A model generated the notes under the pieces. The model worked only from the letters and a program-made list of their open reading frames with translations, was not told the origin of the DNA and did not search any database. DNA of 46,947 nt from Actinomycetota bacterium (GTDB lineage: Bacteria; Actinomycetota; Thermoleophilia; Gaiellales; Gaiellaceae), in contig VAXH01000106.1 in assembly GCA_005883955.1 (NCBI GenBank), positions 3,672 to 50,618 on the forward strand. The letters run 5' to 3'. The stretch's first letter is position 1. Every line of letters starts with the position of its first letter. A program made the position numbers and the translations under genes. Below are positions 1 through 46,947 of the stretch, in pieces.

Positions 1-30
1 ATCGACGGTGGCCTCATCAAGACGATGTGA
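1..30 (+). CDS. C-terminal tail of an upstream gene, possibly an SDR oxidoreductase (partial)
   Basis: The first ten codons are open and end in TGA at 28-30. They read IDGGLIKTM, which resembles the (V/I)DGG-hydrophobic tail that closes many short-chain dehydrogenases. The tail is too short for a firm family call. The cupin gene starts 43 nt downstream on the same strand. Confidence 0.35.
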   Translation: MDGGLIKTM

Positions 31-72
31 GGATCGGCAGGCTTATGCCTCTGGAAACGAAGGAGGAATCGA

Positions 73-408
73 GTGGTCAAGATCAGCGACAAGACCGACT
101 ACAGCCGCTTTGTTCGACCGAAGGGTGAAGACGAAGGCATCTGGCTCGACCACGTCGAGGTCCACCTCGTCACGCACCCCGCCGGGCAGATCAAGGAGAT
201 GCACGTGCACGACCCGCCACAGGATCACGTGATCGTCATGCGCTCGGGGCGTATGCGTTGGACGGTCGAGGATCAGAGCCTCGACGCCGAGCCAAGCGAC
301 GTCATCGTCACGCCCGCCGGGACGGCGCACGGCTACGAAGTCCTGGGCGAAGAGCCAGCACGTGTCGTCTGCGTCGACTCGCCCGTGCGCCCGAGGCCCG
401 AGTCGTAG
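73..408 (+). CDS. Small cupin-fold protein
   Basis: A 111-residue single-domain cupin. The first metal-binding motif is visible as an H-x-H pair (MHVHDPP) with a following H at about residue 54. The second motif includes the PAGTAHGYE stretch near residue 85, so a metal-binding beta-barrel is likely. The substrate cannot be told; such proteins include sugar- and thiol-processing enzymes and small-molecule sensors. The GTG start at 73 is chosen because a strong AAGGAGG Shine-Dalgarno sits a few bases upstream. The next reading frame (FMN reductase remnant) begins directly after the stop, so the two were probably co-transcribed. Confidence 0.8.
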   Translation: MVKISDKTDYSRFVRPKGEDEGIWLDHVEVHLVTHPAGQIKEMHVHDPPQDHVIVMRSGRMRWTVEDQSLDAEPSDVIVTPAGTAHGYEVLGEEPARVVCVDSPVRPRPES

Positions 409-875
409 ATGGCCCCGAGGATCGTCGGCCTCGGCGGCTCGCTCGCGAGCGCGTCTAAGAGCCGGGCCGCCCTACAGAGAGCGCTGGACGGAGCGACGGC
501 CGCCGGTGCCGAGACCCGACTGCTCGACCTGCGCGAACTCGCCCTGCCCATGTACAACCCCGACGACGACGAGCCGAACGAGGCCTGATCAGCGCCGCCG
601 GCGGAACGCAAGGGCTGCAGGCAATTAACACGATGGAGTTCGCAGTGCGCGCGCTGCGCGGCTGGGCGGTGCCGTACGTCGTGCCGGTCGCCGCGGCGGC
701 GCGCGTCTTCGATCCGGCCGGCCGGATCCAGGACGAGTCGATCGAGCTCCAGTTGACGACGCTCGGCAGGGAGGTCGTGCGAGTTGCCGAAAGGTTCGCG
801 GCCGACGCTTCGCTTCACCGCGAGACCGAATGTGCGCGGGCCGCCGCAACGGTGGCGACCGTTGGACAAGGCTGA
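409..875 (+). pseudogene. NAD(P)H-dependent FMN reductase, internally deleted and frameshifted
   Basis: Two pieces of one flavodoxin-fold protein lie in different frames. Positions 409-588 encode the N-terminal strand and phosphate-binding loop (IVGLGGSLASASKSR) and stop after NEA. From about 589 the frame ending at 875 carries the C-terminal half (ISAAGGTQGLQAINTMEF, then RALRGWAVPYVVPV). About 60 central residues expected in the family, with the YHGS-type flavin segment, are missing. The join falls around a TGATCAGC. The product cannot be a working reductase as read. It may be a real pseudogene or an assembly collapse. Confidence 0.75.
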
Positions 876-1008
876 GCACTGATCTGACCCGCCGACCGGC
901 GCGGTTCCCATCGAGCCGAGGCGACCGGGGGAGAGATGTGGAGACGTGTGGCGAAATCCCCATCTCGCCAGACTGGGTATTCACCAGCGACGCTGAGACT
1001 GGCTACCC

Positions 1009-1041
1009 AAGGGGCCCCTGCGCTCCGCAGGCCCCCCTTTT
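1009..1041. terminator. Hairpin with T tract between convergent genes
   Basis: CCTGCG and CGCAGG pair around a CTC loop. Flanking GGGG and CCCC extend the stem across a two-base bulge, and TTTT follows at 1038-1041. It lies between the plus-strand FMN reductase remnant and the end of the minus-strand cyclase gene, where a terminator is expected. Confidence 0.5.
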
Positions 1042-1060
1042 GCGAGACCGGACTCGTCCT

Positions 1061-1849
1061 TCACGCCCTCGCCGGCGGCTGAGCGAGTGACGCCCGCGCC
1101 GCGCTCGCCGAGACGACGTTGCCCTTCTGCTCGTAGAGCGCGAGCGCCCGCTCGACCGCGGCGCGCGCATCGTCGGGTTTGTCGGCGGCGCGCAGCACCT
1201 CGGCTAGGTCGAGCAAAACGTCGCCGCGCCAGTTGAGGAAGTCGGTCTGCTGGGACCGGGCCGCTGCGTTGCGAGCCAGCCGCTCGGCTTCCTCGAGCTC
1301 GCCCCGCCGGGCGAGGATCGTGGCCTTCATCGCCGGGTGCATGAAGCTCCAGTCCTCCCACGCGTGCGAGTCAGCCCACGGTCGCATCACGTTCTCCGCC
1401 TCCTCGTGACGTCCCTGCATCGCCAGGACGCGGGCGAGCATGAGCGCGAGCGTCGCGCCACGGGATTCCAGGCCGAGGCCGCTGAGCGACTCCAGGCTCT
1501 CTCGCAGCTCTCGTTCGGCCGCTCCTACGTCGCCGGCAAGCAGCTCGACGGAGCCGCTGATGAAGCCGATGCCCGAGCCGGCTTGGCGCAGGCCGCGTTC
1601 GGCCATCGTCGTCTTCGCGCGGGCGACGAGCGCGCGCGCCTCATCGAAGCGGCCCTGCTGGGCGCGCGCCGCGGCGAGACCTCGCGACAGTCCAGCCTCG
1701 GCCACCGGGTTCCCTTCGAATTCGACCGACAGCGCCTCGAGGCGCGCGGCCGCGGCCTCTACATCGGTCGGGCCGAAGAAGAGCACCCCGCCGAGCAGCC
1801 AGAGATCCGCGCATAGCTCGACCACGTCGGAGGTCCGGCGGGCGTGCAC
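1061..1849 (-). CDS. C-terminal TPR part of the cyclase-AAA regulator (frameshifted from 1759-3999)
   Basis: This frame encodes about 262 residues of alpha-helical repeats of TPR type (LEALSVEFEGNPVAEAGLSR and similar units). It continues the protein whose N-terminal 700-odd residues lie in the frame 1759-3999. The join falls near 1855, where the upstream frame reads LGDAYNARRS and this one VVHARRTSDVVE. Relatives usually have a further ten or so residues here, so a small deletion with frame loss is more likely than two separate genes. No separate ribosome binding site is seen for this part. It ends at 1061, just beyond the terminator. Confidence 0.65.
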   Translation of the reverse strand: MHARRTSDVVELCADLWLLGGVLFFGPTDVEAAAARLEALSVEFEGNPVAEAGLSRGLAAARAQQGRFDEARALVARAKTTMAERGLRQAGSGIGFISGSVELLAGDVGAAERELRESLESLSGLGLESRGATLALMLARVLAMQGRHEEAENVMRPWADSHAWEDWSFMHPAMKATILARRGELEEAERLARNAAARSQQTDFLNWRGDVLLDLAEVLRAADKPDDARAAVERALALYEQKGNVVSASAARASLAQPPARA

Positions 1850-3999
1850 GACCGCCGAGCGTTGTAGGCGTCGCCCAGGGTTCGCCAGGCCTTCGCCAGG
1901 GCGCGGTCATCACCGAGACTTTTCAGGGCTTCGATCGCCGCCTGCGCCTCGCGCTCGACCTCGTCGGCCGGGAAGTTTGCGTCCATGTTTTCGGCCACCC
2001 ACAGCCGCACGACGCGGCTCGTCCACTCGGCCGCTCGATCGCCGGCCGTGCGGGCTTGTTCGATTGCCTGCTGCAAGACTTCCGTCGCCTGCTCGAGGTC
2101 GCCGCCCTCGGCCAGAGCCGTTCCGAGGTCGCCGAGCAGGAGGTAGTCGTTCTCGCGCGCGGGAAGTGCCGCGGCGCGTTCGAGCAGGTTGGTCGCCGCC
2201 GGCATATCGCCGCGAGCGAACGCACGCCGACCGGCCGCGCCAAGGTGAGCCCCGGCGCGGGCGGCGAGCGCGTCGTCGGCCGAGCCGAGCTCCTCGCGAT
2301 AGCGGCAGGCTTGCTCGAGGTGGTAGCCGAGGATCTCCTCGAACTCGGCCAGCCGCTCGCCTGCTTTGCCCTGGAGCCAGTCGGCATAGCGTTCATGCAG
2401 CTCCGCGCGCAGCGACTTCGGAACCGAGTCGTAGGCGGCGTCGCGGATCAGGAGGTGACCGAACCGGAAGCCGTCGTCACCGGCGAACTCGGCCCGGTCG
2501 GGCTGGATGAAGTCCTTCCGGACGAGCGCGACGAGTGCCGCACCGAGGGTCGGCCTCACCGGCGGCGGCAGGAGCTCGGCGACGGCGCCGCGGTGGAAGC
2601 TCCGCCCCTCGACGGCAGCGCGCTCGACCGCTGCGCGCTCGTCCGGCTCGAGACGGTCGATGCGAGCGGCGAGGAGCGCCTGCAGCGTCGGCGGGACGGC
2701 CACCTCGCCGCCGTCCTGCGTCCGCATCGCCACGAGCTGTTCGACGAAGAGTGGGTTGCCCTCCGCAGCCCGGATCACCGGGTCTGCTTCCTCGCCGAGC
2801 AGGCGCTCGACGAGCTCGCGTGAGGCCTGCTCGGAGAGCGGCTGGAGCGAGACGACGGTCGCGTTCGGTCGTGGCGCCGCCCACGACGGCCTCGACTCGA
2901 GCAAGTCCGGGCGAGCGACGCAGAGGAGCACGATCGGAGTGCCGGACGAGAAGCCGGCGACGTACTCGATCAGGTCGAGCAGCGTTGGCTCCGCCCAGTG
3001 GACGTCCTCGACGACGACGATCAGCGGCCGGTCGGCAGCCAGCGACTCGAACAGGCGCCGGAACGCCCAGTACGTCTCTTCCGCCGCCGCGGTCGCCGCC
3101 GAGGCGGCTCCGACCGCGGCGGCGATTCGCTCGGCGACAAGCTCGGCCTCCTCGTCCCCCGCGAGCAGCTCCTGCAGGCGGGCCTGCGGTTCCGTGCCGG
3201 CGACCTCGCGGACGATCTCCGCCAGCGGCCAGTAGGTGATCCCCTCGCCGTAGGAGAGGCAGCGGCCGACGACCACGCGCGCCCGACCGCTCGCGGCGGA
3301 GAGCAACTCACCGACGAGGCGCGACTTGCCAATCCCCGGCTCACCGACAACGGTGCACAGCCGGCACGTCCGCTCCGCGGCGGCGCGCTCGAGCTCGTGC
3401 TCAAGCGCCGCCAGCTCCGCGCGGCGACCGACGAACGGCGCATCGGTCCGCCGCGTGTAGGCGGGCGCGCCGGCGATCACGTCGAGCAGGCGCCAGGCGG
3501 CGACGGGCTCCGACTTTCCTTTCAGCGCGAGCGGCTCGACAGGTTTCACGCGGACGGCGTCGGCGACGAGGACGTGCGTCTCGGAGCCGAGGAGGATCTG
3601 GCCCGGCGAGGCCGCCTGCTGTAGCCGGGCGGCGACGTTGACGGCATCCCCGGCGACCAGCCGCTCCGGCGTCCCGGTGACGACCTCGCCGGTATTGACG
3701 CCGATCCTGCCCTCGAGCCCGAGCTCGCCCAGGGCGGTTCGCATCTCCTTCGCGACACGCACGGCGCGCAGTGCGTCGTCCTCGCGCACGACCGGCACGC
3801 CGAACACGGCCATGACGGCGTCGCCGATGAACTTCTCCACGGTCCCGCCGTGTTTCTCGACGATCGCCTTCATCTGCTCGAAGTAGCGCGCCAGTAAGCC
3901 CTGCAACGCCTCCGGATCCACCGACTCCCCGAGCGCCGTCGACCCGACTACGTCGCAGAACAGCACCGTCACGACCTTCCGGTGCGCGCCGATCGTCAC
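1759..3999 (-). CDS. Adenylate/guanylate cyclase domain fused to AAA ATPase and TPRs (N-terminal part, frameshifted)
   Basis: The ATG at 3999 opens a class III cyclase domain (residues about 8-165). It has the metal-binding motif VTVLFCDVVGST, the second aspartate in GDAVMAVFG, and GDAVNVAARLQ. A P-loop ATPase follows (VVGEPGIGKSRLV, about residue 215; Walker B VVVEDVHWAE), then TPR-like helices. This resembles large STAND/LuxR-like regulators common in Actinomycetota, in which the cyclase domain may only sense or bind nucleotides. The last roughly 30 residues of this frame are out-of-frame sequence; the real C-terminus lies in 1061-1849. It is a single-gene unit, divergent from nothing close by. 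Confidence 0.85.
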   Translation of the reverse strand: MTIGAHRKVVTVLFCDVVGSTALGESVDPEALQGLLARYFEQMKAIVEKHGGTVEKFIGDAVMAVFGVPVVREDDALRAVRVAKEMRTALGELGLEGRIGVNTGEVVTGTPERLVAGDAVNVAARLQQAASPGQILLGSETHVLVADAVRVKPVEPLALKGKSEPVAAWRLLDVIAGAPAYTRRTDAPFVGRRAELAALEHELERAAAERTCRLCTVVGEPGIGKSRLVGELLSAASGRARVVVGRCLSYGEGITYWPLAEIVREVAGTEPQARLQELLAGDEEAELVAERIAAAVGAASAATAAAEETYWAFRRLFESLAADRPLIVVVEDVHWAEPTLLDLIEYVAGFSSGTPIVLLCVARPDLLESRPSWAAPRPNATVVSLQPLSEQASRELVERLLGEEADPVIRAAEGNPLFVEQLVAMRTQDGGEVAVPPTLQALLAARIDRLEPDERAAVERAAVEGRSFHRGAVAELLPPPVRPTLGAALVALVRKDFIQPDRAEFAGDDGFRFGHLLIRDAAYDSVPKSLRAELHERYADWLQGKAGERLAEFEEILGYHLEQACRYREELGSADDALAARAGAHLGAAGRRAFARGDMPAATNLLERAAALPARENDYLLLGDLGTALAEGGDLEQATEVLQQAIEQARTAGDRAAEWTSRVVRLWVAENMDANFPADEVEREAQAAIEALKSLGDDRALAKAWRTLGDAYNARRSCTPAGPPTWSSYARISGCSAGCSSSARPM

Positions 4000-4049
4000 C
4001 AGCCGAGGCTAGAAGATCGACGCGGGCGTGCCTAGTGAGTTCAGGCGCA

Positions 4050-4460
4050 TCAGGGCTCGGCTGGGCGAGCGTCCTGTCGCCCACCGACCCGGCGGGCAGA
4101 GCTCACCTCGGCGGAAGTTCCGCCAAGATCCGCTCCAGCCGGCGGCGATAAAGCCGGGGGTTTCATCGGCTTCTCCCGCGTCCAGGAAGGCGGCCTGCCG
4201 CCGTGGAGTGCCCGGACGGACTTGGAGAAGGCCCGGGCGCAGACCGCCCGGTGCCAGTCAGCGCTGAAGACCTTGCTGGCGACCGCCTCCTGGTACTCCT
4301 GTTGCGCCTCCCGCAGGTCCTGCCAGATCCGGCGCCGGAAAGGGTCGGAAAAGGGCGAGGTCTTCGGCAGCAGCTTCCCCGCGAGCAGGCTCCCGTAGCG
4401 GTCGGCCCGAAAGCTTCCGGCCAGGACCCGCTCAAGCAGCGTTTTTGCTGGACGACCCAT
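4050..4460 (-). CDS. Hypothetical protein resembling small terminase-subunit-like proteins
   Basis: The ATG at 4460 opens a 136-residue frame starting MGRPAKTLLERVLAGSFR. A charged helical core follows (FRRRIWQDLREAQQEYQEAV), then a low-complexity Pro/Ala/Arg tail. The GRPxK start and the helical pattern recall phage terminase small subunits and related actinobacterial orphans; this is a weak resemblance. The frame stays open upstream to 4613 but that part looks non-coding. Three TGGCAAA-type motifs lie just upstream. No other phage gene is nearby. Confidence 0.45.
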   Translation of the reverse strand: MGRPAKTLLERVLAGSFRADRYGSLLAGKLLPKTSPFSDPFRRRIWQDLREAQQEYQEAVASKVFSADWHRAVCARAFSKSVRALHGGRPPSWTREKPMKPPALSPPAGADLGGTSAEVSSARRVGGRQDARPAEP

Positions 4461-4473
4461 TGTGGACAAAACC

Positions 4474-4580
4474 TGGCAAAAGCCAAAGCTGCCGCACAGG
4501 ATGCTCTTTCGGGACGAGTTTTGCCAACAACGGCCAAAATGCGAGAGAGGCCGGCGCGATCTGGGGTCGCGAGTTTGCCA
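4474..4580. repeat. Three TGGCAAA/TTTGCCA motifs upstream of the 4460 start
   Basis: TGGCAAAA at 4474-4481, TTTTGCCA at 4519-4526 and TTTGCCA at 4574-4580 are spread over about 105 bp. They are AT-richer than their surroundings and lie upstream of the minus-strand gene starting at 4460. They may be operator half-sites; only the repetition is directly seen. Confidence 0.3.
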
Positions 4581-4644
4581 AAAAACTAGGCACCCGATGA
4601 TCCGAACAGCCATGCGAGATCAGAGGTCCGCGATCCCATCGCGG

Positions 4645-5148
4645 TTAAGAGCGCGAGCCGACCACTAGCGCCTGCGGAGATGCGACCTTCGCCTGCGTCT
4701 TTAGCCATTTGATCTGGGTCAGCGTCTCGCGGTGCAGCTCGTCGACGAGCGTTAGGAGTTCTTGGTCGCGCGTTGCCTGCGCGAGTTGCCCGGCGATCAG
4801 CCAGTGGAAGGAAACCTCCTGAGCCTGCAGGTAGAGCTGGCGTAGCGACCGGAGGAGCAGTAGTCCCGACTCCGGTCGTCGACCGAGCAGCTCGGAGAGC
4901 TTGTGTCGTAAGGCCGCCGTTGTCGTCTCGCCGACCTCGCTGTCGTCGGCCGGGGCGAGCTGCTCTTCGTATCGAGCGGCGACGGGACGGATCGCATCAG
5001 CGTGCAGGTGGCACTCCTCGGCAAAGCGCTTGCACTCGTACCAGATGTCGTGCTCGGCCGCGAGCCGCTCGCCGACCTTGACGTATTCGTCCGCCAGTTC
5101 CTCCTCGGCGCGGTACAGCTCCCTCAGGGCGAGGCCGATCTTGTTCAC
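4645..5148 (-). CDS. Helical protein coupled to the molybdopterin oxidoreductase
   Basis: A 167-residue, almost entirely helical protein rich in Glu, Leu and His (EEELADEYVKVGERLAAEHD, EECHLHADAIRP, FHWLIAGQLAQ). The spacing of acidic and His residues is reminiscent of ferritin-like four-helix proteins, but I cannot confirm a full di-iron motif. The GTG start overlaps the stop of the Mo-oxidoreductase gene (GTGA at 5145-5148), so the two are probably translationally coupled. A role as an accessory or maturation partner of that enzyme is inferred from this coupling only. Confidence 0.7.
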   Translation of the reverse strand: MNKIGLALRELYRAEEELADEYVKVGERLAAEHDIWYECKRFAEECHLHADAIRPVAARYEEQLAPADDSEVGETTTAALRHKLSELLGRRPESGLLLLRSLRQLYLQAQEVSFHWLIAGQLAQATRDQELLTLVDELHRETLTQIKWLKTQAKVASPQALVVGSRS

Positions 5149-7514
5149 GGCAGCCGCTCCTGCGTCGAGATCGCCGGTGTCCGCGCAGCGCCGTCTCCGT
5201 CTCCGATTCTCTCGACACGGACGGCCGCTGTCTTGAAGATCGGTTGCTTCGAGACCGGGTCCCAGCGCGTGATCGTCAGCTCGTTCGCTGCACGGGGACG
5301 GCCGTTTGGGTCGCTGCGTTCGGGCTCGTCCCAGTAGCCGTAGTGGAACGGGAGGAAAACAACACCCTCGCGGATTCCGGTCGAGCGCGCCGGTGCCTCG
5401 ATCCGGCCGCGGGCCGACTCAACCGCCACCAGGTCGCCGTCGGCGACCCCGAGCCGCTGTGCATCCGCGGGTGCCAGCTCGACCCAGGGCTCGGGCGCCG
5501 CCTGTTGCAGCTCGGAGGCGCGGGCGGTCTTCGTGCGCGTATGCCAATGGAAGACAGTGCGGCCCGTATTGAGCAGGAACGGATAGTCGTCGCTCGGCTG
5601 CTCGGGCGAGGGGATGTATTCGGCTGCCTTCAGGAATGCGCGCCCCTTCGGGTCGTGCGCCTTGTACTCGTCGGGCTCGTTCTCGGCCCCGCTGATCAGG
5701 TCGTGGCCGTAGGCCTCGCAATAGTCGGCGTCGGTCGGGAACTCGTGGTTTGCGTACAGGCGCTCGCAGCCATCAGGAAACTCCTCGTTGCAGGGCCACT
5801 GGATGCCGCTGCCGCCGCGCAGCTTCTCGTAGCTCAGCCCCGAGTAGTCGCACGGCCGACCCGCGCTGATCCGCTTGAACTCCTCGAATGCCTCCTGCGG
5901 GCTCGACCACGGCAGCAGCGGGGCGCCATCTTTGTCGGAGAGGTCCATACGTTGCGCGTACTCCACGAGCAGCTCGAAGTCAGAGCGCGCCTCGCCGGGC
6001 GGGTCGACTGCCTTGTCGGAGATGTGGACGGTGCGGTCGGCGTTCGTGTAGGTCCCGGTCTTCTCGCCCCAGATCGCCGCGGGTAGCACGACGTCCGCGA
6101 GTTGCGCCGTCTCGGTCAGGAAGGCGTCGCTGACGACGACGAACAGCCGCTCCTGCTCGAGGATGGCGCGGATTCGGTGCAGCTCCGGCAGCGAGACCGC
6201 CGGATTCGTGCAGGTGATCCAGAGGAAGCGGATCGAGCCTAGCTCGGCGAAGCGAAAGATCTGCATCGCGTGTGTCGGCGGTGCCCAGTGGGGAATCGTC
6301 AGCGGATCGACGTTCCACAGCGCAGCCAGCTCGTCGACCTGGGCATCGTTCTCGAAGTTGCGGAAGCCCGGTAGCGCGCCGTTCGCGCCCGTCTCGCGCG
6401 TGTTCTCGGCGGTCGGCTGCCCGTTCATCTGGAAGACCGCGCAGCCTGGCCTGCCGATCATGCCGCGCAGCAGGTTGACGTTGTTCAGCTGGACTGCGGC
6501 GGCGGTGGCCTGGTTCGACTGATAGACGCCCTGCAAGCAGGTCGAGACGAGCCGCTCGCCGCTGCCGATCAAGCGCGCGGCCTCGCGGATCGCTTCGGCC
6601 GAGATCCCGCAGATCTCGGCCGCTCGCTCGGGCGGGTACTGGCTCACCGTCTTCTCGAGCGCCTCGAAGCCGACGGTGTGTTCGTTCACGAAGGTTTGGT
6701 CGGCCCAACCGTTCGCGAGCAGCTCGTGCTGGATCGCGTTCAGGAGCGCGACGTTCGTGCCACTGCGAATCCGCAGCCAGACGTCGGCCTCACGCGCCGC
6801 GGGCGTTGGACGCGGGTCGACGACTACCAGCTTCGGCCGGTCGGGCCCGTGCAGCCGGTCGAGCATTCGCATCCAGAGCACGGTCTGGGTCTCGGCGACG
6901 TTGTGCCCGACGAGGAAAAGCGTGTCGCAGAGGTCGATGTCGGTGTAGGAGCCAGGGTCGCCGTCGCAGCCGAAGCTCTCGATCAGCGCCCACTCCGCCG
7001 TCGCGGTGCAAAGGCGCGTGTTGCCGTCGAGGTGGGGCGTGCCAAGACCCGCGCGGGCGATCTTCGCCTGCGCGTAGTACTCCTCCGAGAAGAGCTGTCC
7101 GCTTGTATAGAAGCCGAAGGCGAGCGGCCCCATCTGATCGAGCAGCTCTTGAGAACGGGCCACGATCAGCTCCATCGCCTCCTCCCACGAAGCCTCCCGC
7201 AGCTCGCCGTCGCGGCGAATGAGCGGGCGCGTTAGGCGGTCGGGCGAGTTGTTTGCCTGCCAGCCATACAGGCCCTTCGGGCCCAGGCGGCCGTGATTGA
7301 CACGGTCCTGCGCGCGACCCCGTACGCCGACGATGCGACCCCCGCGGACGCCGATGTCCAGACCACAGCCGTTCGAGCAGAGGACGCAGGCCGACTGCAC
7401 CCAGCGCTCCGGCTCGTCGGTGAGGTACTCATCGACGCGCGCCGGCCACTCGCCGCCACGTGCGAACGGCGTCCGCTCGCCCCAGACCTCAGCAGTTCGC
7501 TCTCCGCCTCGCAT
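5145..7514 (-). CDS. Molybdopterin oxidoreductase (nitrate reductase / formate dehydrogenase-like catalytic subunit)
   Basis: A 789-residue protein with the full MopB architecture. The N-terminus has an Fe-S motif C-x2-C-x3-C (CVLCSNGCGLD, about residue 42), then the Mo-bis-MGD domains, and the C-terminal molybdopterin-dinucleotide domain begins near residue 660 (FLLNTGRTVFHWHTRTKTAR). The Mo ligand is probably the Cys in NTRLCTATAEWAL. The fourth cluster Cys, usually in a GRLCxKG motif, is replaced by Gly (HGRLGPKGLYGW). No twin-arginine leader is seen, so the enzyme is likely cytoplasmic. Electron-transfer subunits are not encoded next to it. Nitrate reduction and formate oxidation are both possible. 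The ATG start at 7514 is the first in the frame. Confidence 0.85.
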   Translation of the reverse strand: MRGGERTAEVWGERTPFARGGEWPARVDEYLTDEPERWVQSACVLCSNGCGLDIGVRGGRIVGVRGRAQDRVNHGRLGPKGLYGWQANNSPDRLTRPLIRRDGELREASWEEAMELIVARSQELLDQMGPLAFGFYTSGQLFSEEYYAQAKIARAGLGTPHLDGNTRLCTATAEWALIESFGCDGDPGSYTDIDLCDTLFLVGHNVAETQTVLWMRMLDRLHGPDRPKLVVVDPRPTPAAREADVWLRIRSGTNVALLNAIQHELLANGWADQTFVNEHTVGFEALEKTVSQYPPERAAEICGISAEAIREAARLIGSGERLVSTCLQGVYQSNQATAAAVQLNNVNLLRGMIGRPGCAVFQMNGQPTAENTRETGANGALPGFRNFENDAQVDELAALWNVDPLTIPHWAPPTHAMQIFRFAELGSIRFLWITCTNPAVSLPELHRIRAILEQERLFVVVSDAFLTETAQLADVVLPAAIWGEKTGTYTNADRTVHISDKAVDPPGEARSDFELLVEYAQRMDLSDKDGAPLLPWSSPQEAFEEFKRISAGRPCDYSGLSYEKLRGGSGIQWPCNEEFPDGCERLYANHEFPTDADYCEAYGHDLISGAENEPDEYKAHDPKGRAFLKAAEYIPSPEQPSDDYPFLLNTGRTVFHWHTRTKTARASELQQAAPEPWVELAPADAQRLGVADGDLVAVESARGRIEAPARSTGIREGVVFLPFHYGYWDEPERSDPNGRPRAANELTITRWDPVSKQPIFKTAAVRVERIGDGDGAARTPAISTQERLP

Positions 7515-7740
7515 CGATCGGACTCCGATTATCCGGCCGGTTCGGTCCTAAACGCGACTCGTACGCCAAGGGCCGCCTTATCCCGCCGATCGGCTGCGAC
7601 GCATCGCACCGAGCAGCTCGCGCGAGGCGCAGATCGGCTCTTGATGAAGGTCATTTTCCCGCCGGTTTTATCGGGCTTGCAATCGGCGAAAACGGATTCG
7701 ATGCAAGACCGACTCGACGGCGTGCGTAGCTGACGTCGAT

Positions 7741-7754
7741 GGCGCGGCCGCGCC
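7741..7754. repeat. 14-bp GC palindrome
   Basis: GGCGCGGCCGCGCC is a perfect palindrome 45 bp beyond the end of the minus-strand gvpA-like gene. It could add to transcript termination there; it has no T tract. Confidence 0.3.
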
Positions 7755-7798
7755 GCTTGATGGCGTTGGCAGACCACGACCGTTGTGGGAGCTTCTGC

Positions 7799-8167
7799 TC
7801 AGCGCTTGCTTTTGACTTTCTCCTTCAGGCTCTCATAGGCGCCGCCAGTCTTCTCCTCGGCGCCCTCGATCGCACCCTCCGTCTTTTCCTTCGCGCCGGA
7901 ACCACGCAAGGCATCGATCCCCGCTTCGTGCGTCTCGGTCAGGTCGAGACGGTTGACGGCCTCGGCGAAGCGAAGATAGGTGTCGACGCTCGCGATCACG
8001 ATCCGGGCGTCGATCGTAATCAGCTCGATCCCGATCACGGCCACGCGCACGTATGCGTCGATCACAAGTCCCTTGTCCAGGATCAGCTCGACGACGTCCG
8101 CCAGCCCGCTCGGGCTGGGAGCACGCTGGAGGTAGTTGCTCGATGTGCCTCGAACCGCTACAGCCAT
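7799..8167 (-). CDS. gvpA: Gas vesicle structural protein, GvpA/GvpJ family
   Basis: A 122-residue protein. Residues about 18-80 match the GvpA shell-protein core: LADVVELILDKGLVIDAYVRV, then the hydrophobic IGIELITIDARIVIASVDTYLRFAEAV. The C-terminal 40 residues are a Lys/Glu-rich extension (EKTEGAIEGAEEKTGG), more typical of GvpJ-like or stand-alone GvpA-like proteins than of the roughly 70-residue main shell protein. No other gvp gene (gvpN, F, L, K) is visible in this window, so vesicle formation cannot be inferred. The ATG at 8167 is preferred over the GTG at 8170; AAAGGTGA lies upstream. Confidence 0.85.
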   Translation of the reverse strand: MAVAVRGTSSNYLQRAPSPSGLADVVELILDKGLVIDAYVRVAVIGIELITIDARIVIASVDTYLRFAEAVNRLDLTETHEAGIDALRGSGAKEKTEGAIEGAEEKTGGAYESLKEKVKSKR

Positions 8168-8404
8168 CACTTACGAATCGTGAATCACCTTTGGGCCCTC
8201 CCCGAAACCCTCGCCGAAAACCTCGGTCGTCGAGGGGATCAGCTCGTCGAGGACCCCAACCGGTTTGGCCAGCTCGCCACCGGATTTGTCGAGAAGGTCT
8301 GAGCGGGACGCGTGGGCGAGTGGCTCGAGCCGGACCGATGGATCGCGCCGCGCTTGACGCTCCGTGGCGTCGAGCTGTCCAAACTTTTGCCACCATCGCG
8401 ATCA

Positions 8405-8902
8405 ATGGGTAGAACTGAGGTCGCGCGGCATCCAATTCGTATCCGTGAAGGGCGAAGCGATGAGTTTGAGCGGCTGCGCGAGATCGCGTTCGCGGCGAAG
8501 GCGCACTGGGGCTACGCGCTCGCCCGTGTACAGGAATGGGCCGAGAGAGGTGACTTCGAGCCGGAGAGCTTGAGCAAGCGGCTCGTGTATGTCGCTGAGA
8601 TCGAAGGGGAGCCGGTCGGCTGGGCCTCACTGATCCCACGCGGCATGGTGGGTTGGCTCGAGGATCTCTGGGTCGACCCGCAGTGGATCGGGCGCGGCGT
8701 CGGCCGTTTGCTCTTCGAGCACGTCGCGAAGGAGGCGGGCCAACTCGGATTCCGACGACTCGAATGGGAGGCCGAACCCAACGCACGCGGCTTCTACGAA
8801 CGGATGGGCGGGGTCTACGTCCGTGACAGCCAGGTGACCGAATGGGGCCGCGTCCTCGAGGTGCTAGGCCTGACACTCGCGAGGAGTGACACTGAAGCTT
8901 GA
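8405..8902 (+). CDS. GNAT-family N-acetyltransferase
   Basis: A 165-residue single GNAT domain. It shows the RIREGRSDEFERLREIA start, the central beta-4/alpha-3 acetyl-CoA site LEDLWVDPQWIGRGVGRLLFEH (the Q/R-x-x-G-x-G/A variant IGRGVG), and the C-terminal NARGFYERMGGVYVRDS. The acceptor substrate is unknown. The frame is open upstream to 8312, but the ATG at 8405 places the domain at the N-terminus as usual. No strong Shine-Dalgarno is seen. It stands alone. Confidence 0.85.
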   Translation: MGRTEVARHPIRIREGRSDEFERLREIAFAAKAHWGYALARVQEWAERGDFEPESLSKRLVYVAEIEGEPVGWASLIPRGMVGWLEDLWVDPQWIGRGVGRLLFEHVAKEAGQLGFRRLEWEAEPNARGFYERMGGVYVRDSQVTEWGRVLEVLGLTLARSDTEA

Positions 8903-9273
8903 GCGAATAACCCGGCGGCCGGCGCCGCGCGAATCGGCTCGCTGGTCAAGTTTTGGTCAAGTAGCCACGACGAAGCATGGCGAAGGACGGCGTTGCTGCA
9001 CGGCCGCAAATCCGGATGGTTGACACAGACGGCGAGCGGTGGCGAAAGGTGACGAAGCCTCTCGCGTAAATCGCACCTGACCGCAAAGGCAGATCCCAGG
9101 AGGTCGCGCGTCGCTGACGCTACCGAACGGCGGCGGCAACTCGTTGCAGACCCAGTCGTCGACAATCACCACGCGTTTACCGGAACGCAGCGCTGACGAT
9201 TCTGGCGCGGCAAATCGCCGGAGAGCTCGCACGCGTATGAACCGTTCCGCTCGCCGCCTAGAATCCGGCAGAG
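8903..9273. other. Gene-free stretch
   Basis: I see no supported gene here. It holds a short direct repeat, TGGTCAAGT, twice within about 20 bp (near 8943-8960), of unknown meaning. Confidence 0.4.
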
Positions 9274-9498
9274 ATGACCGATCGCGAAGACATCGCGGCC
9301 GTTGCTGGCCAGCTGGCCGATCTCACTCAGACCGTGGAGAAGATGGGGAACCAGCTTAAGGAAATGCGGGAGAGCGCTGCCAGCCAACGAGAACGCTCGG
9401 ACACTCAGCAAGAGCGCATTGACATGGCCGCGCGGGAACTAGCCGAGGTCAGTGACCGTTTGCAAGCTGCGGCGAACGCGCTCCGAGCATCAATCTGA
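9274..9498 (+). CDS. Small coiled-coil protein
   Basis: A 74-residue acidic helical protein with heptad-like spacing (IAAVAGQLADLTQTVEKMG, ERIDMAARELAEVSDRLQAA). It is predicted to be one long coiled coil with no membrane segment. I do not recognise a family. The ATG at 9274 has only a weak purine stretch upstream. Codon use looks like real coding sequence. A function cannot be given. Confidence 0.5.
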   Translation: MTDREDIAAVAGQLADLTQTVEKMGNQLKEMRESAASQRERSDTQQERIDMAARELAEVSDRLQAAANALRASI

Positions 9499-9879
9499 CC
9501 AAACTCTTCGAAGGAGCTCCGGCGATCGCGAGCTTCCTCACGCTCGAACGGTAGGAGCAGGCGCGAGCAGATCCCCGGCGTTACCTGACGGTCGCGGGCC
9601 ATGAGGTTGAGGGGGCGGTGGTGATCGCCAAAGACGAGCGCTTCAACCTCGCCGAGAAGCCCTGGGCAGTCGCGGAGAAGACGAGACGACAGGCTGCTAA
9701 TCACGTCGAGCCCTTGCATGCCGGGGAGCCCTGGTGCGTCTCGAGAATTTCGTCGCGACCGGTCTCATCGCGCGCGACGGAACGCTCAAGGGCCGAACTG
9801 CCTTCAAGCAAAGCGGGGCAACAAGCAACCTCCGTTTCGCTCGGCCAGTCCGGCCCTTGCTCGTTCCGCGATCGCGGTC
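9499..9879. other. Stretch with possible gene remnants only
   Basis: No complete gene is supported. Short open pieces look protein-like in different frames: VEGAVVIAKDERFNLAEKPW near 9609-9668, and LENFVATGLIARDGTLKGR near 9737-9793. They suggest a decayed gene following the coiled-coil protein, but no family is recognised. Confidence 0.3.
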
Positions 9880-10206
9880 TTAGCGCTTGAGGATGTTGTG
9901 GATCTCAAGCATCTCGGGCTCGCCCGAAAGCTCGATCCCAACGTCCTTCAGCACCGGCATCAGGCGCTCGCCGAACGCGTCGAACTGCTCCCGCGAATCC
10001 CAGATCTCGCTGACTCGAAGGTTCCCGTTCGACTTGAAGGCGACGTGGTACGCAAGTCCCTCCGGGAGCCAGTCGCCCGACTTCTCCAGACGGCTAAGGG
10101 TTTCGTCGTACTGCTCGGTAGTCACATCGGACGCGGGCGTGAAGCGGGCGAGGATCGCCGTCTTGCGGGCGTCCATGGTTGGTGTCGCGGACGGACTGGT
10201 GGCCAT
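9880..10206 (-). CDS. Small dimeric alpha-beta barrel protein (antibiotic-monooxygenase-like)
   Basis: A 108-residue protein with the strand-helix pattern of ABM/EthD-type dimeric alpha-beta barrels: YDETLSRLEKSGDWLPEGLAYHVAFKSNG, then LRVSEIWDSREQFDAFGERLMPVLKDVGI. Such proteins include small monooxygenases and many of unknown role. The ATG at 10206 is supported by GAAGGAGG six bases upstream. It is a single gene with no clear partner. Confidence 0.7.
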   Translation of the reverse strand: MATSPSATPTMDARKTAILARFTPASDVTTEQYDETLSRLEKSGDWLPEGLAYHVAFKSNGNLRVSEIWDSREQFDAFGERLMPVLKDVGIELSGEPEMLEIHNILKR

Positions 10207-10785
10207 TCATGGCCTCCTTCGTGTGGATGCTCCTGACCGAGCCGACCTACAACCAAACGCATCTTGCTGCGCTCGCCTGGCGGGCGAGGATTCTGGGCCA
10301 GAAAGCACTACGCAACGTATCACGCTTCTCGTCCAGCGCCGGCGCTTTCTGCCTTCGGATGATTACGGGGGCGACGTTCTACTTCAAGGACGCATCTACT
10401 CAGTCGAACGGCGCTGTAAAATCGCCAAAATAGACACACGCCTCGGACTGTTTTTTGGCCGCTTTTTGGCCCCTTCCGACGGCAAACGGTCACGGGACTG
10501 TCATTCCGCTCAAGACGCAGCTCGTTTACCGCGTGCGCGTTGCCCGCCGAGACAAACTTGAATTGCATCGCCCGCACTTTGCGAAAGAAAGGGCCAACGC
10601 GGTTCGCATAAGTTGGCCTAACCGTGTTGGCCTGACCGTGCCATGGAGCGAGTGTCGAGGAATGCCTCCCTGCCGCCTGGTCGGGGCCGACCTTCCTCCG
10701 TTGCCAGGGGTGGGGTAACTGTTTCCGCTCGCACTTGTGTTCGATCTTGGTAGGCCGCCTAGGCCGCCGAAGGCCGCCGCGCTGG
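10207..10785. other. Gene-free stretch upstream of the DUF4396-csoR operon
   Basis: About 580 bp without a supported gene. An inverted repeat GGCCAAC (10592-10598) / GTTGGCC (10612-10618) is present, with another GTTGGCC shortly after. It may be regulatory. Confidence 0.35.
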
Positions 10786-10802
10786 ATACCCTCCAGGGGT
10801 AT
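10786..10802 (+). promoter_or_regulatory. Probable CsoR operator
   Basis: ATACCC-TCCAG-GGGTAT is an inverted repeat ending 22 bp before the GTG start of the DUF4396 gene. It closely matches the GC-tract pseudo-palindrome known for copper-responsive CsoR repressors (a TACCC...GGGTA core, as in Bacillus subtilis). A csoR gene is the second gene of the same operon, which fits autoregulation. Confidence 0.75.
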
Positions 10803-10824
10803 TCTTGGTCGGAAGGAGGACCGT

Positions 10825-11310
10825 GTGGCCGATCACGCCGGAACCCACCCGCACACAGCCCACGGCTCCGATTCGCTCACCCGCTCAGCAGTGAGCGCAA
10901 CCCTGCACTGCCTGACAGGCTGCGCCATCGGCGAGGTGCTCGGCATGATCCTCGCCACCTGGTGGGGCTGGGGCAACTTCGCGTCGATCGTGCTCGCGAT
11001 CGTCCTTGCCTTCTTCTTCGGCTACTCGCTGACCATCGGGCCCGTGCTCCGTGCAGGCGTCCCGTTCCGACGCGCGCTGCCCGTTGCGTTCGCGTCCGAC
11101 ACGGCGTCGATCTCGGTGATGGAGATCGCCGACAACGCGTTCATCCTGATCGTGCCCGGGGCGATCGACGCGGAACTCGGCGACGCGCTCTTCTGGTGGA
11201 GCCTCGGCGTCAGCCTGATCATCGCCTTCGCCTTCGCGCTTCCGCTCAACCGCTGGCTAATCGCGCGCGGAAAGGGCCACGCCGTCGTCCACGCCTATCA
11301 CTCGCACTGA
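10825..11310 (+). CDS. DUF4396 membrane protein, first gene of a copper-responsive operon
   Basis: A 161-residue integral membrane protein with about four hydrophobic segments: AVSATLHCLTGCAIGEVLGM, FASIVLAIVLAFFFGYSLTI, a segment around MEIADNAFILIV, and FWWSLGVSLIIAFAFALPL. The N-terminus is His-rich (HAGTHPHTAHGS), and conserved TGCAIGE and MEIADN motifs mark DUF4396. The GTG at 10825 is chosen for the GGAAGGAGG at 10811-10819. The stop overlaps the csoR start (TGATG). The operator just upstream and this coupling suggest a role in copper handling or membrane protection; the biochemical function is not established. Confidence 0.8.
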   Translation: MADHAGTHPHTAHGSDSLTRSAVSATLHCLTGCAIGEVLGMILATWWGWGNFASIVLAIVLAFFFGYSLTIGPVLRAGVPFRRALPVAFASDTASISVMEIADNAFILIVPGAIDAELGDALFWWSLGVSLIIAFAFALPLNRWLIARGKGHAVVHAYHSH

Positions 11311-11576
11311 TGCGCGGCTACTCGGCGTCAAAGGACGATTTGCTCAAGCGACTCGCCCGAGTAGAGGGGCAGGTGCGCGGGGTTTCCGGGATGGTCGAAG
11401 AGGACCGCTACTGCATCGACATCGTGACGCAAATCAACGCGGTGCGGGCGGCGCTCGACAAGATCGCCCTCGGGCTCGTGGACGATCACGTGCGGGACTG
11501 CCTCCGCAATGCCAACCGTGCGGATGAGCGCACGGATGAGCTGATGGACGCCGTCGGCCGCATGCTCTCTCGTTAA
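11310..11576 (+). CDS. csoR: Copper-sensing transcriptional repressor, CsoR family
   Basis: An 88-residue all-helical DUF156 protein. Cys35 (RYCIDI), His60 and Cys64 (DDHVRDCL) match the C-H-C copper(I) ligand set of CsoR almost position for position, which separates it from FrmR- and RcnR-type members. It should bind the operator at 10786-10802 and release it on Cu(I) binding. The ATG overlaps the stop of the DUF4396 gene by one base. A hairpin follows the stop. Confidence 0.9.
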   Translation: MRGYSASKDDLLKRLARVEGQVRGVSGMVEEDRYCIDIVTQINAVRAALDKIALGLVDDHVRDCLRNANRADERTDELMDAVGRMLSR

Positions 11577-11599
11577 CCGCGCTCTCAGATTTCGCGGTT
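11575..11599. terminator. Hairpin between csoR and tal
   Basis: AACCGCG and CGCGGTT pair around an 11-nt loop, ending in a short T run, between the convergent csoR and transaldolase genes. It is probably a terminator for csoR. Confidence 0.45.
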
Positions 11600-11668
11600 T
11601 TCGCGGCCCGCCCATTCGCGACTGCTTGCCCACCGGTTGCAACCACCGCTCTCGCGCGTTGCTCGTCG

Positions 11669-12766
11669 TCACGCCGCGCTCGCTAGCTGCTGGCGCTTTT
11701 CGGCGATGCCCTGAAGGAGCTCGTTGAAGGAGGCGACGAACTTGTCGATCCCTTCGCGCTCGAGCGTGGCGACTACATCGTCGTAGTCGACGCCGGCGGC
11801 GTACAGCTGGTTGAACAGATATTGCGCTTCGTCGAGCTCGCTCTCGAGCCGTGCTTCGACGCGGCCGTGATCTTGGAAGGCCTTGATTGTCTCGGCGGGC
11901 ATTGTCGAGATCGTCTCCGGTCCGATCAGCTCGTCGACGTAGAGCGTGTCGCGGAGCCTCGGATCCTTCGTCGAGGTCGAGGCCCACAGGCAGCGCTGCG
12001 TGGTCGCCCCGCGCACGGCCAACGCTTCCCAGCGCTCGTCAGCGAACAGCAGCTTGTACTGCTGGTAGGCGAGCTTGGCGTTGGCGATCCCGAGGCGGCC
12101 TTTGAGGTCGTCGCGGCCGGCCGTGTCGAGGCGGCGGTCGGTCTCGGTGTCGACACGCGAGACGAAGAAGCTGGCGACCGAGTGAACGCGGCCCGGGTCG
12201 CCCCCAGCGGCGACAAGTCGTTCGAGCCCGCGCAGGTAGGCCTTTGCGACCTGCACATGTCGGCTCAGCGAGAAGATCAGCGTCACGTTGATCGAGTAGC
12301 CGCGCGTGGTCATCTCCTCGATCGCCGGGACGCCGGCGTCCGTGGCGGGGATCTTGACCAGCAGGTTCGGCCGGGCGATCGTCTCGTGGAAGCGCGTTGC
12401 TTGGGCGATCGTCGTCTCGGTGTCGGCGGCGAGGGTGGGCTCGACCTCGATCGAGACGTAGCCGTCATGGGCGTCGGTCTGCTCCCAGACGGGCCGGAGG
12501 AGGTCACAGGCAGCGGCGACGTCGCGCAGGGCGAGGCTGAGGAAGACGCTTTCGGCGTCGTCCTCGTTGCTGGCGGCGATCTGTTCGTCGTAGGCGTGCC
12601 CGTGCGCGAGCGCCTTCTGGAAGATGCTCGGGTTGGAGGTGACGCCGACGACGGCGTCCTCATCGACGGCCCTCGCGAGCGCGCCGGATTCGATCAGGTC
12701 GCGCGAGAGGTAGTCGATCCAGACGCTCTGGCCGAGCACCGACAGCTGATGCAGGCGCGATTTCAT
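11669..12766 (-). CDS. tal: Transaldolase
   Basis: A 365-residue transaldolase of the longer actinobacterial type. It transfers dihydroxyacetone units between sugar phosphates in the non-oxidative pentose phosphate pathway. Visible landmarks are VWIDYLSRDLI, TSNPSIFQKA, the Schiff-base lysine in NLLVKIPATDAGVPAIE, INVTLIFSLS, and SRVDTETDRRL. The length matches the family and no lesion is seen. The ATG start overlaps the stop of a 23-codon leader ORF (ATGA), which supplies the strong ribosome binding site. Together with the phosphoketolase at 43-46 kb it would support sugar-phosphate rearrangement. Confidence 0.93.
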   Translation of the reverse strand: MKSRLHQLSVLGQSVWIDYLSRDLIESGALARAVDEDAVVGVTSNPSIFQKALAHGHAYDEQIAASNEDDAESVFLSLALRDVAAACDLLRPVWEQTDAHDGYVSIEVEPTLAADTETTIAQATRFHETIARPNLLVKIPATDAGVPAIEEMTTRGYSINVTLIFSLSRHVQVAKAYLRGLERLVAAGGDPGRVHSVASFFVSRVDTETDRRLDTAGRDDLKGRLGIANAKLAYQQYKLLFADERWEALAVRGATTQRCLWASTSTKDPRLRDTLYVDELIGPETISTMPAETIKAFQDHGRVEARLESELDEAQYLFNQLYAAGVDYDDVVATLEREGIDKFVASFNELLQGIAEKRQQLASAA

Positions 12767-12834
12767 CGCGACCTCCCACCGACCAGCTGGCGCTCAAGCT
12801 CACCGCCGGCTATCAACAGCTCGAAGTTCTTCAT
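12763..12834 (-). CDS. 23-codon ORF translationally coupled to tal
   Basis: ATG at 12834 follows an AGGAGGAGG Shine-Dalgarno by a few bases. The frame reads MKNFELLIAGGELERQLVGG and ends in TGA overlapping the tal start. It may be a true leader peptide or the fused ends of a deleted upstream gene. No family is recognised. Confidence 0.45.
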   Translation of the reverse strand: MKNFELLIAGGELERQLVGGRSR

Positions 12835-13063
12835 CGGTTTCCTCCTCCTGGCGCGCCTCGCGCGCGGCTGGGCTCACTTCTTGCCTCACTCGTCTGTGTC
12901 GAGAGAGGCCTCGGTCTTACGCGGTGCGCGCAGCCGCGAACGGACGACATGCGAGCGCGCACTTCGCGGGGCGAGGTAAGGACGGACGCCGCCGCGGCAC
13001 CAACTGACTCACATTCGAACGACAAAAGGAGGAGCAAATGCCGTACGGAGCTGGGTCAACGAT

Positions 13064-13528
13064 GTGCCGACCGGGTTCTTAGTAGCCGTGCACAAGGACA
13101 TCGGCTGGGGCGGTGATCTTCAGGTGAGGCCAGCCGCACTGCGTACCGACCTCGTCATCCTCACTTGCGCAATCAGCGCCGGCATCCACGGTGCCCTCGT
13201 CCGAGACCACTTCCAGGAAGGCACGGGACCCGGGTTCGGCTTCGCCGTCGCGACGGTCCTACTCGCCGTCCTCGCTGTCGTCCTGACCCGAAAGCCGACA
13301 CAACTCGCGCTTGTCTCAACGACGGCTGTCTTCGTTGGGCTGATCGCCAGCTATGCGCTCGTGCTCACGACCGGGTTCCCCGTACTCCACCCCGAGCCGG
13401 AAGCGGTCGACGCGCTCGCCCTCTTCACCAAGGCGGTCGAGGCCGTCGGGCTCGTGCTGGCGGCGAGTCTCCTGCGACGACCATCACTGACGCTCACCGT
13501 CCGACAACCGAAAGGAACGCTGACATGA
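13064..13528 (+). CDS. Small integral membrane protein
   Basis: A 154-residue protein with about four membrane segments: LVILTCAISAGIHGALV, GFGFAVATVLLAVLAVVL, LALVSTTAVFVGLIASYALVL, and FTKAVEAVGLVLAASLL. The first includes a His (GIHGALV). I do not recognise a family name. The GTG at 13064 is the first usable start in frame. A strong AAAGGAGG actually precedes an ATG at 13038 in another frame that stops after 14 codons, so the true N-terminus may be lost to an indel. The stop overlaps the next gene (ATGA). Confidence 0.65.
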   Translation: MPTGFLVAVHKDIGWGGDLQVRPAALRTDLVILTCAISAGIHGALVRDHFQEGTGPGFGFAVATVLLAVLAVVLTRKPTQLALVSTTAVFVGLIASYALVLTTGFPVLHPEPEAVDALALFTKAVEAVGLVLAASLLRRPSLTLTVRQPKGTLT

Positions 13529-14253
13529 ACACGAAACGAGTCTCGCGCCCGCTGCCGATCGCCGTGACGGCACTGGTCGCCTTCTTCAGCGCGCTCGGCG
13601 CGCTCGCCGTCTCGAACGGGATGGACATGGCCCAGGCACACGGCAACCAGCCGCAGCACGCGCAAACGCCAATGGCGATGACCATGACCGCCCATCGGTC
13701 GCCGATGCTGACAGCGAAGGCGGTCGCGCTGCGCATGGACATGCGCAAGCTTTGGGAAGACCACATCACCTGGACGCGGCTGGCGATCATCAGTCTGACC
13801 ACCAACTCGCCCGACACCGAAGCGACCGTCGGTCGGCTGCTGCAGAACCAGACGGACATCGGCGACGCCGTCAAACCGTTCTACGGCAACGCCGTCGGCG
13901 ACCAATTGACCGCGCTGCTAAAGCAGCACATCCTGATCGCCGCCGACGTGATCGCAGCGGCGAAAGTGGGTGACAGCGCCAAGCTCGCAGACGCTCAGGC
14001 TCACTGGGTCACGAACGCCGACCAGATCGCTGCTGTCCTGCACAACGTCAACCCGCGCAACTGGCCGCTCGGGGAGATGAAAGAGATGATGCACCGCCAC
14101 CTCGACCTGACGACACAAGAAGCCGTCGCCAGGCTCCAGGGCAACTGGACCGCTGACGTCGCCGCCTACGACAAGGTGCACCAGCAGATCCTGCAGATGG
14201 CGGACATGCTCTCCGAAGGCATCATCGAACAGTTCCCGGCGCGCTTTCGTTAG
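13525..14253 (+). CDS. Secreted or membrane-anchored helical protein with Met/His-rich N-terminus
   Basis: A 242-residue protein. An N-terminal hydrophobic segment (PIAVTALVAFFSALGALAV) acts as signal peptide or anchor. A Met/His-rich stretch follows (GMDMAQAHGNQPQHAQTPMA, then MTMTAHRSPM). The rest is helical and holds a conserved core: LWEDHITWTRLAIISL, KPFYGNAVGDQLTALLKQHI, MKEMMHRHLDLTTQEAVARL. This domain is common in actinobacteria and bacilli but its function is not established. The ATG overlaps the stop of the membrane-protein gene. The Met/His richness and the csoR operon 2 kb away hint at copper binding; that is inference. Confidence 0.75.
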   Translation: MNTKRVSRPLPIAVTALVAFFSALGALAVSNGMDMAQAHGNQPQHAQTPMAMTMTAHRSPMLTAKAVALRMDMRKLWEDHITWTRLAIISLTTNSPDTEATVGRLLQNQTDIGDAVKPFYGNAVGDQLTALLKQHILIAADVIAAAKVGDSAKLADAQAHWVTNADQIAAVLHNVNPRNWPLGEMKEMMHRHLDLTTQEAVARLQGNWTADVAAYDKVHQQILQMADMLSEGIIEQFPARFR

Positions 14254-14276
14254 CTGCCGGCACCACGCCGACCCTC

Positions 14277-14305
14277 CCGCCCCGAGGCAAACCACCTCGG
14301 GGCGG
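14277..14305 (+). terminator. Strong hairpin after the secreted-protein gene
   Basis: CCGCCCCGAGG and CCTCGGGGCGG form a perfect 11-bp stem with a 7-nt loop, 24 bp after the stop at 14253. No T tract follows. It separates this pair from the sigma-factor operon. Confidence 0.65.
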
Positions 14306-14382
14306 ACACGTTCTCGCGTCGGTGGCCGGGAGTGCGAACCGAAGAGGTAAGAAACACCGGCCCGGACGTCACCAACTAAGAC

Positions 14383-14601
14383 ATGCAGACCAAGACGACA
14401 GCCGTGCCGGCGCTCGAACAGGTCGTCCGCTGGCGGCGCGAGCAGCTGGAGGGGTCGGGTTTCGCACCCGCACTGGCAACCAGAGTCGCCGGGAACACCG
14501 ATTACGACCTGCACGCGCTGGTCGAGCTCGTGGAGCGGGGCTGCCCGCCAGAGTTCGCCGTCCGCATTCTGGCGCCGGTCGAGGAGAAAAGCGCGGCGTG
14601 A
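14383..14601 (+). CDS. Small conserved hypothetical protein ahead of the sigma gene
   Basis: A 72-residue soluble protein (VPALEQVVRWRREQLEGSGF, YDLHALVELVERGCPPEFAV) with a compact helical pattern. Similar short proteins occur in other actinobacteria; no function is known to me. Its stop overlaps the GTG start of the sigma-factor gene by four bases (GTGA), so it is the first gene of a three-gene operon with the sigma factor and its anti-sigma factor. Confidence 0.7.
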   Translation: MQTKTTAVPALEQVVRWRREQLEGSGFAPALATRVAGNTDYDLHALVELVERGCPPEFAVRILAPVEEKSAA

Positions 14602-15296
14602 GCGCCCTAAACGCGGCTACGGTGGCCCTCGTGGAACCCGTCAGCCCTCTAGCGACGCTCGCACCAGCGCCACCATTGCTCGATGCCGAGTCGCGCGAGT
14701 GGCTGCAGAGCCTACGCGCGCCAGATGCGACCGGCGAAGACGCGATCGCACGACTGCACGCGCTGCTCCTGCGCGCCGCCCGTTTTGAAGTCGCCCGGCG
14801 CCGGGCGACGCTGCCGCATCTGCGCGGCGACGAGCTCGAAGACATCGCAACCGAAGCCGCCGACGATGCGCTCATGAGCGTGCTTCGGCGCCTCGACGAC
14901 TTCCGCGGCGCCAGCCGCTTCACGACCTGGGCCTACAAGTTCGCCTTGCTCGAGGCAGCGGTGAAGCTGCGTAAGCGGGCCTGGCAGGGACGCGAGGTGC
15001 CGCTCGAGCCCGAAGGCTGGAGCCTATTCTCGAGCGCTGGCCTCGAGCCTGACGCCGAGGCCGAACAGAGCGAGCTGCTCGAAACTCTGCAGAGCGCGAT
15101 CGCACAGGTTCTGACGCCGCACCAGCGACGTGTGCTCGTGGCTCTCGCCCTGAACGGCGTGCCGATCGATGTCCTGGCCGAGCGGCTTAACACCAACCGC
15201 GGCGCCCTCTACAAGACGCTGCACGACGCGCGGCGAAAGCTGCGCAACCACATACAAGAGCGTGGACTCGCGCTCGAGAACGAGGAGAAACGATGA
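14598..15296 (+). CDS. ECF-type RNA polymerase sigma factor
   Basis: A 232-residue sigma-70 protein. Region 2 is at about residues 55-120, with the DDFRGASRFTTWAYKFALLEA helix that contacts the -10 element. Region 4 is at about 160-220 (LTPHQRRVLVALALNGVPIDVLAERLNTNRGALYKTLHDARRKL). The unusually long N-terminal part before region 2 is shared with the damaged paralogue at 16231-16798. The GTG at 14598 overlaps the preceding stop; the frame is open further upstream but that part is not coding. It directly overlaps a zinc-finger anti-sigma gene, so activity is probably controlled by redox or zinc-dependent release. Confidence 0.88.
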   Translation: MSALNAATVALVEPVSPLATLAPAPPLLDAESREWLQSLRAPDATGEDAIARLHALLLRAARFEVARRRATLPHLRGDELEDIATEAADDALMSVLRRLDDFRGASRFTTWAYKFALLEAAVKLRKRAWQGREVPLEPEGWSLFSSAGLEPDAEAEQSELLETLQSAIAQVLTPHQRRVLVALALNGVPIDVLAERLNTNRGALYKTLHDARRKLRNHIQERGLALENEEKR

Positions 15297-15529
15297 TGGA
15301 GCGACCCGATCTGAAGCAGGCGCTGGGCAGGCTCCTAGGGGCCGCAGGCCCGGAGGTCGGCTGCGAGGAGTGCTTCGAGCAGCTCGATCGTTACGTCGAG
15401 CTCGAGCTCGACGGGCAAGACGCCGACGCGGCGATCCCCGGCCTGCGTGCACACCTCGCCGGTTGCCCCGCCTGCCGTGAGGAGCACGAGAGCCTGCGAG
15501 CGCTCGTCGGCGGCGAGCAGGCGCTCTAG
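15293..15529 (+). CDS. Small anti-sigma factor with zinc-binding motif
   Basis: A 78-residue protein with Cys pairs CEECFEQ and H-x3-C-x2-C (HLAGCPACREEH), the signature of ZAS-type zf-HC2 anti-sigma domains. No membrane segment follows, so it is a soluble regulator. The ATG overlaps the sigma stop (ATGA). It most likely binds the sigma factor of 14598-15296 and releases it when the zinc-thiol site is oxidised or altered; the trigger is not shown by the sequence. Confidence 0.82.
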   Translation: MMERPDLKQALGRLLGAAGPEVGCEECFEQLDRYVELELDGQDADAAIPGLRAHLAGCPACREEHESLRALVGGEQAL

Positions 15530-15542
15530 CGACGAAGGACCG

Positions 15543-15558
15543 GCGAGCGTTCGCTCGC
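15543..15558. terminator. Short hairpin between convergent genes
   Basis: GCGAGC and GCTCGC pair around a GTTC tetraloop in the gap between the anti-sigma gene and the minus-strand usp gene. The stem is small; the call rests mainly on position. Confidence 0.35.
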
Positions 15559-15574
15559 TGAGCCGCTGCTCGCT

Positions 15575-16099
15575 CTAGTGGCCGCCGGAGTCCAGGCTGA
15601 AGCGGACGATGCCGCCGGAGAAATCGCTGTCGGCCGCCCAGGCCGAAGCGATCGATACGCCTGCGCCTCGCATATCGCTCTTCTCCGCTCGATGCCGGTT
15701 AGTCGAGTTCACATCAGCGCCCGGCGGCACGACGACAACTGGGCAGGGCGCACGCCTCGAGACCTCAGCCGAGATGCTGCCGAGCAGGGACGAGCGCGGC
15801 CCAGTCGACCCGACGACGATCATCGATGCCTTCTCTGCTGTCGCCGCGGCAACGAGCTGGTCGGCTGGATGGCCGATGTCGACGAGCCAGCCGGCGCCGC
15901 AGTCCACCTCGGGCGCGCCGGCGGAAATGCGCTCGAGCCGTTCGGCGGTGGCGCTGATCTTCGGTTCGGGCGCACCATCCTCGACGACGGAGATGAAAAC
16001 CAACCCGAGCCCGAGGTTGCTGCTCAAGCGGCGGGCAACCCGGGCGGCTCCCTTGGCGGACTCCGAGTCGTCGATACCGCAAATGATTGGACCCGCCAT
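15575..16099 (-). CDS. Universal stress protein (UspA family)
   Basis: A 174-residue single Usp domain: IICGIDDSESAKGAARVARRL at the N-terminus, and the nucleotide-binding VVGSTGPRSSLLGSISAEVS followed by APCPVVVVPPG. The G-x2-G-x9-G(S) pattern suggests ATP binding, although the second glycine region is altered (GSTGPRSS). The C-terminal 35 residues are an unusual extension. The ATG at 16099 has AAGGAGG upstream. A copy of the shared usp promoter (16125-16172) lies directly ahead. Confidence 0.9.
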   Translation of the reverse strand: MAGPIICGIDDSESAKGAARVARRLSSNLGLGLVFISVVEDGAPEPKISATAERLERISAGAPEVDCGAGWLVDIGHPADQLVAAATAEKASMIVVGSTGPRSSLLGSISAEVSRRAPCPVVVVPPGADVNSTNRHRAEKSDMRGAGVSIASAWAADSDFSGGIVRFSLDSGGH

Positions 16100-16124
16100 T
16101 TAAATCCTCCTTCGTTCGTTTCTT

Positions 16125-16172
16125 GCAGGTTGTCCTGCTTCGATCGGGACTGCCATCGGGGCGGCAACCCAT
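16125..16172 (-). promoter_or_regulatory. usp promoter element, copy D
   Basis: Reading on the minus strand from 16172: ATGGGTTGCCGCCCCGATGG. At offset 36 a weaker second block, AGGACAACCTGC, follows. The usp start lies 73 bp from the element's first base. It aligns without gaps to copies A, B, C and E. Confidence 0.6.
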
Positions 16173-16230
16173 CTCAGCGACGAATCGCCTCCATGCGCTA
16201 GGGCGACCGACCGCGGTTCGATACCAGCGC

Positions 16231-16798
16231 TTAATGCAATGCGAGATTGCGCTCAGCGAGGTGCGCGCGCAGCTTGCGACGAGCGTCGTGCAGTGTTTTG
16301 TAGAGAGCGCCGCGTGTCGTATCGAGACGGTCGGCGAGGACATCGATCGGGACCCCGTTCAGTGTCAGGGCAACGAGTACGCGCCGTTGATGCGGCGTCA
16401 GCGCCTCGCAGATTGCCGTCTGCAGGGTCGAGAGCAGTTCGCTCTGCTCGACCTGCTCATCCGGTGCGAGCCCGACGCTCGCAAACAGGTTCCAGGCTTC
16501 CGGCTCGAGCGGGAGCTCGCGGCCCTGCCAGGCACGCTTGCGCAGCTTGACGGCCGTCTCGAGCAGGGCTGATCAACGCGTCGCCTGCGGCCTCATGCGC
16601 GATCTCCTCAAGCTCGTCACGCAGGTGGGGCAGGCGGCCGCGGCGGCGCGCCGCCTCGAAGCGTGCGGCGCGCAGTAGCAGCGCGTGCAGACGAGCGACC
16701 GCCTCGTCGCGAGTCGCACCCTCGGCCCGAAGAGCGAGGAGCCACTCATGCGAAGCGTCGTCGATCGGGGGCGCGATAGCTGCGGGCAGTACCGACAT
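16231..16798 (-). pseudogene. Paralogous ECF sigma factor with region 2 deleted
   Basis: The N-terminal frame from ATG 16798 (IDDASHEWLLALRAEGATRD, LHALLLRAARFEAARRR) parallels the sigma factor at 14598. It runs to DALIS near 16570, then frame is lost. The second part, in another frame, starts LLETAVKLRKRAWQG and contains region 4 (LTPHQRRVLVALTLNGVPID, YKTLHDARRKLRAHL), ending in TAA at 16231. Relative to the paralogue about 64 nt are missing, exactly the DDFRGASRFTTWAY segment that binds the -10 element. As read it cannot make a sigma factor. Confidence 0.8.
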
Positions 16799-16804
16799 CG
16801 ATCT

Positions 16805-16948
16805 TTAGAAGCTGCGCCGGCGGCGTCGCGCCAGGACAGGCTTCGCTCGCTTCCAGACAAGCTGCTTCTTCGCGAGTCCGGCGGCGATCAGCAACAGCGC
16901 CGCGCTGAGCACGGCGAGTGCGGATGTGTAGGTCTCGAGAGCTTCCAT
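16805..16948 (-). CDS. Small membrane protein (47 aa)
   Basis: One membrane helix (YTSALAVLSAALLLIAAGLA) is followed by a strongly basic tail (KRAKPVLARRRRRSF), so the C-terminus is probably cytoplasmic. The ATG at 16948 has an excellent AAGGAGGTG seven bases upstream, which supports a real gene despite its size. It ends seven bases before the sigma pseudogene starts and is probably co-transcribed with it. Function unknown. Confidence 0.65.
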   Translation of the reverse strand: MEALETYTSALAVLSAALLLIAAGLAKKQLVWKRAKPVLARRRRRSF

Positions 16949-17050
16949 CTGTGCACCTCCTTCTGATTGGAGGATCGCGGGCGCCTGGCCGGGGCGCCAT
17001 TGGGTCTGGACCTCATCTGTGCGGGTGACGAGGCTGAACGTCACGAAACA

Positions 17051-17098
17051 TTGGGGCCGCGACCCGATGGCTGCCCGACATGGTGGCCTCCACCATGG
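17051..17098 (+). promoter_or_regulatory. usp promoter element, copy A
   Basis: TTGGGGCCGCGACCCGATGG at 17051-17070, followed by CTGCCCGA. The offset-36 block is CCTCCACCATGG. A perfect inverted repeat CATGGTGG-CCT-CCACCATG (17079-17097) overlaps that block and is specific to this copy. It precedes the five-gene operon that includes usp at 17514. Confidence 0.6.
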
Positions 17099-17172
17099 GA
17101 GTCGAGCGCCAAAGCAATAAAGCGCCGGCGCCGAGGCGGCAGAAGACGTTGCCGCCGAGAGAGGAGCCAACC

Positions 17173-17523
17173 ATGGAACGCGTAGCGATCATCGCGCGCC
17201 TGAAGGAAGGAAGTGAGCAGCGCGCCGCCGAGCTCGTCGGAGCCGGCCCACCCTTCGATCTCACCGACACCGGCATTGTTCGTCACAGCATCTACATCTC
17301 GGCGAGCGAGGCCGTATTCGTGTTCGAAGGCCACGAGGTCGAGTGGATCGTCGACCAACTCATCGACGAACCGTTCCACTACGAGCTGCACCGCGCGTTT
17401 GAGCAGTGGCGGGAGATCGTCGATGGACAGCCGCGGGTCGCGCGTGAGCGGTTCGGCTGGCAGCTTGATGACGCCGAGCCGATGGCGACCCAAGCGGGTG
17501 AGAGGAGCGAGTCATGGGCGTAA
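17173..17523 (+). CDS. Small alpha-beta protein, same family as the C-terminal domain of 41567-42232
   Basis: A 116-residue protein starting MERVAIIARLKEGSEQRAAE. It has a GPPFDLTDTGIVRHSIYI core and a SEAVFVFEGHEVEWIVDQL strand-helix pair, consistent with a ferredoxin-like or dimeric alpha-beta barrel fold. The same GPPFD...SxEAVFVFE pattern recurs in the C-terminal half of the protein at 41567. I know no function. The ATG at 17173 has GAGAGGAG upstream. The stop overlaps the start of the usp gene by ten bases; it is the first gene of a usp-doxX-DUF488-comA-like operon behind promoter copy A. Confidence 0.75.
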   Translation: MERVAIIARLKEGSEQRAAELVGAGPPFDLTDTGIVRHSIYISASEAVFVFEGHEVEWIVDQLIDEPFHYELHRAFEQWREIVDGQPRVARERFGWQLDDAEPMATQAGERSESWA

Positions 17524-17975
17524 TCGTTGTCGGTGTCGACCACTCGGCCGGAGCCAAGGCAGCGCTGCGGTTCGCGCTCGAGGAGGCGCGGCTGCGGCAG
17601 GCGACGCTGCGCGTCGTTCACGCCTGGCAGTTCGGCTACATCGGCGCTACCGGTCTCGAGGGGGCGCTGCCCGCCGTCGGCGGGGAGCTGGAAGAGTTTC
17701 GCGAAGGCGCGGCGGCCGCGCTCGAGGAGACTCTAAGGGACGTCGGCGCCGACAAGGACGGCGTCGCGATCGAGCGTCGCGTCGACCAGGGTGCGGCCGC
17801 CGCGGTCCTCGTCGAGGAATCCAGGGGCGCCGACCTGCTCGTCGTCGGCTCGCGCGGGCACGGCGGCTTCGCCCAGCTACTGCTCGGCTCGGTCAGCCAG
17901 CAGTGCGCGCAGCACGCGTTCTGCCCGGTCGTGATCGTCCGCGGCAGCGCGAAGAACGGACACGGAGTGAGTTAG
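17514..17975 (+). CDS. Universal stress protein (UspA family)
   Basis: A 153-residue Usp domain with all the usual parts: IVVGVDHSAGAKAALRFALEE at the start and the ATP-binding loop VVGSRGHGGFAQLLLGSVSQQ, followed by FCPVVIVRG. The G-x2-G-x9-G(S) motif is intact, so ATP binding is expected. The ATG has AGAGGAG upstream. It overlaps the preceding gene by ten bases and abuts doxX without a gap, so the operon is tight. Regulation by promoter copy A at 17051 is inferred. Confidence 0.93.
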   Translation: MGVIVVGVDHSAGAKAALRFALEEARLRQATLRVVHAWQFGYIGATGLEGALPAVGGELEEFREGAAAALEETLRDVGADKDGVAIERRVDQGAAAAVLVEESRGADLLVVGSRGHGGFAQLLLGSVSQQCAQHAFCPVVIVRGSAKNGHGVS

Positions 17976-18563
17976 ATGGAGTACGGAATGATCCTGTTGC
18001 GTGTCGTCGCCGGCTTGGCGCTGGCGGCGCACGGGTCGCAGAAGCTGTTTGGCTCCTTCGGCGGCAGCGGGCCGGCCGGGACGCGAAAGTTCTTCGCCGG
18101 ACTCGGCTTCCGGACGCCACTTGCGATGGCGTTCATCGCTGGTCTCAGCGAACTAGGCGGAGGCCTGCTGTTCGCCTTCGGCCTTGTCACGCCGCTCGCC
18201 GCACTCGCGATAACGGTAGTGATGCTGAACGCGATCGGCACCGTCCACTGGACGAAGGGCTTCTTCAATTCAGCCGGCGGCTTCGAATACAACCTGCTGA
18301 TCATCGCCACAGCGGTGGCGGTCACCGCCACCGGCCCCAGCCGCTTCTCGCTCGACCATGCCTTCGGCTGGGCGGGAAGCATCTCCGGCCCGTGGTGGGC
18401 GCTCGCGATCGTCGTGCTCGCCCCCATGATCGCAGTGGTCACCTTGACGCTTGGCCGCCAATCTCAGGCGCCCCAACCGTCGGACGAGCCATCCACAACA
18501 GCCGCGCCGTCAGCCACGGCTACGCCAGCAAGGCGGAAGGAGCGGCATTGGACGTCCGTCTGA
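17976..18563 (+). CDS. DoxX-family membrane protein
   Basis: A 195-residue membrane protein with four hydrophobic segments and the DoxX landmarks: LRVVAGLALAAHGSQKLFGSFGG (first helix and conserved HG-x-QK-F), GLSELGGGLLFAFGL, and GGFEYNLLIIATAVAV. The C-terminal 30 residues are a Ser/Thr/Pro/Ala-rich tail. DoxX proteins are linked to thiol and oxidative stress in membranes; the substrate is unknown. The ATG follows the usp stop with no spacing. A second DoxX-like protein lies at 23226, also behind a usp gene. Confidence 0.85.
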   Translation: MEYGMILLRVVAGLALAAHGSQKLFGSFGGSGPAGTRKFFAGLGFRTPLAMAFIAGLSELGGGLLFAFGLVTPLAALAITVVMLNAIGTVHWTKGFFNSAGGFEYNLLIIATAVAVTATGPSRFSLDHAFGWAGSISGPWWALAIVVLAPMIAVVTLTLGRQSQAPQPSDEPSTTAAPSATATPARRKERHWTSV

Positions 18564-18910
18564 AACGGGCCTACGAACCGCCGTCAGACGAAGACGGATA
18601 CCGCGTGCTCGTCGATCGGCTCTGGCCGCGCGGTGTCTCCAAGAAGGAGGCGGAACTCGACGCCTGGGAGAAGGAGCTGGCGCCGAGCAGCAAGCTCAGA
18701 GAGTGGTTCGGCCACGAGCCCGGCCGCTTCCCCGAGTTCCGCCGACGCTACATCGCCGAGCTCCGTGCCAATCGCGCGCGCCTAAGGGAGCTCAGACGAC
18801 GCGCCAGAATCGGCACGCTCACGCTCGTCTACTCGGCCCACGACAGCGAGCACAACGACGCCGTCGTCCTGGCCGAGGTGTTGCGGCGCGGTCTGCCGAA
18901 GTCGGATTAA
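18548..18910 (+). CDS. DUF488 family protein (YeaO-like)
   Basis: A 120-residue protein with the DUF488 signature YRVLVDRLWPRGVSKKEAELD, then WFGHEPGRFPEFRRRYIAEL and LTLVYSAHDSEHNDAVVLAEV. The molecular role is unknown. The only in-frame start near the domain is TTG at 18548, which overlaps the end of doxX by 16 bases. It is the fourth gene of the usp operon. Confidence 0.8.
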   Translation: MDVRLKRAYEPPSDEDGYRVLVDRLWPRGVSKKEAELDAWEKELAPSSKLREWFGHEPGRFPEFRRRYIAELRANRARLRELRRRARIGTLTLVYSAHDSEHNDAVVLAEVLRRGLPKSD

Positions 18911-18919
18911 GGACAGTCA

Positions 18920-19584
18920 TTGACGCCCTGGACAGTGTGGCCAGCGCTCGGGCAGCCGGTCTACGTACGTCCGGTGCGGCTCAACGGGAACGCGGGCGGC
19001 TTCCTCGAATACGTGCTCACCCAGCGCGGCGACGCGGTGGCGCGCTACCTCGAGGAATGCCAGGAGCTCGGCTTCGACATCGTCGAGATCTCGAGCGGCT
19101 TCGTCACCCTCCCGGTCGACGACCTCCTGCGGCTGACCAAAGCGGTGGGCAAGGCAGGCCTGAAGCCGAAGCCGGAGGTCGGGATTCAGTTCGGCGCTGG
19201 TGGCGCCTCCAGCATCGAAGCGCTCGAGGCCGAGGGGACCCGCGATATTGGCCAGGCGATCGAGCTCGCGAAGCGGCACCTCGACGCCGGCGCACACATG
19301 CTCATGATCGAGTCCGAGGGAATTTACGCGAATGGCGCACCGACGTCGTCGCCCAGATCGTGTCCGAGCTTGGGCTCGAGCAGGTCATGTTCGAGGCGGC
19401 CGAGGCCGACGTCTTCACCTGGTACGTCAAGAACTACGGCATCGACGTCAACCTGTTCGTCGACCACAGCCAGATCGTCCAGCTCGAGTGCCTGCGCGCA
19501 GGCATCTGGGGCACCCAGGACACGTGGGGTCGAATGCTCTCCTCCCGGCCGCGCTCCGCCGACGAGGCCTCGCCGAGGCCGTGA
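18920..19584 (+). pseudogene. Phosphosulfolactate synthase-like (ComA family) protein, frameshifted
   Basis: Frame 1 from TTG 18920 covers LGFDIVEISSGFVTLPVDDL, KPEVGIQFGAGGA and DAGAHMLMIESEGI, the TIM-barrel core of ComA-type phosphosulfolactate synthases. Near 19324 the frame shifts; the other frame continues LREWRTDVVAQIVSELGLEQ, EADVFTWYVKNYGIDVNLFVD and ends at 19584. Relatives have an ESEGI-TEN-xREWR stretch, so only a few bases seem to be lost. ComA proper makes phosphosulfolactate in coenzyme M synthesis; bacterial homologues outside methanogens are of uncertain role. It is the last gene of the usp operon. The break may be real or an assembly error. Confidence 0.75.
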
Positions 19585-19704
19585 CCATCGCATGCCCGAG
19601 CCCCTAGCACGCCGCGCGCCGAGCCTTCGCGAACGCTGGCGGCTGGAGCCGGCGACCTCTGTCGCTGGTTGGTCAGGCGGGGGAACAATGAGCGGACGGG
19701 ATCC

Positions 19705-20361
19705 CTAAGCCTGGATGAGGCCGCGGCGGATCGCGTAACGGGTGAGCTCGACACGGTCGCGCATCCCGAGCTTGTCGAGGATGTTCTGGCGGTGACGCTC
19801 GACGGTCTTGATGCTGATGAAGAGCAGCTCGGCGATCTCCTTCGAGGTGTGCGCCTCGGCGATCAGTTTCAGCACCTCGAGCTCGCGCGGGGTCAGGACG
19901 TCGAACTGCTCCTCGCCGCGTCCGCCGCGCTCGACGTAATCGCGGACAAGTGTCGTGACCGCTGAGGGATAGAGGAAGGTATCGCCTCGCATAGCAGCGC
20001 GGCATGCGTCGACGATGTCGGTGTCGGCGCCGGATTTCAAGACGTAGCCGGAGGCTCCCGCCTTCAGCGCCTCGAAGAGGAATTGCTCGCTGTCGTGCAT
20101 CGACAGCATCAGCACGCGGATTTCGGGCTTGCGCTTGTGCAATTCAGCGGCGGCCTGGATACCTGTCATGCGTGGCATCGAGACGTCGAGAATCGCGAGA
20201 TGGATGTCCTCCTTGAGCGCGATCTCGACCGCCTCGTGGCCGTCCGCGGCTTCGGCGACGACCTCGAGGTCGGGCTTGGCCTCGAGGAGCCGGCGCAATC
20301 CAGAGCGGACAACCGCGAAGTCATCGGCGATCAGGATCCGCGTCACGAGCGGGATCGGCAT
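19705..20361 (-). CDS. NarL/FixJ-type response regulator
   Basis: A 218-residue protein. The receiver domain is at residues 7-125: acidic pair in IADDFAVVRSGL, phospho-acceptor Asp in LAILDVSMPRMTG, and Lys in YVLKSGADTD. The LuxR-type helix-turn-helix is at about 150-212 (LTPRELEVLKLIAEAHTSKE, ISIKTVERHRQNILDKLGM). The start overlaps the histidine kinase stop by one base, so it is the second gene of a two-component operon. The DosR/DevR group of this family controls usp genes in mycobacteria and streptomycetes, which makes it the best local candidate to act on the usp promoters here; this is inference. Confidence 0.92.
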   Translation of the reverse strand: MPIPLVTRILIADDFAVVRSGLRRLLEAKPDLEVVAEAADGHEAVEIALKEDIHLAILDVSMPRMTGIQAAAELHKRKPEIRVLMLSMHDSEQFLFEALKAGASGYVLKSGADTDIVDACRAAMRGDTFLYPSAVTTLVRDYVERGGRGEEQFDVLTPRELEVLKLIAEAHTSKEIAELLFISIKTVERHRQNILDKLGMRDRVELTRYAIRRGLIQA

Positions 20362-21350
20362 CAGGTCTTCGCACCCACGGGTTCGTCGACCGGGGTGGTT
20401 GGCACCTCGAGGCGCACCTCGACGCCTCCGCGGGGCGATTCCTTGATCGCGAGTGCGCCGTCGACGAGCAACGCACGCTCCCGCATGCTGCGCAGGCCGC
20501 CGTGTTCCTCCGGCATCGACCCGTCGAAGCCGCGCCCATCATCGGCGACGGAGAGGACGATGCTGTCGGGGCCGCGCTCGAGTGCGATCGTCGCACGGCT
20601 CGCGCTTGAGTGCCGCGCGATATTGGTCAGGCTCTCCTGCGCGATGCGGTAGACGGCGAGCTCGGTTTCGGGTGCGAGTTTCGGCAGCGAGGGACCGAAG
20701 TCGCGCTCGACATCGATGCCGGAAACACGCCCGAAAGTTGTTGTCAGCTCGGTGAGCGCGCTGACGAGGCCGAGGTGCTCGAGCATCTCTGGCCGCAGCT
20801 CGCTCGAGATGCGGCGCACTTCATCGAGGGCGCGACGGACGGCCTCCTTCGTCCCGTCGATCTCACGCCGATGCTCGGGCTCGGTCTCGGCGATCGAGTT
20901 GAGCTCTAGCAGCACGCCGGTCAGTAGCTGACCGACCTCGTCGTGCAGGTCGCGGGCGATCCCGACACGTTCCGCCTCCTGCGCGGCGAGCACGCGTCGG
21001 GCGCTCCGCTGGCGCTCGCTCTCGAGACGGTCGAGCATCTCGTTGAAGGCATGTACGACTTGGCCGACCTCATCGTCGCGGTCGACCTGCAGGCGCTGTC
21101 CCGGCCGCAGCAGGTCGACCGTGTCCATCCGCTGGGCCAAGCGCTCGAGTGGCGCGACTACGCGCCGCAAGAGGAGGGCGTTCGCCGCCACGGTGACCGC
21201 GAGCCCGGCGACGATGATTAACACCTCCGTGAGCGTCGGCGGAGCATGGATCGTTACCGGGGTGGCGACCAGCAGTAGCGCGATCAGGGCCAGGAGGCCT
21301 GCGTTGACCGCGAAGATGCGCCAGAAGAGAGAAACGGTACGTGCCTCCAC
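20361..21350 (-). CDS. Membrane histidine kinase of the NarX/DesK class
   Basis: A 329-residue sensor kinase. Two membrane segments (FWRIFAVNAGLLALIALLLVA, TEVLIIVAGLAVTVAANALLL) enclose only about ten residues, so there is almost no extracellular sensor. A HAMP domain follows (RRVVAPLERLAQRMD to AFNEMLDRLESER). The HisKA_3 domain has the phospho-His in VGIARDLHDEVGQLLTGV. The ATPase domain has the N box IAQESLTNIARHSSA and G box SVADDGRGFDG. Signals are probably sensed in the membrane or cytoplasm. It pairs with the response regulator at 19705. Confidence 0.92.
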   Translation of the reverse strand: MEARTVSLFWRIFAVNAGLLALIALLLVATPVTIHAPPTLTEVLIIVAGLAVTVAANALLLRRVVAPLERLAQRMDTVDLLRPGQRLQVDRDDEVGQVVHAFNEMLDRLESERQRSARRVLAAQEAERVGIARDLHDEVGQLLTGVLLELNSIAETEPEHRREIDGTKEAVRRALDEVRRISSELRPEMLEHLGLVSALTELTTTFGRVSGIDVERDFGPSLPKLAPETELAVYRIAQESLTNIARHSSASRATIALERGPDSIVLSVADDGRGFDGSMPEEHGGLRSMRERALLVDGALAIKESPRGGVEVRLEVPTTPVDEPVGAKT

Positions 21351-21359
21351 AGCTCGACG

Positions 21360-21750
21360 TTAGCGCCGGGCTCCGTTTATGGCCATCGTTTCCCGCGCCT
21401 GCCGGATTGCGCCGGCTCCTCGCGCCGACAACGATCAGGTCGGCGGCCTCCTCAGCGGCGATTTGTCCCAACAGCGAGGGGGCGTCACCGACGGCAACGC
21501 GCCGCTCGGCGCGGTCCGTCACCGCGTACTCGGCCGCGAGCCGGGCGAGCAGGCGCGCAGCTCCCTCGCGGCCACCCTTCATCGTCACGCTCTCGCCGCC
21601 GTCGCCGTCGCCGTTGAGCGGACCGATGCCCTCGGCGACGTGCACGAGCACAAGCCGGAGTCCCAGCCGTTCTGTGAGCTCGACCGCCGTGGCCAGTGCC
21701 TGGCGCCCTTCATCCGTGTCCGTCACCCCGCAGACGATTGTTCCCCGCAT
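21360..21750 (-). pseudogene. Universal stress protein lacking its C-terminal end
   Basis: ATG 21750 with AGGAGCTG upstream opens a Usp domain: GTIVCGVTDTDEGRQALATA, LRLVLVHVAEGIGP, AEEAADLIVVGARSRR. Homology stops at about 21409. The final 35 or so residues, with the GS-type phosphate loop and the CPVVVVPP strand, are missing, and the frame runs on as unrelated sequence into the kinase gene. Promoter copy E lies upstream. A deletion between this gene and the kinase is likely. Confidence 0.7.
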
Positions 21751-21781
21751 GTGATCAGCTCCTGTCCTCGTTTGTCTTCTC

Positions 21782-21829
21782 GGAGGGTCGCCGCCTGCAG
21801 AAATCGACGCCATGCGGCGAGGACCTCAT
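21782..21829 (-). promoter_or_regulatory. usp promoter element, copy E
   Basis: On the minus strand from 21829: ATGAGGTCCTCGCCGCATGG, with CGGCGACCCTCC at offset 36. The second block matches copies B and C at nine of twelve positions at identical spacing. The usp start lies 79 bp from the element's first base. Confidence 0.55.
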
Positions 21830-21967
21830 TTCCGGGTCTCTTCCTGCCCAGCCAGGCCGGGCAAACGGTTCGTCGAGACCGCGGAATAGGCCGTTCGAGG
21901 CGGTATGGGCTAAGGCTCGTCCGCGTAAGACCGCGAGGCATCGCAACACACCGCACCCGGGCGGGTG

Positions 21968-22498
21968 ATGACGCCGCGCGCAACGAGCGAGCAGCTGGTC
22001 GCGGCCGCCTGCACGCGCGTCGCGGGACGACCCGCGCGTGTGGCCGATATCGGTACCGGCAGCGGCGCGATCGCCATTGCGATCGCGATCGCATGCCCGA
22101 ACGTCGAAGTCTGGGCGACAGACATCAGCCGCTCGGCGGTGGCTCTCGCGCGCGCTAACGTGCGACGGCATCGGCTCGAAGACCGCGTCTTCGTCCGCCA
22201 TGGCGACCTCCTGGCACCGGTACCGGGGCCCGTGGACTTGATCGTCGCCAATCTGCCCTACGTCGCAGCCTCGACTGCGGCCCAACACCCCGACCTCCTC
22301 TCTGAGCCCGTCGCCGCCGTCTTCGCCGCCGGCGACGGTCTCGAGCCGTACCGCAGGCTCGTCGACGCCGCGGCGATTCAACTCGCTGACGGCGGAGCCT
22401 TGCTCCTGCAGCTGAATAGGCGGGTTGTCGAAGCCTCGCGATCCGAGCTCCCGGCGCTGCGTGCCGCCCTTTGCAACACCGTCGCGGCAGCGGCCTGA
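21968..22498 (+). CDS. PrmC/HemK-like methyltransferase, N-terminal domain absent
   Basis: A 176-residue SAM-dependent methyltransferase domain: motif I VADIGTGSGAIAIAIAIACP, acidic loop WATDISRSAVALARANV, and the catalytic-loop position IVANLPYVAAST. NLPY replaces the usual NPPY. PrmC methylates the Gln of release factors, but the family needs an N-terminal helical domain of about 80 residues that is missing here. It is therefore a truncated copy or a different N5-glutamine/small-molecule methyltransferase. The start is ATG 21968 (GTG at 21965 is equally possible). No ribosome binding site is clear, which supports truncation. Confidence 0.65.
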   Translation: MTPRATSEQLVAAACTRVAGRPARVADIGTGSGAIAIAIAIACPNVEVWATDISRSAVALARANVRRHRLEDRVFVRHGDLLAPVPGPVDLIVANLPYVAASTAAQHPDLLSEPVAAVFAAGDGLEPYRRLVDAAAIQLADGGALLLQLNRRVVEASRSELPALRAALCNTVAAAA

Positions 22499-22601
22499 CG
22501 CGCGTCTTTGGTCCCGGGGCGAACGCGGTAGACCACGGGACGCTCTACCTGCAGAACGCTGCGGCACCTCTGTACCGCGGTGGAGGGCAACGAGCACCGA
22601 A

Positions 22602-22649
22602 ATGGGGCCGCCCACCGATGGCCACTCGGGCCTCGCCCGGCGACGCTGG
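22602..22649 (+). promoter_or_regulatory. usp promoter element, copy B
   Basis: ATGGGGCCGCCCACCGATGG at 22602-22621 and CGGCGACGCTGG at 22638-22649. The usp ATG is 69 bp from the first base of the element. The second block may contain the -10 region (GACGCT). Confidence 0.7.
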
Positions 22650-22670
22650 GGTGGACGAAAGGAGAACGAC

Positions 22671-23141
22671 ATGGGTGGGTCAATCGTGTGTGGTGTCGAC
22701 GGATCGGCCGACTCTCAGGCCGCACTCGGCGTCGCGGCGAGGCTGGCAGAGCGGCTCGAAGCGAGGCTCGTTCTCGCGCACGTGGCCGAGGTCGCACTCG
22801 TCCCGTATGCCGCCGTCGGCGGTATGAGGGCGGGCGGAATCGCGCCTCAGCCGATGACGCTCGCGAGGCGCGACGGCCAGGAGGAAGCTGGCGCGCGGCT
22901 GCTCGAACAGATCGCCGCCGAGCACGGGCTCCGTGACGCCGATCGGCGCGTGGTTGTCGGTTTTCCGGCCGAACGACTCGCCGATCTGGCCGACGACGAG
23001 GACGCCGAGTTGATCGTCGTCGGCTCTCGCGGGCGCGGGCGGTTCAAGGCCGCGTTTCTCGGCAGCGTCTCGAACAGCCTGGTCGGCGTCGCCCGCTGCC
23101 CGGTGTTGATCGTCCCGCCCGGCGCCGCCGAGGCGCAGTGA
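22671..23141 (+). CDS. Universal stress protein (UspA family)
   Basis: A 156-residue Usp domain. It starts GSIVCGVDGSADSQAALGVA, has a longer middle loop (YAAVGGMRAGGIAPQPMTLA), and ends with the ATP-binding VVGSRGRGRFKAAFLGSVSN and ARCPVLIVPPG. The G-x2-G-x9-G(S) motif is intact. The ATG at 22671 has AAAGGAG upstream and sits behind promoter copy B. The doxX-like gene follows 84 bp downstream on the same strand and may share the transcript. Confidence 0.93.
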   Translation: MGGSIVCGVDGSADSQAALGVAARLAERLEARLVLAHVAEVALVPYAAVGGMRAGGIAPQPMTLARRDGQEEAGARLLEQIAAEHGLRDADRRVVVGFPAERLADLADDEDAELIVVGSRGRGRFKAAFLGSVSNSLVGVARCPVLIVPPGAAEAQ

Positions 23142-23225
23142 TCTCTCTCGCCCGAACACGTAAGGACCGGACGCTTGGCGTCGCTAACGACGTCGAGGCC
23201 TCATCGACTGGAACGGAGGAGTTGC

Positions 23226-23684
23226 ATGGCAACAACGACATACCAAGGAAAGCCGACCGCGAAGGAGAGGTCCGTCTCGGCGCACTCGCTGAGGAGCGAT
23301 TCCGCCTACCAGGCGTACACGCTGCTTCGGATCACGTTCACCGTCGCCCCGATCGCATTCGGAATCGACAAATTCTTCAACGGCATGGTCGACTGGGAGA
23401 AGTACCTTGCTCCCTGGATCAACCGGCTGATGCCCGGTACGGGGCACAGCTTCATGCTGTTCGTCGGCATCGTCGAGATCGTCGCCGGGCTGGTGGTTGC
23501 CCTGAAGCCACGCTACGGCGCATACCTCGTCGCAGCCTGGCTCGCAGGGATCGTCGTCAACCTGCTCACCTACTCGGGCTACTACGACATCGCCCTGCGC
23601 GACTTCGGCCTCCTGCTCGGCGCGCTCACCCTCGGGCGGCTGGCAATGAAATACGACTCTGCCCCGCTACGGCTGCGTCGCTAG
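23226..23684 (+). CDS. DoxX-like membrane protein
   Basis: A 152-residue protein with about four membrane segments: YTLLRITFTVAPIAFGIDKF, SFMLFVGIVEIVAGLVVAL, YLVAAWLAGIVVNLLTYSGY, and a last one around DFGLLLGALTLGRLA. The conserved R..F...F...DKFF pattern and the WEKYLAPW loop fit the DoxX/DUF417-like group. The first 25 residues are polar. The ATG at 23226 has GGAGGAG upstream. It follows a usp gene, as does the other DoxX gene at 17976, which suggests a functional link. A strong hairpin follows. Confidence 0.8.
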   Translation: MATTTYQGKPTAKERSVSAHSLRSDSAYQAYTLLRITFTVAPIAFGIDKFFNGMVDWEKYLAPWINRLMPGTGHSFMLFVGIVEIVAGLVVALKPRYGAYLVAAWLAGIVVNLLTYSGYYDIALRDFGLLLGALTLGRLAMKYDSAPLRLRR

Positions 23685-23696
23685 CAGCAAGCGAAA

Positions 23697-23726
23697 GAGC
23701 AGGCGCTGCTGCCGCGGCGCCTGCTC
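23697..23726 (+). terminator. Strong hairpin after the doxX-like gene
   Basis: GAGCAGGCGC and GCGCCTGCTC form a perfect 10-bp stem with a 10-nt loop, 12 bp after the stop at 23684. No T tract follows. It separates usp-doxX from corA. Confidence 0.6.
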
Positions 23727-23782
23727 GCGCCAGGACCGATCGGAACCGAACTCAGATTAACCAGCGAAGACGAGAAGCGACG

Positions 23783-24814
23783 ATGAGCGCCACCCTGCTC
23801 CCAGCCAAGGGCTCGCCGCCAGCGGCGGACGCGACCGAACTCGCGGTCCGTCCCTCAGTTTGCGAGGTCATTCACGATCAGGGCAGCGGGGTCGTCACCT
23901 TCGACCGCGAGACGGTCGAGAGCCTGCTTGCAAGCGGCCGCTTCTTCTGGCTCGACCTTGGCTACCCGACGAGAGGCGACTTCGACATCCTGCGCGAGGT
24001 CTTCAAGTTCCATCCGCTTGCGCTCGAAGACCCGGAGCAGTTCAACCAGCAAGCGAAAATCGACGGCTATGACGACTTCGTCTTTATCGTCATCTACGGC
24101 GCCGGCCCCGACGACGACCGGCTGGTCGAGGTGCATTGCTTCTACTCCGAACGGTTCCTTATCACCGTTCATCGCGACGACTGTCCGGCCTTTGCAGAGA
24201 TCGGCCGGCGCTACCGGAAGCGCGAGCGAGCGATCGACCACCCATCGCTCCTGCTGTACCGCGTTTGTCGGTGGCCTCGTCGACAGCTTCTTCCCGAGCC
24301 TCGCCGAGTTAGACGACCGCATCGACGAACTCGAGGACGCGATCTTCCTGAAGGCCGACGAGAACCAGCTCCAAGAGATCTTCCAGATGAAGCGACTCCT
24401 CGTCGGGATGCGGAAGACCGTGACGCCACAGCGCGACGCCTTCGCGAGCCTGATGGGCGGCGTCGCCGAACTGCCCGGACTCGCCGAGGAGGACGAGCAC
24501 TACTTCCGCGACGTCTATGACCATCTGATCCGGATCAGCGACCTGTCGACAGCTACCGCGACCTCCTCACGGGCGCAATGGACGTCTATCTCTCAACCGT
24601 CTCGAATCGAATCAACGCGGTGATGAAGCAACTGACGATCATCGCCACCATCTTTCTGCCGCTGACGTTCATCACCGGTTTCTTCGGCCAGAACTTCGAC
24701 TGGATGGTTTCCCACGTCCACAGCTGGCCCATGTTCCTCGTTCTCGGCGTCGGCACCGAGATCGCCGCCCTCCTCGCGCTCCTCGCATTCTTCAGACGCC
24801 GCGGCTGGTTCTAA
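23783..24814 (+). pseudogene. corA: CorA-family Mg2+/Co2+ transporter with two compensating frameshifts
   Basis: The frame from ATG 23783 encodes the cytoplasmic domain (FFWLDLGYPTRGDFDILREV, FHPLALEDPEQFNQQ). Near 24262 an extra T appears (GTTTGTC where GTTGTC would keep LYRVVGGLVDSFF); the middle part (LAELDDRIDELEDAIFL, EIFQMKRLLVGMRKTV) lies in another frame. Near 24545 one G seems missing (CTGTCGAC for CTGGTCGAC), restoring the original frame for the two membrane helices and the GQNF motif (here FFGQNFDWMV, with TGF before it), to the stop at 24814. Otherwise the protein is complete, about 343 residues. Single-base errors in the sequence are a likely cause. Confidence 0.8.
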
Positions 24815-24869
24815 GACCGGGCAACATCGAGGAGATGCACGTTCGCTCGAGCCAGCGAAGGCGTAGAAG

Positions 24870-26243
24870 GTGAGCCAGCTCCTCCTCCTGGCGAGCACCG
24901 CCCCGACCGAGATCAACCAGGATTACCTGCTGCAGGCGCGGCAGATGCAGGCGCTCTCCTTCGCGGTGCACATCCCGCTCGTCTGCTTCGGGATCGCCTT
25001 CCCGACACTGGTGTTGTTCGTCGAGTGGCTCTACCTGCGCACCGGCGATGAGCTCTACCGGGCGCTGGCGAAGCGCTGGACGAAGGTGATGGCGGCGCTG
25101 TTTGCGGCCGGTGTCGTCACGGGCACGATCCTCAGTTTCGAGATGGGCCTGCTGTGGCCCAGTTTCACCGCCAGCTTCGGCAGCGTCTTCGGTCTCGGAT
25201 TTGCGATCGAAGGCTTCTCCTTCTTCATGGAAGCGATCTTCATCGGCATCTACATCTACGGCTGGAGCCGGCTCTCCCCGCGAGCGCACTTCGCCAGTGG
25301 CATCCCGGTCGCGGTTGCCGGCATCACCGGGTCGCTGACGGTGATCTCGGTCAATGGCTGGATGAACCATCCGACCGGCTTCCAGCTACGGGGTGGCAAA
25401 GCCGTCGACGTGCATCCGCTGCAGGCGCTCTTTGGGAACAGCTACTTCTGGCACGAGTTCGTGCACATGTATCTCGCCGGTTACATTGTCACCGGCTTCC
25501 TGGTCGCCGCCGCCTACGCGGTCGGTCGCCTGCGCGGGCGCTGGGGTCGCTACGAGCGCACCGCGCTCGCGATCCCGCTCACCGTCGCGGCGCTCTGCTC
25601 CCCGGTGCAGGTGCTCGTCGGCGACTGGAACGGGCGCGAGGTGGCGCGGGCACAGCCGACCAAGCTCGCTGCCTTCGAGGGGCTCGGCGAGACGAGACGG
25701 GGCGCGCCCGTGCACCTGCTCGGCTGGTACAAGCACGGGCGGGTCGAGTACGGGATCCCGATCCCGCGGCTGCTTTCGTTGCTCGCTTACCACGACCCGA
25801 ACGCGAGCGTCGCCGGCCTCGACGCCGTCCCTCCGAACGAGCGCCCGCCCGTCAACGTCGTGCGCCTCGCCTTTCAGACGATGGTCGGGATCGGAACCCT
25901 GCTCGCCCTGCTCGGCTTCGCCTACCTCGCCGTCCGCTGGCGACGCAGGCGGCTGCCGGGGTCGCCCTGGTTCTACCGTGCGCTGGTCGTGGCGGGGCCG
26001 CTCTCGGTCGTCGCGCTGATCTGCGGCTGGGTGACGACCGAGGTCGGCCGTCAGCCCTGGGTCGTCTACCGGGTGATGCGCACCTCCGAAGCCGTCACCG
26101 GAGCTGGTGGCATCCCCGTCGGCTACGCGACGCTCGCGGTCGTCTACCTCGGGCTCGCGCTCGCGGTCGCCTGGATCCTCCGCCGGCTCGCCCGCGCTCC
26201 GCTCGATCCGGTGAACGCTCCGCCCACGGCCAAGGGAGCCTGA
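24870..26243 (+). CDS. cydA: Cytochrome bd-type terminal oxidase, subunit I
   Basis: A 457-residue CydA protein, nine hydrophobic helices, reducing O2 with quinol electrons at the cell membrane. Probable haem ligands are His in SFAVHIPLVCFG, His in WHEFVHMYLAG, and Met in VYRVMRTSEAVT; the GRQPWVVYRV motif is present. The quinol-binding Q loop (about residues 240-300) is short, as in the CIO/non-L-loop group. The GTG at 24870 is preceded by a modest purine stretch. cydB starts one base after the stop. Bd oxidases work at low oxygen, in line with other genes around it. The cydCD haem-assembly transporter is not seen here. Confidence 0.93.
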   Translation: MSQLLLLASTAPTEINQDYLLQARQMQALSFAVHIPLVCFGIAFPTLVLFVEWLYLRTGDELYRALAKRWTKVMAALFAAGVVTGTILSFEMGLLWPSFTASFGSVFGLGFAIEGFSFFMEAIFIGIYIYGWSRLSPRAHFASGIPVAVAGITGSLTVISVNGWMNHPTGFQLRGGKAVDVHPLQALFGNSYFWHEFVHMYLAGYIVTGFLVAAAYAVGRLRGRWGRYERTALAIPLTVAALCSPVQVLVGDWNGREVARAQPTKLAAFEGLGETRRGAPVHLLGWYKHGRVEYGIPIPRLLSLLAYHDPNASVAGLDAVPPNERPPVNVVRLAFQTMVGIGTLLALLGFAYLAVRWRRRRLPGSPWFYRALVVAGPLSVVALICGWVTTEVGRQPWVVYRVMRTSEAVTGAGGIPVGYATLAVVYLGLALAVAWILRRLARAPLDPVNAPPTAKGA

Positions 26244-26244
26244 C

Positions 26245-27507
26245 ATGCATCTCTATGAGCTCCCGCTCCTGTTCGCGCTCGTCGGGCTCGCCTTTTACAC
26301 GGTGCTCGCGGGCGCCGACTTCGGCGCCGGCTGGTGGCAGCTGACGGCGGGCAAGGGCCCGGACGCCGCCTCGATCCGCGACCACGCCCACCACGCGATG
26401 GGCCCTGTCTGGGAAGCGAACCATGTCTGGCTCATCTTCGTGCTCACCGTCGTCTGGACCGCCTACCCCAGCGCGTTCGGCTCGATCGCCTCGACGCTTA
26501 CGATCCCGCTCTTCATCGCCGCGGTCGGGATCATCTTCCGCGGCACCGCCTACGCGCTCCGCGCGGGCGCCTCCACCGTACGCGAGCTGCGCGCGATCGA
26601 CACCGTTTTTGCGCTCTCCTCGATCCTGACCCCGTTCGCCCTGGGCACCGCCGTCGGCGGCGTCGCTTCCCGCCGCGTTCCGGTCGGGAACGCCGCCGGC
26701 GACCAATTCTCTAGCTGGCTCAACCCCACCTCGCTCCTGATCGGCGTCCTCGCCGTCGCGACCGCCGCCTACCTGGCGGCCGTGTTCCTCTGCGCCGACG
26801 CCGCCCGGCTCGGCGAAACGACGCTCGAGCGGAAGTTCCGAACGCGCGCGCTCGCGGCCGGTCTCGTCAGTGGGGCGATCGCGCTCGCCGGCGTGGCCGT
26901 GCTGCATTCCGACGCGCACCCGCTCTACCACCGTCTCGTCGAGGGCAAGGGGCTGATCGGCCTGCTCGCCTCGATCGTCGCCGGCAGCGCCACGCTCGCG
27001 CTTGTCTGGCGCAAGCGCTACGAAGCCTCCCGCTACACCGCCGCGCTCGCCGTCGCCGCGATCATCGCCGGCTGGGCGCTCGCACAATCGCCGCTCTTCC
27101 TCGAGGGACTGACGGTCCGGGAAGCGGCCGCAGGCCGGGACACACTCATCGCCGTGACCGTCGCCGTGCTCGCGGGAGCAGCAATCCTTTTCCCCTCGCT
27201 CGCGCTGCTCTTCCGACTCGTGCTCGGTGGAGAGCTCGGCCGCGGCGAAGGCGCCGCCGGCCAACCGACTCAGGCTCGCTCCCTCATCGCGGCCCTTGCA
27301 CCTGGGTTGCTGCCGAGGCTCGCCATCGCCTGCCTGGTCGCCGGGATCGGCTTCACCACAATCGCCAACGCAGCCTGGGCACACACAATCGGCGTGTTCT
27401 CTCTCTTCGCCTTCATCGTCGTCGCATTTCCCGCCGCCCTCCCACCCGACCTACTGCCAACCCCCTCAAAGACCCCCAATGCAGAGAAAGCAGACCCCGT
27501 TGAATGA
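26245..27507 (+). CDS. cydB: Cytochrome bd-type terminal oxidase, subunit II
   Basis: A 420-residue CydB protein: LLFALVGLAFYTVLAGADFGAGWW at the N-terminus, MGPVWEANHVWLIFVLTVVW in the second helix region, and FALGTAVGGVASRRVPVG. It forms the scaffold subunit of the bd oxidase with CydA. It is longer than the usual 330-380 residues because of a C-terminal region with two further hydrophobic stretches (ALAPGLLPRLAIACLVAGIG, HTIGVFSLFAFIVVAFPAAL). The ATG at 26245 comes one base after cydA, with AAGGGAG upstream inside cydA. Confidence 0.9.
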   Translation: MHLYELPLLFALVGLAFYTVLAGADFGAGWWQLTAGKGPDAASIRDHAHHAMGPVWEANHVWLIFVLTVVWTAYPSAFGSIASTLTIPLFIAAVGIIFRGTAYALRAGASTVRELRAIDTVFALSSILTPFALGTAVGGVASRRVPVGNAAGDQFSSWLNPTSLLIGVLAVATAAYLAAVFLCADAARLGETTLERKFRTRALAAGLVSGAIALAGVAVLHSDAHPLYHRLVEGKGLIGLLASIVAGSATLALVWRKRYEASRYTAALAVAAIIAGWALAQSPLFLEGLTVREAAAGRDTLIAVTVAVLAGAAILFPSLALLFRLVLGGELGRGEGAAGQPTQARSLIAALAPGLLPRLAIACLVAGIGFTTIANAAWAHTIGVFSLFAFIVVAFPAALPPDLLPTPSKTPNAEKADPVE

Positions 27508-27577
27508 GTCCCGTTACCAAAGTGCCCGGGCGAGTTTCAGGCAGGCTGGCTGCAGCCCAATGAACTAGGGGTCTCCT

Positions 27578-27597
27578 CGCGCGCGCGCGCGCGCGCG
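27578..27597. repeat. (CG)10 dinucleotide tract
   Basis: Twenty bases of perfect alternating CG lie in the short gap between cydB and the convergent ahpD-like gene. Such tracts can adopt Z-DNA and are prone to slippage. Confidence 0.9.
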
Positions 27598-27608
27598 AAC
27601 AACTAGCG

Positions 27609-28094
27609 TCAGCTGCTCGCCGCCTGCATCAGGGGTCTTTGGTAAGGGGATTCCATTCGGGTCGCGATCGCGATCCGGTTCCAGGCATTCATGGCGGTGA
27701 TCGCCCAGAGCAGCTGGCCGAGCTCCTCGTCGCTGAACTGCGCTGCTGCTTCGTCCCAGACGGCGCGCGGAACGTGCTCGTCGCTGATCAGCGTGATCGC
27801 GTCGGTGAGCGCGAGGGCAGCCCGTTCGCGGTCGCTGAAGAGGGGCGAGTCGCGCCAGGCGGCGAGGGCGTATAGGCGTTGCTCACTTTCGCCGGCTCGA
27901 CGCGCCTCCTTGGTGTGCGTGTCGATGCAGTAGGCGCAGCCGTTGACGATCGAGGCGCGCAGGTTGACGAGTTCCCGCAGAGTCGAGTCGAGCTCGACGG
28001 ACTTGCTAAGTGCTACGAGGGCTCGGTGCGGCGCCGGAGCGGCCGTCGCGATCCGCATCCGAGGTCGTTCGAATGGGTGGGTTATCTGGTTCAC
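27609..28094 (-). CDS. AhpD-like / carboxymuconolactone decarboxylase family protein
   Basis: A 161-residue helical protein with the redox-active C-x2-C and proton-relay His of AhpD-type peroxidases: IVNGCAYCIDTHTKEARRAG. The rest (LAAWRDSPLFSDRERAALAL, ELGQLLWAITAMNAWNRIAI) matches the single-domain CMD family. It probably reduces peroxides or acts as a thiol-disulfide partner. The GTG at 28094 is chosen for AAAAGGAGA six bases upstream and because it yields the usual short lead NQITHPFERPRMRIA; the frame is open further to 28241. Confidence 0.87.
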   Translation of the reverse strand: MNQITHPFERPRMRIATAAPAPHRALVALSKSVELDSTLRELVNLRASIVNGCAYCIDTHTKEARRAGESEQRLYALAAWRDSPLFSDRERAALALTDAITLISDEHVPRAVWDEAAAQFSDEELGQLLWAITAMNAWNRIAIATRMESPYQRPLMQAASS

Positions 28095-28413
28095 GGCTCT
28101 CCTTTTGGACGGCTCTTCGGTCCAGGACGCGCCCGGGCAAACCGCCGCGGTGAGTCGCAGCCGATCGCGTGGCTTGGCGTGCAAGCCCACGTCCGGCGAG
28201 TGCTTGCGGACTTGGCGCGCGTCTGCATCGGTGCTGGTCATGGCGGTTGCGTTCAGCCTGTCCGACGGAAGAGCGTATGCCTATGGGCTCAGGGCACCAC
28301 TTCTCGCGCGTGTCTCATGCAGCGGGGCCGGTTGCCGCGACACGGGGGGCGCGCCCGTTCGGTCTGCGGCTGGTTCAGGAGGCGAGGGCCCGTGGAGGCG
28401 AGTAGCCGTCGAA

Positions 28414-28461
28414 ATGGGGCCGCTTCCCGATAGCCCGGCCCCGTGCGCTCGGCGACGCTGG
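28414..28461 (+). promoter_or_regulatory. usp promoter element, copy C
   Basis: ATGGGGCCGCTTCCCGATAG at 28414-28433 and CGGCGACGCTGG at 28450-28461, the same 36-nt offset as copy B. The following ATG at 28484 is 70 bp from the first base. Here GGGGCC also has a distal GGCCCC-like partner. Confidence 0.7.
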
Positions 28462-28483
28462 CGGTAACAGAAAGGAGCGCGAG

Positions 28484-28549
28484 ATGAAGGGATCGATCGT
28501 TTGTGCCGGCAAGGGTTTGCGTGTCTGCGGCGGGGCCTCCGACCGATGA
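28484..28549 (+). pseudogene. 21-codon remnant of a universal stress protein gene
   Basis: ATG 28484, with AAAGGAG upstream, reads MKGSIVCAGKGLRVCGG and stops at 28549. MKGSIVC is the usual usp start (compare MGGSIVC at 22671), after which the gene is lost. The promoter copy and ribosome binding site are intact. The stop overlaps the start of the next gene (ATGA), so it could still drive coupled translation of 28546 and 28773. Confidence 0.6.
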
Positions 28550-28776
28550 ATCCCGACGTCTTCATCACGATCGTCTTCTCGTCCTTCGTCTTCTTGGTAG
28601 GCGTCGCAGGAGCGCTCTTCGTGACGGTGACGGTGGTGCGCGGTCGTCGCCGCGCCGATGCGATTCTCAGTCCTCCCCCCGACGGGGCGGATGCGCGTTC
28701 TCCGCAACCGGTGGTTGCGCCCTCGCGGGCGCTTCACTCGGAGCGCCCAGCGGTCGGGCGGGTGTGGCGGTCATGA
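28546..28776 (+). CDS. Small single-pass membrane protein
   Basis: A 76-residue protein with one N-terminal membrane helix (VFITIVFSSFVFLVGVAGAL) and a polar, Arg/Pro-rich tail. I know no family. The ATG overlaps the stop of the usp remnant and its own stop overlaps the start of 28773 (ATGA), so three frames are chained. It is probably an accessory subunit of the following Usp-like membrane protein. Confidence 0.6.
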   Translation: MNPDVFITIVFSSFVFLVGVAGALFVTVTVVRGRRRADAILSPPPDGADARSPQPVVAPSRALHSERPAVGRVWRS

Positions 28777-29459
28777 CGGCTCGCGTTCGCCGCTGGAGCG
28801 CCAAGACGACCATCGCCGCGACCTACGCCTCGACCGGCGGCGTTTTGCTCGCGCTCACGCTCCTCGTCGCCTTCCTGCTCGAGCCGCCGCTACTTGGCTG
28901 GGTCGGCTTCCCGGTCGTGTGCGCGATCGTCTTGAGCTTGGCGACGGTCGCGACGATCGCGTTTCCGCGCATAGGCATCAACCCGCAGCGCCCGGCCGTT
29001 GCGCTCGACCATCAATCGCGGCTTCTTGTCGTTGCCGACGAGCATTGCGGTTCACCAGCGCTCTGGCAGGAGATCTACGGGCGTCTCGCCGGCGCGGTCG
29101 CGGTCCATCTCGTGGTACCGGTGCGCGTCTCGCACGTGCACTACTTGACGAATGACGAGCTCGAAGAATCCCGCGATGCCGAGGATCGGGCACGGCTCGC
29201 GATCGAATTGCTGCGCGAACGCGGCGTCGCCGTCACCGGAGGAGTCGGCAGCGACGACCCGCTCGCGTCGATGACCGATGCGCTCGCATCGTTCCCCGCC
29301 ACCCGCGTGCTGCTCGCGACCTCGAGCCAGGAAGACTCGTACTGGATGGAGCAGGGGCTCGTGGCCAAGGCCCGGACGTTGACGCCGCTCCATGTCGACC
29401 ACGTCGTCGTCCCTCCGACACCAACCACAGCCCGCGGTCGGAGGCTCGCTCGACAATGA
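28773..29459 (+). CDS. Membrane-anchored protein with Usp-like domain
   Basis: A 228-residue protein. Two N-terminal membrane helices (AATYASTGGVLLALTLLVAF, GFPVVCAIVLSLATVATIAF) precede a soluble alpha-beta domain: RLLVVADEHCGSPALWQEI, VHLVVPVRVSH, ARLAIELLRERGVAVTGGVG, and ATRVLLATSSQEDSYWMEQG. The Rossmann-like order and strand spacing resemble Usp domains, but the glycine-rich ATP loop is not evident. Overlapping start with 28546. A stress role is inferred from position behind a usp promoter. Confidence 0.7.
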   Translation: MTARVRRWSAKTTIAATYASTGGVLLALTLLVAFLLEPPLLGWVGFPVVCAIVLSLATVATIAFPRIGINPQRPAVALDHQSRLLVVADEHCGSPALWQEIYGRLAGAVAVHLVVPVRVSHVHYLTNDELEESRDAEDRARLAIELLRERGVAVTGGVGSDDPLASMTDALASFPATRVLLATSSQEDSYWMEQGLVAKARTLTPLHVDHVVVPPTPTTARGRRLARQ

Positions 29460-29807
29460 CGCGCGTCTCGGCAAAGCCCCGCAAGCAAGCCGCGGCGCCG
29501 TCGCGCGCAGGGCCAGCATCGCGCTCGGCAGAGCGGTTGCCGGTCCGAGAATGGCGTGCACCGCTTGCCGCTCGACCCTGCTCCGGCTGTTGCTTCATTC
29601 GAGGGCCCTTGACCTCCGGCCGTTTTGCGTAGTTGCACGCCGTCTTCGCGGTCAGTCTGAGCGGGGTCTGAATCGGCTTGGAACCGACACCTGGGCGATT
29701 TCGTGCCGTTTCGCGCGTTTCGGGTCTCGCTACCAAAAAGTATGTGTAGTCGGCCCCGATCTAGCGTCTAACTGGACAACACAACTGGGGGATTGGCAGC
29801 GTTTTAC
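29460..29807. other. Gene-free stretch
   Basis: No supported gene. The reading frames here have no recognisable domain. This begins the gene-poor region with tRNA remnants. Confidence 0.4.
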
Positions 29808-29867
29808 GGGAGCGACGGGACTCGAACCCGCGACCTCCGGCGTGACAGGCGGGCGTTCCGGTCACCC
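29808..29867 (-). pseudogene. tRNA-Asp-like remnant (3' half)
   Basis: On the minus strand: an anticodon loop CTGTCAC (anticodon GTC), an intact T arm GCGGG-TTCGAGT-CCCG(T), and the 3' acceptor strand CGCTCCC. A matching GGGAGCG 5' acceptor strand and a normal D arm are not found, and the anticodon stem has a C-C mismatch. It therefore looks degenerate. Confidence 0.5.
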
Positions 29868-29970
29868 GCTCGGGTCCGCAATGGTGGGCGTTGTCCTACT
29901 GCAGAACGGGCTGCAGAGTGTTGGGGAAGGTGTTGGGGAAGCCGCTAGTCAAGCCGAATTCCGGTCCAGA

Positions 29971-30022
29971 CAGGGCCGAGATCGCACCGAGGAGGTCGCC
30001 GGTTCGAGTCCGGCTAGCTCCA
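29971..30022 (+). pseudogene. tRNA-Ala-like remnant (3' half)
   Basis: T arm GCCGG-TTCGAGT-CCGGC is followed by acceptor strand TAGCTCC and discriminator A, the pattern of tRNA-Ala. TCGCAC upstream suggests a CGC anticodon, but the stem does not pair and no 5' half (GGGGCTA-type) is present. Confidence 0.45.
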
Positions 30023-30095
30023 TCACAGGAATTCCCTCCTCGCTCGCCATTTTGCGAGAGACGCAGGCGGGCAGCGACCTTGCCGTGTCTATCAA

Positions 30096-30166
30096 GGCTC
30101 TACCAAAAGCTCCGAGACACGGACGCATAATCCGTTGGTCCCTGGTTCGCATCCCAGGGGGAGCCC
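30096..30166 (+). pseudogene. tRNA-Met-like sequence, D arm deleted
   Basis: GGCTCT and GGGAGCC form most of an acceptor stem. CGGA-CGCATAA-TCCG gives an anticodon stem-loop with CAT, but U33 is replaced by G. The T loop has one extra base, and the D arm is reduced to AGCTC-CGAG. It is probably not functional as read. Confidence 0.5.
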
Positions 30167-30168
30167 AT

Positions 30169-30717
30169 TCGCGCGGCCGAGGCGGTCTCGAAAGCCTAGA
30201 AGGCCCGTGGCACGACGCGTCCTAGAGGGTATTCCCCCGAAACGAGCCGAGTGACCCCAAGAGCGCGCGCCCTCTCCCGCGACGTCTGTGCCCTGCCGTC
30301 AGTCTGAAGCCCCTCGGCTCTCCAAACAAGATACACCTGTCACTTGCAAAGGTTCAATCCCTCTTGTGCATCGGCTCGCGTCGCCAGCCGACCCCCAAAA
30401 CGTTTGGGCAACGTCAGACCTCCGGGGGAAGCGGCCGACCTGAGCACCCATGAAGATTCTCTGTAAGCCGGGGCCGGGCGTTTGGCCCCTGCGGCTGGCC
30501 AAACGCCGGCGGCGGGGGAGAGGATGGCCGCAGCCCCGGCTTTAACTCATTGTTGGCAGGGTTACAAGACAGAATCAAGGTGAGCCCGCCCTTCAGACGG
30601 CGAGACCGTCCACTTGCTAGGCCCGCAGCTCAATCTACGGCCCGACCTTATGACCTCCGAGGCCACGAAGCCAACGAGTGCGACGAGCGTTCCTCTCATC
30701 TCGGGTCGAGTATCAAC
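30169..30717. other. Gene-free stretch with one hairpin
   Basis: No supported gene in about 550 bp. A strong inverted repeat GGCGTTTGGCC (30477-30487) / GGCCAAACGCC (30497-30507) with a 9-nt loop is present. It may be a terminator of a lost gene. Confidence 0.4.
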
Positions 30718-30927
30718 TCACGGCCTGGCCTCTCGCGTGAGCCGGCGCCGCAGCCAGGCGAGGCAGGCGACAATCGCGAGGTTGACGACGATCCCGCCTG
30801 CCTTCAGCAGGCTCGGTCTGCTGACGAGCTCGTAGAGCTCGAGCGGGAGTAGCAGCGAGGTCGCGATCACGGTCAGGTATTCGGCCCAGAGCTGGTCAAC
30901 CCAGAGGCCGACTCCTTCGGCGAGCTA
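30718..30927 (-). pseudogene. C-terminal stub of a DUF2127 membrane protein
   Basis: The minus-strand frame ending in TGA at 30718-30720 encodes LAEGVGLWVDQLWAEYLTVI, then PLELYELVSRPSLLKAGGIV and VNLAIVACLAWRL, typical of the last two helices of DUF2127 proteins. A TAG stands directly before LAEGVG, and no N-terminal half is found upstream. Only about 69 residues remain. Confidence 0.65.
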
Positions 30928-31019
30928 GGTCATGAAGACTTCGCCCCGGCTTGGCTTTTTAGCGAGACGTTCGTGAGCCACGCCCGCGCAGGTCGGGGGT
31001 TACAGGTGCACGACCAAGA

Positions 31020-31697
31020 ATGATCAGCCGTCAACCGCGGCGTTTGGTGCCTCCGCCGCGGCTGCGTCGCCTAAGCCAGCTTTACGCGGGCCTCGCGCTC
31101 TACGGCTTCAGTGACGCGCTCATGCTGCTCGCGGGACTCGGGGTCGATCCGTGGGATGTGTTCCACCAGGGCCTCTCGCGCCGGTTCGGGCTTGGGGTCG
31201 GCACCTGGGCGATCATCGTCGGCGCGGTAGTGCTCGCTCTCTGGGTTCCGCTGCGCCAGCGGCCCGGCTTCGGCACGCTCAGCAACGTCGTCGTGATCGG
31301 GGCCGTGATCGACCTTTGCCTGGCGACGATGCCGGCTCCGCACGGGCTCACACTTCGAACTGTCTGCTTGCTCGCTGGGGTCGGGCTGAACGGGGTCGCA
31401 ACGGGTGCGTACATCGGGGCGGGGCTCGGTCCCGGGCCGCGCGACGGGCTGATGACAGGGCTGGCGGCGCGTGGCCATTCAATCCGCGTGGTGCGAACAG
31501 TGCTCGAGGTCGCCGTCCTCGCCGGCGGCTGGTTGCTCGGCGGAACTGTTGGCATCGGCACCGTCGTTTACGCGCTGGCGATCGGGCCGCTCGCGCACAT
31601 CTTCATCCCGCTCTTGCGCATCGACGAGCCTGTCGGCAAAGAAAAAGGCCCGCTCAGCTGGCGCTTTTCGTTGCGGAGCAATGAGTGTGGAAGCTAG
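31020..31697 (+). CDS. YczE/YitT-type integral membrane protein
   Basis: A 225-residue protein with about five membrane segments: LYAGLALYGFSDALMLLAGL, GVGTWAIIVGAVVLALWVPL, FGTLSNVVVIGAVIDLCLAT, VCLLAGVGLNGVATGAYIGA, and VLEVAVLAGGWLLGGTVGIG. The G-x-DPWDVFHQGL and GPGPRDGLMTGLA motifs fit the YczE-like group. Its transport substrate is unknown. ATG at 31020; no strong Shine-Dalgarno. It is a single gene. Confidence 0.82.
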   Translation: MISRQPRRLVPPPRLRRLSQLYAGLALYGFSDALMLLAGLGVDPWDVFHQGLSRRFGLGVGTWAIIVGAVVLALWVPLRQRPGFGTLSNVVVIGAVIDLCLATMPAPHGLTLRTVCLLAGVGLNGVATGAYIGAGLGPGPRDGLMTGLAARGHSIRVVRTVLEVAVLAGGWLLGGTVGIGTVVYALAIGPLAHIFIPLLRIDEPVGKEKGPLSWRFSLRSNECGS

Positions 31698-32037
31698 GCG
31701 CGGCGCTCGCCGGCGACATGTAGAACATCTGAGTCGGCGCTCCTTGTCTGCCTTGTAACGCAGATAACAGTTGGCAGCAGAGATCCCTCGCAAGGGGGAC
31801 AACACCTCGCGAACGCATGCCGATAAGTGGGGCGAGGGAGCGAGAAGGACGTCAGGGAGGCTCGCCAAGTCACCCTTGCCGCTTCCACTTAGGGGAGGGC
31901 GGTTTCCGTCGCAGGGCCGCCCTTCCACTTTCTCGTCTGGGAACCCAATGCGCCGCCGAGGATGGAGAGCGTGGCTCCAGCAACCGTCGAGGGCAACCGC
32001 CTTAACCGCCGCGGGAGCTGCAGCGGCTAGCTCTCGT
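31698..32037. other. Gene-free convergent gap
   Basis: About 340 bp between the ends of the YczE-like and XRE-TPR genes. I see no gene and no clear terminator. Confidence 0.4.
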
Positions 32038-33291
32038 TTACAGCCGTTCGCCGGCCGGTTGGCCTGCGCCGCGGATGCCATAAGCGGCGGCGCGATCGAG
32101 CACGTCCAGGGCAGCCTGCTCGCGACCGGCACGCCGCAGCGCCCGGCTCCAGGCCCGAAGCACCGACGCGGCCGCCGGCCAGCGGCGTTCGGCCTCGAGC
32201 ACCTCGAGCGCTTGCACGAACTCCGCCTGGGAGGCATCGATCTCCTCCGGTCGCGCTTCGGCCAGGGTCGCGTAGGCCCTGGCGCGCTTGAGCGGGTCGC
32301 CACCCGCGAGTAGCGAGAGGGCACGTCGTGCAAGCTGTTCGGCCGGCTCGTCCTCGCCGAGCAGCAGCGCCGCTCTTGCCTGCTCCGAATAGAGCCAGGC
32401 GAGATCGGCAGCGTCGGCGTGCTCGCCCAGTAGCTTTTCCGCGAGCTCGAAATGTTCTTGCGCCTGCTCGGGCTCGCGGTCGTCCGTGAGGATCTCTCCG
32501 CAGGAAAGGTGTGCCCGCGCCAGCTGGCGCGTGTCTTCCGTTGCCTCCAAGAGGCCGATCGCGCGCTGGATCTGGCGGAGCGCAGAGCGCGGCTTTCCTT
32601 CCATCAGGGCAAGGCGGGCCAGCGACCAGTAGAGGCGAACGCGCGAATAGGGATCGGGCGCGTCCTCCGCTCGCCCGAGCGCACTCCGCACGACCATGTG
32701 CGCACGGTCGAGCTCGCCGAGGTCGGAGAGCGCGTAACTCAGATAGGTGGCGAAGCGAACTTCGGCGCTGACGTCCTCAGGAGCCTGCGACTGCACCTGG
32801 GAGAGGCAGTCTTCGAGCAGTTCGACTGCCCGCCGAGGCTGGGCCGAGGCGGAGTAAGCGCGCGCAAGCGTCGCGTAGAGATCGGCGTGCGTCAGCGGCG
32901 AGAGCAGGCCTGTGGTGCGCACCTGTTCGAGCTCTGCGATCGCTGTCGCGAAGTCGCCGCGTCGATCGGCGAGCTCACCCAGGCCCGCCCGCGCCCGGGC
33001 CACCGTCTCGGCATCGCCCGCCGCCTCGCCCTCCGCGAGCAGGGCCGCGAACTCCGCTTCTGCGTCGGGGGAGTCCTGCTCGAGCCGCAGGGTCAGCTCG
33101 GCCTCGGACAACCGCAGCTCGCGCTGATCGCGATCGCTTAAGGGGCGCCGGGCGCCGGCCTCGATCCGGCTGATGTAGGCATAGGAGACGCCGGGCGAGG
33201 CGAGCTCGCGCTGCGAGAGCCCACGTTCCTGCCGCAAACGCCGCAGACGCTGACCCACCGTCTCGACCCCGGCCTCGTTGCCCGCCCTCAT
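32038..33291 (-). CDS. XRE-type helix-turn-helix regulator with TPR repeats
   Basis: A 417-residue protein. The N-terminal HTH is at residues 11-48 (VGQRLRRLRQERGLSQRELA, VSYAYISRIEAGARRP), followed by about 350 residues of TPR-like helices (ELADRRGDFATAIAELEQVR, LYATLARAYSASAQPRRAVE). This is the layout of peptide- or signal-sensing regulators common in actinobacteria. Between GARRP and LSDRDQRELRL the usual last HTH helix (a VKALRKLA-type segment of roughly 25 residues) is missing while the frame is kept, so DNA binding may be impaired. The ATG at 33291 has no strong ribosome site. Confidence 0.85.
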   Translation of the reverse strand: MRAGNEAGVETVGQRLRRLRQERGLSQRELASPGVSYAYISRIEAGARRPLSDRDQRELRLSEAELTLRLEQDSPDAEAEFAALLAEGEAAGDAETVARARAGLGELADRRGDFATAIAELEQVRTTGLLSPLTHADLYATLARAYSASAQPRRAVELLEDCLSQVQSQAPEDVSAEVRFATYLSYALSDLGELDRAHMVVRSALGRAEDAPDPYSRVRLYWSLARLALMEGKPRSALRQIQRAIGLLEATEDTRQLARAHLSCGEILTDDREPEQAQEHFELAEKLLGEHADAADLAWLYSEQARAALLLGEDEPAEQLARRALSLLAGGDPLKRARAYATLAEARPEEIDASQAEFVQALEVLEAERRWPAAASVLRAWSRALRRAGREQAALDVLDRAAAYGIRGAGQPAGERL

Positions 33292-33435
33292 CTTGGTGCA
33301 TCTTGGCGGTCAAGTCGGAGGGGGTCAATGGCGCCCGACCATTTGACAACGGCCGTCGAACATGGTGTAGGGGGCGAAGACCAAGGGTTCGCCGCGGCCG
33401 GCGACCCTGCGAATTGGGGGAAGGAGGTGCTCGGA

Positions 33436-33519
33436 ATGCGGAATCGTCTTCTGCTTTGGCTGCCGATCCTGACCGCGCTCGCGCTTGCTGCGCTCGGCGC
33501 GATGGACTGGGGCCCATAG
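33436..33519 (+). CDS. 27-residue membrane peptide
   Basis: ATG 33436 stands eight bases after a perfect AAGGAGGTG. The frame reads MRNRLLLWLPILTALALAAL and ends GAMDWGP at 33519, one hydrophobic helix with a basic N-terminus. A 16-bp terminator stem begins six bases after the stop. The tight packing of start signal, ORF and terminator argues for a real small protein. Function unknown. Confidence 0.6.
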   Translation: MRNRLLLWLPILTALALAALGAMDWGP

Positions 33520-33524
33520 TTCGA

Positions 33525-33569
33525 CGGCTCGAGGGGAACGGGCGCCACGCGCTCGTTCCCCTCGAGCCG
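33525..33569. terminator. Strong bidirectional terminator hairpin
   Basis: CGGCTCGAGGGGAACG and CGTTCCCCTCGAGCCG form a perfect 16-bp stem with a 13-nt loop. It lies between the stop of the 27-residue peptide (33519) and the stop of the minus-strand gene at 33571, so it can end both transcripts. Confidence 0.8.
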
Positions 33570-33570
33570 A

Positions 33571-33786
33571 TTAGGAAGTCCGCTCGATCTCGACGCGGGC
33601 ATCCGGCTGCATCGTCAGCCAGACCTGCAGGTGAAGCTCGATCGCGCGACGTTCCTGCAGTGCGTCAGGTGTGCCGGGACGCCTGACGACCAACCGCTCA
33701 TCGTCGTCGGCAATTGTGAAGCCGGAGCGGACGAAGTGTTGCCGCAGTTCGGGTAGCGCCGCAGGGTCGAGCAGTCGAAGTCGCAT
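33571..33786 (-). CDS. Small conserved hypothetical protein
   Basis: A 71-residue soluble alpha-beta protein: MRLRLLDPAALPELRQHFVR, FTIADDDERLVVRRPGTPDA, AIELHLQVWLTMQPDARVEI. Short proteins with this RLLDPxxLPxL start and LxLxxWLxMxPxA end are seen in other actinobacteria; none has a known role. ATG at 33786; the frame is open upstream but less protein-like. It ends at the terminator at 33525-33569. Confidence 0.6.
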   Translation of the reverse strand: MRLRLLDPAALPELRQHFVRSGFTIADDDERLVVRRPGTPDALQERRAIELHLQVWLTMQPDARVEIERTS

Positions 33787-33996
33787 CGGGCCGCAGCTTT
33801 CACTTCGGCACTCCGGCGGGATGGCTCGACCGCTCAGAAGAGGGGCGTGCGAAGAGTCGCTGAGTCCGCGGACGCGAAGCCGGGGCCGCGTCGGGTGCGC
33901 TACCGGTGTGCGCCTGAGCACCCGACTCCTGGCTTGACGGTTGCACAGGCCAGCCCTCAAACGCGAGAATCGTCGCAGCAGCCAAAGGAGGTCTCC

Positions 33997-34302
33997 ATGC
34001 ACGCCCGCGTCAGCACGTACAAGACCGACGATCCGGAGGGCCTGATCGAGGGGTTCAAGAGCGTTTCGTCGGATCTTGAGCAGGTCGACGGTTTCTCCCA
34101 CGGTTACTTCCTCGTCGACAAGAGCGGCGGCAAGGCTTTGTCGATCACGATCTGGGAGAGCGAAGATGCCCTGAACGCGAGCAAGCGCCAGGCCGACGAG
34201 CTTCGGAAGCGGGGAACCGAAACCAGCGGGACGTCGATCGATTCAGTCGATCACTACGAGATCAGCCATACAGTCGGCTCTCGGAGCAGCTCACCCGCCT
34301 GA
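33997..34302 (+). CDS. Small ABM-like dimeric alpha-beta barrel protein
   Basis: A 101-residue protein: HARVSTYKTDDPEGLIEGFK, VDGFSHGYFLVDKSGGKALS, and ITIWESEDALNASKRQADEL. The order strand-helix-strand with W-ES-EDAL is typical of antibiotic-biosynthesis-monooxygenase-like domains, which often act as small oxygenases or haem-binding proteins. The active-site set is not clear. The ATG at 33997 has AAAGGAGG six bases upstream. Single gene. Confidence 0.75.
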   Translation: MHARVSTYKTDDPEGLIEGFKSVSSDLEQVDGFSHGYFLVDKSGGKALSITIWESEDALNASKRQADELRKRGTETSGTSIDSVDHYEISHTVGSRSSSPA

Positions 34303-34615
34303 AGTTCGGACGCTCCGACGCCGAGCGGTTCGCGGTCAGACGCTCCGCCTCGGGAGCATTCCATCCCGCTCGCAACACGAGGGCGAGCACGTAGGGAGTG
34401 CTTACGATGCCGTAGCCGAGCACCGCGGGACGACCCAACGAAGACCCGCCGATCCGCCGCGCGCCCTCTCGGACCCCGCGCGATGGCCCAACGCCGCTGC
34501 GGAGGCAGCGCACGCGGCGCGCGGCGACGATCGGCGCCCGAGAATTCACCCGAGCCGCCTGCGCACCTACGTCGCCCCTCCGAGCAGCGGGCCGAGATCT
34601 CTCGTCCGGCAAGGG
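34303..34615. other. Gene-free stretch
   Basis: About 310 bp between the ABM-like gene and the 67-residue membrane protein. A minus-strand frame is open here but shows no convincing protein pattern. Confidence 0.4.
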
Positions 34616-34819
34616 TTAATGGATGTGCAAGTTGATCCCGATCAAGATCAGCGGCCAGAGGACGGTCGCGAGCAGAGCGGAACCGATCTGCTTGAGGTTG
34701 TGGAGAGTCGACCAATAGTGGTGGGTGGCCGCGACGATCGCCCCGGCGACGAGGTACACGAGCAGGAGGACGCTGACGCCAGGCCGTGATCTGGTGGTTG
34801 TTGGTGCGTAATAGGCCAT
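34616..34819 (-). CDS. Small membrane protein (67 aa)
   Basis: A polar N-terminus (MAYYAPTTTRSRPG) is followed by two membrane helices, VSVLLLVYLVAGAIVAATHH and ALLATVLWPLILIGINLHIH, with a paired HH and a terminal HIH. The ATG at 34819 has AAAGGAGGTGA upstream with good spacing, supporting this start over the longer frame. It resembles short actinobacterial membrane proteins of unknown role. Single gene. Confidence 0.7.
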   Translation of the reverse strand: MAYYAPTTTRSRPGVSVLLLVYLVAGAIVAATHHYWSTLHNLKQIGSALLATVLWPLILIGINLHIH

Positions 34820-35040
34820 TCGAATTCGGTCACCTCCTTTGCTGGGTTCGGCCGTACCCGATTCGTAAATCGGAAAACGGCGGAACTGTGCTCCTTGAGG
34901 CGCCCGCTCCCCTGGCCCGCGCAGGCGGCGGTCCACCGGCGCCCGAGATCCGAACTTGTGCCTAATGGATCGTTAACGGCGCCGGGTTAGCTTCGGCCGA
35001 AAGCCGTTGTTTTCAGTTTCGGCCGACCAAAGGCTGGCGG

Positions 35041-37059
35041 GTGGCCCACAGGGACGACATCCAAGGTTTGCGAGCTGTCGCGGTTCTGCTGGTGGCTCTC
35101 GGGCACGCGGGCGTGCCGTTCCTGTCCGGCGGCTACGTCGGCGTCGACGTCTTCTTCGTCCTCTCCGGCTTCCTGATCACCGGCATCCTCCTGGCGGAGT
35201 TCGCCGACCGGGGAAGGATCTCGCTGTCGAACTTCTACCTGCGCCGTGCGCGCCGCATCGTGCCGGCTGCCGCATTGACGCTAGTCGTCACCGACATCGC
35301 CGGCCATCATCTGCTCAATTTCGTCCGGGCCCGTGAGGCCGTCAACGACAGCATCTGGTCGGCGCTCTTTGCCGCCAACGTCCACTTCGCACGCCAGGGC
35401 AGCGACTACTTCGCGCAGGGGCAGCCGCCCTCGCCGTTCCTCCACTTCTGGTCGCTCGCGGTCGAGGAGCAGTTTTACTTCGTCTGGCCGTCGTTGCTTG
35501 CCTTGCTGCTCGCCTTCCGGTTTCGCCGGCTGCTGATCTTCCTCGTCGTCGTCGGTGCTGCCTCGCTCGCATGGTCGATCCACCTCACGGCCGCCTCGCC
35601 GGCGACGGCTTACTTCTCGACTTTCGCCCGCGCCTGGGAGCTCGCGCTCGGGGCTGCGCTCGCCGTCGCCGCGCCCCACCTCCGCCGCGCTCCTGGCCGC
35701 GTGGGACTCGCCTGCGGCTGGCTCGGCTTGCTCGCGATCGGCTACGCGGCCTCGGCCTACACCGAGAGCACGTCATTCCCCGGCTCGGCCGCGCTGGTGC
35801 CCGCCGCCGGCGCGGCGCTAGTGATCGGCGCGGGGCTGGCAGCACGACAGACCGCGCTCGACGTCGGGCGCGTACTCGCACTGGCGCCTTTCCGTTATCT
35901 CGGCGACCGCTCGTACGCGTTCTACCTCTGGCACTGGCCCGTGCTGATCCTGGCGACCGAATACGCAGGACGCGGGCTACCGCTCGGCGCCAGGCTCGGG
36001 CTGCTCGCCTTCGCTTTCCTGCTCTCCGTGACGAGCTATCGCTTCGTCGAGAACCCGATCAGGGGGATGAAGCCAACCCTCCGCGTCGGTGGCTTGCTCT
36101 GGCCCGCCACCGCGACGGCCGTCGCCCTCGTCGCCGTGATCATCCTCGTCTCGACCGACCGAGCCGCCGCACGCCTCGACGCCGCGGCCGCCGCGGTGCA
36201 CCCCGCGCAGCTCGTTCGCGCGAGCCAACCCGTGAAGACTCAGTCGCTGGACGCGGTCGTCGCCGCGGTCAGGCAAGCCGAGCGCGGCGCCCCGCTGCCC
36301 TCCTCGGTCACTCCCTCCCCGAGCAATCTTCGCGGCGACTTCTACACGTTCCCGGACGGTTGCTCGCCGGGCCCGGGGAAGACCTCGAGCAAGATCTGCC
36401 GCCTCGGCGACGCCCGCAGCTCGAAGACGATCGTGGTGATCGGCGACTCGCACGCGGAGATGTGGATGCCGCCGATCCTGCGAATGGCGAGCCGGGACGG
36501 GTGGGCCGTTGTTCCCTTCGTCAAGCCGCGCTGCATTCCGCGCTCCTGGACCTCGAAGGGTGAGTGCGGGAAGTGGTACCGCTGGGCGACGCGACGCGCT
36601 TCGGGGTTGCGCCCCGACGTGACCCTCGTCATCGGCAGCTGGATGGCGGTCTGGAAGCCGCCCCGCGCGATCGAGCCCGTCCGCACTCTGGCGGCAACGA
36701 TGAAGCGTGTTTCCCCGGGCGTGATCGTCGTCGGCGACGTACCCGGTCAGAAGCGCGATCCGACCGACTGCCTGCTCGCCCGGCGTGCGACGATGGCGAC
36801 CTGCACGAGCGAGGCCACGCGGGTTCAGCTTTCGACGAACCGAACGATCGCGGCGAACGCGCGCAAGGACGGAATCGGCTTCGTCGACACGCTCGGCTGG
36901 TTCTGTGCGCATCCGCGGGGATCGTCGACGCGCTACCTCTGCCCGTTGATCGTCAACAAGACGGTGACCTGCGTCGACCGGGGGCATATCTCGCGAACCT
37001 ACGGCCTCGAGCTCGCGCCTGAGTTTCGCCTCGCGTTTCGCCGCGCGCTCTTCAGCTGA
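35041..37059 (+). CDS. Membrane acyltransferase with C-terminal SGNH domain (OafA-like)
   Basis: A 672-residue protein. The acyltransferase-3 domain is at about residues 1-350, with some ten membrane helices and landmarks DIQGLRAVAVLLVALGHAG, GVDVFFVLSGFLITGILL, FLHFWSLAVEEQFYFVWPSL and AFYLWHWPVLILA. The SGNH hydrolase-like domain from about 440 has the GDSH block (VVIGDSHAEMW) and a late DRGHIS that can supply the Asp-His pair. Such proteins O-acetylate cell-surface polysaccharides or lipids, bringing acyl groups across the membrane. GTG start at 35041. Alone in its transcription unit. Confidence 0.9.
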   Translation: MAHRDDIQGLRAVAVLLVALGHAGVPFLSGGYVGVDVFFVLSGFLITGILLAEFADRGRISLSNFYLRRARRIVPAAALTLVVTDIAGHHLLNFVRAREAVNDSIWSALFAANVHFARQGSDYFAQGQPPSPFLHFWSLAVEEQFYFVWPSLLALLLAFRFRRLLIFLVVVGAASLAWSIHLTAASPATAYFSTFARAWELALGAALAVAAPHLRRAPGRVGLACGWLGLLAIGYAASAYTESTSFPGSAALVPAAGAALVIGAGLAARQTALDVGRVLALAPFRYLGDRSYAFYLWHWPVLILATEYAGRGLPLGARLGLLAFAFLLSVTSYRFVENPIRGMKPTLRVGGLLWPATATAVALVAVIILVSTDRAAARLDAAAAAVHPAQLVRASQPVKTQSLDAVVAAVRQAERGAPLPSSVTPSPSNLRGDFYTFPDGCSPGPGKTSSKICRLGDARSSKTIVVIGDSHAEMWMPPILRMASRDGWAVVPFVKPRCIPRSWTSKGECGKWYRWATRRASGLRPDVTLVIGSWMAVWKPPRAIEPVRTLAATMKRVSPGVIVVGDVPGQKRDPTDCLLARRATMATCTSEATRVQLSTNRTIAANARKDGIGFVDTLGWFCAHPRGSSTRYLCPLIVNKTVTCVDRGHISRTYGLELAPEFRLAFRRALFS

Positions 37060-37275
37060 GGGTGGGGCTGCTCCCGCCGAGCCTGCGGCAACTCGCGCGG
37101 GGCCTGGAGAGAGTCCGGCCACAGACGCCGCGAGTACGCACATCCCGTCGCCTGCGAGCAGCCCCCGCGGGATGCTGCCGTCGCGCCTTCGCGGCGTCAT
37201 GACACGGCCGGGTCAAAACAGGTTCTGGGCCGATCGACTGGAACCGGACGTGCAATCGGCGCAGAATCGAGCCAA

Positions 37276-37845
37276 ATGCCACAAAAGCATTCGTCGATCG
37301 AGTTGACCCGCACGCTCGAGAAGGTGAAGGTTCCGAGCTTCGTCGCCGCGAGCGACGGGAAGATCACGTGGGGCAATGGGGCAGCGAAGGAGATGTTCGG
37401 CGATCTCACAGGCCGTCCGTTCGCCACGGTCGTCGCTCCCGAAGACGTTCCACTTGTTCAGCGGCAGCTTCAGCGGAAGCTGCAAGGCGCGCCGGTCACC
37501 GACTACGAGGTAGACGTCTTCACCGCTGACGGCCGCCGCCGTCGCGCCGAGATCAGTTCGGTGCCGATCGAGAACGGCGACCACTGCCACGCGGTCTTCG
37601 GAGTCGTGCTGCCGGGCAGGCCGCGCGATCGGGCACCGCAGTCGTCGCGGCTGACCTCACGCCAGGATCAGGTGCTGCAGCTGCTCGGAGAGGGCGCATC
37701 GACGGAGCAGATCGCGGCGATCCTCCACCTGAGCAAGGAGACTGTTCGCAACCACATCCGCCACGTCCTGCGTGCGCTCGGTGCACATTCGCGCCTCCAG
37801 GCGGTGGCGAAGGCACACCGGGAGGGATTGCTGCGCGACGACTGA
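37276..37845 (+). CDS. PAS domain-LuxR type transcription regulator
   Basis: A 189-residue one-component regulator. A PAS domain is at residues 10-115 (VPSFVAASDGKITWGNGAAK, VAPEDVPLVQRQLQRKL, FTADGRRRRAEISSVPI). A LuxR-type HTH is at about 125-185 (LTSRQDQVLQLLGEGASTEQ, HLSKETVRNHIRHVLRALG). The PAS domain lacks an obvious haem or flavin residue, so its ligand is unknown. ATG at 37276. It converges with the next gene, the stops being ten bases apart. Confidence 0.87.
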   Translation: MPQKHSSIELTRTLEKVKVPSFVAASDGKITWGNGAAKEMFGDLTGRPFATVVAPEDVPLVQRQLQRKLQGAPVTDYEVDVFTADGRRRRAEISSVPIENGDHCHAVFGVVLPGRPRDRAPQSSRLTSRQDQVLQLLGEGASTEQIAAILHLSKETVRNHIRHVLRALGAHSRLQAVAKAHREGLLRDD

Positions 37846-37854
37846 GGCGGCGGC

Positions 37855-38658
37855 TCAGCCCGCGAGCCAGTCGTCGAGCGGAAGGCTCGTGGCCAGCGCC
37901 GAGAAGTCGCCCGAGTCACGGATTGCGGAGGCCGCGTCGGCTAACGCCTTGACCGCCACCCAGGTCAGGCTGCCGCCGACGCTGACTCGCCGCGCCCCCG
38001 CCGCGGCGAGCTCGGCGAACAAGAGTCCCGGGACCGCGAGGACGTTTACCGGCCGCGTGACCGCCTCGCACACGCCGCGAATCTCCTCGAGGCTGCGGAG
38101 GCCGGGCGCGTAGAGGACGTCGGCGCCCGCCTGCTCGAAGGACTGCAGGCGGGCGATCGTGTCCTCGAGATCCGGACTTCCCCGGATGTGGTTCTCGGCC
38201 CGCGCGGTCAGCACGAACGGGAAGCCGAGACCGCGCGCAGCTTCGGCCGCAGCGGCGATCCGCTCGGCCGCGTGCTGCCGCTCGTAGATGCGGCCGTCGG
38301 GGTCGTAGTCCTCGATCGAGCCGCCGACGGCGCCGGCCTCGGCCGCCCGCGTGATCGCGCGCGCGGCATCGGCCGGCTCGGGCCCATAGCCGTTCTCGAG
38401 GTCGACCGAGAGCGGAAGCTCCGTGGCGCAGTCCAGCGCCGCAACGTGCTCGACGACCTCGTCGAGGCTCACCCGGCCGTCGCGACGGCCGAGGGTGAAG
38501 GCGAAGCCGGAGCTCGTGGTCGCGAGCGCCTTGAACCCGAGCGCCGCAAGGACGCGCGCAGAGCCGGCGTCCCAGGGATTGGGGATCACGAACGGCTGGC
38601 CGGCGTGCAACTCGGCGAACGCCGCCGCCTTCCTCGCTTGCCTGGCCGGTGCGGACAC
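37855..38658 (-). CDS. Isocitrate lyase/PEP mutase family protein
   Basis: A 267-residue TIM-barrel protein of the ICL/PEPM superfamily: FVIPNPWDAGSARVLAALGF, LPLSVDLENGYGPEPADAAR, GGSIEDYDPDGRIYE (acidic metal site), and FVLTARAENHIRG. The usual catalytic KKCGH loop of isocitrate lyase is not seen, so this is one of the many 2-methylisocitrate-lyase-like or oxaloacetate-decarboxylase-like members with undefined substrate. The GTG at 38658 gives the normal short N-terminus; the frame is open to 38727. Divergent from the flavoenzyme gene at 38753. Confidence 0.83.
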   Translation of the reverse strand: MSAPARQARKAAAFAELHAGQPFVIPNPWDAGSARVLAALGFKALATTSSGFAFTLGRRDGRVSLDEVVEHVAALDCATELPLSVDLENGYGPEPADAARAITRAAEAGAVGGSIEDYDPDGRIYERQHAAERIAAAAEAARGLGFPFVLTARAENHIRGSPDLEDTIARLQSFEQAGADVLYAPGLRSLEEIRGVCEAVTRPVNVLAVPGLLFAELAAAGARRVSVGGSLTWVAVKALADAASAIRDSGDFSALATSLPLDDWLAG

Positions 38659-38752
38659 GAGGAGACCTTGCCACGGGCTCGCCGAGCGCGGGCGCGGTCG
38701 TCTACCGGGGTATGGACGTTTGGGCATCGGTCTGCCATCTTTTTGACGTTCG

Positions 38753-40153
38753 ATGGCGACCGCGACTCAGGCCAAGCTCGACCAAACCGCCGTCCTCGAG
38801 CTCGAGAACTCGCTCCGAGGCGAGCTGCTGCGGCCGGACGATCCGTCCTATGACGAGCGGCGGCGAATCTGGAACGGCTCGATCAGCCGCCGTCCGGCGC
38901 TGATCGCAGGCTGCACCGGGGTCGCAGACGTGATCGCAACCGTCCAGTTCGCGCGACGGACGGGAGTGGATCTCGCCGTTCGGAGCGGAGGCCACAGCTT
39001 CCCGGGACTGTCGATCGCCGACGGCGCGCTGGTCGCCGACCTAAGCCCGATGAAGGGGATCCGCGTCGATCCGGAAGCGCGCACCGCACGGGCTCAGGCC
39101 GGCGTCCTGCTCGGAGAGCTCGACCGCGAGACGCAGCAGTTCGGCCTCGCCGTTCCCGCGGGGATCGTCACCCACACCGGGTTGGCGGGGCTCACGCTCG
39201 GCGGCGGCATCGGTTGGTTGATGCGCAAGTACGGCCTGACGATCGACCAACTGCTCTCCGTTGACCTGATCACGGCCGAGGGCGAGTTCATCAAGGCGAG
39301 CGAGGACGAGAACGCCGACCTCTTTTGGGCCGTTCGCGGCGGCGGCGGGAACTTCGGAATCGTCACGGAGTTCGAGTTCCGGCTCAACCCGCTCGGACCC
39401 GAGGTGGTCGCCGGGCCGATCTTCTGGCCGATGGAAGACTCGCCCGAGGTGCTCCGCTTCTACCGCGACTGGCTCGCCGCGGCGCCGGACGAGCTGATGA
39501 CGATCGTCGTCCACCGGAAGGCGCCGGCGCTCCCCTTCGTCCCCGAGGAGTTCCACGGCAAGCCGGTGGTGATGGTGATCTGCTGCTACGCGGGCCCGGT
39601 CGAAGAGGGGGAGAAGGTCGTGCGCCCGTTGAAGGAGTTCGGCGCCCCGATCATCGACCTTTGCGTCCCGAAGCCGTTCCTCGCGCACCAGGCGATGTTC
39701 GACCCCAGCTTCCCGCATTACCGCTGGTACTACTTCAAGTCCTGCGACGTCCCGGCGCTCACGGACGAGGTGATCGACATCACCGTCGAGCACTCGCTCA
39801 GGATCGGATCGCCGTTGACGTCCTTCCCGATCTGGCAGATGGGCGGCGCGGTCTCCCACGTCGGTGAGGACGAGTCGGCGTTCAGCGGCCGCAACGCCGG
39901 CTTCACGTACAACATCGGCGCCTGCACCGAGACGGCCGCCGGCTTCGACGAGGAGCGGCAATGGGTGCGGGACTTCTGGTCGGCGCTGGAGCCTTACCAG
40001 CTGGGTGTCTACGTGAACTTCCTCGGCGACGAGGGGCAGGATCGCGTGCGCGAGTCCTACGGCGCGGGGAAGTACGCGCGCCTTCAGGAATTGAAGCGGC
40101 GTTACGACCCTGACAACTTCTTCCGGATCAACCAGAACATTCCCCCGAGCTAG
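38753..40153 (+). CDS. FAD-linked oxidase with BBE C-terminal domain
   Basis: A 466-residue flavoenzyme of the vanillyl-alcohol-oxidase/berberine-bridge group. The FAD domain is at about 40-210: VRSGGHSFPGLSIADGALV (His likely carries the 8-alpha-histidyl FAD), GIVTHTGLAGLTLGGGIGWL, and FWAVRGGGGNFGIVTEFEF. The second covalent Cys of bicovalent members is replaced by Thr (VTHTG). The C-terminal YDPDNFFRINQNI closes the BBE domain. Substrates in this group are carbohydrates or natural products; none can be assigned. The ATG at 38753 is divergent from the ICL/PEPM-like gene. Confidence 0.9.
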   Translation: MATATQAKLDQTAVLELENSLRGELLRPDDPSYDERRRIWNGSISRRPALIAGCTGVADVIATVQFARRTGVDLAVRSGGHSFPGLSIADGALVADLSPMKGIRVDPEARTARAQAGVLLGELDRETQQFGLAVPAGIVTHTGLAGLTLGGGIGWLMRKYGLTIDQLLSVDLITAEGEFIKASEDENADLFWAVRGGGGNFGIVTEFEFRLNPLGPEVVAGPIFWPMEDSPEVLRFYRDWLAAAPDELMTIVVHRKAPALPFVPEEFHGKPVVMVICCYAGPVEEGEKVVRPLKEFGAPIIDLCVPKPFLAHQAMFDPSFPHYRWYYFKSCDVPALTDEVIDITVEHSLRIGSPLTSFPIWQMGGAVSHVGEDESAFSGRNAGFTYNIGACTETAAGFDEERQWVRDFWSALEPYQLGVYVNFLGDEGQDRVRESYGAGKYARLQELKRRYDPDNFFRINQNIPPS

Positions 40154-40159
40154 ACCCGG

Positions 40160-40438
40160 TCACTCGAGGCCGTGGTCGCGCTTCGCGTCCTCTTCCATCC
40201 GCTCGAGCCGTGTGTAGTAGTCCGGAAACTCGTTCAGGTGGGCGAGCGCGATCTTGCCCGTGACGAGCGGGTCATCGTCGGTGACGTTGGTCAGGAGATC
40301 GTGGAGCCCGTGTTCGAGCTCGACGTTCATGCCGCGGCGGAACTGGTCGGCGTCAAAGGGCGCGCTCGACCAATCGATGCCGATCTGCTCCCCGATACTG
40401 CGCGCTTCGTCTACGGTGAAGCTCGTTCGCTGGCTCAC
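40160..40438 (-). CDS. DUF5661 family protein
   Basis: A 92-residue protein: FTVDEARSIGEQIGIDWSSA, FRRGMNVELEHGLHDLLTNV, TGKIALAHLNEFPDYYTRLE. This pattern is characteristic of DUF5661, whose function is unknown. GTG start at 40438. Its stop lies six bases from the end of the convergent flavoenzyme gene. It follows the YbaK-like gene closely on the same strand and is probably the last gene of an osmC-ybaK-DUF5661 unit. Confidence 0.8.
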   Translation of the reverse strand: MSQRTSFTVDEARSIGEQIGIDWSSAPFDADQFRRGMNVELEHGLHDLLTNVTDDDPLVTGKIALAHLNEFPDYYTRLERMEEDAKRDHGLE

Positions 40439-40447
40439 AGGACTTGA

Positions 40448-40924
40448 CTACTCCAGCGCGAGGTCGCCGACCTCGGCTTCGGCGACCGAGAGCAAGTCGC
40501 CGGTCCTCAGGCGGACAGATTCGTCGTGCGTCCCCGCGTCGAGAACGATGAAGGTGCTCTCGAAAAGGCGCCGGTCGACGAGGACGCGGTCGTAGGCTCC
40601 GCCCATGGGCGGCACGGCCCCAAGCTCGAACTCGGGGTATGCCCCGACGAGCGTCTCCTCGGTCGCGAGCTCGACCTCCGACGTGTTGAGCGTCTGGCGT
40701 GCCTTCTCGAGGTCGAGCCGGTCCGAGGCGGGAAGCACTGCGCGAACGAAGCCAAAGGGCGTCGTCAGGATCAGCGTCTTCGCGACCTGGTGCGGGTCGA
40801 GGCCGAGCGTGCTCGCCTCGGCGAGGGCCGTCTCGGTGTGATGGTGCGGAATGAGCTCGTAAGCGACGTGCTCGCGCCTGAGCAGATCGATCAGAGCGTC
40901 TGCTGGTTGATGACCCGTGAGCAT
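40448..40924 (-). CDS. YbaK/ProX-type aminoacyl-tRNA deacylase
   Basis: A 158-residue YbaK-fold protein: AYELIPHHHTETALAEASTL, LDPHQVAKTLILTTPFGFVR (catalytic Lys in the VAKTL motif), and VPPMGGAYDRVLVDRRLFES. The family hydrolyses mischarged tRNAs such as Cys-tRNA-Pro or Ala-tRNA-Pro; the exact substrate is not clear. The ATG at 40924 has AGGAGGT a few bases upstream and is preferred to the ATG at 40963. It lies between osmC and DUF5661 on the same strand with short gaps. Confidence 0.85.
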   Translation of the reverse strand: MLTGHQPADALIDLLRREHVAYELIPHHHTETALAEASTLGLDPHQVAKTLILTTPFGFVRAVLPASDRLDLEKARQTLNTSEVELATEETLVGAYPEFELGAVPPMGGAYDRVLVDRRLFESTFIVLDAGTHDESVRLRTGDLLSVAEAEVGDLALE

Positions 40925-40959
40925 GGGACCTCCTAGATGTCGCTGGGTGCGCGTCGCGC

Positions 40960-41415
40960 TCATGCGCGCGCAACTTCACGAGCCGCGACGCGCACCTCGA
41001 GGTGAACGGGCGTATCGAGTGCAAGGCTGACGAGACATGCGTCCTTGGCGTATCGCGCGGCGCGCTCGGCGGCGTCGACTGCTTCCGGCTCGACCGCGAC
41101 GTTTGCGATGAGGTCGATCGCGACGAAGCCGAACCGGCCATCGTCGCGGAGCTCGACGTGCCCCGTGCCGTCGACCGTCAGGTCGAGCAGCTCGATGCGC
41201 GTGCGTTCGGCGATCGCGAGCAGCGTCACTGTGTAGCAAGCGGCGGTTGCCGTGACGAGCAGATCCTCAGGGGTCCAGACGCCCGGGATCCCGCCCTTGA
41301 ACTCCGGCGGTGTCGCGACCTCCAGGTCGGGTTTCCCCGCTGCGGTCGCGAGCGTCAGCCGCCCCTCTTGCCATTCGACGGAGACTGGGAATCGGTGAGC
41401 TTTGACGGTGGTCAT
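40960..41415 (-). CDS. OsmC/Ohr-family protein
   Basis: A 151-residue protein: HRFPVSVEWQEGRLTLATAA, GVWTPEDLLVTATAACYTVT (first redox Cys) and ARYAKDACLVSLALDTPVHL (second Cys). Two well-placed Cys residues suggest peroxidase activity toward organic hydroperoxides with a thiol partner. The ATG at 41415 starts just before the beta strands; the longer frame to 41472 is unlikely. First gene of the minus-strand cluster with YbaK and DUF5661. Confidence 0.88.
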   Translation of the reverse strand: MTTVKAHRFPVSVEWQEGRLTLATAAGKPDLEVATPPEFKGGIPGVWTPEDLLVTATAACYTVTLLAIAERTRIELLDLTVDGTGHVELRDDGRFGFVAIDLIANVAVEPEAVDAAERAARYAKDACLVSLALDTPVHLEVRVAAREVARA

Positions 41416-41566
41416 CGCGTGCCTTCCGTGGCTTGACGTAAAGACTGTCGCGGCGTCGGAAGCCGTCCACATCCGGGTGGCAGCTGATCGCAGCTGCGGT
41501 TTTCCCGCAACCGAGATGTGGCCGCCGGGCGATGCGACGCGAGGCTCTGCGGACGACCATGAGGAA

Positions 41567-42232
41567 ATGGAACGGAGTTATGGAGTCGTCTGGAAAGAGG
41601 GCTCGCGCGGGCCGGTACCCGGCAAGCTCGAGCTGCTGCCTCGGATCTTACGGCTCGAGGGGCTCGACAGCATCCGGGAGGTTCCGTACGAAGCCGTGGC
41701 CGCAATCCGCGTCGGTCGCTCCGCTTCCGATCGGATCAACGGAGGTGGTCCATCGGTCGTCGTCGAGCGGAACCTGGGCGATCCGATTACGATCGCAACG
41801 GTGGCGCAGCCCAGCGTCGTCGGAGAGATCGCCGAACGGCTCGCGGCGCTCCGTCTCGGAGCGCAGACGAGCCGCCGCGTGGTCGTGATCGTCCCGCTCA
41901 AGCCCGACGCCCACGCGAGCGTGAGCCGCCTCTTGAAGCAGGGGCCGCCGTTTGATCCCGCGGCGATCGAGGCTCTCGACCGGCATGACGTCTTTCTGAC
42001 CTCCGACGAAGCGGTGTTCGTGTTCGAGGCGCACCTCGGCTCGGACGCGCTGGGGCCGCTGCTCTCGGATCCGAAGCTCTGGGAGGCCGTGTCCGCCTGG
42101 GGCGAGTATGTGGCCGGCCCGCCGCGGATCGCGGAAGAGGCCTTCTCGTGGGGCCGGAGCGAGCCGGCGGACGAGGTTTCGTTCCTGCCGACGCCAGGCC
42201 CCGGCGACAGCGACGGCGGCGACATCTACTAG
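41567..42232 (+). CDS. Two-domain protein: PH-like N-terminus, C-terminus related to 17173-17523
   Basis: A 221-residue protein. The N-terminal about 95 residues (VPGKLELLPRILRLEGLDSI, GGPSVVVERNLGDPITIATV) look like a bacterial PH-type beta domain. From about residue 105 the pattern VVVIVPLKPDAHASVSRLLK, QGPPFDPAAIEALDRHDVFL and TSDEAVFVFEAHLGSDALGP matches the small protein at 17173. Thus the same domain occurs alone in a usp operon and fused here. The ATG at 41567 is chosen; an upstream in-frame ATG at 41516 is possible. The stop codon overlaps the first of two identical 15-bp palindromes. Confidence 0.65.
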   Translation: MERSYGVVWKEGSRGPVPGKLELLPRILRLEGLDSIREVPYEAVAAIRVGRSASDRINGGGPSVVVERNLGDPITIATVAQPSVVGEIAERLAALRLGAQTSRRVVVIVPLKPDAHASVSRLLKQGPPFDPAAIEALDRHDVFLTSDEAVFVFEAHLGSDALGPLLSDPKLWEAVSAWGEYVAGPPRIAEEAFSWGRSEPADEVSFLPTPGPGDSDGGDIY

Positions 42233-42246
42233 TAACAGTCTGTTAC
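42232..42246. repeat. 15-bp palindrome, copy 1
   Basis: GTAACAG-T-CTGTTAC overlaps the last base of the stop codon of the gene at 41567. An identical copy lies 128 bp further on. The shape is like a TetR- or FadR-type operator, but its place at a gene end is unusual. Confidence 0.75.
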
Positions 42247-42359
42247 GAAGTAGGACACCGCTCGAACTGACGACCCGCAAGGAGCTGACGAGCAACGGGA
42301 CCAGTTCAGCGGCCTCCTGACGACGGACGTGCAAAACGTATTCGAACCGAAATACTCTT

Positions 42360-42374
42360 GTAACAGTCTGTTAC
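42360..42374. repeat. 15-bp palindrome, copy 2
   Basis: The second exact copy of GTAACAG-T-CTGTTAC touches the stop codon of ackA. The 113 bp between the copies hold no gene; GAACTG and CAGTTC within it can pair and may be a weak terminator for the two convergent genes. Confidence 0.75.
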
Positions 42375-43396
42375 TAACGAATGCCGAGGAGCTTCCGCGC
42401 GGCGCGGGCGGCCACGATATCTTCGCGGGCCTCGAGGACGACTGCCCGGACCGGGCTGTCCGACCTTGAGACTGTCGCGTCGGGCCGGGCGGCTTCGTTG
42501 GCCTCGCGATCGAGCTCGACGCCGAGGAAGCCGAGTCGCTCGCAGACTGCGGCCCGGACGGAGGCTGAGTTCTCGCCGACCCCGGCCGTGAAGACGAGCG
42601 CGTCGAGGCCGACTAGCGCCGTCGCCATCGCGCCGACCGCGGTGGCCACGCGGTAGGTGAAGACCGCGAGCGCGAGCCGGGCGGCGGGGGCGCGCGAGCT
42701 CTCCAGCTCTCGGACGTCTCCGGACAGCCCGGAGAGGCCGGCGAGCCCGGATTCGTGCTCGAGCATCCGGTCGAGCTCCTCAATGGTGAGGTGGTGCTCG
42801 AGCAGGTAGAGGAGCGCGCCAGGGTCGACCGAGCCGGGCCGGGTCGCCATCGGGACGCCCTCGAGCGGCGTGAAGCCCATCGTCGTGTCGATCGAGCGGC
42901 CGTCCCGCACCGCCGTCACCGAGCAGCCGCCGCCGAGGTGACAGACGACGAGCCGTGGCGCGCGCACGCGCTCGCTCGCCCACTGCACCGAGAGCCCGTG
43001 GAAGCCGTACCGGCGGATACCCCAGTCCTCCCTCACCCTCGCCGGCAGCGCGTAGGTCGCGGCTTCCTCGGGGATCGTCGCGTGGAAGGCGCTGTCGAAG
43101 ACGGCGACGTGGGGGAGATCGGGCAGCGTCTTCCGCGCCTGCTTGATCGCCGCGAGGGCAGGCGCGTTGTGCAGCGGCGCGAGCTCAACGGCTCCTTCGA
43201 GCTCCTGCTCGACCGCGTCGTCGATCACGACCGGCTCGAGAAAGCGACCGCCGCCGTGGACGACGCGGTGAGCGACGGCCGCGACGCCTGCCGGGACCGC
43301 GTCGAGGGACTCGATCGCGGTCGCCGCGCCGTCGGGCTCGACAACGGAGAGCTTCAAGCTCGTCGAGCCGGCGTTGACGACGATGACGGCGTTAAT
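42374..43396 (-). CDS. ackA: Acetate kinase
   Basis: An approximately 340-residue acetate kinase, converting acetyl phosphate and ADP to acetate and ATP. Visible motifs: [13 protein letters not shown] at the N-terminus, [50 protein letters not shown], and [17 protein letters not shown]. The N-terminal motif requires a start near 43396, where the only plausible codon is ATT, overlapping the phosphoketolase stop by one base (ATTAA). The first standard start, TTG 43357, would cut off NAGSTS. Directly downstream of phosphoketolase, it turns that enzyme's acetyl phosphate into ATP. Somewhat shorter than the usual 395-400 residues. Confidence 0.88.
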
Positions 43397-45017
43397 ACGG
43401 CCAGACCCAGTCGCGAATCTCCGGATCGTCCTCGCCGTGCTCGCGCGTGTAGGCGCGCGCGTGAATCCGGCGATCGCTCATCTCCTGGCGCAGCCGGCCT
43501 GCGGTCTGGGCCAGACCGGGCACGCGGTCGATCACGTCCATGACCAGGTGGAACCGGTCGAGGTCGTTGAGCATGACCATGTCGAAGGGCGTCGTCGTGG
43601 TGCCCTCCTCCTTGTAGCCGCGCACGTGCAGGTTCCCGTGGTTCGCGCGGCGATAGGTCAGGCGGTGGATCAGCCACGGGTAGCCGTGATAGGCGAAGAC
43701 GATCGGCCGGTTCGGTGTGAACAGGGCGTCGAACTCCTGGTCCGAGAGGCCGTGTGGGTGCTCGGTGTCGGGCTGCAGGCGCATCAGGTCGACAACGTTC
43801 ACGACCCGCACCTTCAGCTCTGGCAGGTGCTCGCGCAGCAGAGCCGCCGCCGCGAGCGTCTCGAGTGTCGCGATGTCCCCGCAGCAGCCGAGGACGACGC
43901 CCGGCTCGCCCCGCTCGTCATTGGACGCCCATTCCCAGATGCCGACGCCCCGCGTGCAGTGCACGATCGCGTCGTCCATCGAGAGGTAATTCAGCGACGG
44001 CTGCTTTCCCGCGACGATCACGTTCACGTAGTTGCGACTGCGCAGGCAGTGGTCGCCGACCGAGAGCAGCGTGTTCGCGTCGGGCGGCAGGTAGACGCGA
44101 ATCACCTCGGCCTTCTTGTTGACGACGTGGTCGATGAAGCCGGGATCCTGGTGCGAGAAGCCGTTGTGGTCCTGGCGCCAGACGTGCGAGCTGAGCAGGT
44201 AGTTGAGCGAGGCGATCGGGCGGCGCCAGGGGATGTTCCGCGTCACCTTCAGCCACTTCGCGTGCTGGTTGAACATCGAGTCGACGATGTGGATGAAGGC
44301 CTCGTAGCAGTTGAAGAGACCGTGCCTCCCGGTCAGCAGGTAGCCCTCGAGCCAGCCCTGGCACTGGTGCTCCGAGAGCACCTCGACGACCCGGCCCTCG
44401 GGCGCGAGGTTCTCGTCCGTCGGCTCGATCGCGGCCTCCCAGACTTTGTCCGTCACCTTGAAGACGTCTCCGAGCCTGTTGGAAGCCGTCTCATCGGGTC
44501 CGAAGATCCGGAAGTTCTGCGGATTGGCGGCGACGACGGTCTCGAGCCAGGCGCCGAGCACGCGGGTCGGCTCGCTGAAAGTCGTCCCAGGGGCGGTGAC
44601 CTCGACTGCGTAGTCGCGGAAGTCCGGGCAGACGAGCTCCCTCATCAGCTCGCCGCCGTTGGCGTGCGGGTTCGCGCTCATCCGCCGTGCGCCCCGCGGG
44701 GGCAGCTCGGCGAGCTCGGCCACCAAGCGCCCTTGCTCGTCGAAGAGCTCCTCGGCGCGGTAGCTGCGGAGCCAGTCCTCGAGGATTTTCAGGTGGTCGG
44801 GGTTGCCGCGGACGTCGGTGACCGGCACCTGGTGCGCGCGCCAGGTGCCCTCGACCGGCAGCCCGTCGACCTCCTTGGGGCCGGTCCAGCCCTTCGGCGT
44901 CCGGAGGACGACCATCGGCCATTGTGGCCGGGTGTCGGCGCCGTCCTGGCGCGCAGCGCGCTGGATCTCGGCGATCTGGCGGCTCGTCGCCGGAGACCAC
45001 GAGCGGCCTCCAGCCAC
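43392..45017 (-). CDS. xfp: Phosphoketolase, C-terminal part (frame separated from 44998-45717)
   Basis: This frame carries residues from [20 protein letters not shown] through the middle and C-terminal domains: [60 protein letters not shown], to the end RDWVWPY. The enzyme splits xylulose 5-phosphate or fructose 6-phosphate with phosphate to acetyl phosphate, using thiamine diphosphate. The N-terminal TPP domain is in another frame (44998-45717); about 15-20 residues at the join are missing. The gene is followed without a gap by ackA. Without the N-terminal part this piece is not an active enzyme. Confidence 0.85.
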
Positions 45018-45717
45018 AGCCTTCGAGGAAGGAGACGAGCTCAGGCTCGGGGATCCGCGCCAGCACGGTCGGATTCGCGATCTTGTAGCCGTTCAGGTGC
45101 AAGATCGGCAGCACGGCGCCGTCGGTGCGCGCGTTCAGGAACTTGTTGCCGTGCCAGCCGGTCGCCAGCGGGCCGGTCTCGGCCTCGCCGTCGCCGATGA
45201 CGCAGGCGACCACCAGCTCGGGGTTGTCGAAGGCGGCGCCGAACGCGTGCGAGAGCGCGTAGCCGAGCTCGCCGCCCTCGTGGATCGAGCCCGGAGTCTC
45301 GGGCGCAGCGTGGCTGGGGATGCCGCCGGGGAACGAGAATTGACGGAAGAGATGGCGCAGACCTTCCTCGTCACGGCCGACGTGCGGATAGAGCTCGCTG
45401 TAGGTGCCCTCGAGCCACGCGTTCGCGACGACGGCCGGGCCGCCGTGGCCGGGGCCGGTGATGTAGATCGCGTCGAGATCGCGGTCGCGGATCGCGCGGT
45501 TCAGGTGGACGTAGATCAGGTTCAGGCCGGGGACGGTCCCGAAGTGGCCGAGTAGACGGGGCTTGACGTGCTCAGCGCGGAGCGGCTCGCGCAGCAGCGG
45601 ATTGTCGAGCAGGTAGACCTGGCCGACCGAGAGGTAGTTCGCGGCGCGCCAGTAGGCGTCGATCAGCCGCAGCTCCCCGGGCGGCAGCGTCTGGGTCATC
45701 GCCGACGGCAGGCTCAC
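44998..45717 (-). pseudogene. xfp: Phosphoketolase, N-terminal part before the frame break
   Basis: The GTG at 45717 overlaps the stop of the cupin gene (GTGA). The frame encodes the TPP domain: [80 protein letters not shown]. After [17 protein letters not shown] the frame stays open but is no longer homologous; the correct continuation starts [10 protein letters not shown] in the frame of 43392-45017. A deletion of roughly 50 nt with frame loss is inferred. If it is an assembly fault, the intact gene would span 43392-45717. Confidence 0.8.
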
Positions 45718-46055
45718 GGGCGCCACTTCTCGAAGATCACCAGCACGCTGAGCTGCTCGTAGCCGACGAAGCGGTGGTCGGCGCCCGCGGGAACGAAGAC
45801 CGCATGGCCCTCGCGGAGCTCCACGTTCTCTCCCTCCACCTCGAGCGTGCCGCGTCCTTCCAGCAGGACGTAGACCTCGTCGTCCTCGTGAGGCTGCTGC
45901 CGGTCCGGCTCCGGCGCCACGAGCACGTAGACGCCGAGCTCGAGCCCGGGGGAACGGTGGACAACCTCGTAGCCGCCGTTTGCCGCGGCGAGCCTGGCGT
46001 TGGCGCCGGCGATGTCGAACGGCTCGGCCGCCCGCAAGGGGCTTGGTTCGCGCAT
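45714..46055 (-). CDS. Small cupin-fold protein in the phosphoketolase operon
   Basis: A 113-residue cupin: [20 protein letters not shown] followed by [20 protein letters not shown] (motif 1, with H-x-D-x-E metal ligands) and [19 protein letters not shown] (motif 2, His). It probably binds a metal; the ligand is unknown. The ATG at 46055 gives the normal domain start. Its stop overlaps the phosphoketolase start, so it is translationally coupled and may have a regulatory role in this pathway. Confidence 0.82.
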
Positions 46056-46075
46056 CGTCACTCCGGAAGCTTGTC

Positions 46076-46947
46076 TTACTTTGCCGCCGCGAGCGAGGAG
46101 AGGTCGGCTTCGACCGAGATGCCCTCGAATTCCTCCGGCGGATCGAGGATCGAACCCGAGCGTTCCGCCAGGAAAGGCGCGAGGTAACGGCCGACGATCT
46201 TGGCGGGAGGCCACCAGAGCGCATCCGTCGCCACGGATGCGGGGAGGCCGGCACGGCTGAGCTCCGCCCGCGCAAAGAGCGGCGTTCCGCCCGTGAGGAT
46301 CAGCCCGCGCAGGACGGGGTGGAACGGCTCGGCCGCGATGTCGGCTCCGGCGAGGCAGGCGATCTCCTCGGCCGCCGCGTCGGCCTGCTGCGCCGCGAGG
46401 CCGCCCTGCTTCACCGGAAAGGCCGCCGCGTCGCCTGCGGCGAAGACGTCCTCGAGGCCGGCCACACAACCGCTGCCGTCGGTGAGGATGAAGCCCTGCG
46501 AGTCGCTCGGGATGCCCTCGATTCCGGGTCCCTCCAGACGCGGCAGAGCGACCACGTGATCGGCTTCGAGCTCCCAGTCGGGCGTGAGCAAGAGCGATCG
46601 GTTCTCGAATGCGACCGGGTAGGAGCTCGTACGAACATGGATTTGGCGGTCTGCGAGGAGTTCCGCGATCGTCGAGCTGGCGGCCGGCCCAAAGAGCTCC
46701 AGCGGCGCCTCCTCGTGCGTGACGACGACGACCTCGAGCGTAGGCAGACGCGTTGCGGTCTGGAGGGCGAGCTCGTACAGCGGCAGCGGCCAGCTGACCG
46801 CACCGGGCACCGCGAAGACGACGCGTTTCCCCTCGCTCTCCGCGAGTTCGCCGAGCAGCGAGCCGAACGCCTCGCTGTCCGCTGGCCCGCGGAAGGTGAA
46901 AGCGCCGGGGATGGATTCGACCGGCCGCGCGCCGACCGCGATCAGCA
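46076..46947 (-). CDS. FAD/NAD(P)-dependent oxidoreductase (partial, runs off the right end)
   Basis: About 290 C-terminal residues of a pyridine-nucleotide-disulfide-type flavoprotein; the start lies outside the window. The NAD-binding part ([20 protein letters not shown]) and the FAD site [20 protein letters not shown] are clear, preceded by [18 protein letters not shown]. The Rossmann glycines are modified (VPGAVSWP for GxGxxG). It resembles NADH dehydrogenase/sulfide-quinone-reductase-like proteins. It precedes the cupin gene by 20 bp and is probably the upstream gene of the phosphoketolase-ackA operon. Confidence 0.82.

Follow-up and report, generated by a model that had tools for sequence, protein, structure and literature searches.

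A predicted operator of usp genes beside a NarL-type two-component system in an actinobacterium of the Gaiellaceae

Rv3134c of Mycobacterium tuberculosis is a usp (universal stress protein) gene. Excerpts of PMC4082495 describe the DosR regulator genes as co-transcribed with Rv3134c, and DosS and DosT as carrying two GAF domains. The DosR consensus is given as TTSGGGACTWWAGTCCCSAA (excerpts of PMC2275270) and the box of OsdR from Streptomyces coelicolor as AGGGCCGATCGGCCCT (excerpts of PMC5069765); in both, 8 positions separate GGG from CCC. The locus analyzed here lies in a window of 46,947 nucleotides (contig VAXH01000106.1) and is like DosR/DevR and OsdR in having a NarL-type regulator that would control usp genes through G-rich palindromes. 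The outer half-site is nearly the same (TTSGGG in DosR and OsdR, ATSGGG here), whereas the GGG-CCC spacing of 8 contrasts with N6 and N7, the commonest here, and the two GAF domains of DosS/DosT with none in this kinase. Among the titles and abstract starts listed by searches of open-licence PMC papers, none described this operator. The relevant features of the window are the following:

15575-16099, minus strand: usp D, universal stress protein of 174 aa, start at 16099 (Pfam Usp, 9.6e-18)
16155-16172, minus strand: dyad of site D; -10 CAACCT at 16127-16132
16805-16948, minus strand: membrane-like protein of 47 aa downstream of site F; no family in a Pfam search
16999-17016, minus strand: site F, the sixth site; -10 GATCCT at 16971-16976
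17051-17068, plus strand: dyad of site A, starting TTGGGG; -10 CACCAT at 17091-17096
17173-17523, plus strand: open reading frame of 116 aa with a ribosome site, first gene after site A, 122 bp downstream of it; no family in a Pfam search
17514-17975, plus strand: usp A, following that open reading frame as the second gene, its start (17514) 463 bp downstream of site A (Pfam Usp, 2.5e-32)
17976-18563, plus strand: DoxX-family membrane protein downstream of usp A (Pfam DoxX, 8.3e-19)
19705-20361, minus strand: NarL-type response regulator, receiver plus LuxR-type HTH, proposed operator binder (Pfam Response_reg, 1.5e-27; GerE, 2.4e-19)
20361-21350, minus strand: sensor histidine kinase with HAMP, HisKA_3 and HATPase_c
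21070-21750, minus strand: usp E, Usp domain C-terminally incomplete (profile positions 1-119 of 141), its reading frame overlapping the kinase gene
21812-21829, minus strand: dyad of site E, preceding usp E, kinase and regulator; -10 GACCCT at 21784-21789
22602-22619, plus strand: dyad of site B; -10 GACGCT at 22642-22647
22671-23141, plus strand: usp B, 156 aa
28414-28431, plus strand: dyad of site C, an exact match to the refined pattern; -10 GACGCT at 28454-28459
28484-28549, plus strand: usp C, a 21-codon remnant that follows site C

The original prediction had assigned one promoter architecture, at sites A to E, to all five usp loci. All five sites exist at the predicted positions and align without gaps, and the start distances of 69, 70, 73 and 79 bp for B, C, D and E were correct; site F, at 17016 on the minus strand, had been overlooked. 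The sites are real, but the assignment to five usp loci stands only in part: the first gene after site A is not a usp gene, and usp C is a remnant, since its frame stops after 21 codons, with no Usp match in the open reading frames that follow. Site F and its gene are also present in two relatives (loci L045 of genome G029 and L116 of G072); the second keeps the arrangement at site A, and G029 carries a usp 67% identical to usp B with a similar site upstream.

Block 1 of the architecture is an 18-bp inverted repeat, ATSGGG-N6-CCCSAT, with a GGC extension that the column profile places on one side only (columns 19-21). Among 58 confident sites, GGG and CCC are separated by N5 in 13, N6 in 29, N7 in 27 and N8 in 11, with any tract of four G or C scored twice, and the fixed register 4-6/13-15 occurs in 26 and 3-5/14-16 in 11. 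Block 2 is a predicted -10 element, the hexamer xANNCT, whose first base is rarely the consensus T. When sites were selected on block 1 alone (at least 12 bits) in relatives' loci picked by usp homology or by regulator homology, ANNNT fell at exactly columns 42/46 in 22/25 and 25/29 sites, respectively, and at any other offset tried in at most 2; with a 9-bit threshold the figures were 28/45 and 30/51, with 2-4 at the best other offset. The first set comprised 8 of 13 fetched loci (leaving out L046, L047, L051, L052 and L056) and the second 14 of 20 (L128, a duplicate, and L131-L135, with 58-62% homologues, were excluded). The dyad and the fixed position of the -10 are properties read directly from the DNA.

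A profile of 115 sites located the information in the same columns, with 0.82 bits at column 42 and 0.83 at column 46 against at most 0.19 in columns 23-38. This profile took in L166-L172, fetched by a pattern containing the -10, and the ANNNT count was therefore repeated without them. Y at column 52 and R at column 53 were each present in 83/115 sites, and of the six sites of the window only C and F have this start step. The dyad centre, at column 9.5, lies about 43.5 bp before the predicted start and beside the -35 region, which is the position of a class-II activator; the operator keeps a fixed distance to the putative -10 (columns 42/46), as in class-II promoters. The original expectation that transcription would begin just downstream of block 2 agrees with this -10 signature.

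That the blocks are instead the -35 and -10 of a promoter class for an alternative sigma factor is extremely improbable. Block 2 does resemble a -10 hexamer at a fixed distance, and the one-sided GGC sits where a -35 element is expected; however, block 1 is a dyad with both arms conserved (in columns that were selected on), stops 22 nt short of the hexamer, a gap too wide for a -35 box, and its presence follows the response regulator. An RNA element was also considered and rejected: the window contains no Rfam family at its cut-off, and transcription is predicted to begin downstream of the dyad.

A 22-column matrix was built from the five window sites alone and scored on loci outside its construction. 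Of the 36 usp starts in loci of relatives, it matched 14 (background p<0.01; binomial ~3e-19), at 66-82 bp and across other genera and families, and left 22 without a site. In loci fetched with the regulator, 10 of 20 usp starts matched and 10 did not, compared with 0/23 in regulator-minus genomes (Fisher 1e-4), a contrast that is partly confounded because the usp genes of the minus genomes belong to other subfamilies. The 20 include two G081 usp genes counted twice, all negative; usp starts less than 60 bases from a locus end had been dropped before counting, and L031, from a regulator-plus genome, was removed from the minus set. At 12 bits or more, 16 regulator-fetched loci gave 29 matches, and three dinucleotide-shuffled versions of them gave 7, 4 and 9. 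As an approximation to the proposed check of coding against promoter DNA, 18 of these 29 held-out matches were found to precede a ribosome site and an open reading frame, compared with 14.6% of random positions, an outcome that does not refute the original prediction. The loose pattern GGGGCCGCNNCCCGATGGC with 2 mismatches was not discriminating, with matches in 57/61 genomes and a similar reversed control. In two distant relatives found by the usp B search, the 4.2- and 4.4-kb stretches analyzed contained no strong site, the top scores being 8.4 and 8.8 bits, and tblastn matched neither the regulator nor the kinase in them.

Copying of a usp cassette within the cluster, together with the DNA in front of it, would make a common operator unneeded; it could account for the first usp codons that B, C, D and E have in common besides the upstream blocks, and for site C, which resembles a duplicated promoter plus usp 5' end. 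We consider it very unlikely, in agreement with the earlier argument against shared ancestry: the spacer columns 23-38 are nearly blank next to columns 42 and 46, the site-to-usp distance is kept in the 14 matches from other genera and families, and similar sites also stand upstream of the unrelated GreA/GreB, GAPDH, Pyr_redox and MMPL genes.

The distribution of the refined pattern at up to one mismatch follows the regulator. Among the matches listed, 46 sites occurred in 16 of 22 regulator-plus genomes, and 1 site in 22 regulator-minus genomes, several of which are congeners of plus genomes; of these 22 minus genomes, 7 are listed with zero regulator matches and the others fall outside the genomes listed. 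The plus genomes that did not shape the refined pattern (n=15) contributed 23 sites in 9. Of the 22 plus genomes, G072, G081, G110, G111 and G124 had no site at this stringency, and G039 had one match, outside the matches listed. With up to two mismatches, plus genomes gave 155 matches versus 36 for the reversed-pattern control and minus genomes 78 versus 27, the latter excess indicating that this control understates the background.

In relatives' islands the regulator is 70-90% conserved. Among the 21 loci that carry a regulator orthologue (at least 70% identity), the kinase is its neighbour in 18, usp directly precedes kinase and regulator in 13, and a site precedes usp in 11 of these 13, L116 included. 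L119, L125 and L054 have kinase and regulator with no site in front, the site of L127 belongs to a Gre-like gene and that of L129 is weak; at five regulator homologues of 58-62% there was neither usp nor site. A WhiB search was positive in 0/7 genomes examined and gave no support for an actinobacterial host. Conservation and co-occurrence are plain from the genomes compared; the site travels with the neighbouring kinase-regulator pair, which probably works it. A regulator conserved in islands and a site before usp-kinase-regulator together point to a local stress regulon with an operator of its own, as originally predicted, that controls itself and is most likely worked by the NarL-type system.

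It is improbable that another dimeric regulator, for example of Crp/Fnr type or a second NarL-type protein, binds the sites and has the local system merely as one target. Crp-type sites have a 5-6-5 layout, which TGGGG-N6-CCCCA fits; L051 and L124 have additional NarL-type regulators in the vicinity of usp genes; and 12 of the 46 sites are on contigs other than the regulator's (in G049, 4 of 7 matches). Against this stand the 34 sites clustered on the regulator's contig, the single site in the 22 regulator-minus genomes, congeners of plus genomes among them, and the 11 of 13 usp-kinase-regulator arrangements with a site.

The pair itself shows the layout of a NarL/FixJ-type system, with a receiver and GerE HTH in the regulator and a HisKA_3 kinase gene adjacent. 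Neither protein came close to any of the NCBIfam equivalog cut-offs listed. The top scores were for MctR (regulator, 171.8 bits) and MctS (kinase, 151 bits), and membership fails because the cut-offs are 300 and 700 bits. Hydropathy predicts two hydrophobic segments in the kinase (about residues 10-30 and 41-61) separated by a very short loop, as in LiaS-like intramembrane-sensing kinases, and the LiaS model matched at 87.6 bits (cut-off 450). HAMP, HisKA_3 and VraR as the best match of the regulator among solved structures (2.4e-37) add to the likeness to VraR/LiaR-type systems. VraR and LiaR are cell-envelope regulators, whereas the predicted targets here are usp and redox genes.

The original prediction had pointed to a DosR/DevR-type system, a reading that we rejected: a Pfam search found no GAF domain in the kinase, the corresponding kinases of L044 and L055 likewise have none, and the boxes of DosR and OsdR differ from the operator described here. 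The recognition helix is ktVERHR in this regulator and ktVKNYV in DevR. VraR and NarL outscore DevR for this regulator, a ranking that is not discriminating, since the partner of a GAF-type kinase in L051 ranks likewise (separate GAF-type kinases occur in L051 and L124). Control of usp and a usp in the regulator operon are matched here by site and gene position only.

We think it likely, with good though not full confidence, that these sites serve a single regulon as promoters that depend on an activator, and that the local NarL-type regulator binds their block 1. On perceiving its presumed signal, the membrane-bound kinase would phosphorylate the regulator, and the phosphorylated dimer would bind the inverted repeat and recruit RNA polymerase in class-II fashion, as the dyad centre adjoins the -35 region; we infer activation rather than repression. 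usp E, kinase and regulator would form one operon behind site E, and this order suggests that the regulator activates its own genes through that site (positive autoregulation).

More speculatively, and less likely than not, the locus may represent a dormancy-type usp regulon rewired to a non-DosR, LiaS/VraR-like intramembrane-sensing pair that acquired DosR-like half-sites in a tighter register. Stress and fermentation genes (usp, cytochrome bd, transaldolase, phosphoketolase, acetate kinase) would then form a patchy island spreading between genera, and targets would be gained by copying a promoter plus usp 5' end, of which site C would be an example. From the DNA alone, an operator, a -10 element, a start site, a regulator and a set of target genes could be predicted for one stress regulon, and the matrix can be used for annotating the other genomes. 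These results suggest that usp regulons with a DosR-like layout extend beyond DosRS.

The original prediction had assigned one promoter architecture to all five universal stress protein (usp) loci of the window, which is located in a 2.56-Mb draft genome. Its five aligned sites, A to E, were all found where it had placed them, but the reading frames showed that the usp behind site C is a 21-codon remnant, and the first ORF behind site A is not usp, the order there being a 116-aa ORF at 122 bp, then usp A and then doxX. The Usp domain of usp E lacks its end, also judged from the reading frames. A sixth site, F (17016, minus strand), is oriented away from site A and lies upstream of the gene for a 47-aa membrane-like protein. 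The same divergent pair is present in locus L116 of a relative (G072), and this site plus the gene for the 47-aa protein in L045 (G029). Several loci have operators in divergent pairs, with 20-40 bp between the two sites and one gene served on each side (L044 15077-/15103+; L045 8302-/8341+; L048 9315-/9338+; L055 9148-/9176+). Site C is followed by the usp remnant and other ORFs (window 28414-28900), and it looks like its promoter arose through duplication of a usp 5' end. A weak candidate site at window 28300 (minus strand), which the combined model scores at 15.8 bits, is located 59 bp ahead of a carboxymuconolactone-decarboxylase-family gene (27609-28241), and a CorA-like segment downstream of usp B (23928-24623) has its coding apparently split between frames.

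Each site combines block 1, an 18-bp dyad (ATSGGG-N6-CCCSAT, columns 1-18 counted from its first base), with block 2, a -10 element. Among 115 sites picked on block 1 alone (9 bits), columns 1-6 and 13-18 were conserved (these had been selected on), columns 23-38 held at most 0.19 bits, and prominence was seen for A at column 42 (73/115) and T at 46 (74/115), with a pyrimidine at 52 and a purine at 53 in 83 sites each. The profile was repeated after removing loci fetched through the pattern. ANNNT at columns 42/46 occurred at 12 bits in 22 of 25 sites from usp-picked loci and 25 of 29 from regulator-picked loci, and at 9 bits in 28/45 and 30/51, respectively; any other offset within columns 24-74 gave at most 2 sites at 12 bits and 4 at 9 bits. 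A42 and T46 show the signature of a -10 hexamer, A at -11 and T at -7, which makes column 53 the predicted start and centres the dyad at -43.5. Within the window, only C and F of the six sites have the pyrimidine-purine start step. In 58 confident sites the GGG-CCC spacing was 5 in 13, 6 in 29, 7 in 27 and 8 in 11, counts that overlap because runs of four enter more than once. The fixed register 4-6/13-15 is present in 26 of the 58 and the DosR-like 3-5/14-16 in 11, and nine are perfect dyads.

A 22-column matrix built from sites A-E only was scored on the 90 bases between positions -120 and -30 relative to each usp start. L044-L056 are usp-bearing stretches of relatives, picked because they match usp B; of the 36 usp starts in them, 14 had a match at background p<0.01, located 66-82 bp ahead of the start, and 22 had none. 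The motif played no part in the choice of 20 more loci, which surround further regulator matches. Here 10 of 20 usp starts matched, a count in which two usp genes of G081 enter twice since two contigs repeat them, all four being negative. None of the 23 usp starts matched in usp loci of regulator-minus genomes, i.e., those without an orthologue of the window's regulator. At 12 bits or more, 16 of the regulator-picked loci gave 29 matches versus 7, 4 and 9 in shuffles. An approximation of the original prediction's test, whether matches fall in coding DNA as often as in promoters, did not refute it: a ribosome site and an ORF followed 18 of these 29, versus 14.6% of random positions. Three loci of 58-60% regulator homologues gave 2 matches versus 1, 2 and 1 in shuffles, and 21 regulator-minus loci 2 versus 3, 1 and 4.

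By tblastn, orthologues (70-90%) of the window's regulator, a NarL-type response regulator (19705-20361, minus strand), were found in the motif-bearing loci L044, L053, L049, L050, L055 and L054, and 22 of 129 genomes of the order contain a match at E<=1e-65. The refined pattern ATSGGG-N6-CCCSAT-NN-C-N20-ANNCT, with 0 or 1 mismatch, has at least 46 sites (13 exact) in 16 of these 22 regulator-plus genomes and one site across 22 regulator-minus genomes (genomes with a site, 16/22 versus 1/22; Fisher p = 5e-6). Among the matches listed, which do not include the single one of G039, 34 of 46 share a contig with the regulator. The pattern was derived from sites of 7 plus genomes, when sites from regulator-picked loci were already known; the other 15 plus genomes hold 23 sites in 9 genomes, among the matches listed. 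Regulator-plus and regulator-minus genomes occur within the same genera: the window genome has 3 sites and its congeners G001 and G002 none; G095 has 1 and G032 none; G119, G120, G122 and G123 have 2-3 each, G124 none and G033 none. Counting against co-occurrence, G072 and G081 have no refined-pattern site, as in their congeners G024 and G020. With up to 2 mismatches, the plus set gave 155 matches and the minus set 78 (reversed pattern, 36 and 27), so that the reversed-pattern control understates background and matches at this level are no evidence by themselves.

In the window, usp E, a sensor histidine kinase gene (20361-21350, minus strand) and the regulator gene form a putative operon behind site E. 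Across 21 regulator orthologues at 70% or more (window counted, two duplicate loci excluded), the kinase adjoins the regulator in 18 and usp lies immediately ahead of the kinase in 13. A site precedes usp in 11 of these 13, L116 among them, the exceptions being L127 and L129; in L044, where the usp start codon is ambiguous, it lies 80 bp ahead of the Usp domain. Neither usp nor site was found in front in L119, L125 and L054, and none of five 58-62% homologues had usp or a site of at least 14 bits at that position. Sites of 26-33 bits also precede genes for GreA/GreB-like factors, GAPDH, a pyridine-nucleotide oxidoreductase and an MMPL transporter, and weaker ones (18-24 bits) a family-5 solute-binding protein and an ATP-synthase D subunit.

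The usp cluster has genes for acetate kinase, phosphoketolase, transaldolase and cytochrome bd at its flanks (window 42374-45017, 11669-12766, 24870-27507). They suggest an island for fermentation or low-oxygen conditions, but none of them has a matrix match of 9 bits or more in front of it in the window. Transaldolase has a second copy at G000:C30, and the window copy is closest, in six genomes searched, to that on the usp contig of G029. In both G123 and G120, a variant site, ATGGGGTCnCGnGCCCATTGG, with the -10 position unchanged, lies ahead of the gene for a receiver-domain protein, possibly a further target located beyond the island:

L173, 356, plus strand: variant site; receiver domain by Pfam
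L174, 2495, plus strand: variant site; protein alike by eye
L175, 2927, minus strand: variant site; protein alike by eye

Among solved structures, VraR (2.4e-37) and NarL match the regulator better than DevR does (1.4e-27), but the partner regulator of a GAF-type kinase in L051 gives the same order, so that the ranking by itself does not set the window's regulator apart from DosR. The recognition helix reads ktVERHR, whereas that of DevR reads ktVKNYV. The kinase has HAMP and HisKA_3 domains, two hydrophobic segments and a short loop, and no GAF domain was found in it; DosS and DosT carry GAF domains, according to PMC4082495. Operators were compared with the DosR and OsdR consensus sequences as given in PMC2275270 and PMC5069765, respectively, both of which space GGG and CCC by 8. 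Separate GAF kinases of DosS-like layout, with their own regulators, adjoin usp genes in L051 (3374-5721; G043) and L124 (5960-8280; G095), and these two genomes thus have both kinds of system.

Most likely, a signal would be perceived at the membrane and the kinase would phosphorylate the regulator, a dimer of which would bind the dyad adjoining the -35 region and recruit polymerase to the weak -10, increasing output of the regulon, kinase and regulator included; the steps beyond the sequence evidence are our inference. Judged from its operator and GAF-less kinase, the system would work like a DosR regulon but without the kinase and operator that define one.
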